Shown here: positions 1 to 54,552 of the stretch, piece by piece | Layout: each line of letters starts with the position of its first letter | Numbering within the stretch: the first letter of the stretch is position 1 | Assembly (NCBI RefSeq): GCF_937859865.1 | Contig: NZ_CALMAT010000018.1 | Span: 68,218 to 122,769, forward strand | DNA from: an uncultured Mucilaginibacter sp. | GTDB taxonomy: Bacteria; Bacteroidota; Bacteroidia; Sphingobacteriales; Sphingobacteriaceae | Direction of reading: 5' to 3' | DNA length: 54,552 bases | Translations under genes and position numbers: made by a program | The notes under the pieces: generated by a model | The model's input: only the letters and a program-made list of their open reading frames with translations | What the model was told of the DNA's origin: nothing | Database searches by the model: none

Positions 1-1
1 A

Positions 2-403
2 ATGCTGATTCTGGCGCGCGATGCCGGTTATCCGTTGGAAGCAAGCGACGTACAATTGGAAAATATGCTGCCAAAAACAGCAATCGAAGCTGGCACCGTA
101 GCCGAATTTTACGAAGCTTTAAAAGCGGAAGATGCTTTTTTTAACGGCATAAAAACAGCAGCCGAAAGTAACGGCAAAGTGCTGCGTTATATTGGAAAAC
201 TGGAAAACGGACAAGTTTCGATTACTTTACAACAAGTAGATGCAAATCATGCTTTTTACTCGCTTTCGGGCAGCGATAACGTGATTTCCTTCACCACAGA
301 ACGTTACAAAGAACGGCCGTTGGTGGTCAAAGGTCCGGGTGCCGGTGCCGAAGTTACCGCTGCCGGTGTTTTTGCTGATCTGGTAAATGTTGGGGCGCAT
401 TAA
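2..403 (+). CDS. thrA: Bifunctional aspartokinase/homoserine dehydrogenase, C-terminal end (partial)
   Basis: The 5' part lies outside the window; 133 codons of the C-terminus are visible. The segment carries the homoserine dehydrogenase tail: an N-terminal LILARDAGYPLE stretch, then the family's closing pattern ERYKERPLVVKGPGAGAEVT and AAGVFADLVNVG. The product would phosphorylate aspartate and reduce aspartate semialdehyde to homoserine, the first and third steps of threonine synthesis. ThrB starts 56 bases downstream and thrC follows, so the order thrA-thrB-thrC matches the classic operon. A stand-alone homoserine dehydrogenase cannot be excluded from this fragment, but the motif style and gene order favour the bifunctional ThrA form. 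The window opens in the coding frame, so the first ATG seen here is internal. Confidence 0.9.
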   Translation: MLILARDAGYPLEASDVQLENMLPKTAIEAGTVAEFYEALKAEDAFFNGIKTAAESNGKVLRYIGKLENGQVSITLQQVDANHAFYSLSGSDNVISFTTERYKERPLVVKGPGAGAEVTAAGVFADLVNVGAH

Positions 404-459
404 AAAACTAAACTTTAAAGTCCGATCCTTTATCTTCGATCCCCGCTCTTTTAAAAAAA

Positions 460-1395
460 ATGAAAGATTCCATAAAAGTATTTGCTCCGGCCACCGTTGC
501 CAATGTAGTTTGCGGTTTTGATGTCCTTGGTTTCGCCGTAAACGCGCCGGGTGATGAAGTGGTGATGCGCAAGGTAGAAAAACCAGGCATCACCATCACA
601 AAAATTACCGGCGACGACGGCCGTTTGCCTTTGGATGCCACAAAAAATACGGTTAGCGCAAGTGTAAAACATTATCTGGATCATATTGGTCAGCCGGATT
701 TAGGCATCGAAATCGAACTGCATAAAAAAATGCCGATTGGCAGCGGATTGGGTTCCAGTTCGGCCAGTACGGTTGCGGGTTTGTTTGCGATAAATAATTT
801 GTTGGATCAGCCTTTGACACAACAAGAACTGGTTCCTTTTGCCATGAAAGGCGAGGAGTTGGCGTGCGGTTACGGTCATGCCGATAACGTTGCACCGGCT
901 TTGTTAGGCGGTTTTGTGCTGATCAGAAGTTATGAACCGTTGGAAATTATTTGTTTGCCGCACCCCGAAAGCTTGTATTGCGCCATCATTTTCCCAGAAG
1001 TTGACGTGCCGACAAGAGATGCGCGGCAAATGATCCGCCAGAAAGTATTTTTAAAAGATGCCGTAACGCAATGGGGCAATATTGCCGGTTTGGTTAGCGG
1101 TTTGTTTTTGAAAGATATTGACCTAATCGGCCGCAGCATGAAAGATATTTTGGTAGAACCTGTCCGTTCTATTTTAATCCCGGATTTTTACAAAATGCGC
1201 GAAATGGCGATGGAAAGCGGTGCAATAAGTTTCGGGATTTCCGGTTCCGGGCCTTCGGTTTTTGCTTTTACCAAAACCGAAGCCGATGCTTCTTTTATCA
1301 CCCAAAAAATAGCGAAACATTTGGCTTCTTTACAAATTAAAAGTCAAACGTATGTATCACCTATAAATGATAACGGGCCGATTATATTAAATTAA
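460..1395 (+). CDS. thrB: Homoserine kinase
   Basis: This 311-residue protein is a GHMP-family kinase that phosphorylates homoserine to O-phosphohomoserine using ATP in the cytoplasm. The glycine/serine-rich ATP loop PIGSGLGSSSAS is at about residues 92-103, preceded by the N-terminal substrate region APATVANVVCGFDVLGFAV, and the C-terminal GHMP motif SFGISGSGPSVFAF is near residue 260. Length is typical for ThrB. It sits between thrA and thrC on the same strand, 56 and 55 bases from them, consistent with one operon. The spacer just before its start holds a pyrimidine-rich run ending CCCCGCTCTT that resembles a repeat found before thrC and metF. Assignment is firm. Confidence 0.97.
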   Translation: MKDSIKVFAPATVANVVCGFDVLGFAVNAPGDEVVMRKVEKPGITITKITGDDGRLPLDATKNTVSASVKHYLDHIGQPDLGIEIELHKKMPIGSGLGSSSASTVAGLFAINNLLDQPLTQQELVPFAMKGEELACGYGHADNVAPALLGGFVLIRSYEPLEIICLPHPESLYCAIIFPEVDVPTRDARQMIRQKVFLKDAVTQWGNIAGLVSGLFLKDIDLIGRSMKDILVEPVRSILIPDFYKMREMAMESGAISFGISGSGPSVFAFTKTEADASFITQKIAKHLASLQIKSQTYVSPINDNGPIILN

Positions 1396-1411
1396 TTCAA
1401 TTGCGGCTACG

Positions 1412-1437
1412 ATCTTTTTTCCTCGCTCTCCGCTCTT
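1412..1437 (+). repeat. 26-base pyrimidine-rich repeat in the thrC leader
   Basis: This stretch, read on the plus strand, matches the reverse complement of 5111-5136 at 25 of 26 positions; the shared core is CCTCGCTCTCCGCTCTT. Both copies lie immediately upstream of a start codon (thrC here, metF there) and both are read in the sense direction. A weaker relative occupies 424-450 before thrB, and another is at 5586-5611. Function unknown. Confidence 0.7.
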
Positions 1438-1450
1438 TTCAATTCAAAAA

Positions 1451-2773
1451 ATGAAACTCTACAGTACCAATAATAAAAAGCACGAAGTTAGTTTCCAGGA
1501 AGCTGTTTTTAACAGTTTGCCGCAGGATAAAGGCTTGTACATGCCGGTGGACATACTTCGTTTACCGGATGATTTTTTGGAAAACCTGCAACAGTATGAG
1601 TTGCCGGAAATAGCTTTTCGCGTTGCAGATCATCTCTTACAAGGCATTATTCCTGCCGAAGATTTAAAAGCGATTATTAATGATGCGATTAATTTCCCGG
1701 CGCCGGTTGTAAAACTGGAAGAAAATAAATATGTGCTGGAGCTTTTCCACGGACCATCGCTGGCTTTTAAAGATTTTGGGGCGAGATTTATGAGTCGCGT
1801 AATGGCTTATTTTCTCCGCGAAGGCGAAAAAGAACTGAACGTTTTGGTGGCCACATCCGGCGATACCGGCGGCGCAGTTGCTTTGGGTTTTTTGGGCGTT
1901 CCGAATACTTTGGTTACGATTTTGTACCCGAAAGGAAAAGTGAGTGCAATCCAGGAATTGCAGTTAACAACCAACGGACAAAACATCCGTGCCATTGAAG
2001 TTGACGGCACTTTTGATGATTGCCAGGCATTGGTAAAACAGGCTTTTGTAGATGCAGAACTGAATGAGAAATTTCGGTTGACTTCGGCTAATTCCATTAA
2101 TATTTCCCGTTTAATCCCGCAAACTTTTTATTATTTCAATGCCGTTGCACAGTTGCAGCGTGAAGGTAAAACCGATGTTGTTTTTTCTGTTCCCAGCGGA
2201 AACTTCGGCAATATTGGCGCAGGTTTATTAGCCTGGAAAATGGGTTTGCCGGTTAAACATTTCATCGCTGCAACCAATGCAAACGATACCGTTCCCACGT
2301 TTTTAAACGGCGGCATTTATCAGCCTAAACCTTCTGTTGCTACCATTTCTAATGCAATGGATGTTGGAAATCCCAGCAACTGGGCACGCATTATGGATTT
2401 GTTCCGGGAAGATCAAACCGCCATCACAAAATTGGTAAGTGGTTTTAGTTTTGATAATGTGCAAACCGCAGCCGCAATCGAAGAAGTTTACCGGTTGTAT
2501 AATTATGTAGTTTGTCCGCATACAGCCATTGCTTTTCGTGCGCTGGATGAATGGCAAAAACAGCATCCGCAGCAGGAAAATACCGGCGTGTTTTTGGCCA
2601 CGGCACACCCGTGTAAATTCCCGGATGTTTTTTCGGAGGAGATTGCTGCGGAAATTGAAATCCCGGAACAAGTGCTTGAACTGGAAGGAAAACCGAAAAA
2701 AGTAGATGCGCTTGGAATTGATTATGCTTCTTTTAAGGCCTATTTATTGGCAGAGAAAGGGACTTCAATCTAA
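1451..2773 (+). CDS. thrC: Threonine synthase
   Basis: The 440-residue product converts O-phosphohomoserine to threonine with pyridoxal phosphate. The PLP lysine is expected at about K107 in GPSLAFKDFGARF, and the phosphate-cradle motif VATSGDTGGAV lies at about residues 133-143. The N-terminal SFQEAVFNSLPQDKGLYMP is characteristic of the fold-type II threonine synthases found in bacteria and yeast. It closes the thrA-thrB-thrC operon. The spacer upstream (1412-1437) carries a 26-base repeat that also precedes metF. Ten bases after the stop comes a degenerate copy of the window-wide repeat (2784-2797). Confidence 0.97.
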   Translation: MKLYSTNNKKHEVSFQEAVFNSLPQDKGLYMPVDILRLPDDFLENLQQYELPEIAFRVADHLLQGIIPAEDLKAIINDAINFPAPVVKLEENKYVLELFHGPSLAFKDFGARFMSRVMAYFLREGEKELNVLVATSGDTGGAVALGFLGVPNTLVTILYPKGKVSAIQELQLTTNGQNIRAIEVDGTFDDCQALVKQAFVDAELNEKFRLTSANSINISRLIPQTFYYFNAVAQLQREGKTDVVFSVPSGNFGNIGAGLLAWKMGLPVKHFIAATNANDTVPTFLNGGIYQPKPSVATISNAMDVGNPSNWARIMDLFREDQTAITKLVSGFSFDNVQTAAAIEEVYRLYNYVVCPHTAIAFRALDEWQKQHPQQENTGVFLATAHPCKFPDVFSEEIAAEIEIPEQVLELEGKPKKVDALGIDYASFKAYLLAEKGTSI

Positions 2774-2783
2774 ATTTTTTAGT

Positions 2784-2797
2784 GGTAAAAGAAGTAT
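2784..2797 (+). repeat. Degenerate copy of the GGTAAAAGAAGCAT repeat
   Basis: GGTAAAAGAAGTAT, one base different from the window-wide motif, lies between the thrC stop and the toxin-antitoxin operator. Confidence 0.8.
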
Positions 2798-2801
2798 GAA
2801 T

Positions 2802-2836
2802 AATATACGCATCAAAAATAATAGTGCGTATATTTG
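2802..2836 (+). promoter_or_regulatory. Putative promoter and autoregulatory operator of the toxin-antitoxin pair
   Basis: A perfect 10-base inverted repeat, AATATACGCA at 2802-2811 and TGCGTATATT at 2825-2834, is separated by 13 bases. Its right arm overlaps TATATTTG (2829-2836), a perfect match to the Bacteroidota -7 consensus TAnnTTTG. The likely antitoxin ATG (2840) is only three bases beyond this box, so the transcript would have almost no leader. Palindromes over the promoter are the usual binding sites for ribbon-helix-helix antitoxins, so autorepression is inferred. Confidence 0.65.
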
Positions 2837-2839
2837 AAT

Positions 2840-3085
2840 ATGAAAAGTAAAGTTAACCTTACTATTGAAAAAGATTTGCTTTTGGAAATCAAATCATATG
2901 CTGCAGAAAAGCAGGTTAGTATTTCAGAATTAGTGGAAGATTATTTTAAACAATTAACAAAGCCCGCTAAAAGACCAGCATTTTTGGATATGGTTAAAAA
3001 TCTAAAAGTACCGGAAGATTTGAATAAGGGTGTTGATTTGAAGAAGAAGTACTATGAAGATAATGCAGCTAAATATGGCTTTTAA
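2840..3085 (+). CDS. Small RHH-type antitoxin (DUF6364-like)
   Basis: The 81-residue protein begins MKSKVNLTIEKDLLLEIKSY and continues with AAEKQVSISELVEDYFKQL. A short beta strand followed by two helices is the pattern of ribbon-helix-helix DNA-binding antitoxins; the C-terminal half, rich in lysine and charged residues, would wrap the toxin. It directly precedes and overlaps a PIN-domain gene, the standard order for a VapBC-like pair. I chose the ATG at 2840 over the TTG at 2834 because the shorter form begins as related antitoxins do. The upstream inverted repeat fits autoregulation. Specific family name is from recognition of the pattern, not a search. Confidence 0.8.
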   Translation: MKSKVNLTIEKDLLLEIKSYAAEKQVSISELVEDYFKQLTKPAKRPAFLDMVKNLKVPEDLNKGVDLKKKYYEDNAAKYGF

Positions 3086-3497
3086 AGTCTTGTTAGATGC
3101 AAACGTTTTGATAGACTTTTTTTTAAAAAGAGGAGAATTTGAAATCACCGAAAAACTATTTGATGGTATTTTCAACAATCGTTTTAAAGTTTTTGTAACT
3201 CCGGCTATTCTGCATATCACAGCCTACTACACAAAAAAAATATTGGGATCTGCTGTTTCAAAAGCATTGCTTTTAGATTTTTTAGACAATTCAACAGTAA
3301 TAGATTGTAACCATAAAACTGCTGTCCTGGCTTTATCTTCTAAGATGACTGATGTGGAAGATGCTTTACAATACTACACAGCTTTACAGCACGATTTAAA
3401 TTTCGTAATTACCCAAGATCAGCAATTTCAAAAGCAAGCCATTCCTTCCCTGCCAATTTATTCTCCACAAGAATTTTTAAAAACTTTTATTGAGTAG
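3075..3497 (+). CDS. PIN-domain ribonuclease toxin (VapC-like)
   Basis: The product, 140 residues from this start, opens MAFKVLLDANVLIDFFLKR, the first acidic motif of PIN nucleases. A mid-protein acidic pair occurs in SKMTDVEDALQYYTAL, and the last acidic position is in FVITQDQQF. PIN toxins cleave RNA with divalent metal and are held inactive by their partner antitoxin. The reading frame overlaps the antitoxin end by 11 bases from this ATG; an upstream in-frame ATG at 3054 would add seven residues and overlap by 32, but the protein from 3075 begins at the usual distance from the first aspartate. RNA target unknown. The HAD gene starts six bases after its stop and may be cotranscribed. Confidence 0.85.
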   Translation: MAFKVLLDANVLIDFFLKRGEFEITEKLFDGIFNNRFKVFVTPAILHITAYYTKKILGSAVSKALLLDFLDNSTVIDCNHKTAVLALSSKMTDVEDALQYYTALQHDLNFVITQDQQFQKQAIPSLPIYSPQEFLKTFIE

Positions 3498-3503
3498 TAT
3501 TCC

Positions 3504-4109
3504 ATGTTCAACACCATCATCTTCGATTTAGGCAACGTTTTAATCAACTGGGACCCGAAACTCTTGTACAACAAGTTATTTGACTCCGAAGAAAAAACCA
3601 ACCATTTTCTGGAAAATATTTGCACGCTGACCTGGAACGAAGAGCAGGATGCCGGGCGAAGTTTGGAAGCCGGGACCAAAGCGTTGATCGAAGAATTCCC
3701 GCAACATAAAACAGAAATTGAAGCCTATTATGGCCGGTGGGAAGAAATGCTTGATGGCGCAATCGAAGGTTCGGTAGAAATCTTTAAAAAACTAAGAGCA
3801 ACCGGAAAGTATAAGTTTTACGCGTTAACCAATTGGTCGTCAGAACTTTTCCCGATTGCGTTGCGCCAGTTTGATTTTTTAAACTGGTTTGATGGTATTG
3901 TGGTTTCTGGTGATGAAGGCATCAGAAAACCGGAAGCTGCCTTTTTCCAGATTTTATTTGACCGTTATCAAGTAAATCCGGCCGATGCTGTTTTTATCGA
4001 TGATAATTTAAGAAACGTGGAAGCTGCGCGGGAATTAAGTATCCAATCCATCCGTTTTACTTCGGCAGAAGAATTGGAAAAAGCGTTAAAAGATTTGAAC
4101 GTTTTGTAA
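3504..4109 (+). CDS. HAD-superfamily phosphatase (YihX/epoxide-hydrolase-N-like)
   Basis: The 201-residue protein is a haloacid-dehalogenase hydrolase. Motif I is FDLGNVLINWD at residues 7-17 with the nucleophilic aspartate D8; motif II is the Thr/Asn pair in ALTNWSSE near residue 110; motif III is the lysine in GIRKPEAAFF; motif IV is VFIDDNLRNVEAA. The DLGNV form of motif I is typical of the YihX sugar-phosphate phosphatase group rather than of true haloacid dehalogenases. Substrate is not deducible. It follows the PIN toxin by six bases and is convergent with metF; the window-wide repeat sits between the two stops. Confidence 0.88.
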   Translation: MFNTIIFDLGNVLINWDPKLLYNKLFDSEEKTNHFLENICTLTWNEEQDAGRSLEAGTKALIEEFPQHKTEIEAYYGRWEEMLDGAIEGSVEIFKKLRATGKYKFYALTNWSSELFPIALRQFDFLNWFDGIVVSGDEGIRKPEAAFFQILFDRYQVNPADAVFIDDNLRNVEAARELSIQSIRFTSAEELEKALKDLNVL

Positions 4110-4131
4110 AATCTGACACCAATTTTTATAG

Positions 4132-4145
4132 GGTAAAAGAAGCAT
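4132..4145 (+). repeat. Solo GGTAAAAGAAGCAT repeat between convergent genes
   Basis: An exact copy, preceded by ACACCAATTTTTATAG, a flank shared with the copies near 25758, 48522 and 48673. It lies between the stops of the HAD gene and metF. Confidence 0.9.
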
Positions 4146-4148
4146 TCC

Positions 4149-5102
4149 TCAAAACACCGCTTTTGCAATCCGTTTTGTAGGTTCCGCATTTCCCATCGTA
4201 TAAAAATGCAAAACAGGTGCGCCCATTTCCACCAGTTCTTTGCATTGTTGGATCATCCACTCAATCCCAACTTCTTTTACATCTTTTTCGTTGGTGCAGG
4301 CTTGTACGGCATCGCTTAAATCTTCGGGGATATCAATATGGAAAATTTTAGGCAGGCTGATCAATTGCTTGGAAGTGGTGAGCGGTTTTAAACCGGGAAT
4401 AATTGGGATATTAATATCGTTTTCGCGGCAGCATTTTACAAATTCGCGGTACTTATTGTTGTCGAAAAACATTTGCGTAACCATAAAACCGGCACCGGCA
4501 TCTGCTTTCTTTTTCAAGAATTGAAAGTCGGATTTTAAATTTGGCGCTTCAAAATGTTTTTCGGGATAAGCCGCAATGCCCACACAAAAATCAGTTTTAA
4601 CAGCTTCGTATTCATCGTGCAGGTATTTACCCTTGTTCATGTTGATTACTTGTTCCAACAACTCGGTTGCATAAGTATGTCCGCCGGGCGTTGGGACAAA
4701 ACCTGCGTCTCCTTTTCGCGCATCGCCACGCAAAACCAATACATTATCAATGCCCAGGAATTGCAAATCAATCAGGGCGTATTCCGTTTCTTCTTTGGTA
4801 AACCCGCCGCACAACAAATGCGGCACGGCATCTACCTTGTACCGGTTCATAATTGCCGCACAAACAGCAACGGTTCCCGGCCGTTTCCGGTAAGTTACTT
4901 TTTCCAGCAAACCGTTTCCGCGTTCTTTGTAAAAGTGGTCTTCGCGCGAAGTAGTTACATCAATAAACGGCGGGTTCAGTTCCATCAGCGGATCAATGGC
5001 ATCAAAAATTCCCTGTATGCCATGTCCTTTTATAGGTGGTAAAAGTTCGAAAGAAAAAAGTGTTTTGCCGTTGGCATTTTTAATATGTTCAGTAATTTTC
5101 AT
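4149..5102 (-). CDS. metF: Methylenetetrahydrofolate reductase
   Basis: This 317-residue flavoprotein reduces 5,10-methylene-THF to 5-methyl-THF, the methyl donor for MetH encoded upstream. The N-terminal KTLFSFELLPP carries the conserved Phe-Glu of the active site, PFIDVTTSRED follows, VPHLLCGGFTKEE and NVLVLRGDARKGD are the folate/FAD-binding TIM-barrel segments, and GFMVTQMFFDNNKY is the late conserved block. Length matches bacterial MetF. It lies downstream of metH and a four-helix-bundle gene, all on the minus strand, and so is likely under the SAM riboswitch at 9406-9513. Its own leader contains the 26-base repeat at 5111-5136. Confidence 0.96.
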   Translation of the reverse strand: MKITEHIKNANGKTLFSFELLPPIKGHGIQGIFDAIDPLMELNPPFIDVTTSREDHFYKERGNGLLEKVTYRKRPGTVAVCAAIMNRYKVDAVPHLLCGGFTKEETEYALIDLQFLGIDNVLVLRGDARKGDAGFVPTPGGHTYATELLEQVINMNKGKYLHDEYEAVKTDFCVGIAAYPEKHFEAPNLKSDFQFLKKKADAGAGFMVTQMFFDNNKYREFVKCCRENDINIPIIPGLKPLTTSKQLISLPKIFHIDIPEDLSDAVQACTNEKDVKEVGIEWMIQQCKELVEMGAPVLHFYTMGNAEPTKRIAKAVF

Positions 5103-5110
5103 GAGTTTAT

Positions 5111-5136
5111 AAGAGCGGAGAGCGAGGAAAAAGGAT
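5111..5136 (-). repeat. 26-base pyrimidine-rich repeat in the metF leader
   Basis: The minus-strand sequence matches the thrC-leader copy (1412-1437) at 25 of 26 positions and, like it, is just upstream of a start codon. A shorter related piece, GAGCGCGGAAAAGGAT, follows at about 5169-5184 in the same orientation. Confidence 0.7.
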
Positions 5137-5186
5137 ATATATGGTTGTTAATTTGCGTGCGTTTTTGAGCGCGGAAAAGGATATGA

Positions 5187-5549
5187 CTATTTGTTGAGTT
5201 GATTACTTTGATAATTTATAAGACCTGCCAACAAAACTCTAATTTTCTTTAATTTTTCTAACATGGGTTTCAGTTCGGTTTCATCAATAAAATTTAGGTC
5301 GAGGGAAAGATAAAGTTGCGTTTCTAATTCATAAGCAGATCCACGGGCGATATAATAAAAGCGCATCATATTTTTTGGATGATTACGACCGCAACCTTCT
5401 GCTATGTTTGATGGAATGGAAATTGCAGCCCTTTTAATCTGTGATTGCAAACCGTAAACTTCCTCTTTAGGAAAACGTTCAATGCAGGTATAAACTATTT
5501 TAACTAAAGCTCTTGCTTCTTTCCAAGCATCCAAATCTGTAAAAGTCAT
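5187..5549 (-). CDS. Four-helix-bundle protein (S23 / 23S rRNA intervening-sequence protein family)
   Basis: The 120-residue protein has the hallmark patterns of the family: a start of the form FxDLxAWKEAR (DLDAWKEARALV), the block FPKEEVYGLQSQIKRAA, then SIPSNIAEGCGR, RFYYIARGSAYELETQL, and a C-terminal helix. Members were first seen inside insertions of 23S rRNA genes and are related to the Avd protein of diversity-generating retroelements, but most occur alone, as here, and their role is unknown. It sits between metH and metF on the same strand, bounded on both sides by pyrimidine-rich repeats, which suggests it was inserted into a metH-metF operon. No reverse transcriptase or variable repeat is nearby. 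Confidence 0.9.
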   Translation of the reverse strand: MTFTDLDAWKEARALVKIVYTCIERFPKEEVYGLQSQIKRAAISIPSNIAEGCGRNHPKNMMRFYYIARGSAYELETQLYLSLDLNFIDETELKPMLEKLKKIRVLLAGLINYQSNQLNK

Positions 5550-5585
5550 TTTAAATTATTGAAATGATAGGCTTACAATAGTCGT

Positions 5586-5611
5586 ATCCTCGCTCTTTCT
5601 TCTTCGCTCTT
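5586..5611 (+). repeat. Pyrimidine-rich repeat next to metH 3' end
   Basis: This stretch (ATCCTCGCTCTTTCTTCTTCGCTCTT in two halves) resembles the thrC and metF leader repeat but lies in the opposite orientation to its gene, between the metH stop and the start of the four-helix-bundle gene. Confidence 0.45.
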
Positions 5612-5612
5612 C

Positions 5613-8600
5613 TCAATATCCTAAATTCGGACTCAACCATCGTTCTACTTCGTTTATCGGCATATTTTTACGTTCTGCGTAATCTTCAACTTGTTCCTTT
5701 GTAATCTTCCCCAAACCAAAATATTTAGATTGAGGATGCGCAAAGTAAAAACCGCTAACCGAAGAAGCCGGCATCATGGCTAAACTTTCGGTCAAGTAGA
5801 TGCCTGTGTTTTTTTCAGCATCAAGCAGCTTAAATAAAGTCCATTTTTCGGTATGATCTGGACAGGCTGGATAACCCGGAGCCGGACGAATGCCCTGGTA
5901 TTTTTCCTTAATCATGTCATCGCTGCTCAAATGCTCGTCTTTGGCATAACCCCAATACTCGCGGCGAACCAACTCGTGCATTTTCTCTGCAAAAGCTTCT
6001 GCCAAACGATCAGCTAAAGCTTTGGCCATGATGCTGTTGTAATCATCGTGGTCTGCTTCAAACTTGGCCACCAGTTCATCACAACCTAAACCTGCTGTTA
6101 CGGCAAATCCTCCCCAATAATCAGCAATACCGGTATCTTTTTGGGCGATAAAATCAGCAAGCGCGTAATAAGGTTCGCCTTTTGGTTTTTCGGCCTGTTG
6201 GCGCAACGTGTAAATAGTATCTAAAACTTTGGTGCGGGATTCATCTGTATATAATTCAATATCATCGCCTACTGCGTTTGCCGGCCAGAACCCAATTACG
6301 GCGTTTGCCTGCAACAATTTTTTTGATACAATTTCCCAAAGTAAAACCTGCGCATCATCAAACAATTTTTTGGCTTCGGCACCAACAAACGGATCATTAA
6401 ATATTTTAGGATAGCTGCCGCGCAGTTCCCAGGTATGGAAAAACGGTGTCCAATCAATATAAGGAAGCAAATTTTTCAGCGGGAAATCTTTGATTGTTTT
6501 TGTGCCGAGGAAAGTTGGTTTTGGCGCGATATCTCCATCCACACTGATTTGGAACTTTTGTGCCGATGCTTCTTTTATCGGCATAAATTTCTTGTCCACA
6601 CGTTTGTTTAAATGTGCTTCGCGTGCTTTGGCGTATTCCTCTTTAATGCCGATGATATATTCACCGCGCTTTTCTTTGTTCATCAAACTGCTGCAAACGG
6701 TTACACTTCGCGAAGCATCCAAAACGTGGATGGCCGGGCCGGAATAATTCGGATCAATTTTAACCGCCGCATGAATACGGGAAGTGGTTGCGCCGCCAAC
6801 AATCAGCGGAATGGTTAAACCTTCGCGTTCCATTTCTTTGGCAAAATGCACCATTTCGTCCAGCGAAGGCGTAATCAGTCCGCTCAATCCGATAATATCT
6901 ACTTTTTGCTTTTTGGCTTCTTCCAAGATGCGTTGCGCCGGAACCATCACGCCCAAATCAATCACTTCAAAATTGTTGCAGGCCAAAACTACGCCAACAA
7001 TGTTTTTGCCGATGTCGTGTACATCGCCTTTTACCGTCGCCATTAATACTTTGCCGGCATTTTTGCGCTCATCGCCTACACCTTCTCCGGAAGAAATAAC
7101 ACGTGCTTTTTCTGCTTCAATAAAAGGCAGCAAATAAGCAACCGCTTTTTTCATCACGCGGGCAGATTTTACAACTTGCGGCAAAAACATTTTTCCGGCA
7201 CCAAACAAATCGCCAACGATGTTCATGCCATTCATTAACGGCCCTTCAATCACTTCCAACGGTTTATCGGCTTGTTGGCGTGCTTCCTCTACATCGGCAT
7301 CCAAATATTCGATAATGCCTTTTACCAAAGCGTGCGAAAGCCGTTTTTCCACCGGAGCTTTGCGCCATTCTTCATCGCGCACTATTTCTTTTCCTTTGCT
7401 TTTTACTTTATCGGCAAATTCTACCAATCTTTCTGTCGCATCAGGTCTTCGGTTCAGCAAAACATCTTCTACCAGCTCCAGTAAATCTTTCGGGATCTGC
7501 TCGTAAACTTCCAGCATTCCGGCGTTTACAATGCCCATATCCATTCCGGCTTGGATCGCGTGGTAAAGGAAAGCCGAGTGCATTGCCTCTCGAACCACAT
7601 TATTTCCCCGGAAGGAAAACGAAATGTTACTTACACCACCGCTAACTTTAGCCATTGGCAGGTTTTGTTTGATCCAGCGCGTGGCATTGATAAAATCAAC
7701 CGCGTAATTATTGTGCTCTTCCAAACCGGTTGCAACGGTTAAAATGTTTGGGTCGAAGATGATGTCCTGCGGCGGAAAACCCAACTCATCAACCAAAATA
7801 CCATAGCTTCTTTTACAGATCTCAATCCGGCGTTCATAATTATCGGCCTGTCCCTTTTCATCAAAAGCCATTACCACGGCAGCAGCGCCGTAATTCATGA
7901 TTTTACGTGCGTATTCTTTAAATTTTTCTTCGCCTTCTTTTAAGGAGATGGAATTGACGATCCCTTTTCCCTGCAAACATTTTAAGCCGGCTTCAATCAC
8001 GCTCCATTTGGATGAATCCACCATGATCGGCAGTTTAGAAATATCTGGTTCCGAAGCAACGAGGTTTAAAAATTTCACCATCACAGCTTCCGAATCAATC
8101 ATGCCTTCATCCATGTTGATATCTATTACCTGCGCGCCGCCTTCCACCTGCTGACGTGCAACGGTTAAAGCTTCTTCATAATTCTCCGCTAAAATCAGTT
8201 TAGAGAATTTGGGCGAACCGGTAATATTGGTCCGTTCGCCAACATTTACAAAAATACTTTCGGGCGTAATGGTAACTGCTTCCAAACCGCTTAAATGCAT
8301 AAATGGTTCGATAACTGGTTTTTGTCGCGGCGGATATTTTGCTGCTTTTTCGGCAATACATCTAATGTGTTCCGGCGTGGTTCCGCAACAGCCACCAACG
8401 ATGTTGACGAATCCGGCTTGCAAAAAATCTTCCACCAAATGTGCCGTTTCATGCGGAACTTCATCATAAGCACCAAACTCGTTGGGCAAACCGGCGTTTG
8501 GATAAGCCGAAATATAAACATCTGCTTTTTGTGAAAGCTCTTCCAAATGCGGCCGCATATCTTTTGCGCCAAGTGCGCAATTTAAACCGACAGAAAGCAA

Positions 8601-9302
8601 ATTGGCATGACGGATCGAATTCCAAAAAGCTTCAACCGTTTGCCCGGAAAGTGTGCGGCCGGAAGCATCCGTAATCGTCCCGGAAATCATGATGGGCAAT
8701 TTTTTGCCGGTAAAAGAAGCATAGCGGTTAATGGCAAACAAAGCTGCTTTGGCGTTGAGCGTATCAAAAATAGTTTCTACCAAAAGTACATCCGAACCAC
8801 CATCTACCAAACCGCGCACCTGTTCGTAATAAGCTTCGGCAAGGTCATCAAAAGTTACGGCACGATAACCTGGGTCGTTAACATCAGGAGAAAGTGAAGC
8901 CGTACGATTTGTCGGGCCGATTGCACCAGCCACAAAACGAGGTTTTTCAGGATTTTTTTTAGTGTATTCATCCGCAACTTCGCGTGCTATTTTTGCACCC
9001 TCAAAACTCAATTCGTAAGCTAATTCTTCCAGATGGTAATCGGCCAAAGAAATGCGTTGCGTACTAAAAGTATTGGTTTCGATAATATCGGCACCGGCAT
9101 CCAAATATTCGGCATGAATGGCTCTGATGATATCCGGACGCGTAATATTTAGCAAATCGTTGTTACCTTTTAAATCGGAATGGTGATCGCGGAAACGTTC
9201 TCCGCGGAAATCATTTTCCTCCAACTGGTAACGCTGGATCATGGTGCCCATCGCGCCGTCAATAATCAGGATACGTTTTTGTAATTCTTGTTCGATATTC
9301 AT
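5613..9302 (-). CDS. metH: Cobalamin-dependent methionine synthase
   Basis: The 1229-residue product transfers a methyl group from 5-methyl-THF to homocysteine through cobalamin. Domains in order: homocysteine-binding barrel (about 1-330; zinc cysteines in GLNCALG and [10 protein letters not shown]), pterin-binding barrel (about 350-620; [11 protein letters not shown] and [12 protein letters not shown]), cap and B12 domain (about 650-890) with the cobalt-ligand motif [11 protein letters not shown] whose histidine is about residue 762, and the SAM reactivation domain to the end ([14 protein letters not shown]). All are complete and length is normal. It is the first gene of a minus-strand unit with a four-helix-bundle gene and metF, below a SAM riboswitch. 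Two exact copies of the window-wide repeat lie in frame inside it (6566-6579, read PIKEAS; 8709-8722, read YASFTG). Confidence 0.98.
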
Positions 9303-9309
9303 GGGTTTG

Positions 9310-9360
9310 TTGGTTGCGGGTTGCCAGTTGTCAGTTTAAACCGGCAACTCACAATTGGAA
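9310..9360. repeat. GGTTGCC/GGCAAC repeat cluster in the metH leader
   Basis: GGTTGCGGGTTGCCAGTTG followed by CCGGCAACTCACAA forms an imperfect inverted repeat between the riboswitch and the metH start. The same words recur in the der leader at 13731-13830. Confidence 0.5.
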
Positions 9361-9405
9361 ACTTAAAAAGCTTATCTCGAAATTCGGTCCTGGGTTCCTC
9401 TTTCG

Positions 9406-9513
9406 CTTATCTGTCTCCAACCGCAAAGTTTGGGTTTGAGTAGAATGTAGCACCTTGTAAGTACAGGTTGCCAAGACATCGCAGGGTCTAATCCCTCCGT
9501 CTTTCTCCATAAG
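9406..9513 (-). promoter_or_regulatory. SAM-I (S-box) riboswitch upstream of metH
   Basis: Read on the minus strand, the 108-base stretch follows the S-box layout: P1 5' strand CTTAT, then GGAGAAAGACGGAGGGA, a CCC closing that helix, GATGTCTTGGCAACC (the family's GATGAAA..GGCAACC region), GGTGCTACATTCT (the GGTGCcAATTC signature), and a 3' strand GGAGACAGATAAG closing P1. SAM-I aptamers bind S-adenosylmethionine and lower expression of methionine genes, so metH and likely metF are predicted to be repressed when SAM is plentiful. A second AGATAAGC word occurs about 33 bases further downstream (9370-9377) and could compete for P1. Expression platform not obvious; no strong U-tailed hairpin precedes metH. 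Confidence 0.87.
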
Positions 9514-9519
9514 CAGGTG

Positions 9520-9551
9520 CAAAGTTGCACAATAAAGCGGTAATTTTCAAA
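9520..9551 (-). promoter_or_regulatory. Putative promoter of the metH unit
   Basis: On the minus strand TTTG is followed after 20 bases by CAACTTTG, one base off the Bacteroidota -7 consensus TAnnTTTG. Transcription would begin at the 5' edge of the riboswitch, which supports both calls. Confidence 0.5.
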
Positions 9552-9566
9552 CAGCAAGGTGCAATA

Positions 9567-9604
9567 AAAAAGCCCTGTCGTGTTTTTGGCGACAGGGCTT
9601 TTTA
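9567..9604. terminator. Intrinsic terminator, bidirectional in form
   Basis: AAGCCCTGTCG and CGACAGGGCTT form an 11-base-pair stem with a nine-base loop; runs of A precede and T follow, so either strand gains a U tail. It is 19 bases beyond the stop of the Bax-inhibitor-like gene, whose minus-strand transcript it should end. Confidence 0.88.
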
Positions 9605-9607
9605 TAT

Positions 9608-9621
9608 GATAAAAACAGTAT
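9608..9621 (+). repeat. GATAAAAACAGTAT variant repeat
   Basis: A relative of the window-wide repeat with AACAG in place of GAAG. It lies between the terminator and the stop codon of the Bax-inhibitor-like gene. Confidence 0.4.
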
Positions 9622-9622
9622 C

Positions 9623-10360
9623 TTACCTTCTTCTGCCGCCAAAAACACGCAGCAGCATCAGGAAAAGGTTGATAAAATCAAGGTACAAAGTCAGTGCGCC
9701 CATAATGGCCATTTTACCGGCAGAGGCAGTTCCGTATTCGATTCCTTCACCAATCCGTTTTAACCGTTGCACATCATAAGCAGTTAAGCCTACAAAAACA
9801 GCTACGCCAATGTAACTGATGATGTATTCCATTTGCTGGCTGTGCATAAAGAAATTGACAATGGAAGCAATGATGATACCGAACAAACCCATAATCATCA
9901 GGGAGCCAAATTTGGTTAAATCAGTATTGGTTGTGTAACCTGCAACAGCCATTACCCCAAAAACCAAGGATGTAACCAAAAACACGTTGCCAATTAAAGC
10001 CGAGGTATAAACCAAAAAGATAAAGCTTAAACTGATGCCAAATAATGCTGAAAAAGCAATGAATAAAAGCAGCAGTACGGGATAAGATAATTTATTGATT
10101 CCGAAAGACATAACCAGTACAAAAGCCAGTGGCGCAAAAACTACAATCGTTCCAAAAGTTGTACGTGATTGGGTTTCAGTATTAAAAAGCGTTTGCAGCA
10201 AAGCTTGGTCATGAGAGAAAAAATAAGCACATAAAGCCGAAATCCCCAGCGCTACAAACATCCACATAAACACATTTGCCATAAATTTGCGCGTGGTGTC
10301 TTCTGTTCCGCTTAGTTGGATCACATTTTTATAATCGTAATTCGTTTTTTGAGTTTCCAT
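9623..10360 (-). CDS. Bax inhibitor-1/YccA family membrane protein
   Basis: The 245-residue protein has about seven hydrophobic spans after a short soluble N-terminus. Family features include FMANVFMWMFVALGISALCAY in the first span, the GYTTNTDLTKFGSLM region in the middle, and the late block GLTAYDVQRLKRIGEG, which carries the family's conserved aspartate. Bacterial members such as YccA act in membrane protein turnover through FtsH, and others are pH-sensitive calcium leak channels; which applies here is not shown. It ends with FLMLLRVFGGRRR. A strong terminator follows. It appears to be a separate transcription unit from its neighbours. Confidence 0.92.
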   Translation of the reverse strand: METQKTNYDYKNVIQLSGTEDTTRKFMANVFMWMFVALGISALCAYFFSHDQALLQTLFNTETQSRTTFGTIVVFAPLAFVLVMSFGINKLSYPVLLLLFIAFSALFGISLSFIFLVYTSALIGNVFLVTSLVFGVMAVAGYTTNTDLTKFGSLMIMGLFGIIIASIVNFFMHSQQMEYIISYIGVAVFVGLTAYDVQRLKRIGEGIEYGTASAGKMAIMGALTLYLDFINLFLMLLRVFGGRRR

Positions 10361-10408
10361 TTATTTTTTGTTTGAATGTTAGACTGTTTTTACAAAGAAA
10401 AGTTTGAT

Positions 10409-10975
10409 TTAATTTAATCGTTTTTGCAGTTGGTCTTCCACTTTTTGGAAGAGTTGTACCGGTTTTAAAGCGCGCCAGTTGATGTTTTCCAGGCCGCCGC
10501 CAAAGTTAATGTAATAGTCTATATTGCTTTGTTTAAATTCTTCCAGCACGTGTTCGCGAAAGTTGATACCTGCAACCCAGCCGTCTTCCACTTCCTGAAA
10601 CCATTCTTCGTAATACGAATCATCCGAAGTGTGGAAATTAAGTACATTCTCGCCGATTAGGATAAAATGGTTGATGCCTTCGTCCATCATCAGTTCCAAA
10701 ATTTCGCGTTTTAAAAGCATAATGTCGTTGTCAATCGCATCGTTCCATTCGCCAATCAATTCAATGATGGTAAAACCCAGATCGTAATCCGCATAAAGCA
10801 CTTTTAAATACAACGTGTTGGAGCCGAAAGAATCCCACTGCGGGTGCAGCAGGTAGTTGTACACCTGTTTATCAAACTCAAATTCGTTGTATTGGGTTTC
10901 GTAAAACGGCGAACGTTCATCCTCCGATGCCACATAATCATCGCGCCATTTATAATAAGGTTCAATTTCGTGCAT
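10409..10975 (-). CDS. Hypothetical protein, acidic, cytoplasmic
   Basis: I do not recognise this 188-residue protein as a member of a named family. It is acidic and aromatic-rich, has no signal peptide or membrane span, and contains a repeated Asp/Glu-Tyr character (HEIEPYYKWRDDYVASEDER at the start, DDSYYEEWFQEVEDGWVAG in the second half). The C-terminal GGGLENINWRALKPVQLF is the most motif-like part. Codon use and GC resemble the neighbours, and the frame is intact, so it is a real gene, probably a conserved Bacteroidota protein. It lies between murQ and the Bax-inhibitor-like gene on the same strand with spacers of 30 and 48 bases, so cotranscription is possible. Confidence 0.8.
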   Translation of the reverse strand: MHEIEPYYKWRDDYVASEDERSPFYETQYNEFEFDKQVYNYLLHPQWDSFGSNTLYLKVLYADYDLGFTIIELIGEWNDAIDNDIMLLKREILELMMDEGINHFILIGENVLNFHTSDDSYYEEWFQEVEDGWVAGINFREHVLEEFKQSNIDYYINFGGGLENINWRALKPVQLFQKVEDQLQKRLN

Positions 10976-11005
10976 ATTCTGTTTCCTGATAAAAACCAGG
11001 CTTAC

Positions 11006-11827
11006 TTAATTTTTATGGGTAAAAGAAGCATGGGCCACCGCAGTAAGCACGCTTCCGTATTGTTTTAATAATGCTGATGCTTTTTCTTCGTCCAAACCTG
11101 TTTCTGCTACAATCATTCTAACGGCGCGGTCAACCAATTTATGATTGGTAAGCTGCATATCGAACATTTTATTGCCTTTTACGCGGCCTAACTGAATCAT
11201 GACAGAAGTAGTCAGCATATTTAAGGCCAGTTTTTGTGCCGTTCCGGCTTTCATTCGGGTTGAGCCGGTCAAAAATTCCGGCCCGGTTACAATTTCTACC
11301 GGAAATGTTGCTTCTGAAGCTACTTTACTATCCGAATTGCAAACGATACAACCTGTGGTTACGCCTTCCTGATTGGCTTTTTGCAAACCGCCAACCACAT
11401 AAGGCGTAGAACCGGAAGCGGCAATGCCAACCAAAACATCCTGATTATTAATTTGATATTCCTGCAAATCTTTCCAGGCTTGTTTGGCATCGTCTTCGGC
11501 AAATTCTACCGCTTTGCGGATCGCTTTATCGCCGCCGGCAATCAAACCAACTACCCAATCAAACGGAACACCAAAAGTTGGCGGGCATTCGGAAGCATCA
11601 ACTACGCCCAAACGACCGCTTGTACCCGCGCCAATATAAAACAACCGGCCGCCATTCCGCATTTTTTCTGCCGTTGCAGCAGCCAGTTTTTCGATTTGTG
11701 GGATGGCTTTTTCAACCGCATCAGGCACCGTTTTGTCTTCTTTGTTGATGCTTTCCAAGATTTCGCGCAGCGGCATTTGCTCCAGATGGTTGTAGGCTGA
11801 GTCTTTTTCGGTAGTTCTTTGTTCCAT
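11006..11827 (-). CDS. murQ: N-acetylmuramic acid 6-phosphate etherase
   Basis: The 273-residue protein is a SIS-domain lyase that splits the lactyl ether of MurNAc-6-phosphate to give GlcNAc-6-phosphate and lactate, in cell-wall recycling. The SIS phosphosugar loop FYIGAGTSGRLGVVDASECP is at about residues 64-83, the substrate helix block GGDKAIRKAVEFAEDD follows, GIAASGSTPYVVGGL is mid-protein, and GPEFLTGSTRMKAGTAQKL carries conserved contacts. It is somewhat shorter than many MurQ proteins (about 300 residues). Its last codons, reading HASFTHKN, are formed by an exact copy of the window-wide repeat (11018-11031), so the C-terminus seems to have been set or trimmed by the repeat. A second copy lies just before its start (11834-11847). 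Confidence 0.95.
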   Translation of the reverse strand: MEQRTTEKDSAYNHLEQMPLREILESINKEDKTVPDAVEKAIPQIEKLAAATAEKMRNGGRLFYIGAGTSGRLGVVDASECPPTFGVPFDWVVGLIAGGDKAIRKAVEFAEDDAKQAWKDLQEYQINNQDVLVGIAASGSTPYVVGGLQKANQEGVTTGCIVCNSDSKVASEATFPVEIVTGPEFLTGSTRMKAGTAQKLALNMLTTSVMIQLGRVKGNKMFDMQLTNHKLVDRAVRMIVAETGLDEEKASALLKQYGSVLTAVAHASFTHKN

Positions 11828-11833
11828 GTAGGA

Positions 11834-11847
11834 ATGCTTCTTTTATC
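11834..11847 (-). repeat. Solo GATAAAAGAAGCAT repeat in the murQ leader
   Basis: An exact copy, reversed on the plus strand, seven bases before the murQ start codon. murQ therefore has a copy at both ends. Confidence 0.9.
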
Positions 11848-11924
11848 GTGCAAAAATCAGTAAAAATGTGCAGATAAAAAGCGGGTTTTTAAACAGAAAA
11901 AATTAATACACCATTAGCGATTTC

Positions 11925-11932
11925 TATATTTG
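11925..11932 (+). promoter_or_regulatory. Putative -7 promoter box of the GNAT gene
   Basis: TATATTTG matches the Bacteroidota -7 consensus exactly and lies 26 bases before the ATG. No clear -33 TTG is seen at the usual distance. Confidence 0.5.
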
Positions 11933-11958
11933 AAATTATAGGACCGAAAATCTTTTAT

Positions 11959-12366
11959 ATGAATATTACAATTAAAGAGACTAGCAATGTTCGCAAATCG
12001 GACATTATTGATATTTATAAAGCTAACAAATGGTCATCTGCCGAAAAACCTGATGAATTATATAAAGCGTTACTTAACTCACATTCATTTGTTACTGCTT
12101 GGGAAAATGATAAATTAGTAGGACTCGGGAATGCGCTATCAGACGGTCATTTGGTTGTTTATTATCCACATCTTATCGTTCATCCTGATTATCACGGTAA
12201 AGGAATTGGAAAACTTATTTTGAACAAGTTTCAAGAAAAATATGGAAACCTACATCAACAAATTTTAGTAGCGGAGGGAGAAGCGATTGGCTTTTATGAA
12301 AAATGTGGGTTTAAGAAAGCCGGAGACACACAATCGATGTGGATATATAAAGGAGGAGATCATTAA
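11959..12366 (+). CDS. GNAT-family N-acetyltransferase
   Basis: The 135-residue protein has the Gcn5-related acetyltransferase fold. The acetyl-CoA loop is HPDYHGKGIGKLILNKF at about residues 74-90, matching the Q/RxxGxG/A pattern, preceded by the beta strand VVYYPHLIV and followed by the C-terminal EGEAIGFYEKCGFKKAGD typical of motif B. The acceptor is unknown; the compact size and form are those of small-molecule or aminoglycoside-like acetyltransferases. It is on the plus strand between divergent murQ and convergent der, in a somewhat AT-richer stretch than its neighbours, and may have been gained separately. An inverted pair of the window-wide repeat follows its stop. Confidence 0.88.
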   Translation: MNITIKETSNVRKSDIIDIYKANKWSSAEKPDELYKALLNSHSFVTAWENDKLVGLGNALSDGHLVVYYPHLIVHPDYHGKGIGKLILNKFQEKYGNLHQQILVAEGEAIGFYEKCGFKKAGDTQSMWIYKGGDH

Positions 12367-12370
12367 ACAA

Positions 12371-12414
12371 ATGCTTCTTTTATCGCCTAAATTTTATGCC
12401 GATAAAAGAAGCAT
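12371..12414. repeat. Inverted pair of the window-wide repeat forming a 44-base hairpin
   Basis: ATGCTTCTTTTATCG and CGATAAAAGAAGCAT face each other across 14 bases, giving a perfect 15-base-pair stem between the convergent GNAT and der genes. This is the shortest of the paired forms and may end transcripts from both sides, although neither side has a classic U tail. Confidence 0.92.
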
Positions 12415-12420
12415 CAACAA

Positions 12421-13722
12421 TTACTTCTGCCTAAAAAATATCTGAACCGGAACGCCTTTAAAATCAAAATTCTCGCGCAGCTTATTTTCGATAAAACGTT
12501 TGTAAGGTTCTTTGATGTATTGCGGCAAATTGCAGAAAAACGCAAACATGGGCGACGTGCCTGCAATTTGTGTTATGTATTTAATTTTGACGAATTTTCC
12601 TTTTAGCGATGGCGGCGGAAAAGCTTCGATCAGCGGCAACATCACATCGTTTAGTTTTGAAGTCGGGATTTTTTTCTTCCGGTTTTCAAAAACTTTGGTT
12701 GCTGCTTCTATCGCCTTAAAAATGCGCTGCTTCTCGGTAACCGAAGTAAAAACAATGGGAATATCAGTAAACGGCGCCAGTTTTTGTTTGATTTGTTCCT
12801 CAAAAACTTTAGTGGTTTTGTTGTTTTTCTCAATCAAATCCCACTTGTTCACCAAAATAACGACACCTTTTTTGTTCTTTTCGGCGAGGTGGAAAATGTT
12901 CACGTCTTGGCTTTCCATGCCTTCCATCGCGTCAATCATCAGCATCACCACGTCCGCTTCTTCCAAAGCTTTGATGGTCCGCATCACCGAATAGAATTCA
13001 ATATTTTCGTGAACTTTGGTTTTTTTACGAAGGCCGGCCGTATCAATCAGCATAAAATCATGGCCAAACTGGTTGTAATGGATGTGGATAGAATCGCGCG
13101 TGGTGCCGGCAATCGGCGTAACGATATTCCGGTCTTGGCCAATCAAAGAATTGATCAAAGAAGATTTGCCAACATTCGGGCGGCCAACAATGGCAAATTT
13201 GGGCAGGCCGTTTTCTTCAACTTCTTCATCATCAAAACCCTTCACCACTTCGTCCAGCAGCTCTCCCGTTCCGGAACCCGTCATGGAAGAAATCGGAAAA
13301 ATCTCACCTAAACCTAAACTGTAAAAAATGCTGGTTTCATCATAGCGAGCAGCATTGTCAACCTTATTGACAACCACATGCACCGGTTTTTTGCTTCTGC
13401 GGAGCAAAGCTGCAATTTCATCATCCAAATCGGTAATGCCGGTAGTTACATCAACCATAAATAAAATTACGGTTGCTTCTTCAATGGCAATCACCACTTG
13501 TTCGCGAATGGCGGCTTCAAAAACATCTTCCGAATTGGCTACGTAACCGCCGGTATCAATCACTGTAAAAGTGCGGTTGATCCATTCGGCATGCCCGTAA
13601 TGGCGGTCTCGGGTTACGCCGCTAAAGTCATCAACAATGGCTTTGCGGCTCTCGGTCAATCGGTTATATAAAGTGGATTTGCCTACGTTGGGGCGGCCAA
13701 CTATGGCTACTATGTTACTCAT
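12421..13722 (-). CDS. der: Ribosome biogenesis GTPase Der (EngA)
   Basis: The 433-residue protein has two tandem GTPase domains and a C-terminal KH-like domain, the unique architecture of Der, which acts in maturation of the 50S subunit. First domain: [15 protein letters not shown] at about 7-21, GVTRD, DTGGY and NKVD. Second domain: [15 protein letters not shown] at about 180, GTTRDS, DTAGL and NKWD. The C-terminal domain ends [16 protein letters not shown]. Length is normal. It lies upstream of a repeat hairpin and downstream of era on the same strand; the 111-base spacer to era holds a GGTTGCC-type repeat, so the two GTPase genes may or may not share a transcript. Confidence 0.97.
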
Positions 13723-13730
13723 TCTTCAGT

Positions 13731-13830
13731 TGTCTGTTGTGGGTTGCCTGTTGCCGGTTTTAATGGCAACCTATCTGTTTCTGTTGTTTCCGGTTGAACT
13801 GGCAACCCACAACTTGCAACCGGAAACCGA
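13731..13830. repeat. GGTTGCC/GGCAACC repeat cluster between era and der
   Basis: The spacer holds interleaved direct and inverted words: GTTGTGGGTTGCCTGTTGCC, ATGGCAACC, TTCCGGTTG, CTGGCAACCCACAAC and TTGCAACCGG. The whole can fold into a long imperfect hairpin. Related words are in the metH leader (9310-9360). Confidence 0.6.
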
Positions 13831-13833
13831 TAA

Positions 13834-14712
13834 TCAATCTTCGTATCCAAACTGTTTCAGGTAATTTTTTTTGCTGCGCCAGTCTGGGATTACTTTAACG
13901 AACATTTCCAGGAAAACTTTATGCTGGAACAATTCTTCCATGTCTTTCCGGGCGTAAGTGCCGATCTTTTTCAGCATAGCACCACCCGGGCCAATCAGGA
14001 TATTTTTTTGCGAATCGCGTTCGACAATAATTTCCGAACTGATGCGGTATATTTTTTCATCTTCCTTAAAAGCCGTAATAATTACTTCAGTGCTGTACGG
14101 AATTTCTTTTTTATAGCTTTTAAATATTTTTTCGCGGATAATTTCGGAAGCGAAGAAACGGTCATTGCGGTCGGTTAAAAAATCTTTTTCGTAATAAGGC
14201 GGATGCTCCGGCATGTACGCCAAAATTGTACCGATAAAAGAAGCAATGTCTTGCATATGCAAAGCCGAAATAGCGTAAACTGCTTTTGGGTTCAATTTTT
14301 CCTGCCAGTACGCAATTTTTTGCATCACGGTTGCTTCGTCCGATTCATCAATTTTATTGATCAGAACGATCAGCGGTGCCAGCGAGCCTTCCAGCTTTTC
14401 TAAAACGTCCTGCTCGTCGTGCTGTTCGTTGATGTCGGTCATCAGCAAAATCAAGTCCGCATCCACGATCGAGCCTTCCACCTGGTGCATCATACTTTCC
14501 TGCAAAGCATAATGCGGTTTGATGATGCCTGGCGTGTCTGAAAAAACAATTTGGTAATTTTCGCTGTTCACAATCCCCAAAATACGATGACGCGTGGTTT
14601 GGGCTTTGGAGGTGATGATCGACATTTTTTCGCCAACCAGTGCGTTCATCAGCGTAGATTTCCCTGCGTTTGGTTTCCCGATGATGCTTATAAAACCTGC
14701 CTGATGAGCCAT
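13834..14712 (-). CDS. era: GTPase Era
   Basis: The 292-residue protein has an N-terminal GTPase domain (GKPNAGKSTLMNAL at about 12-25, TRHRILGI, DTPGI, and NKID) and a C-terminal KH domain (IIVERDSQKNILIGPGGAMLKKIG) that binds the 3' end of 16S rRNA in 30S assembly. Length and domain order are standard. A near-copy of the window-wide repeat lies in frame inside it (14233-14245, read ASFIG). Upstream, divergent, is the initiator tRNA with a promoter whose inverted repeat is shared by this intergenic region. Confidence 0.97.
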   Translation of the reverse strand: MAHQAGFISIIGKPNAGKSTLMNALVGEKMSIITSKAQTTRHRILGIVNSENYQIVFSDTPGIIKPHYALQESMMHQVEGSIVDADLILLMTDINEQHDEQDVLEKLEGSLAPLIVLINKIDESDEATVMQKIAYWQEKLNPKAVYAISALHMQDIASFIGTILAYMPEHPPYYEKDFLTDRNDRFFASEIIREKIFKSYKKEIPYSTEVIITAFKEDEKIYRISSEIIVERDSQKNILIGPGGAMLKKIGTYARKDMEELFQHKVFLEMFVKVIPDWRSKKNYLKQFGYED

Positions 14713-14735
14713 TGAAAAAATAAGTTAAAATATAT

Positions 14736-14770
14736 TTTGACTGCAAAGAAACGAATTATATCTTTGCAGT
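14736..14770 (+). promoter_or_regulatory. Putative promoter of the initiator tRNA, with inverted repeat
   Basis: TTTG (14736-14739) is followed after 19 bases by TATCTTTG (14759-14766), an exact Bacteroidota promoter pair directed at the tRNA. The -7 box is embedded in a perfect inverted repeat, CTGCAAAGA (14741-14749) and TCTTTGCAG (14761-14769). Transcription would start about 78 bases before the tRNA. Confidence 0.7.
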
Positions 14771-14850
14771 CCAATTCAGGGAAACAATATCAACAATTGA
14801 AATACTGAAAAGGCTTCCGGAGTTTATGGCCGGAACGAAATTAAAAACAG

Positions 14851-14923
<73 letters not shown>

Positions 14924-14927
14924 CCTT

Positions 14928-14974
14928 AAATCCTCATAATAAATTGACAATCAATTTGCTATGAGGATTTTTTA
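14928..14974 (+). terminator. Terminator after the initiator tRNA
   Basis: AAATCCTCATA pairs with TATGAGGATTT, followed by a T run. An inner AAATTGA/TCAATTT stem extends the hairpin. Confidence 0.8.
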
Positions 14975-15017
14975 TTTTCAAGCAGTGCAATATAACTCAA
15001 CTTTCTTTGACGACTTC

Positions 15018-15164
15018 TAAAAGCCTGTTTAAATTTCTATCAGATAAATTCGTTTGCTTCTTTTACACCTATAAATTTGTTAGAAAATGGTACTTAAAAT
15101 TTCAGATTTTATGTGTTAAAAGAAGCATAGAAAATAAGTTGAACAAAATCTAAACAGGCTTTTA
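15018..15164. mobile_element. MITE-like inverted-repeat element, copy 1
   Basis: Outer arms TAAAAGCCTGTTTA and TAAACAGGCTTTTA are perfectly inverted. Inside them lie inverted near and exact copies of the window-wide repeat (15054-15065 and 15117-15128), each followed inward by a CCTATAAATTT-like segment. The unique centre is about 50 bases. The element is 147 bases, has no coding capacity, and shows no clear target-site duplication. It lies 3' of the sigma-factor gene. Confidence 0.75.
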
Positions 15165-15315
15165 ATAATGGAAATCGTTTTGCAATTCGAAATTTCGCAT
15201 ATCTACAACCGGCTTGTTGGTATGTAAAATAGTGAAAATAACTTAGGTTTACGATCCAATTGCCGATCAACCCGGCACCTTTTTATAAATAACCAAGGTT
15301 TGTGTTTTGGGATGT

Positions 15316-15906
15316 TTATAATTTGAAGAAACTACAATAGCTAACCAAAAAAACACCAATAACTTTAAAATGTATGCGCAAGTGTTTTAAGGCCAGGGTA
15401 AGCTGATTTTCTACAGAACGCTTAGAGATCCCTAACTGTTCCGCAATTTCTTCATTGCTAAAATATTGTATTCGGCTTAACGAAAAAATTTCACTGCAAC
15501 GCCTAGGCAATTGCTCAAGGCAAATATTCATGTCGTTTTCCAATTCACCGTAAATCAGTTTCTCTTGCCCTTCATTTTCCTGCCATGACCCGGCATCTTC
15601 TGTATAAGAATCAACATACAAGATTGCAGGTTTCTTTGTTTTTTTTAAACGGGCATAAACCTGATACCTGACCGATGCTTTGAGATAGTTTGGCAGGTTA
15701 TCAATAACAATATAGTTTCTTCTGTTCCATAATGTTAGGAACAGATCAAGAACTATTTCCTCACAAACTTCAATATCTTTAACATACAAATTTGCTGTTT
15801 TATATAAGATCAGCCAATAGCGATTGAAAAGCACTGTAAAAGCACGGTAATCGTTATTGCAGATTTTTGTCCATAATTCGGCATCGCAGGGAGTGCTTTT
15901 TGCCAT
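15316..15906 (-). CDS. ECF-type RNA polymerase sigma factor
   Basis: The 196-residue protein has region 2 (DYRAFTVLFNRYWLILYKTA, then EVCEEIVLDLFLTLWNRR) and region 4 (LEQLPRRCSEIFSLSRIQYF, then SNEEIAEQLGISKRSVENQL), the two parts of extracytoplasmic-function sigma factors. The form is that of the large Bacteroidota group paired with FecR anti-sigma factors. The FecR gene lies divergently 364 bases away and is followed by a SusC receptor with an STN domain, so the sigma factor is predicted to switch on this sugar-uptake locus when the substrate is sensed. The C-terminus, FKVIGVFLVSYCSFFKL, is unusually hydrophobic for a sigma factor. Confidence 0.93.
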   Translation of the reverse strand: MAKSTPCDAELWTKICNNDYRAFTVLFNRYWLILYKTANLYVKDIEVCEEIVLDLFLTLWNRRNYIVIDNLPNYLKASVRYQVYARLKKTKKPAILYVDSYTEDAGSWQENEGQEKLIYGELENDMNICLEQLPRRCSEIFSLSRIQYFSNEEIAEQLGISKRSVENQLTLALKHLRIHFKVIGVFLVSYCSFFKL

Positions 15907-16036
15907 TTCGGTTTATTAATTGTTCGTAAAAATACAGTTAATAAAGACAAACACAAGATTTGTAAGGCAAATATTGAGGTTAAAATGCTGGTAAACGATA
16001 ACTGTTTAACTTATGCAATACTTTTTTAAAAGCTGT

Positions 16037-16196
16037 GGGCTTGTTTAAATTTCTATCATGAAAACTTATAATGCTTCTTTTATGCCTATAAATTTTGTTT
16101 TTAAAGGTTCCATCAATACAAAAAGTATAATAAACCAATGATTTTTAGGTGATAAAAGAAGCATAGGAATTATTAAATAAAATTTAAACAGGTTTT
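16037..16196. mobile_element. MITE-like inverted-repeat element, copy 2
   Basis: Outer arms GCTTGTTTAAATTT and AAATTTAAACAGGT enclose exact inverted copies of the window-wide repeat at 16071-16082 and 16153-16164, flanked inward by GCCTATAAATTTT and CCAATGATTTTTAGGTG. About 160 bases, non-coding. It sits in the divergent control region between the sigma factor and FecR genes, so it may affect their promoters. No clear target duplication. Confidence 0.78.
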
Positions 16197-16270
16197 ATGT
16201 GTGTACGCTGCATTAATGTTACACTATAATAACGTAAACCATTATTGACCGATAAAACCTTTTGCCAAAA

Positions 16271-17410
16271 ATGACACGTGAACAATATTTATTGCTCTAT
16301 GAAAAATTTTTGGTCGGCGAAGCAACTTCCGAAGAAGCAAAGAGCCTTTTATTATATCAAGACGAGTTTGAACTGCAACTGCCGACAGCAGCGGAAAATT
16401 TAGATAAAGCCAATATAAAAACCGGCAAACGGCTACTTAACAAACTAAATAGCCGCACAGGCTATTTGAAACCAAGATTTCATTTATTAAAATGGCTGTC
16501 AGCCGCAGCCGCTATTCTATTAATAGTTGCGGGAAGTATGTTCCTAAAAACCAAATCACCTGTAAACAAGCAAACAAATATACCCGTTGCAAAACGAGAT
16601 ATTGGCCCAGGTTCAAACAAAGCTACGCTTACACTTGATGACGGAAAAGTGATTTCATTAAATGATGCAGCCAATGGAACTATTACCAGGCAGGGAAATA
16701 TCACGGTAAAAAAGAAAAATGATGGCATGTTGGAATATGTGGTATCTCAAACTGCCGCCGGTAATATGCAAAAGCCATCCTTCAATACGATAACCACCCC
16801 ACGCGGCGGAGAGTATCAACTTGTATTGCCAGATGGAACAAAAGTTTGGCTTAACGCGGCATCTTCATTAAAATTTCCGTCTGCCTTTACCGGCAAAAAC
16901 AGAGATGTTAAACTTACAGGCGAAGCTTACTTTGAAGTGGCCAAAAATAAGGAAAGGCCTTTCAGGGTTAAATTTAATAATTCTGAAATTGAAGTGCTCG
17001 GTACCCACTTTGATGTTAAAGCTTACAAAGATGATGAAGAAGCCAGGGCCACGTTACTTGAAGGATCAATAAAAATCACCAAAAACAATGAGCAGCGGAT
17101 ATTACTGCCTGGCCAGCAGGCAACCGAATCTGATAAAAAAGGCTTAAAAATATCGGCTGCTAATATAGAAGAGGCTGTAGCCTGGAAAAACGGCTTTTTT
17201 ATATTTCACGATCTTGATATTCAAAGTATTATGCGTACTGCCGCAAGATGGTATGATATTGATGTGAACTATCAGGGCAACCTAACCAATAAACAATTTG
17301 GTGGGCGCATTTCAAAATACAAAAATATATCTGGGTTACTTAAAAACCTGGAACTAACTGGCACTATACATTTTACTATTGAAGGAAGGAGGGTAACTGT
17401 AATAGAATAA
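16271..17410 (+). CDS. FecR-family anti-sigma factor
   Basis: The product (379 residues from this ATG; a TTG at 16262 is possible) has a cytoplasmic N-terminal domain that would bind the sigma factor, one membrane span (FHLLKWLSAAAAILLIVAGS, about residues 75-95), the periplasmic FecR domain (TPRGGEYQLVLPDGTKVWLN, then AASSLKFP and GEAYFEVAKNKERPFRV), and a C-terminal DUF4974-type domain resembling STN (ARWYDIDVNYQGNLTNKQFGG). FecR proteins hold an ECF sigma factor until the outer-membrane receptor signals substrate. The partner receptor follows 135 bases downstream, and the sigma factor is divergent. Start chosen because the preceding TTG lacks support. Confidence 0.95.
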   Translation: MTREQYLLLYEKFLVGEATSEEAKSLLLYQDEFELQLPTAAENLDKANIKTGKRLLNKLNSRTGYLKPRFHLLKWLSAAAAILLIVAGSMFLKTKSPVNKQTNIPVAKRDIGPGSNKATLTLDDGKVISLNDAANGTITRQGNITVKKKNDGMLEYVVSQTAAGNMQKPSFNTITTPRGGEYQLVLPDGTKVWLNAASSLKFPSAFTGKNRDVKLTGEAYFEVAKNKERPFRVKFNNSEIEVLGTHFDVKAYKDDEEARATLLEGSIKITKNNEQRILLPGQQATESDKKGLKISAANIEEAVAWKNGFFIFHDLDIQSIMRTAARWYDIDVNYQGNLTNKQFGGRISKYKNISGLLKNLELTGTIHFTIEGRRVTVIE

Positions 17411-17545
17411 CTACAATTAAATTAACAGTTACCATACAAATCATCAGAAAGCGTTCGTACCGCCCCTGATGATTGTTCAGCTGTAAGCTGATATCAGGTA
17501 ACGTAATCAATCAATTCGACAACCAATTATTAACCCGACATTCAA

Positions 17546-20500
17546 ATGTACAAAAAGTTTACCGCAAACATTTGCAGGTACCAAGCCTGCGTTTTACCTA
17601 AATTCCTGAGAATAATGAAACTGACCATTATCTTATGGGTTGCTGCTCTGATGGAGGTGAGTGCTGCTACTTATGCCCAGAAAATAAATATGCATGTAAA
17701 AAACGCACCGCTTGTTCAGGTCCTGGATCAAATAAGCAGGCAAAGCAACTATAGTTTTATATATAACACAGCTATGCTTAAAAAGGCTAAGCCGGTTGAC
17801 CTTTCCGTAGCCGATGAACCGTTGGCTGAGGTTTTAGCCAAATGTTTTAAAGACCAACCTTTATCATTTGTTATTAATGAGAACACCGTTGTTATCAAAA
17901 ACAGCCCGCCTCCCGTTGTTGGTTCGGTATTTCAGGCCGAAATTACAATTGCCGGTACGGTTAACGACGAGAAAGGGCAACCGCTTCCGGGGGTATCCGT
18001 TTTATTGAAAGGCACAACAACAGGCATAGCAACCGATGCGAATGGTAAATTTTCATTAAAGCTTCCAAATGATAACGGGATCCTTGTGTTCAGTTTGATA
18101 GGGTTTACCTCACAGGAAATTGCTATAAAAGGCAAAACAAATTTTACTATTACGTTAATTGGAAAAGCATCTGCTTTAGCCGAAATAATTGTAGTTGGGT
18201 ATGGCACACAACGAAAATCTGATGTTACCGGTTCAATTTCTTCTATTAATGAAAAAGCGATAAAAAGTGTGCCTGCAAGCAATTTATTGAGTGCAATACA
18301 AGGTCAGGCACCCGGTATTGATATTCAAAAACCAGGTGGCAACAGTCATCCCGGAGCTACGCAGACTGTTTTAATCAGGGGGCAAAGGTCGCTTGGCACT
18401 TCAAACGGGCCACTATATATTGTAGATGGTTCGCCTTATAATGATGCCTACATTAATGATTTAAACCAGGACGATGTTGCATCGGTACAGATATTGAAAG
18501 ATGCCTCTGCAACAGCAATCTACGGATCGCGCGGTGCAAACGGCGTTATTTTGATTACCACTAAACGGGGTAAAAACGGAAAACCGGAAATTACCTACAG
18601 CTCATACGCCGGAATAACCAAGCCGCTGGCCTTGTATGACGCGATGGATGGAAAGGAGTTTGAAACTTACAAAAAATGGGGTATTTATAACTATTCGTTA
18701 TCTACAAACCCTGCTGTTCCAAATGGCTATTCGGGCATTGATGACCCCAAATTTTATACGGACGCATTAACCTTTTTACCATCAGAATTAGCAGCAATTA
18801 AAAACGGGACATCTACCAATTGGCAAAAACTTATCTTCAAAACCGGTTTTAAAACTGATAACCAGTTTGGGATTTCCGGGGGAACAGAAAAAACGCAGTA
18901 TGCAGTATCCGCAGGATTTTATGATGAAACAGGGGTGTTTACCGGGCAGTCCTTCCAGCGGTATTCCTTAAAAATCAGCATAGATCAGCAATTGGGAAAG
19001 ATATTTAAAGTAGGTTTTAGTTCACTTAACTCCGTAAGTGCTACCAATGGCGAAGGGATAAACCCTGTTGGCCAGGCGTTAAGATTAAGTCCGCTTACTA
19101 CACCTTATGATGCTAATGGAAACCTGGTGCCATATCCCGGGTTCAGCACGATCGTATATAATCCGTTGGCTAATTTGGTTCCGGGCGCTGTAGCTCAAAA
19201 TCGCCTAAGGTTTAATACGTTCAGCACTGTTTACTTGGAAGCACAAATTTTACCGCATTTAAAATATCGTTTTAACGGTGGTGTGCAGTTAACGCCGGAA
19301 ACTTACGGACAATACTTTGGAAGTGCGACTTATCAGAATTTAGGTGGCCCGTCAACGGCCTCTAATACCAATTACAATTATCATAATTATACGCTTGAAA
19401 ATTTATTGATTTATGATAATACTTTTGCGGGGAAGCACCACATAAATTTTACGGGTTTGTTTAGTACCCAGGACGATTACAAGGCATCAACGCAATTTAG
19501 TTACAATAATATCCTTACCAATAATGCACAGTACTTTAACCCGGGGTTTGGATCAAACTTAACTGGTTCAGGATCATCACAAAAATTTGATATCGTTTCC
19601 TACATGGGAAGGATAAATTATGATTTTGCCAATAAATATTTGTTGACCCTAACTGTACGTTCTGACGGTGCTTCCCGCCTGGCAGAGGGGAATAAATATC
19701 ATACATTTCCGTCTGCGGCGGCAGGCTGGAATATTAGCCAGGAAAATTTCCTAAAAAATTCAAATGTTATTTCCGACCTTAAACTTAGGTTAGGATATGG
19801 TGTAGTTGGCAATTCCGCAGTAAATCCTTATCAAACTTTAGGGGGCTTAGCCATAAATTACTACAATTATGGCTCTACAAATGTTACCGGGACATATCCC
19901 AACAATGTTCCCAATCCATCTTTAACATGGGAAAAGACAGCGACACTAAACGCCGGGCTGGATTTTGGAGTTTTAAACAACCGTATTACCGGTAGTATAG
20001 ATGCTTATCATGCTTATACCAGTAACTTGCTTCTTCCCCAAAATTTGCCGATAACTTCGGGCTATACTTCACAATACTATGCTAATATTGGCAAAACCGA
20101 AAATAAAGGTTTAGAGTTAAATATTACTTCTCAAAACTTTAAAAATACCGGCAGAAACAGCGTAGCCTGGAATACGACGTTCAATATAAGTTTTAACCGG
20201 AATAAAATTACAGCCTTAGCGAGCGGGGTTACCTCAGATATTGGCAATAATTGGTTTGTTGGCCAGTCCATCACTTCGATATATGATTACAAAAAGTTGG
20301 GGATATGGCAAAATGTTTCTGCCGATAGCGCCCAGGCTAAAAAGCTTGGCCTTACAATATTAGGGCCATCTTCCGTAATAGGCAATGTTCGGGTGGCAGA
20401 TTTAAATGGCGATGGAAAAATTAATGCTAATGATAAAACTATCATTGGCAATCGTGATCCGAAATTTGTGGGAGGCATATCAAACACAGTTTCTTATAAA

Positions 20501-20962
20501 GGATTTGACCTTACAGTTGTAGCCTCTTATCGTATCGGCGGCACTTTGGTTTCATCATTATACTCAAGTAATGCCAATGACCTGGGTGGAAGAAACGGTA
20601 ATTTAAATGTTGATTACTGGACGCCCTTAAACCATGCGGATTACTTTCCGAAGCCTAACTGGGCAAATAACGGTGCACCTCCATATTCAAGTGTGTTAAC
20701 CTACTTTAGTGCGTCTTTTTTAAAGGTCAGGGCATTGAGCCTTGGTTATAGTTTACCACCAACCATTATCGAAAAATTAAAAATTAAATCGTTAAGGTTT
20801 TATGTTACGGCAAATGATGCCTTTATACTATTCTCATCTTATGCCAACAAATACCATGGAATTGATCCTGAATCTGGAATTGATCCTGTATCAAAAGGAA
20901 CATTAGGAACCGATGTACCAAGCACCTATTCAATTTTAGCCGGATTAAACCTATCGTTTTAA
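17546..20962 (+). CDS. SusC-family TonB-dependent receptor with STN signalling domain
   Basis: The 1138-residue outer-membrane receptor imports glycan fragments with its SusD partner. After a signal peptide (MKLTIILWVAALMEVSAATYA region, about 24-44) come an STN domain (about 48-115), a carboxypeptidase-regulatory-like beta domain (AGTVNDEKGQPLPGVSVLLK, about 135-215), the plug (EIIVVGYGTQRKSDVTGSI; then YIVDGSPYNDAY and LKDASATAIYGSRGANGVI), and a large barrel ending SILAGLNLSF. The STN domain is the part known to contact FecR, so this is a transducing receptor. susD begins 19 bases later, an operon. Substrate class is inferred only from the downstream glycosidases. Confidence 0.97.
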   Translation: MYKKFTANICRYQACVLPKFLRIMKLTIILWVAALMEVSAATYAQKINMHVKNAPLVQVLDQISRQSNYSFIYNTAMLKKAKPVDLSVADEPLAEVLAKCFKDQPLSFVINENTVVIKNSPPPVVGSVFQAEITIAGTVNDEKGQPLPGVSVLLKGTTTGIATDANGKFSLKLPNDNGILVFSLIGFTSQEIAIKGKTNFTITLIGKASALAEIIVVGYGTQRKSDVTGSISSINEKAIKSVPASNLLSAIQGQAPGIDIQKPGGNSHPGATQTVLIRGQRSLGTSNGPLYIVDGSPYNDAYINDLNQDDVASVQILKDASATAIYGSRGANGVILITTKRGKNGKPEITYSSYAGITKPLALYDAMDGKEFETYKKWGIYNYSLSTNPAVPNGYSGIDDPKFYTDALTFLPSELAAIKNGTSTNWQKLIFKTGFKTDNQFGISGGTEKTQYAVSAGFYDETGVFTGQSFQRYSLKISIDQQLGKIFKVGFSSLNSVSATNGEGINPVGQALRLSPLTTPYDANGNLVPYPGFSTIVYNPLANLVPGAVAQNRLRFNTFSTVYLEAQILPHLKYRFNGGVQLTPETYGQYFGSATYQNLGGPSTASNTNYNYHNYTLENLLIYDNTFAGKHHINFTGLFSTQDDYKASTQFSYNNILTNNAQYFNPGFGSNLTGSGSSQKFDIVSYMGRINYDFANKYLLTLTVRSDGASRLAEGNKYHTFPSAAAGWNISQENFLKNSNVISDLKLRLGYGVVGNSAVNPYQTLGGLAINYYNYGSTNVTGTYPNNVPNPSLTWEKTATLNAGLDFGVLNNRITGSIDAYHAYTSNLLLPQNLPITSGYTSQYYANIGKTENKGLELNITSQNFKNTGRNSVAWNTTFNISFNRNKITALASGVTSDIGNNWFVGQSITSIYDYKKLGIWQNVSADSAQAKKLGLTILGPSSVIGNVRVADLNGDGKINANDKTIIGNRDPKFVGGISNTVSYKGFDLTVVASYRIGGTLVSSLYSSNANDLGGRNGNLNVDYWTPLNHADYFPKPNWANNGAPPYSSVLTYFSASFLKVRALSLGYSLPPTIIEKLKIKSLRFYVTANDAFILFSSYANKYHGIDPESGIDPVSKGTLGTDVPSTYSILAGLNLSF

Positions 20963-20981
20963 TTTTTTAACCCTTAATGTT

Positions 20982-22655
20982 ATGAAACCAACATATTTAA
21001 AAAAATTTACAACATTGTTTTTGCTTTGTGCGCTGGTAAGCTGCAAAAAACAACTGGAAGAAAACCCTCAATCCATCCTAACCCCGCAATATTTCAGTAC
21101 AGCCCAGGGCCTGCAATCCGGCCTTGATGCTGCTTACGCAGGGAACCGTCAACTTTGGGGTTCGGAAAATCTTTTGACCATGACTGAACCAGGAACTGAT
21201 GAATTTATTTCTGGAAATGGCGGTAATACAGATATCAACCGTTATTCGAGCAACTTTGACTCCAGTAGCGGTTGGGTCTCCGGGATTTGGAATGTATGTT
21301 ACGCTTACATCAATGACTGTAATGGTATCATTGATAACAGTGCCGGAGTTACAGGTATAGATCCTGCTACCTTAAAACTTAAAGTTGGCGAAGCCAAGTT
21401 TTTACGGGCCAATTATTATTTTTTATTGGTAAGGTTTTGGGGGGATGTTACGCTAAACCAACATTTTATCAGCCAGCCAACAACATCCGCTACCCGTTCG
21501 CCTATTGCCGATGTTTATAATTTCATCATTAGTGATTTAACGGATGCTATTGCTGCCTTGCCGGTAAGCCCTGTTCAAAATGGCGTGCTTCCTGGTAAAG
21601 CTACCGCCGCTGCTGCCAGGCATTTGTTAACCAAAGTGTATTTAACCAGGGCTTATTCTTCGGCAAAAAAACCTGACGATTTTCAAAATGCTTTTAATAC
21701 AGCAAAAAGTTTAATTGATAATAGTACATCACTGGGCCTCGGGCTATTGCCTGATTTTGCATCGGTATATGCAGAAGGCAATGAGGCTAATAAGGAAGTT
21801 TTATGGTCAGTTCAGCATACGTCAAATTTGGCTTACAATGCGAATGGAGACAATGGCTTGGGGAATGGAGACAATAGCCTGTTGTTTTTTTATGTTATGG
21901 GGTATGAAAATTTTCCGGGACTAAGCCGTTCGATCGCTTATGGAAGGCCATTTGCCAGGGTAATGCCAACACGTTGGTTAACCGATACTGCTTATAGGGA
22001 TAAAAGCAACGACAGCAGATATTTTAAAACGTTTCAGGCCTTATGGTTGTCAAATGATGTCAATAAGATTCCAAAAGTTAATGGTGTGCCAAAATATACC
22101 TTGGGCGATACTGCCGTGTATATGCCTGGCGTAGATGTAAGCGATGCCAAAATAGCGGCTACCCGGTATTTATTAGTTCCACCCCGTAAATACAATCTTC
22201 AACTATTCCCAACCATGCTAAAATATCAGGATACCAAAAGAATTGGGATAAATAATGTTTCCATCAGGCCTATAATTGTTTATCGTTTAGCGGAGACTTA
22301 TTTAATGGCTGCCGAAGCAGCCTTTAATTTAGGCAATAGCACTGATGCGGCAAAATACATTAACGCTGTGCGGGAAAGGGCTGCCTATCCGAATGGTAAT
22401 GCAGCAGCTATGGATATTACACCTTCAAATGTTACCCTCGATTTCATTTTAGATGAAGATGCCAGGGAATTATGTGGTGAACAATTTAGGTGGCTGGATT
22501 TGGTTAGGACGGGGAAGCTGGTTGAAAGGGTTCGTTTGCATAATACCGATGGCAGCATTAATATAAAGCCCTACCATGTATTACGCCCGATACCACAATC
22601 TCAAATTGACAGGACTATTGCAGGCCCTAAGTATCCACAAAATCCGGGTTATTAA
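20982..22655 (+). CDS. SusD-family outer-membrane glycan-binding lipoprotein (RagB/SusD)
   Basis: The 557-residue protein caps the SusC barrel and binds the glycan. A lipoprotein signal peptide ends in LLCALVSCKKQ with the acylated cysteine at about residue 21. SusD hallmarks include EENPQSILTPQYFSTAQGLQ near the N-terminus, the TPR-like VGEAKFLRANYYFLLVRFWGD, RHLLTKVYLTRA, and the C-terminal RPIIVYRLAETYLMAAEAAF then DFILDEDARELCGEQFRW with LDLVRTGKLV. It follows susC on the same transcript. A MITE-like element separates it from the GH2 gene. Confidence 0.97.
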   Translation: MKPTYLKKFTTLFLLCALVSCKKQLEENPQSILTPQYFSTAQGLQSGLDAAYAGNRQLWGSENLLTMTEPGTDEFISGNGGNTDINRYSSNFDSSSGWVSGIWNVCYAYINDCNGIIDNSAGVTGIDPATLKLKVGEAKFLRANYYFLLVRFWGDVTLNQHFISQPTTSATRSPIADVYNFIISDLTDAIAALPVSPVQNGVLPGKATAAAARHLLTKVYLTRAYSSAKKPDDFQNAFNTAKSLIDNSTSLGLGLLPDFASVYAEGNEANKEVLWSVQHTSNLAYNANGDNGLGNGDNSLLFFYVMGYENFPGLSRSIAYGRPFARVMPTRWLTDTAYRDKSNDSRYFKTFQALWLSNDVNKIPKVNGVPKYTLGDTAVYMPGVDVSDAKIAATRYLLVPPRKYNLQLFPTMLKYQDTKRIGINNVSIRPIIVYRLAETYLMAAEAAFNLGNSTDAAKYINAVRERAAYPNGNAAAMDITPSNVTLDFILDEDARELCGEQFRWLDLVRTGKLVERVRLHNTDGSINIKPYHVLRPIPQSQIDRTIAGPKYPQNPGY

Positions 22656-22717
22656 AACGACATAAAGGGATGCGGGTAACCGTATCCCTTTAACAGAAAC
22701 AATTAAAATAGTTAGCT

Positions 22718-22884
22718 TTAGAGCTTGTTTAAATTCTATTCATTTATTTTCTATGCTTCTTTTATCACCTAAAAATCATTGGCCCATGGTGCTTTTTGTA
22801 CCTGTATAATATTTACACACCAAAATTATAGGCATAAAAGAAGCATTACACTTTTTTATAATATAAATTCAAAACAGGCTCTTA
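22718..22884. mobile_element. MITE-like inverted-repeat element, copy 3
   Basis: Outer arms TTAGAGCTTGTTTAAATT and AATTCAAAACAGGCTCTTA enclose exact inverted copies of the window-wide repeat at 22753-22764 and 22835-22846, with inner flanks CACCTAAAAATCATTGG and CACACCAAAATTATAGG. 167 bases, non-coding. It ends six bases before the ATG of the GH2 gene and thus forms that gene's leader. Confidence 0.78.
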
Positions 22885-22890
22885 CCATTC

Positions 22891-25614
22891 ATGAATAAAA
22901 AATACATACTTATAACTACTTGTTTTTTGCTGCTGGAGAGTGCCTTATTTGCACAAACTCAGGCTCATTTATCGCAGCCCTCGGCAAGCCAATCTGTTTT
23001 TCTAAGGTCTGCAAAAGGTTATAACGGGGCATATGCCTGGCAGATGCATAAAGCCAATGGGGCCGAAGGGAAAGAGGTTTCGTCGGTTCAATACAATACA
23101 TCCGGTTGGCAAGCAGCAATTATACCCGGAACGGTATTGAACAGCCTGGTTGCAAACAAAGTGTACCCTGAACCTTATTACGGCGACAACAACCGCCGGT
23201 CAAAAAAACTGATCCCTGATATAGCCGATGCCGGAAAAGAATTTTATCATTATTGGTTTCGTACTGTTTTTACCATCCCAAAATCATTCTCAGGGAAACG
23301 CGTTTGGCTAAAGTTTCATGGAATAAATTATCGCTGCGAAATATGGGTAAACGGCAAGAGTTTAGGGAAAATGGCCGGTATGTTCAACGCCCAGTCTTAT
23401 GATCTTACCGGCATAGCCAAACCTAACGGTGAAAATATATTGGCTGTTGATGTGTTGCCTGTTGATGTCCCGGGTACCTACTACAAACCAGGACAAGGCC
23501 GGACAGGCGCGGTTGGTGAAAACCATAATGGCGGGGACGGCGAAATCGGAAAAAATGTAACCATGCTGATGAGCGTAGGCTGGGATTTTACCTCGCCTGA
23601 TGGTATACGCGACAGGAATACAGGGATATGGCGTGATGTAGAATTATATGCTACCGGCGATGTTGTGTTGGAAAACCCATTTATACAAACCAAAATGCCT
23701 TTGCCTGATACTTCATTAGCTAAACAAACGGTATCTGTTGAGGTAAAAAATGCATCCGATAAGGTGCAAAAGGGAGTTTTATCAGGTAAAATAATTGAAA
23801 GCGGAAATACATTTAGTAAACCAATTACGCTTGCGCCCAATGAAACACGGACGGTCATATTTAATCCCGAAGATTATCCTTCATTAACCATACATCACCC
23901 TAAATTATGGTGGCCAATAAATAAAGGTAGCCAGAGTTTATATACGCTAACGGTAAAATATACCGGTTCGTTAAACCAGGTAAGCCATTCCGTTACTACA
24001 CAATTTGGTGTGAGGGAAATATCTTCTGATCAAAACACGCCTGATAAGTCAAGAAGGTTTTTGGTAAATGGCCAGCCTGTATTTATAAGAGGTACCAATT
24101 GGGTGCCCGAAGCAATGCTGCGCAATACGGAACAGCGTACCTATGCTGAATTGAGGTACACCAAACAGGCAGGCGTTAATTTTTTACGCTTATGGGGAGG
24201 AGGCATTGCAGAGTCTGATTATTTCTACCAGCTATGTGATAAATTTGGATTTTTAATATGGAACGAGTTTTGGCTAACGGGCGATACCCGTTTCCCTACT
24301 GATACAACTTTGTACCTGAAAAATTTCGAAAACACTGTGAAAAGGATCCGTAATCACCCCGCGCTTGCTTATTACGTAGCTGCCAACGAATCAGGAGAAG
24401 TAAAAGGAACCCGCGCGCTTGTTGAAAGGCTCGACCCCACCCGCGGCTACCAGGTACAATCAGAATGTTGTGGCGTACATGACGGCAGCCCTTATAAATA
24501 TGAAAACCCGATGCAGTATTTTGAAAATACAGCATCTAAAAGAGGTAGCCGTGTGGATGGCTTTAACCCGGAATACGGCACGCCAAGCACACCTATATTA
24601 GAATCATTAAAAAAAATGATGCCGGCTAAAGATTTATGGCCAATCAACGATTCGGTATGGAATTATTTGGACGGAAACGGATTTCACCAGATAACCACTA
24701 AATACAGGGAGGCCGTTAACGAATTTGGAAAATCATCATCAATAGAAGAATTTGCAAGGAAGGCCCAATTTGTAGGGGCCATGAATTTCAGGGCTATATG
24801 GGAAGTATGGAACTATAATAAATTTGGTTATGGCGACCGTTTTGCATCCGGATTGTTGTTCTGGTATCACAACAGTCCGTTGCCGCAAACGGCTTCGCGC
24901 ATGTATGATTGGTATTTGGAACCAACCGCAGCATTATACTATTCGCAAAACGGCCTTGCACCACTACATCCGCAATTTGATTATTTAAAAAATACGGTAT
25001 CTGTATATAATGATTACCGCAAAGCATTTAATAATTACAGCGTGGAAGCTACGGTTTATGACCTGAACTCAAACGTGATTTTAAAAAAAGCAAATCAAAT
25101 AAATATTCCTGCCGATGGCGTTGTAAATGATGCCATTAAATTAGATTTCCCAGCCAACATTACCCAGGTGCATTTTATAAAGTTGAAATTGAAGGACAAT
25201 CAGGGAAAGGTAGTTGCGGACGCCTTTTATTGGCGGTCTAACGATGCCTATAAAGGTGCCTGGACAATGACAGGCCCGGCGGTTTCCGGGTTTGAGGATA
25301 TTAACAAATTGCCGAAAGCAAAATTGGATGTAACTGTTAATAAGCATGTAGCCAATGGTAAACTGCTTATTCAGGCAAGCATAAGCAATTCTTCGAAATC
25401 GTTGGCTTTTTTTACGCAGTTAAAATTGCAGGACGATACCAAAAATAATCTGGCGCCCATTTATTACACAGACAATTTTTTCAGCTTATTGCCTGGCGAA
25501 TCCAAAACCGTAACTATTGAAGTTGCCCTTGCCGGCCTCAGTACCAAAAAGCTACAATTAATTACCGATGCTTTTAATGCAAACAGTATAAATACAAGTA
25601 TTGATATGCCGTGA
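22891..25614 (+). CDS. Secreted glycoside hydrolase family 2 enzyme (beta-mannosidase / exo-glucosaminidase type)
   Basis: The 907-residue protein has a signal peptide (MNKKYILITTCFLLLESALFA), a GH2 sugar-binding domain (about 45-255; YHYWFRTVFTIPKSFSGKRV and WLKFHGINYRCEIWVNG), an immunoglobulin-like domain, the catalytic TIM barrel (FLVNGQPVFIRGTNWVPEAM; NFLRLWGGGIAESD), and C-terminal beta domains. The acid/base is expected in YVAANESGE (NE pair) and the nucleophile in GFNPEYGTPSTP, which fits the E-x-G-x-x-S pattern. The build is closest to exo-beta-glucosaminidase and mannosidase branches rather than LacZ. In this locus with a GH51 enzyme, it would trim a side chain or backbone of a plant-type or fungal glycan; exact linkage unknown. 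The leader is a MITE-like element. Confidence 0.9.
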   Translation: MNKKYILITTCFLLLESALFAQTQAHLSQPSASQSVFLRSAKGYNGAYAWQMHKANGAEGKEVSSVQYNTSGWQAAIIPGTVLNSLVANKVYPEPYYGDNNRRSKKLIPDIADAGKEFYHYWFRTVFTIPKSFSGKRVWLKFHGINYRCEIWVNGKSLGKMAGMFNAQSYDLTGIAKPNGENILAVDVLPVDVPGTYYKPGQGRTGAVGENHNGGDGEIGKNVTMLMSVGWDFTSPDGIRDRNTGIWRDVELYATGDVVLENPFIQTKMPLPDTSLAKQTVSVEVKNASDKVQKGVLSGKIIESGNTFSKPITLAPNETRTVIFNPEDYPSLTIHHPKLWWPINKGSQSLYTLTVKYTGSLNQVSHSVTTQFGVREISSDQNTPDKSRRFLVNGQPVFIRGTNWVPEAMLRNTEQRTYAELRYTKQAGVNFLRLWGGGIAESDYFYQLCDKFGFLIWNEFWLTGDTRFPTDTTLYLKNFENTVKRIRNHPALAYYVAANESGEVKGTRALVERLDPTRGYQVQSECCGVHDGSPYKYENPMQYFENTASKRGSRVDGFNPEYGTPSTPILESLKKMMPAKDLWPINDSVWNYLDGNGFHQITTKYREAVNEFGKSSSIEEFARKAQFVGAMNFRAIWEVWNYNKFGYGDRFASGLLFWYHNSPLPQTASRMYDWYLEPTAALYYSQNGLAPLHPQFDYLKNTVSVYNDYRKAFNNYSVEATVYDLNSNVILKKANQINIPADGVVNDAIKLDFPANITQVHFIKLKLKDNQGKVVADAFYWRSNDAYKGAWTMTGPAVSGFEDINKLPKAKLDVTVNKHVANGKLLIQASISNSSKSLAFFTQLKLQDDTKNNLAPIYYTDNFFSLLPGESKTVTIEVALAGLSTKKLQLITDAFNANSINTSIDMP

Positions 25615-25650
25615 TGCAGTACAAACTCGTAACTACCGATTCAAAAATCA

Positions 25651-25803
25651 TTTAGAAGCTGTTTAAATTTTGCCTGATGCTTCTTTTATCACCTAAAAAT
25701 TGGTAAATATTTAGTTTTGGTTTCATTTTAATTGATGCAAACACCAATTTTATAGTGGTAAAAGAAGCATGCGTTTTTTATTAAAATTTAAACATGCGCT
25801 TAC
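25651..25803. mobile_element. MITE-like inverted-repeat element, copy 4
   Basis: Arms GAAGCTGTTTAAATTTT and AAAATTTAAACATGCGC enclose exact inverted copies of the window-wide repeat at 25677-25688 and 25759-25770. Inner flanks are CACCTAAAAATTGG and ACACCAATTTTATAG. About 153 bases, non-coding, between the GH2 and GH51 genes. The outer right arm has drifted by one insertion. Confidence 0.75.
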
Positions 25804-25870
25804 AATGTTGCAGGGCTACAACAAAAAATTGAACAATGCACCATTTTAAAATAGAAGATAAATTTCCAGT

Positions 25871-27454
25871 ATGTTATCGAGAAGGCATTTTATTTCCCTT
25901 GCTGCAACAGGTGGGTTAAGTTTAACGTTAAAAAACAGATCAGTTGCCGCTATTAGCCAGTTGTTTAACAAGCCTTTGTTGCAGGCATCAATCTATATAG
26001 ACTTTGCCAACCCGGAAGGCCTTATAGACAAAGCCATTTACGGGCAGTTTATTGAACACTTGGGGCGCGCAATTAACGGAGGCATTTTTGAAGAAGGTTC
26101 GCCGCTTTCTGACAAAAAAGGCATCCGTTTGGATGTATTGGAAAAAATAAAGCAGATGCAGCCCACCGTACTACGTTATCCTGGTGGTACGTTTACCAAA
26201 ATATACCATTGGATGGATGGTATAGGCCCACTTAACGAACGACATGGCCGGCCAAACCTGATTTGGGGCGGCGTGGAGAACAACCATTTCGGTACAGATG
26301 AAGCCGTAGCGTATTCAAAAATCATTGGTGCAGAACCTTACTTCTCCGTAAATATGGGCACTGCCGAAGAGGCCGGCAACTGGGTAGAATATTGCAACGG
26401 CAACCAAGACACGTATTATACCAACTTGCGCCGTAAAAATGGGCATATAGACCCATTTAAAGTAAAATACTGGGGGCTGGGCAACGAGGAAGCGGCCAAA
26501 CCTGATATTGGCCGCCTGCAAAAAGTAGAAGATTACGTAAAGGAAGCATGGTTTTATACTAAGGCGATGAAGCTGCAGGATAAATCTATAAAACTCATAT
26601 TAAGTGGTGCAGATGATAACGCTTGGAACGAATACTTGTTAAAGGAAATGGGCGATGTATGTGATTACATTTCTTTGCATTGCTATGTAGGTGCCGATAA
26701 AACCAAACCGGCATCACTTTTCCCGCGCATAGAAAAATTAGAAAAGAATATCCTTGACCTTAAACAAAAGATACAGGTCCTTACCCCGGCAAAAGTTGCC
26801 AATTTCCATAGGTGGTACCGTTTCCCGCCAAGGCCAGCTCCGGTTAAAATTGCGATTGACGAGTTGGGTATTTGGGAATCGGGTGGCGGCGCTTATAACC
26901 TGGAAGACCAATATAACTGGAACCATGCTTTGGGCACGGCCACGTTTTTTAATATTATGCAAAGGCAGGCATCTGTAGTTGGCATGGCTACCTGGGCGCA
27001 AACAGTGAATGTGCTGGCACCTATTATGACCAGTAAAACAGCATCCGTTTGCCAGACCATTTATTATCCTATGCAATTTTACCGCAAGCACGCGGGCAAC
27101 ATCAGCCTCAAGTGCGAGGTAAAAACCAGCGATATTCAGATGCCGGGGGCGGAAGGCGCGCAGGTGCTGGATGTATCGGCGACCCTAAATGATGCAGACG
27201 GAACCCTTACCCTTTTTGTAGTTAACCGCCATCCCGAATTGGCCGTAAAAACCGGTTTAGGCAATATCAACAGCAAAAAATACAATACCGTTAAAGTTTA
27301 TGAACTAAATGCCGCAACTATACTTGCAATCAATACGTTGGAACAGCCGCAGAAAAACGTAGTGATAGCAAGCGAAAGAAAACTAAATGGCGTAGTGTCT
27401 GAATATACTTTCCCGGCACATTCCATTTCTGCCTTGGTTTTTAAAAAGGTTTAA
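25871..27454 (+). CDS. GH51 alpha-L-arabinofuranosidase
   Basis: The 527-residue protein begins with a twin-arginine-like signal (MLSRRHFISLAATGGLSL), then the GH51 barrel: IYGQFIEHLGRAINGGIF near the N-terminus, QPTVLRYPGGTFTKIYHW, the acid/base glutamate in YWGLGNEEAAK, and the nucleophile glutamate in KIAIDELGIWE, followed by a C-terminal beta domain. GH51 enzymes remove terminal arabinofuranosyl units from arabinans, arabinoxylan or arabinogalactan. Here the usual GNEM/GNEN is GNEE and the nucleophile motif is DELG, within family variation. The neighbouring GH2, SusCD and regulators make this an arabinose-containing glycan locus. It is flanked by MITE-like elements on both sides. Confidence 0.92.
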   Translation: MLSRRHFISLAATGGLSLTLKNRSVAAISQLFNKPLLQASIYIDFANPEGLIDKAIYGQFIEHLGRAINGGIFEEGSPLSDKKGIRLDVLEKIKQMQPTVLRYPGGTFTKIYHWMDGIGPLNERHGRPNLIWGGVENNHFGTDEAVAYSKIIGAEPYFSVNMGTAEEAGNWVEYCNGNQDTYYTNLRRKNGHIDPFKVKYWGLGNEEAAKPDIGRLQKVEDYVKEAWFYTKAMKLQDKSIKLILSGADDNAWNEYLLKEMGDVCDYISLHCYVGADKTKPASLFPRIEKLEKNILDLKQKIQVLTPAKVANFHRWYRFPPRPAPVKIAIDELGIWESGGGAYNLEDQYNWNHALGTATFFNIMQRQASVVGMATWAQTVNVLAPIMTSKTASVCQTIYYPMQFYRKHAGNISLKCEVKTSDIQMPGAEGAQVLDVSATLNDADGTLTLFVVNRHPELAVKTGLGNINSKKYNTVKVYELNAATILAINTLEQPQKNVVIASERKLNGVVSEYTFPAHSISALVFKKV

Positions 27455-27513
27455 TCTGCCAATCAAAACAAAAAAGCAATTTGGAGATATGATCTTGATG
27501 CAAAATACCTTTT

Positions 27514-27596
27514 ATACTTCTTTTATCCCATAAAATTAATGCTGTTGTAGCTGTCCGTATTTAGGAAAATAAAATTTACAGGTATAAAAGAAGCAT
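27514..27596. mobile_element. MITE-like element, copy 5 (core only)
   Basis: A near copy of the window-wide repeat (ATACTTCTTTTA at 27514) and an exact inverted copy (27585-27596) surround a CCATAAAATT / AAAATTTACAGG core, but the outer CCTGTTTAAATTT arms are missing. 83 bases. The flanking bases TGCAAAATA and TTGCAAATT are similar. It closes the sugar locus on its 3' side. Confidence 0.65.
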
Positions 27597-27679
27597 TGCA
27601 AATTGTGCAGATACAAAACTTGATGGCAGACAAGTTATAAAATTGTTTTTTTAGCACCTGCCAATTATAACACATTATA

Positions 27680-28183
27680 TTACTTCTTATCCAAGTAATC
27701 CGGTGGATACATTTGCTGCCCATACTTTTCTCCGATGGCCTTCATTTTTTTCATTGATTCCGGATCTGTAACTGGTGGCAGGAAAGTACCGAAAGCTACC
27801 GGCTTGCTGATCGCTAAAAAGAATTCTTCCATACCAGACGGGACTACAACGCAAAGCAGGCGTGCTGTTTTGTCGGTATGGTTTTTAAAGTCATGTACAA
27901 TCCCTCCTTTAGGGATAACTACAAAAGAACCTGCGGTAGCGAGATAAGACCCGGCTTCTGATTTTACCTCCACTTCGCCTTCGATCACAAAAAAAGTTTC
28001 CTGGAAATTGGCATGTGCATGTGGGCCAGGGCCTCCGTTGGGAGGGATAAGCATATCAATTGCCGCGAAAGCGTCGCCGGTTTGTTTACCGGTAACTAAT
28101 ATGCGGTAAGTATCGCCTACCACCGAAATGCTTTGTCCTTCTTGTGCCCCAACCATGATCGGAACTTGTTTTGAATTTTCCAT
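27680..28183 (-). CDS. Cupin-domain protein
   Basis: The 167-residue cytoplasmic protein is a single cupin barrel. Motif 1 is PHAHANFQETFFVIEGEVEV at about residues 55-75, with the metal ligands H-x-H and E; motif 2 is PKGGIVHDFKNHTD near residue 93. The metal-binding histidines and glutamate are all present, so it may be an isomerase, dioxygenase or sugar-binding protein; which one cannot be told. Its N-terminus is MENSKQVPIMVGAQEG and its C-terminus is MYPPDYLDKK. It is convergent with the GH51 gene and separated from it by a MITE-like core. It may have no link to the sugar locus. Confidence 0.85.
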   Translation of the reverse strand: MENSKQVPIMVGAQEGQSISVVGDTYRILVTGKQTGDAFAAIDMLIPPNGGPGPHAHANFQETFFVIEGEVEVKSEAGSYLATAGSFVVIPKGGIVHDFKNHTDKTARLLCVVVPSGMEEFFLAISKPVAFGTFLPPVTDPESMKKMKAIGEKYGQQMYPPDYLDKK

Positions 28184-28266
28184 AAACGAATTTTAATTAA
28201 CTTTTAGAACAGGTCTTATTCTATCAGGTTTTAATTTAATGCCAAATTCGGTCAGTTTTTCTCAAA

Positions 28267-29145
28267 TTAAATTATTGATTTAAACACCAACATCAACACA
28301 TACTGCAAAATCAAAACGCCATCTACATAAAAGAAATAATAATACTCGTTTTTTATAAAATTAGAACGAAAGATGAGCCAACTGGCCAACACAATGGTAA
28401 TTGCAAGTGCGAAAAAATTGCTGTTAAAATCAGGCTCTCTAAAAAAAAACAGCAAAACTAAGTAACCCGCCAGCAAAATCTGGCAAAGCAAGTAAGCATT
28501 TTTCTCCCCAAAAACAACGGGAATAGTTTTCAAACCAACTTTCCGGTCGTGGAATAGGTCGCGGATATCAAACGGAATGGCCATGGCTGTGATAAACAAA
28601 AACCTTTTTGCCGTTAAAAGAAGTATGTCGGTTTTTGAAATGGCCAGATGTTGCAGATGTTGCGCTTCAAAAATGGGCAAAAGCACAATGCTTAAAGCCC
28701 ATGTCAGTCCGATGAGCAGCAGTTTTAACCCTGGAATATTACGCAGGCCAAATTTCTGTTTTCCAACGGAAAACAAAGGCATGCCGTAACCAATTGACAA
28801 AACGGAAAGCAAAACCAGCAATATTTTTGATTGGGGCGAAACCCAAAAAAACAATGGTAAAAGAAGTATGGCTGAAATGATGGTGATAGCAACCATCAAT
28901 TTGTAACGCGCAAAAAACCAGTGGACACGCTTAAAAGGAGAAAGTTCGGGATGCTGTGGTTTGGTAATTAATATGCTGAAATTATAAATGAAAAGCGTGG
29001 AGCAAAACAGGATAGCCAGCACAGGATAAACCGGTTTTGCACCAATCAAAATAAAAGTAACCAAGGCTTGCGCCACGGCGCAAAAAGCCATAAACAGGTT
29101 GCTGAACAACAGAAAATCAAAAGCGGCATAAAATAGTTTCCTCAT
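28267..29145 (-). CDS. UbiA-like prenyltransferase family membrane protein
   Basis: The 292-residue protein has about eight or nine membrane spans. The second aspartate motif of UbiA enzymes is present as PFDIRDLFHDRKVGLKTIP, with the pattern DxxDxxxD. The usual first motif (NDxxDxxxD) is not visible in the equivalent first loop, where LFIYNFSILITKPQHPELSPF is seen. It is therefore either an aberrant prenyltransferase or a non-catalytic relative. Two near-copies of the window-wide repeat lie in frame (28615-28626, read ILLLT; 28856-28869, read ILLLP). It follows the metallophosphatase gene on the same strand, with a 33-base spacer, and may be cotranscribed. Confidence 0.8.
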   Translation of the reverse strand: MRKLFYAAFDFLLFSNLFMAFCAVAQALVTFILIGAKPVYPVLAILFCSTLFIYNFSILITKPQHPELSPFKRVHWFFARYKLMVAITIISAILLLPLFFWVSPQSKILLVLLSVLSIGYGMPLFSVGKQKFGLRNIPGLKLLLIGLTWALSIVLLPIFEAQHLQHLAISKTDILLLTAKRFLFITAMAIPFDIRDLFHDRKVGLKTIPVVFGEKNAYLLCQILLAGYLVLLFFFREPDFNSNFFALAITIVLASWLIFRSNFIKNEYYYFFYVDGVLILQYVLMLVFKSII

Positions 29146-29178
29146 CCAAAATAGAAAACCAAATATGCTGCTTATTGA

Positions 29179-30459
29179 TTAAGAATTCTTTACAGGATAC
29201 GGATTAACGCCTGATTTAAATTCAAAAATGGTGATTTCTGGCAAAATGCCAACCCGGCCGGGATAACCCAGGAAGCCGTAACCTACATTGACGTATAATT
29301 GCTGGTTGTTTTCCTGGTAATGGCCGGCCCATTCTTTGTAAATGTATTGCACCGGGCTCCATTGAAAATGCGGCAACCGGACGCCAAACTGCATACCGTG
29401 CGTATGGCCGGAAAACATCATGTCTATTTGTGGATATTGCGGCAAAACCTGCGCGCGCCAATGTGAAGGATCATGCGATAAAAGAAGCTTTACGGGCAAA
29501 TCGTCCGTGTTTTTGGTAGCCAAATCCATCCGCCCATATTTGGGGAAACGGCTTAACGCGCCCCAATTTTGGATGCCGAGAATGCCGATTTCTTCGCCGT
29601 CAACTTTCAGCCTGCGGTTCTCGTCCATCAACAAATCATAGCCCATGTTTTTGTGCACAGTTAAAATGTCTTTCAGGTTTTGCTGTTTGGCTTGTAAGGA
29701 ATCCCATGTGTAATAATCGCCATAATCGTGGTTGCCCAAAACAGAAAACACGCCGAGAGGAGCTTTTACCCGGGAAAAAATATCCATGTAATTTTTTACT
29801 TCGATAGTCCGGTTGTTTACCAAATCGCCGGTAAAAAATATAAAATCAGGCTTCTCTTTCAGCAACATATCTACGCCGCCCGAAACCGCTTTTTTATTGT
29901 AAAAACTACCGGAATGGATGTCGGAAATCTGTCCAAGTTTTATCCCGTCAAAGGTTTTAGGAAGATTAGGCAGATAAATGGTTTGGCGGCGAACGCGATA
30001 ATCATAAGCGCCTGAAATAATGCCGTAAGAAAGCGAAGCCAGCGGGAGGGAAGCCGTAATTAAACCAGCTTTCATCAAAAATTCGGAACGTGGAATGTGG
30101 TCTGGTTTAGGCTGGCTCGCCGGAAACTCTGGTTCTGGTTTCTTATATTTTCGGGCAATCCACAAAAAAATCCGGCGTACATCGTCTACTAAAATAAACG
30201 GCAGCAAAAAGACTTTGGCCAACAGCAAGATGAAAAAAACCAGTAAAATTGCTGCTCGCGGGCCAACGCCAATATTGAAATAAACCGATACAAAAACGCC
30301 AACGATCAACAACAGCGAAACGGTCCAAAAAATAATGGTAAACCTTTTTACAAAGCGAAAACTGAATTTTTTGAGCGCGCCGCGAATGCCGCTGATAATA
30401 TAAAAATCGGCGAGCAACAGTAGGATGCAAACGCCGATTAAGAGGAAAGGGTTAGTCAT
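29179..30459 (-). CDS. Membrane-anchored calcineurin-like metallophosphoesterase
   Basis: The 426-residue protein begins with four hydrophobic spans (about residues 1-155, including a Tat-like or anchor stretch MKAGLITASLPLASLSYG), then a calcineurin-like phosphatase domain: QISDIHSGSF (metal ligands D and H), FFTGDLVNN, VLGNHDYGDY, LLLSHDPSHW and FSGHTHGMQFG. All five metal-binding blocks are present, so it is catalytically complete. The family includes YkuE-type phosphoesterases with lipid or envelope substrates; the true substrate is unknown. It is encoded just downstream of the AAA ATPase gene with a repeat between. Confidence 0.93.
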   Translation of the reverse strand: MTNPFLLIGVCILLLLADFYIISGIRGALKKFSFRFVKRFTIIFWTVSLLLIVGVFVSVYFNIGVGPRAAILLVFFILLLAKVFLLPFILVDDVRRIFLWIARKYKKPEPEFPASQPKPDHIPRSEFLMKAGLITASLPLASLSYGIISGAYDYRVRRQTIYLPNLPKTFDGIKLGQISDIHSGSFYNKKAVSGGVDMLLKEKPDFIFFTGDLVNNRTIEVKNYMDIFSRVKAPLGVFSVLGNHDYGDYYTWDSLQAKQQNLKDILTVHKNMGYDLLMDENRRLKVDGEEIGILGIQNWGALSRFPKYGRMDLATKNTDDLPVKLLLSHDPSHWRAQVLPQYPQIDMMFSGHTHGMQFGVRLPHFQWSPVQYIYKEWAGHYQENNQQLYVNVGYGFLGYPGRVGILPEITIFEFKSGVNPYPVKNS

Positions 30460-30470
30460 GAAAATATACC

Positions 30471-30484
30471 GGTAAAAGAAGCAT
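30471..30484 (+). repeat. Solo GGTAAAAGAAGCAT repeat
   Basis: An exact copy, immediately before the AAA ATPase stop codon and 12 bases upstream of the metallophosphatase start on the minus strand. Confidence 0.9.
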
Positions 30485-30485
30485 T

Positions 30486-31976
30486 CTAATAACGGTCGTC
30501 AAAATCCAGGTCGTCGTCTTTTTTCATGTTGAATAAGCTGTCGAACATATCCGAAAACGAATAGCCGTTATCCAAATAACCTTTATTAACCTGCGAAAAC
30601 TCGGCCAAACCGTGCAGCACAAATTCCATCAACAGCAGTTGGTTGTTTTCGGTAAGTGAAGGATGGTTTTTCTTCACCAAATCCTTCAATCCGGGAACCG
30701 ATAACAGCAGTTTTTTGTATTCCTGGTTTGGCAAATCATCAATAATAGAAATGTTGTTTCCGGCACTAAACCAACTGATAATTTCCTGGTAAGGGTTTGG
30801 TTTTTTGCTTTTCTTAGCTTTTTCCGGTTCCGGGAAGTAGTTTAGCAGTAAGGTTTTGATGGCTTTTCCAACCAAAATATTGGCCACTTTTGCCGGTCCT
30901 TCCAGTTCGCCTTCATAAACCAGTTCGATCTTTCCGGTAATGGCCGGGATAACGCCCAAAAAATCAGAAATGCGGACGAACGTATTTTTTTCGCGGTTGA
31001 TGATCATCCTACGTTCGGCATTGCTAATCAGGTTTTCATAAGCAGAAATCGTTAAACGTGCAGAAACGCCCGATTTTTTATCAATGTATTCTGAATTTCG
31101 CGCTTCAAAAGCAATTTGTTCTACCAAATCTTTTACCAAATCATCGGCTTCAACCGTTGCTTTTTGTTCTTTAGATAACTTGGCTTCCTGTTGCGTAATT
31201 TGGCGGGAAATTTCAACCGTACGCGGATAATGTGTTAAAATCTGACTTTCGATCCGGTCTTTTAAAGGCGTAACGATAGAACCGCGATTGGTATAATCTT
31301 CCGGGTTTGCCGTAAACACAAATTGTATATCCAAAGGCAAACGCAATTTAAAACCACGGATTTGGATGTCTTTTTCCTGCAAAATATTAAAAAGCGCCAC
31401 TTGGATACGAGCTTGTAAATCTGGCAATTCGTTAATCACAAAAATGCCGCGGTGCGCACGCGGGATTAAACCGAAATGGATAACGCGTTCGTCCGAATAA
31501 GTCAGCTTCATGGTTGCTGCTTTAATCGGGTCAACATCGCCAATTAAATCGGCAACGGTAACGTCGGGCGTAGCCAATTTTTCGGTATAACGTTCGGAAC
31601 GGTGTAGCCAGGCAATTTGTGTATCATCACCTTTGGTTTCGATTTCGTTGCGGGCAAACCAGGAAATCGGTTCCATAGGGTCGTCAAACAGTTCGGAACC
31701 AGCAATATACGGTACAAATTCGTCCAGCAAATTCACCATCAAACGGGCAATACGCGTTTTTGCTTGTCCTCGTAAACCCAACAACAAAATATTGTGGCGC
31801 GATAAAATAGCCGTTTGCAGATCTGGCATTACGGTATCTTCAAAACCGATGATGCCTTCAAAACCGTTTTCTTTTTGCTGCAACTGTTTGATCAGGTTTT
31901 CTCTTAATTCTTCTTTTACCGATCTGGATTTATATCCGCTTTGTTTTAGTTCTCTAAGCGTGGTGATGTTGTTCAT
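30486..31976 (-). CDS. MoxR/magnesium-chelatase-type AAA+ ATPase
   Basis: The 496-residue protein has an AAA+ core of the MoxR/ChlI group. The Walker A motif is GLRGQAKT at residues 67-74. The Walker B position reads GIFVINELPDL (about 178-188): the usual DE is NE, with asparagine at 182, which may slow hydrolysis. Sensor 1 is FVFTANPEDYTN, and an arginine-finger-type PLKDRIESQI follows. The helical-lid region follows, and the C-terminal 100 residues are low-complexity and charged (DDDLDFDDRY at the end). The VWA-domain gene upstream on the same strand is its likely partner, as in other MoxR-VWA systems that act as chaperones or metal-inserting machines. Confidence 0.88.
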   Translation of the reverse strand: MNNITTLRELKQSGYKSRSVKEELRENLIKQLQQKENGFEGIIGFEDTVMPDLQTAILSRHNILLLGLRGQAKTRIARLMVNLLDEFVPYIAGSELFDDPMEPISWFARNEIETKGDDTQIAWLHRSERYTEKLATPDVTVADLIGDVDPIKAATMKLTYSDERVIHFGLIPRAHRGIFVINELPDLQARIQVALFNILQEKDIQIRGFKLRLPLDIQFVFTANPEDYTNRGSIVTPLKDRIESQILTHYPRTVEISRQITQQEAKLSKEQKATVEADDLVKDLVEQIAFEARNSEYIDKKSGVSARLTISAYENLISNAERRMIINREKNTFVRISDFLGVIPAITGKIELVYEGELEGPAKVANILVGKAIKTLLLNYFPEPEKAKKSKKPNPYQEIISWFSAGNNISIIDDLPNQEYKKLLLSVPGLKDLVKKNHPSLTENNQLLLMEFVLHGLAEFSQVNKGYLDNGYSFSDMFDSLFNMKKDDDLDFDDRY

Positions 31977-32192
31977 AGTTTTTATAAGAAAGTCCGTAAG
32001 CCCGGATTTGGATGGTTTTTAGTTGTCCGAAAGTCGGGAAAGGCCGAATTCGGATTTTATAGTTTTTTAATTTTAGTTAGAAAGTAGGAACGCTACAACC
32101 AGAACTAAGTGATTTAATAAATTTATGTTGATAAAAGAAGCATTGCAGTTCCGTCTTTCGGACTTCCTGACTTTTCGTCTTTCGGACTCCTT
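31977..32192. repeat. Spacer with AGTCCGAAAG repeats and a solo GATAAAAGAAGCAT
   Basis: The 216-base gap holds GTCCGAAAG at 32025 and its inverse CTTTCGGAC at 32155 and 32179, a palindrome CCGAATTCGG at 32044, and an exact window-wide repeat at 32130-32143. The repeats could fold into a long imperfect hairpin. No coding sequence or terminator seen. Confidence 0.6.
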
Positions 32193-33290
32193 CTACCTAA
32201 CAGTCCTTCTTCTATTTCTGATGTAATCTTCGAAAATATATTCGCCCAAACCATTTAACGAACTGTAAAAAGCTTTGCCACCATTAGTTTCGGTAAACTT
32301 ACGTACAAACTGTTGTAAATAAGGATCTTTGGCAATCATAAACGTGGTTATCGGGATTTTCAAACGTTTACATTGCGCCGCCATGTTCAGCGTTTTGTTT
32401 ACCACTTTTCGATCCAAACCAACACTGTTTTTATAGTACTTTAATCCTTCTTTCAGGCAAGTTGGCTTGCCATCCGTGATCATAAAAATCTGTTTGTTTT
32501 GGGTTTTCCTGCGGCGAAGCAAATCTGTCGCCAATTCCAAACCGGCGTATGTGTTGGTATGATACGGGCCGACTTGCAAATACGGCAAATCCTGTAATGT
32601 AATTGGCCAGGCATCGTTGCCAAAAACCACAATATCCAAGGTGTCTTTTGGATATTTTGTACGGATTAACTCTGCCAAAGCCATCGCCACTTTTTTAGCT
32701 GGCGTGATTCGGTCTTCTCCGTACAAAATCATGGAATGCGAAATATCAATCATTAAAACGGTAGAAGTAAGCACTTTAAAATCCATTTCTTCTACTTCCA
32801 GATCTTTTTCCGTCATCCTGAAATCGCCGATGCCATGATTTACCTGCGCGTTGTGGATAGATTGCGTCATATCAATCTGATCCAAACTATCACCAAATTC
32901 ATATTCGCGCCGTTCAGAATTTTTCTCGTCGCCCTGACCGGAAAGCGGCGAACGGTGGTTGCCTTTTCCCGATTTTTTTAGCTTGCCAAAAATCTCTTCC
33001 AAAGCTGATTGACGAATACTTTGTTCTGTTTTTCCGGTTATCTTAAGTTCACCTTTTTCTTTGTCTTCATCCAGGTAACCTTTTTCTTTCAGGTCATCAA
33101 TAAAGTTGCCCATGCCATACTCATCGTTGGTCATGTTGTATTGTTTGTCCAGCTCGTTCATCCAGGCCAATGCCTCGCCAGCATCACCGGCGGTATAATT
33201 GAGGAGTTCGAGAAACAATTTCATTAAATCATCAAAACCGCCTTTGGGGATTTGCTGAGGGATATATTTGGAGAAAGCGAAACCGCGCAT
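32193..33290 (-). CDS. von Willebrand factor A-domain protein (MoxR partner)
   Basis: The 365-residue cytoplasmic protein has a helical N-terminal half, a charged linker (about 105-140), and a C-terminal VWA domain. The MIDAS metal site is intact: DISHS at residues 182-186 (the D-x-S-x-S pattern), with the later threonine in GPYHTNTYAGLELA and the aspartate in FMITDGKPTC. VWA proteins next to MoxR ATPases act together, with the ATPase remodelling or activating a target held by the VWA protein. The pair here is separated by 216 bases of repeats, so shared transcription is likely but not shown. The target is unknown. Confidence 0.9.
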   Translation of the reverse strand: MRGFAFSKYIPQQIPKGGFDDLMKLFLELLNYTAGDAGEALAWMNELDKQYNMTNDEYGMGNFIDDLKEKGYLDEDKEKGELKITGKTEQSIRQSALEEIFGKLKKSGKGNHRSPLSGQGDEKNSERREYEFGDSLDQIDMTQSIHNAQVNHGIGDFRMTEKDLEVEEMDFKVLTSTVLMIDISHSMILYGEDRITPAKKVAMALAELIRTKYPKDTLDIVVFGNDAWPITLQDLPYLQVGPYHTNTYAGLELATDLLRRRKTQNKQIFMITDGKPTCLKEGLKYYKNSVGLDRKVVNKTLNMAAQCKRLKIPITTFMIAKDPYLQQFVRKFTETNGGKAFYSSLNGLGEYIFEDYIRNRRRTVR

Positions 33291-33435
33291 TTTAAACCTT
33301 TCTTTTTAACAACGGACAAAATGAAGCATTAGTTTGATGTAAACCTAAGCCAGCAAAAAAACTGTCAGCAAAATGACATGCTGCTACTTTTGCAGAAGCA
33401 TAACGTTAAGTTACGGATTTAACGCTTAAAACCAA
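33291..33435. other. Spacer between VWA and PfkB genes
   Basis: No gene is seen. It contains two decayed relatives of the window-wide repeat, AAAATGAAGCAT (33319-33330) and, near 33397, CAGAAGCAT preceded by an inverted ATGCTGCT. Confidence 0.35.
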
Positions 33436-34320
33436 TTATTTCTGCTGTTTGATGGCATTTATTTTTTCGAGATCGTAAATCGGATTTGCGCCGTAACTGC
33501 CAGCCACAAAAGCGCCGATTGCCGAAGCATTGACCAGGATTTCCTCCATTGGTAGCTGGTTTAATAAACCGGCAATAAACGTAGCGAGGAAAGAATCGCC
33601 TGCGCCAACGGTATCCACCACCTCAACTTTAAAACCCGGATGCCGGTAAAAATGGTTCTGGTGCAAAACGATGCAGCCGTTTCCGCCCAGCGTTACACAA
33701 ACCGTTTTAACATGGTATCGGCGGCTAAACTCTTTCATTTTATCTTCCAGCGAAGCGTGTTGCTCATTTTGGGGCGATAAAAGAAGCATTTCCTCGTCGT
33801 TCATTTTTACCACATCAGCGTTTTGTGCCAAAGTTTCGATGACGTTTAAGTTGTAATGCGGCGGGCGCAAATTGACATCAAACACTTTGAAAACGTGGTT
33901 TTTAAGCAACAGCAGCAGCGTGTTTAAGCTTGTTGGTGTGCGGCAGGCCAAGCTTCCGTAAACAATCATCTCAAACGGAAATGCTTCTTTTACCCCTATT
34001 TTTTCGGGCTGGATATTGTCCCAGGAAACCGGCTGCGGAATGGTGTACTTGGCGTGCCCGTTTTCATCTAAATGAACGGTAACCAAACAGGTTGGCAATT
34101 CCGGGTCGCGTTGGATGAATTGCGTTGGAAATTTTTGCGTTTCCAGATAAACGAGAAGTTCTTCGCCTAAATCATCTTCGCCAATCCGTGTCATCATTTC
34201 AGTTGGAATTTGTTGCTGTAAAAGGTGCATCGCCACATTCATGGGTGCGCCGCCTGCTTTTTTCTCCGCGCCAAAACCGTCCCACAAAACTTCGCCGAAG
34301 CATAAAACCTGTTTTTCCAT
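33436..34320 (-). CDS. PfkB-family carbohydrate kinase (fructokinase-like)
   Basis: The 294-residue cytoplasmic kinase has the ribokinase fold. The N-terminal GEVLWDGFGAEKKAGGAPMNVAM carries the sugar-binding GG motif (about residues 23-28). The C-terminal motif is VEVVDTVGAGDSFLATFIAG, with the catalytic aspartate in GAGD (about residue 247) and ATP anion hole. The form VLCFGEVLWDGF is typical of fructokinases. Two exact copies of the window-wide repeat lie in frame (33776-33789, read MLLLSP; 33981-33994, read GVKEAF). It is divergent from the NTF2-like gene. Fructose specificity is inferred. Confidence 0.88.
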   Translation of the reverse strand: MEKQVLCFGEVLWDGFGAEKKAGGAPMNVAMHLLQQQIPTEMMTRIGEDDLGEELLVYLETQKFPTQFIQRDPELPTCLVTVHLDENGHAKYTIPQPVSWDNIQPEKIGVKEAFPFEMIVYGSLACRTPTSLNTLLLLLKNHVFKVFDVNLRPPHYNLNVIETLAQNADVVKMNDEEMLLLSPQNEQHASLEDKMKEFSRRYHVKTVCVTLGGNGCIVLHQNHFYRHPGFKVEVVDTVGAGDSFLATFIAGLLNQLPMEEILVNASAIGAFVAGSYGANPIYDLEKINAIKQQK

Positions 34321-34379
34321 TTCAATAAAAGTTAAAATGTAAAGCTAAAGCTTAACCGATTAAATGCTATTTTTAGAGA

Positions 34380-34799
34380 ATGAAAAAGTTGATTTTATTA
34401 AACCTGATGCTTCTTTTAGCAGCCTTTTCTTTTGCCCAAGACCAAAAGGCGATTTCAAATTTGCTGGAAAAGCAGCGTTTGGCCTGGAACCGCGGCGATT
34501 TAGATGGCTATATGCAAGGTTACTGGAAATCGGATTCGTTGCTTTTTGTGGGCAAAAACGGACCCAAATACGGCTGGAAAACCACACTCGAAAACTATAA
34601 AAAAAGTTATCCGGACGATTCTGCCATGGGAATTTTGACTTTCAACATCTTGCAAATTAATGTTATAGATTTAAAAAATGCGTTTGTTTTAGGCGAATGG
34701 AAGCTAAAACGCGAAGCCGATGAGCCACAAGGATTTTTTACACTTTGGCTGAGAAGAATTAGGGGCGAATGGAAGATTGTGGCTGATCATTCGAGTTGA
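34380..34799 (+). CDS. Secreted NTF2-like (DUF4440-type) protein
   Basis: The 139-residue protein has a signal peptide (MKKLILLNLMLLLAAFSFAQ) and then a cone-shaped NTF2/SnoaL fold: ISNLLEKQRLAWNRGDLDGY is the first helix pattern, NYKKSYPDDSAMGILTF the middle, and FFTLWLRRIRGEWKIVADHSS the closing strand. No catalytic set can be proposed. An exact window-wide repeat codes MLLLA inside the signal peptide (34407-34418), showing that the repeat can supply hydrophobic residues. It is divergent from PfkB by 59 bases and convergent with the Abi gene (7 bases between stops). Confidence 0.82.
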   Translation: MKKLILLNLMLLLAAFSFAQDQKAISNLLEKQRLAWNRGDLDGYMQGYWKSDSLLFVGKNGPKYGWKTTLENYKKSYPDDSAMGILTFNILQINVIDLKNAFVLGEWKLKREADEPQGFFTLWLRRIRGEWKIVADHSS

Positions 34800-34806
34800 A
34801 CAGGTA

Positions 34807-35535
34807 TTATATTGATTGAGCTTTATCAATTGTTTCTTGAACCATATCAAGGTTAGATATAAGTTTTAAAAGCTCAGGGTCAATCAATTCAAGTAAATTG
34901 ATGATTGAATTGTAAACCGCTAATGTTTCTGTAAAATCTATAACATTACCATTAAAGCAAACAGGTTCATTATGGTTAATTCGGTTTCTAAATATCCTTA
35001 CTTTATCTAATTCGTCTTTAATATCTTTTCTGCCATATCCCGATGGCAACGTTTGAAATATCTGTATCGGTTTACCTTTTAAAAGCCGATAATGATGCAC
35101 TTCAAACAAATCACTCCAAAATCCAAATGTTTGTTCTGCAATTATTTTACCACTTGTGATAAGGGTTCTTGTATTTTGAAGCCGTTTTTCGGCTTTAGCT
35201 ATTTCACGCTTTAAAAAATCGTTTGTTATAACTTGTCCTGTTTGCTTATGGGTAAACCGTAGTGTTGGGTCAGACATAAATCCTGTCTTTTGATTGATGA
35301 TCCAATTAGGGTCATCGAAATGGGAGGTTAAAACGTTATTTAATGTGTTTCGTAAAACTACTTCAAGAATACAAACAAGCGGGTGAAACACCTGCGCCAC
35401 TTTGAGGTTTGCCTTGTATAATTTGACTGTTTTTTCTGTTGAATTGCCTGTTGCAATTAAATATCTGTTTACCCTTGACGTTGAAAAATACCTTTTGAAT
35501 TTACCGAACTCCACTCTATATATTTTGTCATTCAA
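34807..35535 (-). CDS. Abi-like protein (Abi_2/HEPN type)
   Basis: The 242-residue protein resembles abortive-infection Abi_2 proteins: an N-terminal FGKFKRYFSTSRVNRYLIAT, VCILEVVLRNTLNNVLTSHF, a central FGFWSDLFEVHHYR, and VRIFRNRINHNEPVCF. The last holds R-x4-H (R183 to H188), the catalytic pattern of HEPN ribonucleases. Such proteins cleave RNA after phage infection or act as toxins. No partner antitoxin or other defence gene is adjacent. The start is uncertain: a TTG at 35535 is used because no ATG precedes. A perfect -7 box, TATATTTG, lies at 35537-35544 on this strand, two bases before the start, which would make it nearly leaderless. AT-rich relative to its neighbours, suggesting gain by transfer. 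Confidence 0.8.
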   Translation of the reverse strand: MNDKIYRVEFGKFKRYFSTSRVNRYLIATGNSTEKTVKLYKANLKVAQVFHPLVCILEVVLRNTLNNVLTSHFDDPNWIINQKTGFMSDPTLRFTHKQTGQVITNDFLKREIAKAEKRLQNTRTLITSGKIIAEQTFGFWSDLFEVHHYRLLKGKPIQIFQTLPSGYGRKDIKDELDKVRIFRNRINHNEPVCFNGNVIDFTETLAVYNSIINLLELIDPELLKLISNLDMVQETIDKAQSI

Positions 35536-35536
35536 A

Positions 35537-35544
35537 CAAATATA
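35537..35544 (-). promoter_or_regulatory. Putative -7 box of the Abi-like gene
   Basis: TATATTTG on the minus strand, a perfect consensus match. It is adjacent to the proposed start codon. Confidence 0.4.
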
Positions 35545-35611
35545 ATTATTTTTGTTTTGTGATGCTTGGTCAAGCCTCTTGTTTAGAACAACGTAACCAA
35601 GTTTAAGAATT

Positions 35612-35643
35612 AAGACCTGTCAGAGATGACTGGTCTTTTTTTT
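35612..35643 (+). terminator. Orphan rho-independent terminator
   Basis: AAGACCTGTCA and TGACTGGTCTT pair (one mismatch) around a GAGA loop, followed by a run of at least eight T on the plus strand. No plus-strand gene lies upstream in the 75 bases; the Abi-like gene is on the other strand. It may end a short RNA or a read-through transcript. Confidence 0.75.
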
Positions 35644-35795
35644 AAATTAGGGTTTCTTGATTCTTGCCACTTATGGTATTAGTGGTAAACCTATACAAGT
35701 CTCTGCATTAGATTTTATTTAATGGCTTATAGATGAATTGTTATTAGTCATACAAAACGATAAAAACAATTTCCGCTACCAGGTTTTTCCTCTTC

Positions 35796-36458
35796 ATGAA
35801 ACTCCTCTTCAACCTCGAAACCGTCCTAACTCGCATCGAACAAGCCATAGCCAAATATCCAAAAGCGGCGATGTTTGAGTTGTACGAACGCGGTTTTACT
35901 TCTTTGTTTGAGCAACTGGTTTCCTGCATTATTTCTGTCCGAACGATGGATGAAACTACGATTCCGGTTTCGCTGCGTTTGTTTGATCAGGCACGAACGC
36001 CGCAAGCCATGCTTCTTTTACCACATGAAAATTTAACGCAGTTGCTATATGGTAGTAGTTTCCCCGGGCAAAAAGCAGAAACCATGCTGGGCATCGCAAA
36101 AGTTGCAATCGAAAAATACAATGGCCAATTGCCAGCTAGTTTTGATGATTTAATTGCACTAAAAGGAGTAGGGCCGAAATGTGCCAATTTAGCTTTGGGT
36201 GTTGCCGCGAAACTACCGGCAATTAGTGTGGATATTCACGTGCACCGCGTAGTTAACCGCTGGGGAATTACGCAAACAACGCAGCCGGAACAAACCATGC
36301 TTTTCCTGCAAAAAACCATTCCGCAGGAAAAATGGATTGACGTGAACCGTTTGCTGATGCCTTTTGGCAAACACATTTGTACCGGCGTTTTGCCGCATTG
36401 CTCTACTTGCCCGGTTTTGGAGTATTGTGAACAGGTTGGGGTGATGAAGCACCGGTAA
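35796..36458 (+). CDS. nth: Endonuclease III (DNA glycosylase/AP lyase)
   Basis: The 220-residue protein removes oxidised pyrimidines. The helix-hairpin-helix with catalytic lysine is ALKGVGPKCANLALGV; the catalytic aspartate is in ISVDIHVHRVVNRWG. The C-terminal 4Fe-4S cluster has C195, C202, C205 and C211, spaced 6, 2 and 5, the canonical pattern. Start at 35796 gives normal length. An exact window-wide repeat lies in frame (36009-36022, read MLLLPH). A common palindrome repeat follows its stop. Its exact family branch (Nth versus related HhH glycosylase) is not certain but the cluster supports Nth. Confidence 0.9.
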   Translation: MKLLFNLETVLTRIEQAIAKYPKAAMFELYERGFTSLFEQLVSCIISVRTMDETTIPVSLRLFDQARTPQAMLLLPHENLTQLLYGSSFPGQKAETMLGIAKVAIEKYNGQLPASFDDLIALKGVGPKCANLALGVAAKLPAISVDIHVHRVVNRWGITQTTQPEQTMLFLQKTIPQEKWIDVNRLLMPFGKHICTGVLPHCSTCPVLEYCEQVGVMKHR

Positions 36459-36489
36459 ATTGGTATTTCCGATTGTAATTGGGTTTTCG

Positions 36490-36534
36490 GTAGAGACGTT
36501 GCATTGCAACGTCTCTACATTGCAACGTCTCTAC
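36490..36534. repeat. Palindromic GTAGAGACGTTGCA repeat with direct extension
   Basis: GTAGAGACGTTGCA faces TTGCAACGTCTCTAC, then ATTGCAACGTCTCTAC occurs a second time in tandem (36503-36518 and 36519-36534). It lies between the convergent nth and JmjC-like genes. Repeats of this AGAGACG type are widespread between genes of Bacteroidota. Confidence 0.85.
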
Positions 36535-36536
36535 AT

Positions 36537-37418
36537 TTACCGGGGGCTTCCTGCTGCCAATGCTTTTTCTGCCCGTTTTATGGCCAGTTCTTCGCGAAAT
36601 TTAGCATAAGGCGCTTTTAAAGCCATCTTCAAAACACTGTCCACGCCGCCTTTTAAAGCCAAATTGCACAAACTTGCTACTTTACGACTGATGGAAGCAT
36701 CCCAAGCACGCAAACTTAACGAGTAGGAGCCATCAAGATATTTCATCCAATGCCAGTAACCGGTTGGCATAAACAACGTATCGCCATGTTCTAAGAAAAC
36801 TTCCTGGCCTTCTACTCCTTTTAACGCCGGAAATTTGGTGAAGTCCGGGTTGGCAACATCGTAATCCTCCAAAGCATAAGTGGCATTCGGGATGCAATAT
36901 AAACGCCGTTTCCATTTGTTCTCAAACAAAATCACGTGTTTCCTTCCGCCAAAATGGGTATGGAAAATGTGCGGTAAATCAATATCGTAATGCAAAAACG
37001 TAACCGAGTTTGATCCGCCAAAAAACATGGCCGGCATGCTTTCTAAAAATCCGCCCATCAGATCTTTTGGCAGCACAATATCATTCAGCAGTTGCGGCGC
37101 TTGTTTAAAAATGTTGAAGAAGAAAATACGCAGTTCAGTTGGTTGCGTTTTGATCAAATCAATATAATCTGCAAACTTCATTTCGGCTGCCGAGGCGTTA
37201 ATGGGTTTGGAAGGGTCAGCTTTAGAATTATCATAAAGCGGAACCGTTTTATCGCCAACGGCAGCTTTCATGTATTCCGGCGTCCATTTTTCGCGGGCAG
37301 ACCAGTTTTTGGTCAAACCTTTTATTACTAACGGTTTGCGTTTGGCAAGGTATTCTTTTTGAAAAGTTATCGGGTCAATCGTATCAACCGTATCAACCGG
37401 TTTCAGGATAAAGCTCAT
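36537..37418 (-). CDS. Cupin-like JmjC-type iron/2-oxoglutarate oxygenase, paralog 1
   Basis: The 293-residue protein has the FIH-like JmjC fold. The iron triad is H143 and D145 in FLHYDIDLPHIFHTH and H223 in GDTLFMPTGYWHWMKYLDG, all present. The N-terminal FQKEYLAKRKPLVIKG is the family's entry motif, with KPINASAAEMKF following. Members hydroxylate proteins or small molecules using oxygen and 2-oxoglutarate. It ends AIKRAEKALAAGSPR. It is in tandem with a paralog of identical length (37532-38413), alignable without gaps through the active site, and both lie on the minus strand. Target unknown. Confidence 0.9.
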   Translation of the reverse strand: MSFILKPVDTVDTIDPITFQKEYLAKRKPLVIKGLTKNWSAREKWTPEYMKAAVGDKTVPLYDNSKADPSKPINASAAEMKFADYIDLIKTQPTELRIFFFNIFKQAPQLLNDIVLPKDLMGGFLESMPAMFFGGSNSVTFLHYDIDLPHIFHTHFGGRKHVILFENKWKRRLYCIPNATYALEDYDVANPDFTKFPALKGVEGQEVFLEHGDTLFMPTGYWHWMKYLDGSYSLSLRAWDASISRKVASLCNLALKGGVDSVLKMALKAPYAKFREELAIKRAEKALAAGSPR

Positions 37419-37473
37419 TTTATTGGGTTAAAGAACTGCTAAATTAACGTAAACTTAACTAATAAATTAAGCC

Positions 37474-37487
37474 GGTAAAAGAAGTAT
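37474..37487 (+). repeat. Degenerate GGTAAAAGAAGTAT repeat
   Basis: One base off the main motif, lying between the two JmjC-like paralogs. Confidence 0.8.
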
Positions 37488-37531
37488 GATTTGTTTATGG
37501 CAGAAAAAGAAAAAGGCTATGACCAAACCAA

Positions 37532-38413
37532 TTACCTCGGCAGGTCTTCTGACAGTGCTTTTTCGGCCCTTTTGATGGCAATTTCTTCTTTCCAGTCCAT
37601 GTATTTGTTTTTGAAACGGGCTTTCATCAGGTTGTCAAACTTCCGTTGGATGGTCAGGTTGTACAAACTTTTGGCTTTGATGGCCCATGATTTGTCCCAG
37701 GCACGAAGCGAAATGGAGAAAGAGCCGTCCAAATATTTCATCCAATGCCAGTAGCCGGTTGGCATAAACAAGGTTTCGCCGTGTTCTAATATCGTTTCCT
37801 GTCCTTCAATCCCGTTCAACGCCGGAAACTTCTCAAAATCAGGATGTTCGATGTCGTAATCTTCCAAAGCATAAGTGGCAAACGGCAATCCGTACAAACG
37901 TTCTTTCCATTTGTAATCAAACAAAATGATGTGCTTGCGGCCGTTAAAATGCGTGTGAAAGATGTGCGCTAAATCAATATCGTAATGCAAAAACGTAACC
38001 GAACCTTTTCCGCCAAAAAACATGTTTGGGTATTTGTCCAAAAAGCCGCCCATCAAATCTGTTGGCGAGCGGTAATCTTCCAATAATTTTGGTGCTTCTT
38101 TTATCGGGTCAAATAAAAATATTCTTAAATCTGTTGGTTTGTTTTGGATGAGGTCTATATAATCCGAAAACTTCATTTCGGCAGCCGAAGCGTTGATCGG
38201 TTTGGTTGGATCAGCTTTTGAGCTATCGTAAAGCGGGACAACTTTATCGCCTACTGTTTCTTTTAAATATTCAAAAGTCCATTTATGTAAAGCTGGCCAG
38301 GTTTCTGTCGCTTTTTTTATGACCAGTGGTTTGCGCGGAATCAGGTAATTGTTTACAAAGTCTTCTTTTGAAATATGATCTACTTTGTCTATTTGTGATA
38401 AGTTGAAGCCCAT
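37532..38413 (-). CDS. Cupin-like JmjC-type iron/2-oxoglutarate oxygenase, paralog 2
   Basis: The second 293-residue copy keeps the iron triad (H143, D145 and H223) and most residues of paralog 1; its ends differ (MGFNLSQIDKVDHISKEDF at the start, AEKALSEDLPR at the end). The sequence LFDPIKEAPKLLEDYRS replaces NIFKQAPQLLNDIVLP in paralog 1, and at this point it carries a near-copy of the window-wide repeat (38092-38105, read PIKEAP). The pair arose by tandem duplication and has diverged enough that different substrates are plausible. An internal spacer of 113 bases lies between them. Expression as one unit is likely, reading paralog 2 then paralog 1. Confidence 0.9.
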   Translation of the reverse strand: MGFNLSQIDKVDHISKEDFVNNYLIPRKPLVIKKATETWPALHKWTFEYLKETVGDKVVPLYDSSKADPTKPINASAAEMKFSDYIDLIQNKPTDLRIFLFDPIKEAPKLLEDYRSPTDLMGGFLDKYPNMFFGGKGSVTFLHYDIDLAHIFHTHFNGRKHIILFDYKWKERLYGLPFATYALEDYDIEHPDFEKFPALNGIEGQETILEHGETLFMPTGYWHWMKYLDGSFSISLRAWDKSWAIKAKSLYNLTIQRKFDNLMKARFKNKYMDWKEEIAIKRAEKALSEDLPR

Positions 38414-38539
38414 TTTATTAACTTTAATTTAACACAACAAAGATTATACAAAACCGCTTTTTTAAAATGCCAGCACTGTTTTTTGAAAATATGCTGACAA
38501 AAAGAAAACCCGGCGGACGGGTTTCAAAAAAACCACAAA

Positions 38540-38598
38540 AAAGACAATGATTTTTAGGTGGTAAAAGAAGCATGGCAAATAAATCTAAACAGGCCATA
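38540..38598. mobile_element. Half of a MITE-like element
   Basis: Right-hand half only: CAATGATTTTTAGGTGG, an exact window-wide repeat at 38562-38573, then AAATCTAAACAGGCCAT matching the outer arm of copy 1. No left half is visible. It sits downstream of hemW. Confidence 0.7.
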
Positions 38599-38605
38599 GT
38601 TCTGG

Positions 38606-39733
38606 TCAAGGGAAAATAAACAATTGTGCAGCGATATGATCTGCATACAGTTTCCCGGCAAGGGTTAAGGTTAAGTTTTGATCGGTTTTTGCAAGCCAGT
38701 TTTTTTCTAAAAATGAGTTTGCTGCCATCAAAATCTGGGTTGATGAGCCAGCAATTAACCCATCGGCTTTGATTAAATTTAAACCTTTGCTGGTGCGCAA
38801 AGCCGTCATAGTGTATTCGTTCAGCCGGTCTTCCTGCGATAAATTCTCTAAAGTAAAAGGAATATTATTTTGACGGATTGCCGCCAAATATTGCTGGTTG
38901 TTGGCCACGTTCCATTGCCGGGTTTTGCCGTTAAAAGAATGTGCAGAAGGACCAATTCCGAGGTATTTTACGCCTTCCCAATAGTTGGAATTGTGGCGCG
39001 AATGCTGGTCGGGCAAGCTAAAGTTAGAGATTTCATAATGTTCAAACCTATGTTTTTCGGCTTCATCCATTAAAAACTCAAACTGCGCCGCGCTTTGGTC
39101 GTCGTTCATTTCCGGCTGCTTTTTTTTGCTAATAAAAGAAGCAAGCGCAGTCCGTGGTTCAACCGTCATGGAATAAGCCGAAAGGTGCGGAATTTGCAGT
39201 CCGAAAAATTGCTCCAGGTTATACTGCCATTTTTCGTTTGTCAACAGTGGATAACCGTAAATCAAATCCATTGTGATGTTATGAAAACCAGCATTTTGTA
39301 CTTCTTTTATGGCATAAAAAGCTTCCTTGCTTTGGTGGGCGCGGTTCATCCAAAACAAATCCTCATCAAAAAAAGACTGCACACCAATGCTAAAACGGTT
39401 GATTGGCGTTTGTTTTAAGCTGAGGATTTTCTGCGGATTCAAATCATCCGGGTTCGCTTCCAGCGTGATTTCAGCATCTGCTTTTACCGAAAAATTAGCG
39501 AAAACCGTTTCCAGCAAAGCATTGATTTCCGAAGTTTCCAGTACCGAAGGCGTTCCTCCGCCAAAATAAATCGTTTCTATGGTTTCGTTTCCAAGATAAC
39601 TTTTTTGCAGCTCAATTTCCTGCCGCAAAGCATGCAACAACGCTTTTTTATACCTAAAAGAAGTACTGAAATGGAAATCGCAATAATGGCAGGCTTGCTT
39701 GCAAAATGGGATGTGGATGTAAATGCCGGCCAT
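38606..39733 (-). CDS. hemW: Radical SAM heme chaperone HemW
   Basis: The 375-residue protein resembles coproporphyrinogen III oxidase but is of the HemW form, now known to bind and transfer heme. The radical SAM cluster is in PFCKQACHYCDF with C11, C15 and C18 (C-x3-C-x2-C); GGGTPSVL follows, and FSIGVQSFFDEDLFWMNRAH and the later HSRHNSNYWEGVKYLGIGPSAHS are HemW blocks. It lacks the HemN-type N-terminal extension. Three near-copies of the window-wide repeat are in frame (39133, 39298 and 39654). It follows the coiled-coil gene on the same strand. Confidence 0.9.
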   Translation of the reverse strand: MAGIYIHIPFCKQACHYCDFHFSTSFRYKKALLHALRQEIELQKSYLGNETIETIYFGGGTPSVLETSEINALLETVFANFSVKADAEITLEANPDDLNPQKILSLKQTPINRFSIGVQSFFDEDLFWMNRAHQSKEAFYAIKEVQNAGFHNITMDLIYGYPLLTNEKWQYNLEQFFGLQIPHLSAYSMTVEPRTALASFISKKKQPEMNDDQSAAQFEFLMDEAEKHRFEHYEISNFSLPDQHSRHNSNYWEGVKYLGIGPSAHSFNGKTRQWNVANNQQYLAAIRQNNIPFTLENLSQEDRLNEYTMTALRTSKGLNLIKADGLIAGSSTQILMAANSFLEKNWLAKTDQNLTLTLAGKLYADHIAAQLFIFP

Positions 39734-39751
39734 AACGGCAAAGGTAGCACT

Positions 39752-40084
39752 TTAGGAGGCTTTAAGCAGCTTTTCAAGATTAGCCAATCGGCTTTCAAAT
39801 TTGTTTTCGCGTTCCTCAACCGCTTTCAACCTGTTTTCTAACTGCGAAAAAGTAGAAAGGACTTCTTTGATACTTTTCAATTCGCCCACGATAGTTTCGT
39901 TAAACCTGTGCTGTTGCTCCCACTGTTTAACAGAAATGGCCATAAAATCTTTCAGGATAATGTTGGTTTCCTTTAATTCTAAGGCAACGTTATCTACCCT
40001 TTCTCCAACATTTTTTACCTGTGCGTTTGTTTCATCCTGTTTGATAAGCATTTCAGCAATTATCAGTGCTAATTCTTTGTCCAT
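39752..40084 (-). CDS. Small coiled-coil protein, hypothetical
   Basis: A 110-residue, highly charged helical protein with heptad repeats across most of its length: NVGERVDNVALELKETNIIL and SQLENRLKAVEERENKFESR near the end are good coiled-coil candidates. No signal peptide or membrane span is present. It ends AKLLKAS-like (LANLEKLLKAS). I do not recognise a named family. It is 18 bases upstream of hemW on the same strand, so cotranscription is likely. Divergent from the gluconokinase gene. Similar short proteins often act as scaffolds or are of unknown role. Confidence 0.75.
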   Translation of the reverse strand: MDKELALIIAEMLIKQDETNAQVKNVGERVDNVALELKETNIILKDFMAISVKQWEQQHRFNETIVGELKSIKEVLSTFSQLENRLKAVEERENKFESRLANLEKLLKAS

Positions 40085-40135
40085 CCTGTTTAAATATCGT
40101 TCAAATATAATTACAAATTACTTCTAATTTTACCC

Positions 40136-40149
40136 GATAAAAACAGCAT
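40136..40149 (+). repeat. GATAAAAACAGCAT variant repeat before the gluconokinase
   Basis: A GAAG-to-AACAG variant of the window-wide motif, four bases before the proposed GTG start. Confidence 0.5.
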
Positions 40150-40153
40150 TATA

Positions 40154-41674
40154 GTGCAACCATATATTTTAGGCGTTGATATTGGGACGGGCAGCGTAAA
40201 AGCCGTTGCGGTAGGTTTGGATGGCGAAGCAATTGATTCATCGCAAGTCCATTATCCGATGTTGCCAGCAGAAACTGGTTTTGCCGAACAAGACCCGGAA
40301 TTGATTTGGCAAGGTTTTTTAAACTGCATCCAAAAAGTTGTTGCACGTTTAGGCCAGCCGCAGGCTATTAGTTTAAGCAGCGCAATGCACAGTTTAATTT
40401 TGGTTGATGCGCAAGGCAAACCGCTTACCAACATGATCAATTGGGCCGATACGCGAAGTGCGGCAATTGCAGAACAGCTTCGTTCTTCTCCCGAAGGAAA
40501 AAACCTGTACGAACATACAGGAACGCCCATTTATTCGATGTCGCCAATAACTAAGATCATTTGGTTCCGGGAAAACCGGAAAGATTTGTTCAAGCAAACT
40601 GCCAAATTTATATCCATTAAAGAACTGGTTTGGTTTCGGTTATTTGGCCAATTTCAAATTGATTATTCCATTGCTTCAGCAACTGGTTTGTTTGATATTG
40701 TAAAATTTTGCTGGAGCGAAGAAGCTTTAAAACTTGCCGCAATCAGTGCAAACCAGCTTTCAAAACCGGTAAGCACCAGTTACATGCGCCAGGATTTAAA
40801 AGCAGACATCACCAAAATATTAGGCATAAAAGAAGCATTGCGGTGGATGATTGGTGCCAACGATGGTTGTTTGGCAAATTTGGGCAGCGGTGCAAATCAA
40901 CCCAAAACCGCGGCTTTAACTATTGGGACCAGCGGCGCCGTGCGCATGGCCAGCAACAAGCCTTTGTACAATTTTACAGCCATGACTTTTAATTACATCT
41001 TGGACGAACAAACCTATATCTGCGGCGGCGCCATCAATAATGGTGGTTTAATTTTGAACTGGCTGCTCGAAAAGTTTATGCTAAAAGAAGCATTGGCAGC
41101 AAAAGATTATGAGCAATTATTTGAGGCGATAAAAACAGTACCAGCCGGAAACGACGGCCTGCTTTTTCTGCCTTATTTAACAGGAGAGCGGACGCCTTTG
41201 TGGGACAGCAACAGTTGCGGCGTTTATTTTGGGATTAAAACTTTGCACACACAAGCCAATTTTTTGAAAGCTGCTTTGGATGGCGTTTGCTTTGCCATTT
41301 GCCACGTATTGGATGCGCTCAATCAATCCGCAGAAAAAATTGAAGAAATACGCGTAAGCGGTGGTTTTACCGCTTCGCCGGTTTGGGTGCAATTGATGGC
41401 CGATATTATCGGCAAAAAATTAACCGTAGTGCAGGCCGAAGATGCATCGGCAATTGGTGCGGCTTTTCTGGCCATCAAAACCGGAAAGTTTATTGGTTTT
41501 AGGTTGAAGGACAATGCGCAAACCAATCAAACTATCCAACCAAACCCCGAAAAGCACCAGGTTTACAGCAATTATTACCGCTTGTTTGTAAAATTGTATG
41601 AGGATTTGAAAGAAAGTATGCACCAGTTGGCACAGATAAATGCGGCAGAACGGTCATCAATCCAAAAATATTGA
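40154..41674 (+). CDS. FGGY-family gluconokinase
   Basis: The 506-residue kinase begins with the first ATPase phosphate loop ILGVDIGTGSVKAVAV, then ETGFAEQDPELIWQGF, the sugar-binding SSAMHSLILVDAQGKPLTNM, and INWADTRS, a form seen in gluconokinases rather than xylulokinases (which have W-N-D). The ATP site GTSGAVRMAS and the C-terminal SGGFTASPVWVQLMADIIG complete the fold. A GTG start at 40154 is used because no suitable ATG lies nearby. Two exact window-wide repeats are in frame (40827-40838, read IKEAL; 41082-41093, read LKEAL). Xylulose or other sugars remain possible substrates. Confidence 0.85.
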   Translation: MQPYILGVDIGTGSVKAVAVGLDGEAIDSSQVHYPMLPAETGFAEQDPELIWQGFLNCIQKVVARLGQPQAISLSSAMHSLILVDAQGKPLTNMINWADTRSAAIAEQLRSSPEGKNLYEHTGTPIYSMSPITKIIWFRENRKDLFKQTAKFISIKELVWFRLFGQFQIDYSIASATGLFDIVKFCWSEEALKLAAISANQLSKPVSTSYMRQDLKADITKILGIKEALRWMIGANDGCLANLGSGANQPKTAALTIGTSGAVRMASNKPLYNFTAMTFNYILDEQTYICGGAINNGGLILNWLLEKFMLKEALAAKDYEQLFEAIKTVPAGNDGLLFLPYLTGERTPLWDSNSCGVYFGIKTLHTQANFLKAALDGVCFAICHVLDALNQSAEKIEEIRVSGGFTASPVWVQLMADIIGKKLTVVQAEDASAIGAAFLAIKTGKFIGFRLKDNAQTNQTIQPNPEKHQVYSNYYRLFVKLYEDLKESMHQLAQINAAERSSIQKY

Positions 41675-41725
41675 GGTAAATTTGTGGCAGAAAAAATGCC
41701 CGTTTGATCCGGCCCAAAATATTTC

Positions 41726-42664
41726 ATGCGTTTAACGGTTATCCTGCTCCTTGTTTTTTTACTGGTAAAAACAGCATCTGCACAAACAGCCGTTGCGGAT
41801 ACTTTGGTTGAAGCCGAAGCCCCCGTTTTAGATTCTGCAACTTTAGTCAAGCAACAGCTTCGTTCCGATTCGCTTGCCCGTTTTTTTATCACGCCGCCTG
41901 ACCCTAACCGCGCAAACCAATTTATAGACAGCGTTATCAAAGCCAACTTGTACACTGGCTACGCATTTTTAGACCTGCATTTTAAGCCGGTAAAAACAGT
42001 AGTGCAAACCGGCAAACCGCGCAGTTTCAGAGACCGTTGGATGCTGGCCGTGATGCTGGGCTTGCTTTTGTACCTGGCCATACTCAACCGTTTTTTAAAC
42101 AAATCCATCGCTGATATTATAGAATCGTTTTACAGTAAAAGGGTGCTTTCTCAATTTTCTAAAGAAGAAAACCTCATCAATTCGTGGTCGTTTATTTTAC
42201 TGTTTTTATTGTTTGGGGCAACCATCGGTTTGCTGTTTTTTCAGGTAGTGGCTTATTACAACCGAAATTATGTAGACAACGGCTGGCAGCTTTACCTTGG
42301 TTTCACCTTTGCCGTCATCGTTTTTTTTATCCTCAAAATTGTGGTTTTACGGATTTTAGGGCTGATATTTAATATCCGCAGTTTGGTTAAAGAATATATT
42401 TCGGTGCTTTACCTCACTTATTTTAACCTCACTTTTATCAGTTTGCCACTGGTCGTCAGTTTTGGTTTGATTGCCGACAGCTTAAAACTTGCCGTTTTAC
42501 TGGTATTTGGCTTGCTGATCGTGGTAGTTTTGTTTTGGCAATACATCCGCAGCAGTATAAACATTCTTTCGGTGTACAGATTCAGTAAAGTTTATTTATT
42601 TATTTATCTTTGTGCCCTCGAACTATGCCCTGTTTTTATTTTGGTGAAAGCTTTAAAATTATAA
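41726..42664 (+). CDS. DUF4271 membrane protein
   Basis: The 312-residue protein has a signal-like N-terminus (MRLTVILLLVFLLVKTASAQ), a soluble region of about 90 residues, and then about six membrane spans between residues 105 and 310 (examples: WMLAVMLGLLLYLAILNRFL and FILLFLLFGATIGLLFFQVV). It fits the DUF4271 family, known from Bacteroidota and found next to hemD, as here (15 bases). Function is unknown. A variant repeat GGTAAAAACAGCAT is in the signal peptide (41764-41777, read VKTAS). Confidence 0.85.
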   Translation: MRLTVILLLVFLLVKTASAQTAVADTLVEAEAPVLDSATLVKQQLRSDSLARFFITPPDPNRANQFIDSVIKANLYTGYAFLDLHFKPVKTVVQTGKPRSFRDRWMLAVMLGLLLYLAILNRFLNKSIADIIESFYSKRVLSQFSKEENLINSWSFILLFLLFGATIGLLFFQVVAYYNRNYVDNGWQLYLGFTFAVIVFFILKIVVLRILGLIFNIRSLVKEYISVLYLTYFNLTFISLPLVVSFGLIADSLKLAVLLVFGLLIVVVLFWQYIRSSINILSVYRFSKVYLFIYLCALELCPVFILVKALKL

Positions 42665-42679
42665 GAAATACAGCTACTT

Positions 42680-43447
42680 ATGCAGATTGACGCTGAAAGA
42701 TTGAAGAAAGTAAAAAGTATTTTAGTTACGCTACCTAAACCCGATTCAGATAAAAACCCATATACAGAATTGGCCAAAAAATACAATTTAAAAATTGATT
42801 TTCGGTCTTTTATCCATGTAGAAGGCGTACCGGCCAGAGAATTCCGAAAAGAAAAAATTGCTTTGGGCGATTTTACTGCCGTGATTTTTGCCAGCCGCAA
42901 CGCTGCCGATCATTTTTTCAGGATTTGTGAAGAGATGCGTTTTGAGGTTCCGGTAGAGATGAAATACTTTTGCCTTTCGGAAACTATTGCGCTTTACCTG
43001 CAAAAATACATCCAGTACCGAAAACGAAAAATATTTTTTGGCAAGCAAACCGCGGCAGACCTGGCCGAGGTTTTAAAAAAGCACACCAACGAAAAGTTTT
43101 TGTATCCATGCTCTGATGTGGCGGCGGAAGAAACGCAAAAGTTTTTGCAAAGCAACGGCTATAATTTTACACCTGCCGTTTTGTTTCGCACGGTTTGCAG
43201 CGACCTATCTGACCTGGCAGACGTTTTTTACGACATCATTGCTTTTTTTAGCCCTTCCAGTGTCCAGTCGCTCTATAAAAACTTTCCCGATTTCGAACAA
43301 AAACACACACGCATAGCCGCTTACGGCGCTACTACCCATAAAGCAGCCATCGAAAAAGGGCTGGTCCTGGACATCCCAGCACCAGTTCCGGAGGCACCAT
43401 CCATGACGATGGCGATCGAGCAGTATATAAAACAGGCCAACAAATAA
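42680..43447 (+). CDS. hemD: Uroporphyrinogen-III synthase
   Basis: The 255-residue protein has the divergent two-lobed fold of HemD: SILVTLPKPDSDKNPYTEL at the start, VIFASRNAADHFFRICEEM, then NEKFLYPCSDVAAEETQKFL and the C-terminal FFSPSSVQSLYKNFPDFEQK with AAYGATTHKAAIEKGLV. It closes and flips hydroxymethylbilane in the tetrapyrrole pathway, giving B12 or heme precursors. HemD varies greatly, so the call rests on the SR/N-A and SPS-V motifs. It follows the DUF4271 gene closely. Confidence 0.88.
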   Translation: MQIDAERLKKVKSILVTLPKPDSDKNPYTELAKKYNLKIDFRSFIHVEGVPAREFRKEKIALGDFTAVIFASRNAADHFFRICEEMRFEVPVEMKYFCLSETIALYLQKYIQYRKRKIFFGKQTAADLAEVLKKHTNEKFLYPCSDVAAEETQKFLQSNGYNFTPAVLFRTVCSDLSDLADVFYDIIAFFSPSSVQSLYKNFPDFEQKHTRIAAYGATTHKAAIEKGLVLDIPAPVPEAPSMTMAIEQYIKQANK

Positions 43448-43743
43448 AATAATTTTTGTTTGTTGCAGTTATTAATGCAAACCATATAATTTACGAAACT
43501 TTAGCTTCCAAACCTGCGTAAAGAAATCAAAAAACCATGCTGTTTTTATGCACTAAAAATGTGTATAGCTGTCAATATTTAATTTTCATCATATTAGTAT
43601 TGCAAGGATGAATAGTTTGGTTAATTTTATAACGATAAAATATTTTTTTGTGATGAAAAAAATAGCATCAGTAGAAAATATTTTACCTTAAATTTAGTTA
43701 TTGCATTAATTTTAACCGAGTTGTTTATACTTTGGATTTGAAA
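43448..43743. other. Control region upstream of gldK
   Basis: The 296-base AT-rich spacer holds no gene. It has a variant repeat, ATGCTGTTTTTAT at 43537-43549, and several near-matches to TAnnTTTG (such as TATACTTTGG near 43727), none exact. It probably contains the gld promoter. Confidence 0.45.
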
Positions 43744-45096
43744 ATGAAAAACTTTTATTTTGGTGTATTAGGCTTATTGGTGCTTTCTGTTTTAAACAGT
43801 TGCAAAACCTCCGGAGGCGACAGGGGCGAGGTAAGGGGTGTTTCCGGGAAAGCTTTTAAACAAGAACAGCCTTACGGGATGGTTTATATTCCAGGCGGCA
43901 GTTTTTTGATGGGCCAAACCGATCAGGACGTAACTTTTGCCCAAACTGCCCAGAACAAACAAGTTACGGTTTCTCCGTTTTTTATGGACGAGACCGAAAC
44001 TTCCAATGCCAAATACAAAGAATTTGTAAACCAGGTGCGCGATTCTATCGCCATCACCAATTACCTGCAAGACGATAAATACTACTACAAACCAGGCGGC
44101 AAAAACGCCAAGCCCGACCCAAGCGGCAAAAAATACATCAACTGGAATTACGTAGCTAAAAACCCGGTTTTTAACGGCGGCAGGGGAAAAGGTAAGGCAG
44201 GTGCTGCTGCAAGTGCCAATCAATCTAAATTACAAGGCATGTATTACCAGGGCGATGACCGCATTTTTGATAAAAACGAAATTGACGTTCGCTTATTAAA
44301 ATACAATTACGCCTTGATGGTTTTGCGCGAAGCATCCAACAACCGTTTCGACAAAACAAAAAGACGTTCAGATTTTATTTTGCGGGATACCGTTCCTGTA
44401 TATCCCGATACTTTATGTTGGTTAAACGATTTTTCTTATGCGGCCAACGAGCCAATGGTACAAGGTTATTTTTCGCACCCGGCTTATTTAAACTATCCGG
44501 TAGTTGGTGTTACCTGGCGCCAGGTTCGTGCTTATACCGTTTGGCGTGGCCGTTATAACGATGCGTATAAAGATGCGCGCGGTATTCCTCACCGTCAGCC
44601 TTATGAATTACCAACCGAAGCAGAATTTGAATATGCAGCACGCGGTGGCCGGATTGGTAACGATTATCCTTGGGGCGGCCCGTATATCAAAAATTCTAAA
44701 GGTTGTTTATTGGCCAACTTTAAACCCGGCCGTGGCGATTATGCCTCCGATGGCGGTTATTATACGGTAAGCGTGCACTCTTATTTTCCAAATGATTTCG
44801 GCTTGTACAATATGGCCGGAAACGTAGCAGAATGGACAGCTTCTGCTTATGATGAAGCTGCTTCTACTTTTGTGCACGATATGAGCCCGACTTTTAACTA
44901 CGAAGCTAAAGCAAGCGATCCGGAAGTGTTGAAACGCAAAGTGGTGCGCGGCGGCTCTTGGAAAGATATTGGCTACTTCCTCCAAAACTCTACCCGCGGT
45001 TATGAATATCAGGATACTGCAAAATCTTACATTGGTTTCCGCTGCGTAACCCATTTCCTGGGCAGGGACATCAAAGACAAACGCTCTAACTACTAA
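43744..45096 (+). CDS. gldK: Type IX secretion outer-membrane lipoprotein GldK (PorK)
   Basis: The 450-residue protein has a lipoprotein signal (MKNFYFGVLGLLVLSVLNSC, cysteine 20), and a formylglycine-generating-enzyme-like domain: GMVYIPGGSFLMGQTDQD, FFMDETETSNAKYKEFVNQ, PVVGVTWRQVRAYTVWRG, YELPTEAEFEYAARGG, NMAGNVAEWTASAYDE and RGGSWKDIGYFLQNSTR. This is GldK, which forms a periplasmic ring with GldN at the outer membrane. I chose the ATG at 43744 over upstream TTG codons because the lipoprotein signal begins there. It is followed by gldL, gldM and gldN in the standard order. Confidence 0.96.
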   Translation: MKNFYFGVLGLLVLSVLNSCKTSGGDRGEVRGVSGKAFKQEQPYGMVYIPGGSFLMGQTDQDVTFAQTAQNKQVTVSPFFMDETETSNAKYKEFVNQVRDSIAITNYLQDDKYYYKPGGKNAKPDPSGKKYINWNYVAKNPVFNGGRGKGKAGAAASANQSKLQGMYYQGDDRIFDKNEIDVRLLKYNYALMVLREASNNRFDKTKRRSDFILRDTVPVYPDTLCWLNDFSYAANEPMVQGYFSHPAYLNYPVVGVTWRQVRAYTVWRGRYNDAYKDARGIPHRQPYELPTEAEFEYAARGGRIGNDYPWGGPYIKNSKGCLLANFKPGRGDYASDGGYYTVSVHSYFPNDFGLYNMAGNVAEWTASAYDEAASTFVHDMSPTFNYEAKASDPEVLKRKVVRGGSWKDIGYFLQNSTRGYEYQDTAKSYIGFRCVTHFLGRDIKDKRSNY

Positions 45097-45146
45097 TTGA
45101 ACTATTATATCATCTACGTTTAAAAACAAAAACTATTAAAACTACT

Positions 45147-45959
45147 ATGGCTGTAAAGAAAAAATTCGACTGGTTGCACACAGCAATTTCTTGGGGGGCA
45201 AGCGTCGTAATTGTGGGTGCGTTATTTAAAATCCTTCACTTAGGCGGAATTTATGGTAACATTATGATTGGATTGGGACTGGGTGTTGAAGCGTTCCTGT
45301 TTTTTTTAACAGGATTTTTTCCACCGGCAAAAGATCCGGCTTGGGAAAGAGTTTATCCTGAACTAAGCGAAGATTTCACAGGCGAAATGCCAAAGGTGTC
45401 TGCCCGTCCTACACAGGCCGTTGCTGCTCCGGTACAATCAACTGCTGCTTTGGATAAAATGCTGGCCGATGCAAAAATCGGCCCGGAATTGATTTCCAGT
45501 TTAGGCAACGGATTAAGGACATTTGGCGATAAAGTATCAACGATTTCTAACGTTGCCGATGCGGGCGCTGCTACCAATGAGTTTGCTGCTAAATTGAAAA
45601 CTGCTGCTTCAGGTTATGATAAATTGAGTGTTTCTTTTGAGAAAGCTTCGGCAAACCTGAACGAAATGGCAAATTCTAACATTGATTCTAAAGCTTACCA
45701 CGACCAGGTAAACAACCTGGCCAAAAATTTATCTGCCTTAAACGCAGTATATGAGCTGGAGCTGCAGGATTCGAGCGCACACCTGAAATCAATGAACAAG
45801 TTTTACCAAAATGTTTCTTTAACGATGCAAAACTTTAACGAATCATTAGACGATTCTAAAGCTTTCAAAGAAGAAGTAGGTCGCTTGGCAAAAAACCTGT
45901 CTTCTTTAAATAACATTTATGGAAACATGTTATCAGCGATGAACCAGCCTCGTTCCTAA
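45147..45959 (+). CDS. gldL: Gliding/T9SS inner-membrane motor protein GldL (PorL)
   Basis: The 270-residue protein has two N-terminal membrane spans (SWGASVVIVGALFKILHLGG and GLGLGVEAFLFFLTGFF, about residues 13-62) with the key conserved glutamate in the second (GVEAF). The remaining cytoplasmic part is helical, with two similar repeats near the end (YHDQVNNLAKNLSALNAVYE and FKEEVGRLAKNLSSLNNIYG). GldL with GldM forms the proton-driven motor of the type IX system. It is 50 bases after gldK and 46 before gldM. Confidence 0.95.
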   Translation: MAVKKKFDWLHTAISWGASVVIVGALFKILHLGGIYGNIMIGLGLGVEAFLFFLTGFFPPAKDPAWERVYPELSEDFTGEMPKVSARPTQAVAAPVQSTAALDKMLADAKIGPELISSLGNGLRTFGDKVSTISNVADAGAATNEFAAKLKTAASGYDKLSVSFEKASANLNEMANSNIDSKAYHDQVNNLAKNLSALNAVYELELQDSSAHLKSMNKFYQNVSLTMQNFNESLDDSKAFKEEVGRLAKNLSSLNNIYGNMLSAMNQPRS

Positions 45960-46005
45960 ACAAATTATAACATAAATACTACACCAATAGATAAAACAAT
46001 AGCAA

Positions 46006-47541
46006 ATGGCTGGAGGTAAGGAAACGACAAGGCAGCGGATGATCAATATCATGTATTTGGTATTGCTTGCGATGCTGGCCTTGAATGTCTCGGACACAAT
46101 TTTAAATGCATTTAAAAATATAAACGACAGTTTAAATACTTCTAAAAACAATGTAAACAACAGCGTTAACCAATTATTCACTTCTTTTGAAAACACCAAA
46201 CTGAAAGAGGAGCCACAACGGGCAAAGCCGATTTACGATAAAGCGGTGCAAGCCCGGGCAATAGCAGAAGATTTAAATAATTATATAGAAAAAATTAAAG
46301 ATCATTTTGTTAAAGCCGGACAAGGTTATAGCGAAGAATCAGGCGATTTGGTTGAAAGGGCAAATTTGGATATTTCTCCGGGCTACATGGTTAACCAGGG
46401 CGAAGGTTTAAAGCTGAAAAACAAGATCAATGAAACTCGTGAGAAATTAATTGCATTGGTTGACCCAAAAGACCGCGCAGGGTTAACCTTTTCTTTAGAA
46501 GCACAGGATCCTGTAAAATCAGTTGAATGCAAAAAAAGATGGGAAGAGATTAATTTTGGCGAAGGCACACCGCTTACTGCTTCAATGACGGTTTTAACAA
46601 AAATCCAAACGGACACCAAAAATGCCGAGTCGGACGTGGTTAAAAGGATTTTTGGAAAAATGGATCAGGCAGTAGTTAACCTGGATCAGTTTTCAGCTGT
46701 TGCAGTAGCGCCAAGCAGTTATGTAGTTGCCGGCCAGCCTTATACTGCCGAAGTGTTTTTAACAGCATCAGATTCTAAATCAAACCCGGATATTGCAGTA
46801 AACGGCGCCAAATTATCAACAGCAGCAGGCAGGGGAAAATATACGGTAAGTACGGCTCGTGAAGGTGTTTATACCTGGGTGGGCAGCATTAGGGTAAAAC
46901 AGAACGACGGTACGATAAAAGAGTACAAAACTGCTCCACAAACCTATCAGGTTGCACGGCCTTCAGCGGTAGTTTCCCCGGATAAAATGAATGTGTTGTA
47001 TGTTGGCGTTCCTAACCCGGTTTCGGTTTCGGCCCCTGGTATTGCTAAAGAAAAACTGCATTTAAGCATCAGCGGCGGTTCTATTAGTGGTTCTGCCGGA
47101 AAATTTACAGCTACGGTTTCTTCACCTGGAACTACGGCTAAAATCACGGTTTCCGGCGAAACCTCTCCCGGTAAAACCCAGGTTTTAGGTGTTCAGGAAT
47201 TTCGCGTAAAAAGAATCCCTGACCCAAAAGCACAATTTGCCGGTAAGAGCAGTGGTGCAGTTGCAGCAGGAAATATCAAAGCGCAAGATAGGGTTTTTGC
47301 AAGGTTGGAGAATTTTGATTTTGATGCTAAATTTAATGTTACCCGTTTTTCGTTAACGGTTATTAAGCCCCGGCAGGATGCGATTACCACTTCCGGTACT
47401 GGAAGCGAACTTTCCGGTGCCATGAAGTCGTCCTTGGCTACGATTACGCCTGGCTCGCGTGTGATTTTTGATAATATTATTGCTGTTGGCCCAGATGGTA
47501 CGCAACGTGGTTTAGACCCAATTTCATTGATTGCAAATTAA
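46006..47541 (+). CDS. gldM: Gliding/T9SS motor shaft protein GldM (PorM)
   Basis: The 511-residue protein has one N-terminal inner-membrane span (MINIMYLVLLAMLALNVSDT, about residues 12-31) and a long periplasmic portion with four domains: a helical D1 (about 35-215), and beta domains D2 to D4, with KPTYQVARPSAVVSPDKMNV-like linkers. It contacts GldL in the membrane and GldK/GldN at the outer membrane. Length matches GldM. It is followed by gldN seven bases after its stop. Confidence 0.95.
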   Translation: MAGGKETTRQRMINIMYLVLLAMLALNVSDTILNAFKNINDSLNTSKNNVNNSVNQLFTSFENTKLKEEPQRAKPIYDKAVQARAIAEDLNNYIEKIKDHFVKAGQGYSEESGDLVERANLDISPGYMVNQGEGLKLKNKINETREKLIALVDPKDRAGLTFSLEAQDPVKSVECKKRWEEINFGEGTPLTASMTVLTKIQTDTKNAESDVVKRIFGKMDQAVVNLDQFSAVAVAPSSYVVAGQPYTAEVFLTASDSKSNPDIAVNGAKLSTAAGRGKYTVSTAREGVYTWVGSIRVKQNDGTIKEYKTAPQTYQVARPSAVVSPDKMNVLYVGVPNPVSVSAPGIAKEKLHLSISGGSISGSAGKFTATVSSPGTTAKITVSGETSPGKTQVLGVQEFRVKRIPDPKAQFAGKSSGAVAAGNIKAQDRVFARLENFDFDAKFNVTRFSLTVIKPRQDAITTSGTGSELSGAMKSSLATITPGSRVIFDNIIAVGPDGTQRGLDPISLIAN

Positions 47542-47548
47542 AAAAAGG

Positions 47549-48502
47549 ATGAAAAGGAACCTGGTTATTTTAGTTTTATGCCTGCTGTATGTAAGTTCTT
47601 TCGCACAAACGCGCAGGAGAACGGCTACCCGAAGGACTACGCCTAAAAAGCAAACTGCAGCTGCTGCCAAATCTCAGGCGTTGGTAGATACTAATAATGT
47701 TAAGGCTTTTGTGCGTCCGCCGGATGGCTATTACAAACCACAGGACGGCTATTACAAAAAGACCAGCATTCTCAACGCAAAGGTTACGCCTTACCAATAT
47801 TTGCGCGAAGCTGACGTTGCGTTTGCAAAAAGGGTTTGGCGTGAAATTGACGTTCGCGAACGGATGAACCAGTATTTAGCTTCACCAAAAGCACGTTTGA
47901 TTGATATTTTGATGGATGCGATTGAAAAAGGCGAATTGAATGCTTATGATGCTTCCCCAAGTAAAGGCGACCCGAACGGTGATGAATTTTCTGCCTTGTT
48001 GAAACCAAAACAAGCAATGGCAAAAATGGCAGACAGTGTAATGATTGATACTTTTGATAAAAACACCGGTGAAAAAACAGGTTCCAGAATGCAAATGGGC
48101 GAGTTTAACCCAGACAGTGTTGTAAAGTTCAGGATTAAAGAAGATTGGATTTTTGATAAACAACGCTCTGTTTTTGAACCGCGGATTATTGGTATTGCGC
48201 CGTTGATTAGAGTGCGTGCAGGCGGGTTAAGCTTAGATTACCAGCCGGCTTTTTGGATCTACTTCCCGGAGGCGAGAAATATTTTGGTAACCAAAGAAGC
48301 AGTTAACCGCCACAACGATGCAACCGGTTTAAGCTTTGATGATATTTTTATGAAGCGAATTTTTTCCAGTTACATTGTAAAAGAATCTAACGATAAAGAT
48401 GAACGGATTAAAGATTACGCACAAGGAATTGACAAACTGTACGAATCGGAAAAGATCAAAAAATCTTTGCTGAACTACGAACAGGATTTGTGGCAGTATT
48501 AA
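47549..48502 (+). CDS. gldN: Gliding/T9SS outer-ring protein GldN (PorN)
   Basis: The 317-residue protein has a signal peptide (MKRNLVILVLCLLYVSSFAQ), then a basic and low-complexity region, and the GldN domain (VAFAKRVWREIDVRERMNQY, MEFKIKEDWIFDKQR-like VVKFRIKEDWIFDKQRSVFE, and DIFMKRIFSSYIVKESNDKD). The ATG at 47549 is preferred over a TTG at 47531 inside gldM. Its last eight or so codons and stop have a decayed copy at 48626-48653, part of a local tandem duplication. A terminator follows. Confidence 0.95.
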   Translation: MKRNLVILVLCLLYVSSFAQTRRRTATRRTTPKKQTAAAAKSQALVDTNNVKAFVRPPDGYYKPQDGYYKKTSILNAKVTPYQYLREADVAFAKRVWREIDVRERMNQYLASPKARLIDILMDAIEKGELNAYDASPSKGDPNGDEFSALLKPKQAMAKMADSVMIDTFDKNTGEKTGSRMQMGEFNPDSVVKFRIKEDWIFDKQRSVFEPRIIGIAPLIRVRAGGLSLDYQPAFWIYFPEARNILVTKEAVNRHNDATGLSFDDIFMKRIFSSYIVKESNDKDERIKDYAQGIDKLYESEKIKKSLLNYEQDLWQY

Positions 48503-48519
48503 CACACCAATTTTTACCT

Positions 48520-48533
48520 GATAAAAGAAGCAT
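48520..48533 (+). repeat. Window-wide repeat in duplicated unit 1
   Basis: GATAAAAGAAGCAT, preceded by ACACCAATTTTTACCT as in several solo copies. Confidence 0.9.
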
Positions 48534-48566
48534 TAGCCCTGCAAGATTATTCTTGCGGGGCTTTTT
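48534..48566. terminator. Terminator after gldN
   Basis: GCCCTGCAAG pairs with CTTGCGGGGC (one wobble pair) around ATTATT and is followed by TTTTTCTT. It ends the gld operon. Confidence 0.85.
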
Positions 48567-48670
48567 CTTGTACCAAAAATTATGGGTTGCCAAAGCTTGT
48601 TTGCCGTTTACAACATCCTTTAATATTACAAACGGGATTTTTGGGTTTGCTAACACACCAATTTTTACCC

Positions 48671-48684
48671 GATAAAAGAAGCAT
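48671..48684 (+). repeat. Window-wide repeat in duplicated unit 2
   Basis: A second exact copy, in the duplicated unit, 12 bases before the uvrC stop. Confidence 0.9.
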
Positions 48685-48685
48685 C

Positions 48686-48716
48686 GCCCTGCAAGATTAC
48701 TCTTGCGGGGCTTTTT
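48686..48716. terminator. Second terminator-like hairpin overlapping the end of uvrC
   Basis: GCCCTGCAAG and CTTGCGGGGC again pair, but the loop now contains the uvrC stop codon, so the hairpin includes its last codons. The plus-strand T run is retained from the duplicate. Confidence 0.75.
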
Positions 48717-50517
48717 CTTGTACAAAAAAATCGTGAATGGCTAAAGCTTGTTTGCTGTTTACCACTTCCATCAACAGCTCTTGCGAAGCTTCGCGTACTC
48801 TTTTTACCGACTTAAAATAGGTGAGCAATTTATCAGCCGTAGTTTTACCAATTCCCGGAATGTTTTCCAATTCGGTAGCTATCGTTGCTTTATTGCGTTT
48901 TTTACGATGTGCGGTGATACCAAAACGGTGTGCTTCGTCCCGCAATTGCTGGATGATTTTTAACGTTTCCGATTTTTTGTCTAAGTACATCGGGTATTGG
49001 TCGCCGGGATAATACAATTCTTCCAGCCGTTTTGCGATACCAATGATGGTTACTTTTTTATCAATATCCAGCTTTTTTAAAGCTTTTACCGAAGATGAAA
49101 GCTGCCCTTTTCCACCATCAATGATAATGAGTTGCGGCAATTCCTGGTTTTCTTCCAGCAAACGTTTGTAACGCCGATAAACGGCTTCTTCCATCGTGGC
49201 AAAATCGTTCGGGCCTTCTACTGTTTTTACGTTAAAAAAACGGTAATCTTTTTTGGAAGGCTTTCCGTCCCGGAAAACCACAATGGCCGAAACCGGGAAA
49301 GAACCTTGGAAGTTAGAGTTATCAAAACATTCGATATGCCGCGGCAATTGGTTCAAACGCAAATCTTTCATCATTTGCGTCAACAAACGCTCCGTCCTGA
49401 CTTCGGGGTTTAATTTCTCGTACTGGTCAATTTTTCCGCGTTTAAAAAACTGCACATTCTTTTGCGACAAATCAAGCAGTTTCTTCTTTTCGCCCAGCTT
49501 TGGAACGGTAAAACGGATGTTGGAACCTTCATCAACCGTAATATCAAACGGAACAATAACTTCTTTTGAAGTGCTGTTGTAACGCGTACGAAATTCGGAA
49601 ATGGCCAGAGTCAGCAATTCTTCATCCGTTTCGTCCAGGCGTTTTTTCAGTTCCAAAGTTTGTGTTTGAGTGATGACGCCGTTCATCACTTTCAAAAAGT
49701 TGACGAAAGCGTATTTTTCTTCGGAAGCAATACTGAAAACATCCACATCAGTAATCGAAGAATTAACCACGGTGGATTTGCTTTGGTAATTGTCCAGCAA
49801 TTCGAACTTTCTTTTCAGCTTGTGCGCCAACTCAAAATTCAGTTCCGCGATGGCCTGTTCCATTTGCTCTTTCAGTTGCTTTACAACGGAGCTTGTTTTA
49901 CCGTTCAAAATATCTTTAATTTCCTCGATGTTGCTTAAATAATCTTCGCCTGATTGGTATTTTTGGCAAGGGCCTTTGCAGTTTCCAAGTTGGTATTCCA
50001 AACAAACCTTAAATTTCCCGGCATCAATATTGGGTTCGGTAAGTGGCAGGTTACAAGTCCGCAGCGGATAAGTTTCCCGGATCAAATCCAAAATAGTATG
50101 CATCATGCTGATCGAGGCATATGGGCCCAGATATTTTGAACCATCTCGAATGATCCTTCTCGTCCAGTAAATACGCGGAAAAGGTTCATTTTTGATAACG
50201 ATCCACGGATACGTTTTATCGTCCTTCAGCAGCACGTTGTACCGCGGCTGGTGCTTTTTGATCAGGCTGTTTTCTAAAAGCCAGGCATCAATTTCGGTAT
50301 CAACAATGGTAAATGTGATTTTCCTGATCTTGGAAACCAGCACTTTCGTTTTGCCATTGCTGCTTAAAACATCTTTGTTAAAATAGGAACTGACCCGGTT
50401 TTTCAGGTCTTTGGCTTTGCCAATATAAATGATCGTGTTCTCGTCGTCCCAGTACTGGTAAACGCCGGGTTTGTGCGGAATCGCTTTTAATGCTTCCTTA
50501 TAATCGAAATTACTCAT
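48697..50517 (-). CDS. uvrC: Excinuclease ABC subunit C
   Basis: The 606-residue protein makes both incisions in nucleotide excision repair. Domains: GIY-YIG nuclease (GVYQYWDDENTIIYIGKAKD, about 18-90), a cysteine region (VCLEYQLGNCKGPC), the UVR UvrB-binding motif (EQMEQAIAELNFELAHKLKR), the RNase-H-like nuclease (IECFDNSNFQGSFPVSAIVV and LIIIDGGKGQL), and a C-terminal helix-hairpin-helix pair (ELENIPGIGKTTADKLLTYF). The ATG at 50517 is chosen over a TTG nine bases earlier. Its 3' end is inside a duplicated segment, and its stop lies in a terminator-like hairpin. Confidence 0.96.
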   Translation of the reverse strand: MSNFDYKEALKAIPHKPGVYQYWDDENTIIYIGKAKDLKNRVSSYFNKDVLSSNGKTKVLVSKIRKITFTIVDTEIDAWLLENSLIKKHQPRYNVLLKDDKTYPWIVIKNEPFPRIYWTRRIIRDGSKYLGPYASISMMHTILDLIRETYPLRTCNLPLTEPNIDAGKFKVCLEYQLGNCKGPCQKYQSGEDYLSNIEEIKDILNGKTSSVVKQLKEQMEQAIAELNFELAHKLKRKFELLDNYQSKSTVVNSSITDVDVFSIASEEKYAFVNFLKVMNGVITQTQTLELKKRLDETDEELLTLAISEFRTRYNSTSKEVIVPFDITVDEGSNIRFTVPKLGEKKKLLDLSQKNVQFFKRGKIDQYEKLNPEVRTERLLTQMMKDLRLNQLPRHIECFDNSNFQGSFPVSAIVVFRDGKPSKKDYRFFNVKTVEGPNDFATMEEAVYRRYKRLLEENQELPQLIIIDGGKGQLSSSVKALKKLDIDKKVTIIGIAKRLEELYYPGDQYPMYLDKKSETLKIIQQLRDEAHRFGITAHRKKRNKATIATELENIPGIGKTTADKLLTYFKSVKRVREASQELLMEVVNSKQALAIHDFFVQEKAPQE

Positions 50518-50529
50518 GCCCAACAACGC

Positions 50530-50543
50530 TTGCTTCTTTTATC
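50530..50543 (-). repeat. Near-copy of the window-wide repeat before uvrC
   Basis: TTGCTTCTTTTATC on the plus strand, one base off, between the PBP stop and the uvrC start. Confidence 0.75.
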
Positions 50544-50563
50544 GGTATAAAATTAGTAAACGC

Positions 50564-52810
50564 TTAAAAGCCTAATTGTTTATCTACTTCTGTACTTTGT
50601 TGTTGTTGCTGGCTGTAAGCGCCGCAATCCATCGTAATACTGACACCGTTTTTCGGCGGATCAAAATCCACATTCTTTTTAATACCGAGGCTGGCATTGG
50701 CGTAAACCTTTTTCATGTACAAAGCAAAGATTGGCAAAGCTGTATTGGCGCCTTCTCCTAATTCTGTTGTCCTAAAATGGATTTGCATGTCTTCACAACC
50801 TGTCCAAACGCCGGTAACCAATTGCGGCGTGATGCCGATAAACCAGCCGTCGGAGTTATTTTGTGTAGTGCCGGTTTTGCCGCCAATCGGGTTGGTTAAA
50901 CCGTATTTGCTTCTTAAACGCCAACCGGTGCCTTCCTGGATTACGCCTTTCAGCATGTAAGTCATAACATAAGCTGTCTGCTCGTCCATAGCAACCACAA
51001 CTTTTGGTTTGCGTTCAAAAATAATGTTACCGTTTTTGTCTTCCACACGCAATAGATAAATCGGTTCCGTCCAGGCACCATGGTTGGCAAAAACACTGTA
51101 AGCGCCGGTCATATCGAAAACCGAAGCATCAAAAGTTCCCAAAACGATAGAAGGATATGGTTGTAGGTTTGAGCTATTTACGCCCATTTTTTTAATGAGG
51201 TTGACAACAGGTACAGGAGTTACTTCCTGCATCATTTTGGCTGCAATCCAGTTGTGCGAGATAGCCAAAGCTTTGCGCAGGTTTAAAGAACTGTAAATGT
51301 TATCTTTTGCAGGAGAAGAAGGTGTCCATGATTTACCATCCGTAACTATGGTAACCGGTTCTACCGGAACTTCCATACAAGGCGACATGCCATTTGCTAT
51401 CGCCACTGCATAAGTAAAAGGTTTAGCGGTAGAACCAACTTGCCGAGTGCCCATTTTTACCTGATCATATTTAAAATGCTCAAAATTATCGCCACCAACC
51501 CAAGCTTTGATGTAACCGGTTGTTGGGTCCATAGACATCATGGCGTTGCGCAAAATCAGTTTGGTATAAACAATGGAATCAATTGGCTTCATCATGGTAT
51601 CCATGTCCCCTTTCCAGGTGAAAAGGCTCATCTTAGTTGGCGTGTTAAAATCAGTTTTGATTTCCTGGTCTGATTTTCCCTGGTCTTTCAACATCCGGTA
51701 ACGGTCAGAACGCTTCATGCCTTGGTCTAAAATATCTTTAAAACCATCAATAGATTTCCATAAACTATGTCCTCTCCAATGTGCGTTAAATTGGTTTTGC
51801 AAATCGCGCATGTACTCTTTTTGCGCCTGTTCTGCATATTCCTGCATTTGGTAATTGATGGTGGTATAGATTTTTAAACCATCGCGGTCCAAATCATAAG
51901 GCGTTCCGTCCCCTTTGGTTATGGATTGATCGGCCAATGTTTTCTGGACATCTTTCTTCAAAACAGAACGGAAATAAGTGGCCAAACCATCGTTCTGGTC
52001 AATCGGGTTAAAATTCAATCCTAAAGGTTTTGCTTTTTCTTCGGCTTCCTGTCCTTCGCTTAGAAACTTTTCATCTGCCATCCTTTTCAACACAAAATTT
52101 CTTCTGTTAAGGGCGTTATCGGGATGATTGATCGGCGAATAAATTCCCGGGCCGTTTACCATACCAATCAAAAGTGCGGCTTGGTTGGGCGTTAATTTAT
52201 CAGGCGTAACATTAAAATAAGTATGCGCGGCAGATTTAATGCCGAAAGTATTGTAGGCACCAAAATCAACCGTATTGAGATACATCGTCAAAATTTCTTC
52301 CTTGGTATAATTACGTTCGATTTTTACGGCCGTAATCCATTCCTGTAACTTCTGAATAATCCGTTTAAAAGGGTTATGAGCCCGTTCCGAAAATAAATTG
52401 AGCGCTAATTGCTGCGTGATTGTACTTCCGCCTTGTTTTTTCCCGATTAAATTATAAAAAATAATAGAGAATATGCGCCGGAAATCAATACCGGAATGAT
52501 CGTAAAAACGTGTGTCTTCCGTAGCAACTAAAGCATGGACTACGTTTGGCGATAACTCCTGATAAGTAACATTCGAACGGTTTTGAACATAATACGTTCC
52601 TAATTCTTGTTTATCTTCCGAAAAGATAACGCTTGCTAAATTGCTTTTCGGGTTTTCCAGATCGCGAAAGGAGGGCAATTTGCCAAACAACTGGAAGGCA
52701 ACGGCCATAAACAGTAAAACAAAAAAGAAAAATACACCGGCTACCAACTTCCAAAAGTTGAGTGTGTAGCGGCGAAAAACTTGGTCCCTAGCAGGTTCTT
52801 TATATCGCAT
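50564..52810 (-). CDS. Class A penicillin-binding protein (bifunctional peptidoglycan synthase)
   Basis: The 748-residue protein has a cytoplasmic tail and one membrane span (about residues 20-42), the glycosyltransferase 51 domain (catalytic glutamate E98 in VATEDTRFYDHSGID; GGSTITQQLALNLF), and the transpeptidase domain (STAK at S460-K463, the SHN triad in AISHNWIAAK, and the KTGT box in GGKTGTTQNNSDGWF). It polymerises and cross-links peptidoglycan in the periplasm. It is of PBP1A type (ponA/mrcA). Its start codon overlaps the sprE stop by one base, showing translational coupling. Confidence 0.95.
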   Translation of the reverse strand: MRYKEPARDQVFRRYTLNFWKLVAGVFFFFVLLFMAVAFQLFGKLPSFRDLENPKSNLASVIFSEDKQELGTYYVQNRSNVTYQELSPNVVHALVATEDTRFYDHSGIDFRRIFSIIFYNLIGKKQGGSTITQQLALNLFSERAHNPFKRIIQKLQEWITAVKIERNYTKEEILTMYLNTVDFGAYNTFGIKSAAHTYFNVTPDKLTPNQAALLIGMVNGPGIYSPINHPDNALNRRNFVLKRMADEKFLSEGQEAEEKAKPLGLNFNPIDQNDGLATYFRSVLKKDVQKTLADQSITKGDGTPYDLDRDGLKIYTTINYQMQEYAEQAQKEYMRDLQNQFNAHWRGHSLWKSIDGFKDILDQGMKRSDRYRMLKDQGKSDQEIKTDFNTPTKMSLFTWKGDMDTMMKPIDSIVYTKLILRNAMMSMDPTTGYIKAWVGGDNFEHFKYDQVKMGTRQVGSTAKPFTYAVAIANGMSPCMEVPVEPVTIVTDGKSWTPSSPAKDNIYSSLNLRKALAISHNWIAAKMMQEVTPVPVVNLIKKMGVNSSNLQPYPSIVLGTFDASVFDMTGAYSVFANHGAWTEPIYLLRVEDKNGNIIFERKPKVVVAMDEQTAYVMTYMLKGVIQEGTGWRLRSKYGLTNPIGGKTGTTQNNSDGWFIGITPQLVTGVWTGCEDMQIHFRTTELGEGANTALPIFALYMKKVYANASLGIKKNVDFDPPKNGVSITMDCGAYSQQQQQSTEVDKQLGF

Positions 52811-54552
52811 TACAGATAATTAGCTTGATAAAATTCAAAGTAGCTGTTTAGCAATTTTGAATCGGCTAATTTATCCAGATTTTTCCGGCTGATGATAAAG
52901 AAATTATATTTCTCTGCCGGAACTTTCATTATTTCCGGCAAAAGCGGTGCAATGCGGCGTGCATAATCTTTTACTTCGCCCAAAGAATAAAAACGGCCGG
53001 TGTAAATTAACTGGTTGGTTTGGCCGATTTCTTTCAGTTGGTGTTTTAGCGGCGTATCAGGATAATTGGCGCGGTTAAACTGACCGATGCCAAAACGCGA
53101 AGGCGCTAAATTAGCCGCGCCGTTAACGTTGATAACGAAATACAGTTCGGTACTATCGGACAAAGTAAAAATACGCGATGCTTCTTTTACCCCTGTTTTT
53201 TTGGTGTCGGTTGGCAAAGTAACACTGAGCTTGTTGTTTAAAGAGGAAGCCGGAATGTTGATTGAATTATTGCTTTTCGGCGCAGCCAAAACTTCCGGTG
53301 CTTTAGGTTGAACTGGAGCAGGCGTAACAACCGGGTTTGAGGCTATTGTTTGCTGCTGAAAACGGTCTTGCGAAAAAGGAATATCGTTCGGGTCGCTGTC
53401 CATAATTGCAAAAGGGCGCGCGGCAATTGCGGCCTGGTTTTCTTTGATAAAATTTAAATGTTGTTTTACCAAAGGCGTAATCAGGCCATCTTTTGGATAC
53501 TGCGCGGCAATTTGCTGCAGTTCCAGCAGAAAAGGATCCAGCTTTTGCTGATGGCCTTGCGCAATGGTTTTTAAATAAGCCAGTTGCGGGGCCAAGCGGT
53601 TTTGTGGGTTCAGTTTTAGGGCCGAATCTGTTTGGGCAATAACCTGATCGTATTTCCGGTTTCGGTACAAATCATAAATGGAATTGTAAAAAGCATTTTG
53701 GCGGGAATCTTCGGTCAGCATTTTTTTGCTGTAGTCCGGGTCTAAAATAATTTGTGCATACTGCGTTTGCGGGTAGTTTTTCAGCAATAGGTTTTTGTAT
53801 TTTTCGGCCTGCGGTTCGTTGTGCGCATTGCTGTACAAGCGGTAAAGGCTATAATAAATAACGGCCAAGTTTGGATTGTCGGGAAAGCGGTTAACAATAT
53901 ACTCGTAAGTTTGAACCGATTCCTTTTCATCACTCAAAATATCTTTATAAAAACCGGCAATATCGGCATAAGCATTAAAAATAATGGTGTTGGATTGCTC
54001 CAGCAAAGCAGGCGTAAGCGGAATACTGTTCAACAATTCCTGCCGGTAGTTTCCAGCGCCGGGTGTAGCAAGTGCTGGTGCTTGGATGGGTTGTGCAGCA
54101 TCCGGGTCGTTTACCGCATTCGGATTGGTAGAGGTCAAATTTGCTACGCGCGAACTGATGCGCCAGTTGTCTTCCAGTTTTCGTTTCCCCCAAACACGGA
54201 TAAAAGCGGCGATGCCCTGGTTTACCGCATCCGGGTTGTAGAAGTAAAAAGAGCTGGAACTGCGGCTTGGCGTAGAAGAAACATTGCCTGCATTAGTTGC
54301 CGGGTCTATGGTAACGGGCGCGTTTTGCTGCTGTATGGCGTCCTGGTCTACCATTAAATTGATGCGGGCAATACGGTCTGGCTCTTTTAATTTGGCCAAA
54401 GCCTGCAAGGTATCTTGGCGGGAAATAATTTGGTAACGGCTGGCAAGCAACTGCAAATTATTGGCTTTTTTGAGGATTTGCTGATAGCCCGGATACAGCG
54501 GCGAAAGGTTAAGTAATGTGCTGTCGTAATATTTTTTGGCCTGGATATAATC
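52810..54552 (-). CDS. SprE/PorW-type TPR protein of type IX secretion (partial, 5' end beyond window)
   Basis: Only the C-terminal 580 residues are in the window; the frame continues past its edge. The visible part has TPR-like helices (DILSDEKESVQTYEYIVNRF, then AVIYYSLYRLYSNAHNEPQA), a Pro/Asn-rich linker (about 380-420), and a C-terminal domain with FVINVNGAANLAPSRFGIGQ and NFFIISRKNLDKLADSKLL. This C-terminal block is that of SprE/PorW lipoproteins needed for gliding and T9SS in Bacteroidota. The signal peptide is outside the window. An exact repeat is in frame (53178-53191, read GVKEAS). It overlaps the PBP start by one base. Confidence 0.8.
   Translation of the reverse strand, partial: DYIQAKKYYDSTLLNLSPLYPGYQQILKKANNLQLLASRYQIISRQDTLQALAKLKEPDRIARINLMVDQDAIQQQNAPVTIDPATNAGNVSSTPSRSSSSFYFYNPDAVNQGIAAFIRVWGKRKLEDNWRISSRVANLTSTNPNAVNDPDAAQPIQAPALATPGAGNYRQELLNSIPLTPALLEQSNTIIFNAYADIAGFYKDILSDEKESVQTYEYIVNRFPDNPNLAVIYYSLYRLYSNAHNEPQAEKYKNLLLKNYPQTQYAQIILDPDYSKKMLTEDSRQNAFYNSIYDLYRNRKYDQVIAQTDSALKLNPQNRLAPQLAYLKTIAQGHQQKLDPFLLELQQIAAQYPKDGLITPLVKQHLNFIKENQAAIAARPFAIMDSDPNDIPFSQDRFQQQTIASNPVVTPAPVQPKAPEVLAAPKSNNSINIPASSLNNKLSVTLPTDTKKTGVKEASRIFTLSDSTELYFVINVNGAANLAPSRFGIGQFNRANYPDTPLKHQLKEIGQTNQLIYTGRFYSLGEVKDYARRIAPLLPEIMKVPAEKYNFFIISRKNLDKLADSKLLNSYFEFYQANYL

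Follow-up and report, generated by a model that had tools for sequence, protein, structure and literature searches.

A putative self-specific DNA uptake sequence in one Sphingobacteriaceae genus, probably spread in part by MITEs

Haemophilus and Neisseria choose the DNA that they import by sequence "passwords", and the Pasteurellaceae and Neisseriaceae have provided the best-known uptake sequences. The Pasteurellaceae USS (AAGTGCGGT or ACAAGCGGT) is present in many hundreds to thousands of copies on both strands, with a very strong consensus; it joins a core to a downstream A/T motif, is shared by its clade, and has coding copies that arose from substitution rather than copying, with 65% of the Haemophilus USS being coding (PMC1626085). 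The Neisseriaceae DUS (ATGCCGTCTGAA dialects) is a 12-mer found about once per kb, including in closely spaced inverted pairs; it is rare in laterally acquired genes and can reveal conjugative islands (PMC3630211, PMC2397512, PMC7371117). It lacks a flanking A/T motif (PMC1626085), and its reader is the type IV pilin ComP (PMC4906244).

The motif described here shares many features with both systems, but it belongs to a member of the Bacteroidota, whereas the hosts of the USS are Gammaproteobacteria. Its core is unrelated to that of the USS, it has one clear A/T tract where the USS has two, its non-coding bias is stronger, and its role in uptake is read from sequence. From the DUS it differs in sequence and in having the flanking tract. 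The elements that carry many of its copies resemble IS5-family MITEs and their parent ISs in their TIRs, their TNA target duplication and their lack of coding capacity; unlike those, every well-preserved copy here has inverted uptake-type sites, nearly always two of them intact. Neisserial Correia elements (CREE) are likewise intergenic MITEs on the hundred-bp scale in a genus with an uptake sequence, and to our knowledge they are not built around DUS pairs. In the open-access literature, outside which most subscription papers lie, we came across no uptake sequence described for any member of the Bacteroidota, and the natural-transformation papers that we consulted on Riemerella anatipestifer do not mention one. 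The open-access literature likewise yielded no report of uptake or transformation experiments in Mucilaginibacter, and a review of prokaryotic MITEs does not mention DNA-import or competence signals within them.

Hairpins of the sugar locus

We analysed a stretch of 54,552 nucleotides (the window) from an uncultured Mucilaginibacter sp. It includes a sugar locus of ECF sigma, FecR, SusC, SusD, GH2 and GH51 genes, for which a preliminary description had reported five MITE-like hairpins built from a 12-mer. All five are present and their ten inverted sites read as described, as do the GAGCCTGTTTAAATTT-type outer arms of four of them; the fifth is a bare pair. The features are as follows.

15021..15161, unstranded: MITE 1, 141 bp, 3' of the sigma gene; TIRs AAGCCTGTTTAAATTT / AAATCTAAACAGGCTT; two inverted uptake-type sites; flanks TAA / TTA, a non-identical target duplication
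15055..15065, plus strand: site of MITE 1, TGCTTCTTTTA
15117..15128, minus strand: site of MITE 1, ATGCTTCTTTTA
16037..16195, unstranded: MITE 2, 159 bp, between the divergent sigma and fecR genes; TIRs GGGCTTGTTTAAATTT / AAATTTAAACAGGTTT; no clear target duplication in its flanks
16071..16082, plus strand: site of MITE 2
16153..16164, minus strand: site of MITE 2
22718..22884, unstranded: MITE 3 with its duplication (element 22721-22881), between the SusD and GH2 genes; target duplication TTA at 22718-22720 and 22882-22884
22753..22764, plus strand: site of MITE 3, full bipartite motif ATGCTTCTTTTATCACCTAAAAAT
22835..22846, minus strand: site of MITE 3
25652..25802, unstranded: MITE 4 with its duplication (element 25655-25799), between the GH2 and GH51 genes; target duplication TTA at 25652-25654 and 25800-25802
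25677..25688, plus strand: site of MITE 4, full bipartite motif
25759..25770, minus strand: site of MITE 4
27514..27596, unstranded: bare inverted pair without MITE ends, between the convergent GH51 and cupin genes
27514-27525, plus strand: site of the bare pair, ATACTTCTTTTA allele
27585-27596, minus strand: site of the bare pair

The four complete elements are IS5-like MITEs of about 140-161 bp, with the TIR GAGCCTGTTTAAATTT and a TNA target duplication. The label "MITE-like" is borne out by the TIRs, by the TNA duplications and by an IS5-family IS with nearly the same ends in a sister species. The accompanying statement that there was no plain target duplication was wrong as regards MITEs 3 and 4, which lie between TTA direct repeats, and a 3-bp TNA duplication is a property of the family as a whole.

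As regards sites, the locus is ordinary. Its hairpins are four MITEs and one bare pair. It has 11 sites, against a genome-wide mean of 12.6 per 12.6 kb, and its five inverted pairs in 12.6 kb place it within the top 4.4% of windows of that size. Clustering specific to the locus was rejected on the basis of this average site density. The suggestion of preferred landing in DNA that is mobile or was recently gained likewise lacks support, because the elements occur throughout the genome and the local site density is average.

A genome-wide signal restricted to one genus

What the preliminary description did not see is that its hairpins are one face of a larger pattern: their 12-mer recurs throughout the genome, equally on both strands, as a signal specific to the genus. 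The 3.98-Mb genome contains 2,114 copies of ATGCTTCTTTTA and two of its reversed control, and the window holds 34 exact 11-mers where 0.12 are expected; the enrichment is therefore far above chance. The two strands share the copies almost equally (1,055/1,059), a symmetry known only globally in this draft of 177 contigs. The consensus is strong: 454 kb contained 221 perfect copies and 124 with one mismatch, 55 of the latter being a single tolerated allele.

The complete motif has two parts. ATRCT(TC/GT)TTTTA is followed by a G+C-rich spacer and, about one helical turn further, by an A/T tract, giving the extended consensus ATRCT(TC/GT)TTTTA-YC-N4-AAAAWT. Positions +7 to +12 are mostly 93-100% A+T, equally so for coding and non-coding sites, and the tract accompanies all four core alleles. 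Pair spacings of 6 and 20 are the distances that let two bipartite sites share A/T tracts.

Most sites are single, and about 284 single sites lie within genes in 828 kb. Gaps between genes of at least 200 nt carry a site in 169 of 196 cases across the whole genome and an inverted pair in 89. By crude ORF calls, exact sites number 3.2 per kb of non-coding and 0.14 per kb of coding DNA, a bias apparently stronger than in Haemophilus, which we counted against an uptake role. Outside the sugar locus, the window holds the following sites.

1287..1297, plus strand: single site, coding
2725..2735, plus strand: single site at the 3' end of an ORF
4134..4144, minus strand: single site
6567..6577, plus strand: single site, coding; outgroup orthologue without the site
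8711..8721, minus strand: single site, coding; outgroup orthologue without the site, M. arboris with it
11020..11030, minus strand: single site
11835..11845, plus strand: single site
12371..12414, unstranded: short inverted pair, spacing 20, one shared A/T tract, just 3' of ORF 11959-12366
14235..14245, minus strand: single site within the era GTPase gene; outgroup orthologue without the site
30473..30483, minus strand: single site
32132..32142, minus strand: single site
33778..33788, minus strand: single site, coding
33982..33992, plus strand: single site, coding
34408..34418, plus strand: single site, coding
36010..36020, plus strand: single site, coding
38093..38103, plus strand: single site, coding
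38562..38572, minus strand: single site, full bipartite motif
39133..39143, minus strand: single site, coding
40827..40837, minus strand: single site, coding
41082..41092, minus strand: single site, coding
48522..48532, minus strand: single site
48673..48683, minus strand: single site
50531..50541, plus strand: single site, intergenic
53179..53189, plus strand: single site, coding

Two further members of the genus have similarly extreme counts of ATGCTTCTTTTA, namely Mucilaginibacter arboris with 1,947 and a lichen MAG with 1,118, which brings the positive set to three species. In some 580 other genomes from the family and class the count never rose above 11, the chance level, and among them no other genus exceeded chance; other genera of the Sphingobacteriaceae had 0-10. 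The R-degenerate 12-mer numbered 0-14 in 20 named relatives. Two outgroup Mucilaginibacter, searched over 400 kb each, had no abundant 12-mer of their own of comparable frequency, and the 17-mer gave two single, apparently incidental matches in IMG/VR.

Sites are scarce in recently acquired DNA, as judged from two or three large islands. A 61-kb stretch of the lichen MAG without sites is an integrated conjugative island with a TrwC relaxase, two tyrosine integrases, a serine recombinase, type I RM genes and ArdC, and in M. arboris a 12-kb interval lacking sites contains type III RM genes together with an integrase. Stretches without sites may thus serve as an easy marker for foreign islands in such genomes.

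Origin and upkeep of the sites

Sites within genes arose by nucleotide substitution and were neither copied nor inserted. When 81 site-bearing protein segments were compared with outgroup homologues, 77 aligned without gaps near the site, and in none of these 77 did the homologue have it. Once present, sites are conserved: when species are compared, 52-72% of the 11-mers at sites are unchanged, whereas for control 11-mers taken in frame the figure is 9-12%. The A/T tract shows 91.4% identity and A/T-rich controls show 84.0%. The one clear tract is a flanking A/T segment of the Pasteurellaceae type, conserved beyond those controls. TC and GT alleles were exchanged at orthologous positions in 23 comparisons. 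We considered whether single coding sites were remnants of MITEs and ruled this out, as a TIR-like end lies near only 1 of 284 (828 kb).

The MITEs form a second source, which accounts for at most about a quarter of this genome's sites. Among 33 elements found through the TIR alone, 31 had both inverted sites intact and two had one. Conservation is about 1.0 in the site columns and 0.3-0.6 in much of the interior. The elements are mostly 150-170 bp long and none lies within a called ORF. Their 3-bp flanks are identical in 19 of 46 cases (8.7 expected), which reveals the TNA duplication, and in 9 of the 19 best-preserved elements, a value matched by 30 of 2,000 shuffles. The lichen MAG, despite its more than 1,100 sites, has hardly any MITEs.

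The preliminary description had proposed a search of the genome for further copies and for a transposase with matching ends. Copies occur throughout the genome, but none of its nine DDE_Tnp_1 loci bears the exact MITE ends. One of these loci is bounded by related ends (GAGGTTGTTTAAACTT) but shows no clean duplication. A related IS is present in M. arboris, where an IS5-family element ends in GAAACTGTTTAAATTTTGTT, has a TTA duplication and shares 18 of 20 end bases with the MITE. Two orthologous gaps that lack the MITE are candidate empty sites, but one holds the sister species' own site, and the alignment of the other is ragged.

Proposed DNA uptake and its alternatives

Origin by substitution, conservation between species, interchange of alleles and absence from a conjugative island are hallmarks of the USS and DUS, and on this basis we read the 12-mer with its A/T tract as the signal by which one genus of Sphingobacteriaceae would recognise its own DNA for uptake, spread partly by MITEs, with a probability of about 0.8. 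A surface DNA receptor would prefer DNA with the extended consensus; DNA from lysed kin would enter through a ComEC-type channel and recombine. Site-bearing alleles would then be copied in more often and sites would build up everywhere by molecular drive, gained within genes through point substitution and in intergenic gaps unhindered. The IS5-like family would add two inverted full sites per copy, and its copies would keep both as the remaining sequence decays, likely because a MITE that bears the signal, or the DNA adjoining it, is preferentially imported; MITEs may in this way hitchhike on transformation, to their own benefit. The competence genes found are comEC, dprA (in all three genomes) and a gene for a ComEA-like double-HHH protein. 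ComEC, DprA and HHH proteins are widespread and are no proof of competence. For the 682-aa gene upstream of comEC, a single-sequence structure model was useless (mean pLDDT 33).

A reader inside the cell must also be considered, since conservation at the DNA level and interchangeable alleles suit any DNA-binding protein, and the sites of chromosome-maintenance systems, too, may be short, abundant and clade-specific. We nevertheless consider a Chi-like hotspot, a nucleoid organiser or a segregation signal improbable. The strand symmetry and the very strong consensus suit uptake better, and the heavy intergenic bias, the absence from conjugative and RM islands, and the complete absence of the 12-mer, beyond chance copies, from sister genera also speak against such systems, as does the downstream A/T tract, which is like that of the Pasteurellaceae USS (PMC1626085). 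It is much less probable still that the 12-mer is a mere repeat family with decayed copies and no uptake role, the least credible reading that we weighed: many copies do sit in TIR-bounded elements with TNA duplications, but single coding sites almost never adjoin a TIR-like end and align without gaps to homologues lacking the site, the lichen MAG keeps its sites with almost no MITEs, and the sites of MITEs stay intact as their other sequence decays.

The preliminary description had offered, as one option, a role as RNA hairpins that fix transcript ends and relative gene dosage; we regard it as very unlikely that this role, as terminator or stabiliser, is the main one of the pairs. The elements do fold well, as a check of the RNA confirmed for five stretches (z of -6.35, -3.20, -5.90, -1.80 and -7.19), pairs are commoner in convergent gaps (31/74) than in divergent ones (20/82), and terminator activity is known for paired DUS in Neisseria (PMC2397512). 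Intrinsic terminators or REP-type elements would, however, be expected as complementary pairs and nowhere but at intergenic 3' ends, and a hairpin demands complementarity rather than a fixed 12-mer with a tract; the 12-mer occurs singly, with its usual A/T tract, inside hundreds of genes, and MITE ends are nearly absent nearby. Pairs also lie between divergent genes, among them MITE 2, which is upstream of both sigma and FecR and so cannot provide a shared transcript end. As a side role, pairs may still act as terminators.

Somewhat more speculatively, at a little under even odds, self-specific uptake arose independently in a genus of the Bacteroidota, where the outer-membrane step probably relies on something other than the type IV pilus and ComP, and a MITE family was recruited as a carrier of paired signals, which supplied signals and itself spread by transformation. 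If the uptake reading is true, this would be a third, unrelated origin of uptake sequences, in another phylum, and sequence-policed bacterial sex would evolve repeatedly; signal-loaded MITEs would represent a new way for transposable elements to exploit transformation. The culturable M. arboris HMF7410 would then offer a system for receptor discovery, and tagged donor DNA may render polysaccharide degraders of the Mucilaginibacter type transformable, to the benefit of their genetics.

Distribution of the 12-mer

By computable criteria, the 12-mer of the sugar-locus hairpins, together with an A/T tract downstream of it, is a putative DNA uptake sequence. The locus encodes an ECF sigma factor, FecR, SusC, SusD, a GH2 enzyme and a GH51 arabinofuranosidase, and all five elements of the preliminary description were found there at the positions given: four (141-161 bp) have GAGCCTGTTTAAATTT-type inverted ends, and the fifth is an inverted site pair alone. 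The view of this locus as a special cluster did not hold, as its 11 sites fall below the mean of 12.6 for windows of equal size. A site is present in 169 of 196 intergenic gaps of at least 200 nt, and a pair at spacing 40-110 in 89 of them.

The window contains 34 copies of the 11-mer TGCTTCTTTTA (0.12 expected). Across the 3.98-Mb assembly, ATGCTTCTTTTA is found 1,055 and 1,059 times on the two strands, its reversed-letter control twice. Total counts are 2,114 in this genome, 1,947 in its sister species Mucilaginibacter arboris HMF7410 and 1,118 in a second sister, the lichen MAG 'Sphingobacteriaceae bacterium Lichen_MAGs_lobaria3'. Within the family, enrichment is limited to three genomes of one genus (other genera, 0-10 copies); among the 395 genomes of the class counted, every other genome had at most 11 copies of the 12-mer, and each of twenty named relatives had 0-14 copies of ATRCTTCTTTTA. 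Mean site spacing in the three species is 0.96, 1.10 and 1.41 kb, compared with approximately 1.15 kb for the meningococcal uptake sequence, DUS (PMC2397512). A search of the open-access literature found no report of an uptake sequence in the phylum Bacteroidota.

Shape and origin of the sites

We derived the motif from 828 kb of the genome itself and 400 kb from each sister species. Four alleles of the core occur, AT(G/A)CT(TC/GT)TTTTA. Beyond the core come a pyrimidine and a C that is well conserved, then a short G+C-rich spacer and, at +7 to +12, an A/T tract with an A+T content of mostly 93-100%. This layout is common to coding and non-coding sites, to all three species and to each allele. 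In 454 kb there were 221 perfect and 124 singly mismatched copies, 55 of the latter being the G-to-A allele; such a strong consensus has been described as a puzzling attribute common to DUS and the Haemophilus uptake signal, USS (PMC1626085). Genome-wide, the TC and GT alleles at core positions 6-7 differ at two adjacent bases and interchange at orthologous sites. The single-step intermediates, TT and GC, are rare, and we read this pattern as one specificity accepting two dinucleotides.

Of 450 perfect sites, crude ORF calls place 101 in coding and 349 in non-coding DNA, at densities of 0.14 and 3.2 per kb. Coding sites in reverse orientation never use the frame that gives a TAA stop. Near the site, 77 of 81 site-bearing protein segments align gap-free to homologues from outgroup genera, and in none of these 77 do the homologues carry the site; the sites therefore arise by substitution, an origin established for the Haemophilus USS (PMC1626085).

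Once present, site 11-mers are identical between species of the genus in 52-72% of cases (in-frame control 11-mers of the same genes, 9-12%), and TC and GT replace each other at orthologous sites in 23 comparisons, figures that convey strength rather than formal significance since the species pairs are non-independent. Each such replacement amounts to two simultaneous changes that preserve a recognised motif. Per-position identity peaks twice, at the core and at +17 to +23 from its start, with a dip at the spacer; the A/T tract is 91.4% identical, against 84.0% for A/T-rich controls in the same phase.

A MITE family carrying paired sites

Spacings of convergent site pairs peak at 6, 20 and about 65-73. 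From the geometry, at spacing 6 the A-run of either core would occupy the expected A/T tract of its partner, and at spacing 20 one tract would serve both sites. Pairs of the 65-73 class are largely bounded by terminal inverted repeats. Among 116 pairs at spacing 40-110 (828 kb), both ends were recognizable with at most 4 mismatches in 46 and one end in 28; identical 3-bp flanks, mostly TTA and TAA, occurred in 19 of the 46 (8.7 expected). For the best-preserved elements the flanks matched in 9 of 19, a value equalled in 30 of 2,000 shuffles. An IS5-family insertion sequence of M. arboris (DUF4096 and DDE_Tnp_1 ORFs; NCBIfam IS5) has ends GAAACTGTTTAAATTTTGTT, with 18 of 20 bases as in the MITE consensus, and a TTA duplication. 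The inverted ends, the excess of flank matches and this insertion sequence bear out the term "MITE-like". The lack of a plain target duplication had also been asserted, and two elements contradict it:

22718-22720 and 22882-22884, TTA target duplication of MITE 3
25652-25654 and 25800-25802, TTA target duplication of MITE 4

A search by ends alone yielded 33 short elements; both sites are present in 31 of them and a single site in the other 2. In their alignment, for which the ends but not the sites served as search criterion, the site columns are about 1.0 identical and much of the interior 0.3-0.6. None of them falls within a called ORF. Such elements are almost absent from the lichen MAG, which nevertheless has the signal, so the signal is independent of the MITE. 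Two further insertion sequences have ends related to those of the MITE yet distinct, and their flanks contain no clean TNA duplication:

L283:56-988, own genome, IS5-like, ends GAGGTTGTTTAAACTT
L279:1110-2039, lichen MAG, IS5-like, ends GAGGTTGTTTAAACTT

Several Mucilaginibacter and Daejeonella loci (L114, L086, L103, L095, L133 and other outgroup loci) share short tandem-like repeats of the TCTCACATCTCA / ATCTCAAATCTC type.

The elements do fold as RNA, as the proposed stem-loop role supposed, and site pairs are commoner between convergent than between divergent genes, so a side role as terminators is possible. MITE 2 lies between divergent genes. Paired neisserial DUS are known terminators (PMC2397512).

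Foreign DNA and competence genes

Scarcity of DUS has served to locate conjugative elements in Neisseriaceae (PMC7371117). Here, the longest site-free stretch (61 kb, lichen MAG) encodes a TrwC relaxase, two tyrosine integrases, a serine recombinase, a type I RM system and ArdC. In the M. arboris DNA examined, the longest such stretch (12 kb) contains type III RM genes together with an integrase, and a 9.3-kb gap in the genome itself is a glycan gene cluster of 30% GC. The sugar locus lies on the same side of era as the lichen-MAG island, next to a tRNA gene, and this flank may thus be a variable spot:

G027 C1:59460-120467 (L203-L207), lichen MAG, conjugative/RM island beside era
14851-14925, window, tRNA-Met

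Riemerella anatipestifer, of the same phylum, is naturally transformable, and requires ComEC, DprA, ComF, RecA, an HHH protein and proteins without known counterparts (PMC8459023). We found comEC, dprA and a ComEA-like double-HHH protein, and directly upstream of comEC:

L295:11840-13888, contig C20, minus strand, gene for a 682-aa protein

This protein has a signal-like N-terminus, a weak ComEA-type HHH_3 match (residues 59-120, E 0.043) and a C-terminus ending in F (...VRVQVRYRF) that resembles an outer-membrane barrel, features that suggest a candidate outer-membrane DNA receptor or channel.

An uptake function for the motif is thus proposed from analogy and distribution. The single A/T tract recalls the USS of Pasteurellaceae and the inverted pairs recall neisserial DUS; what sets this case apart is a MITE family in which well-preserved copies bear paired, inverted and mostly intact sites.
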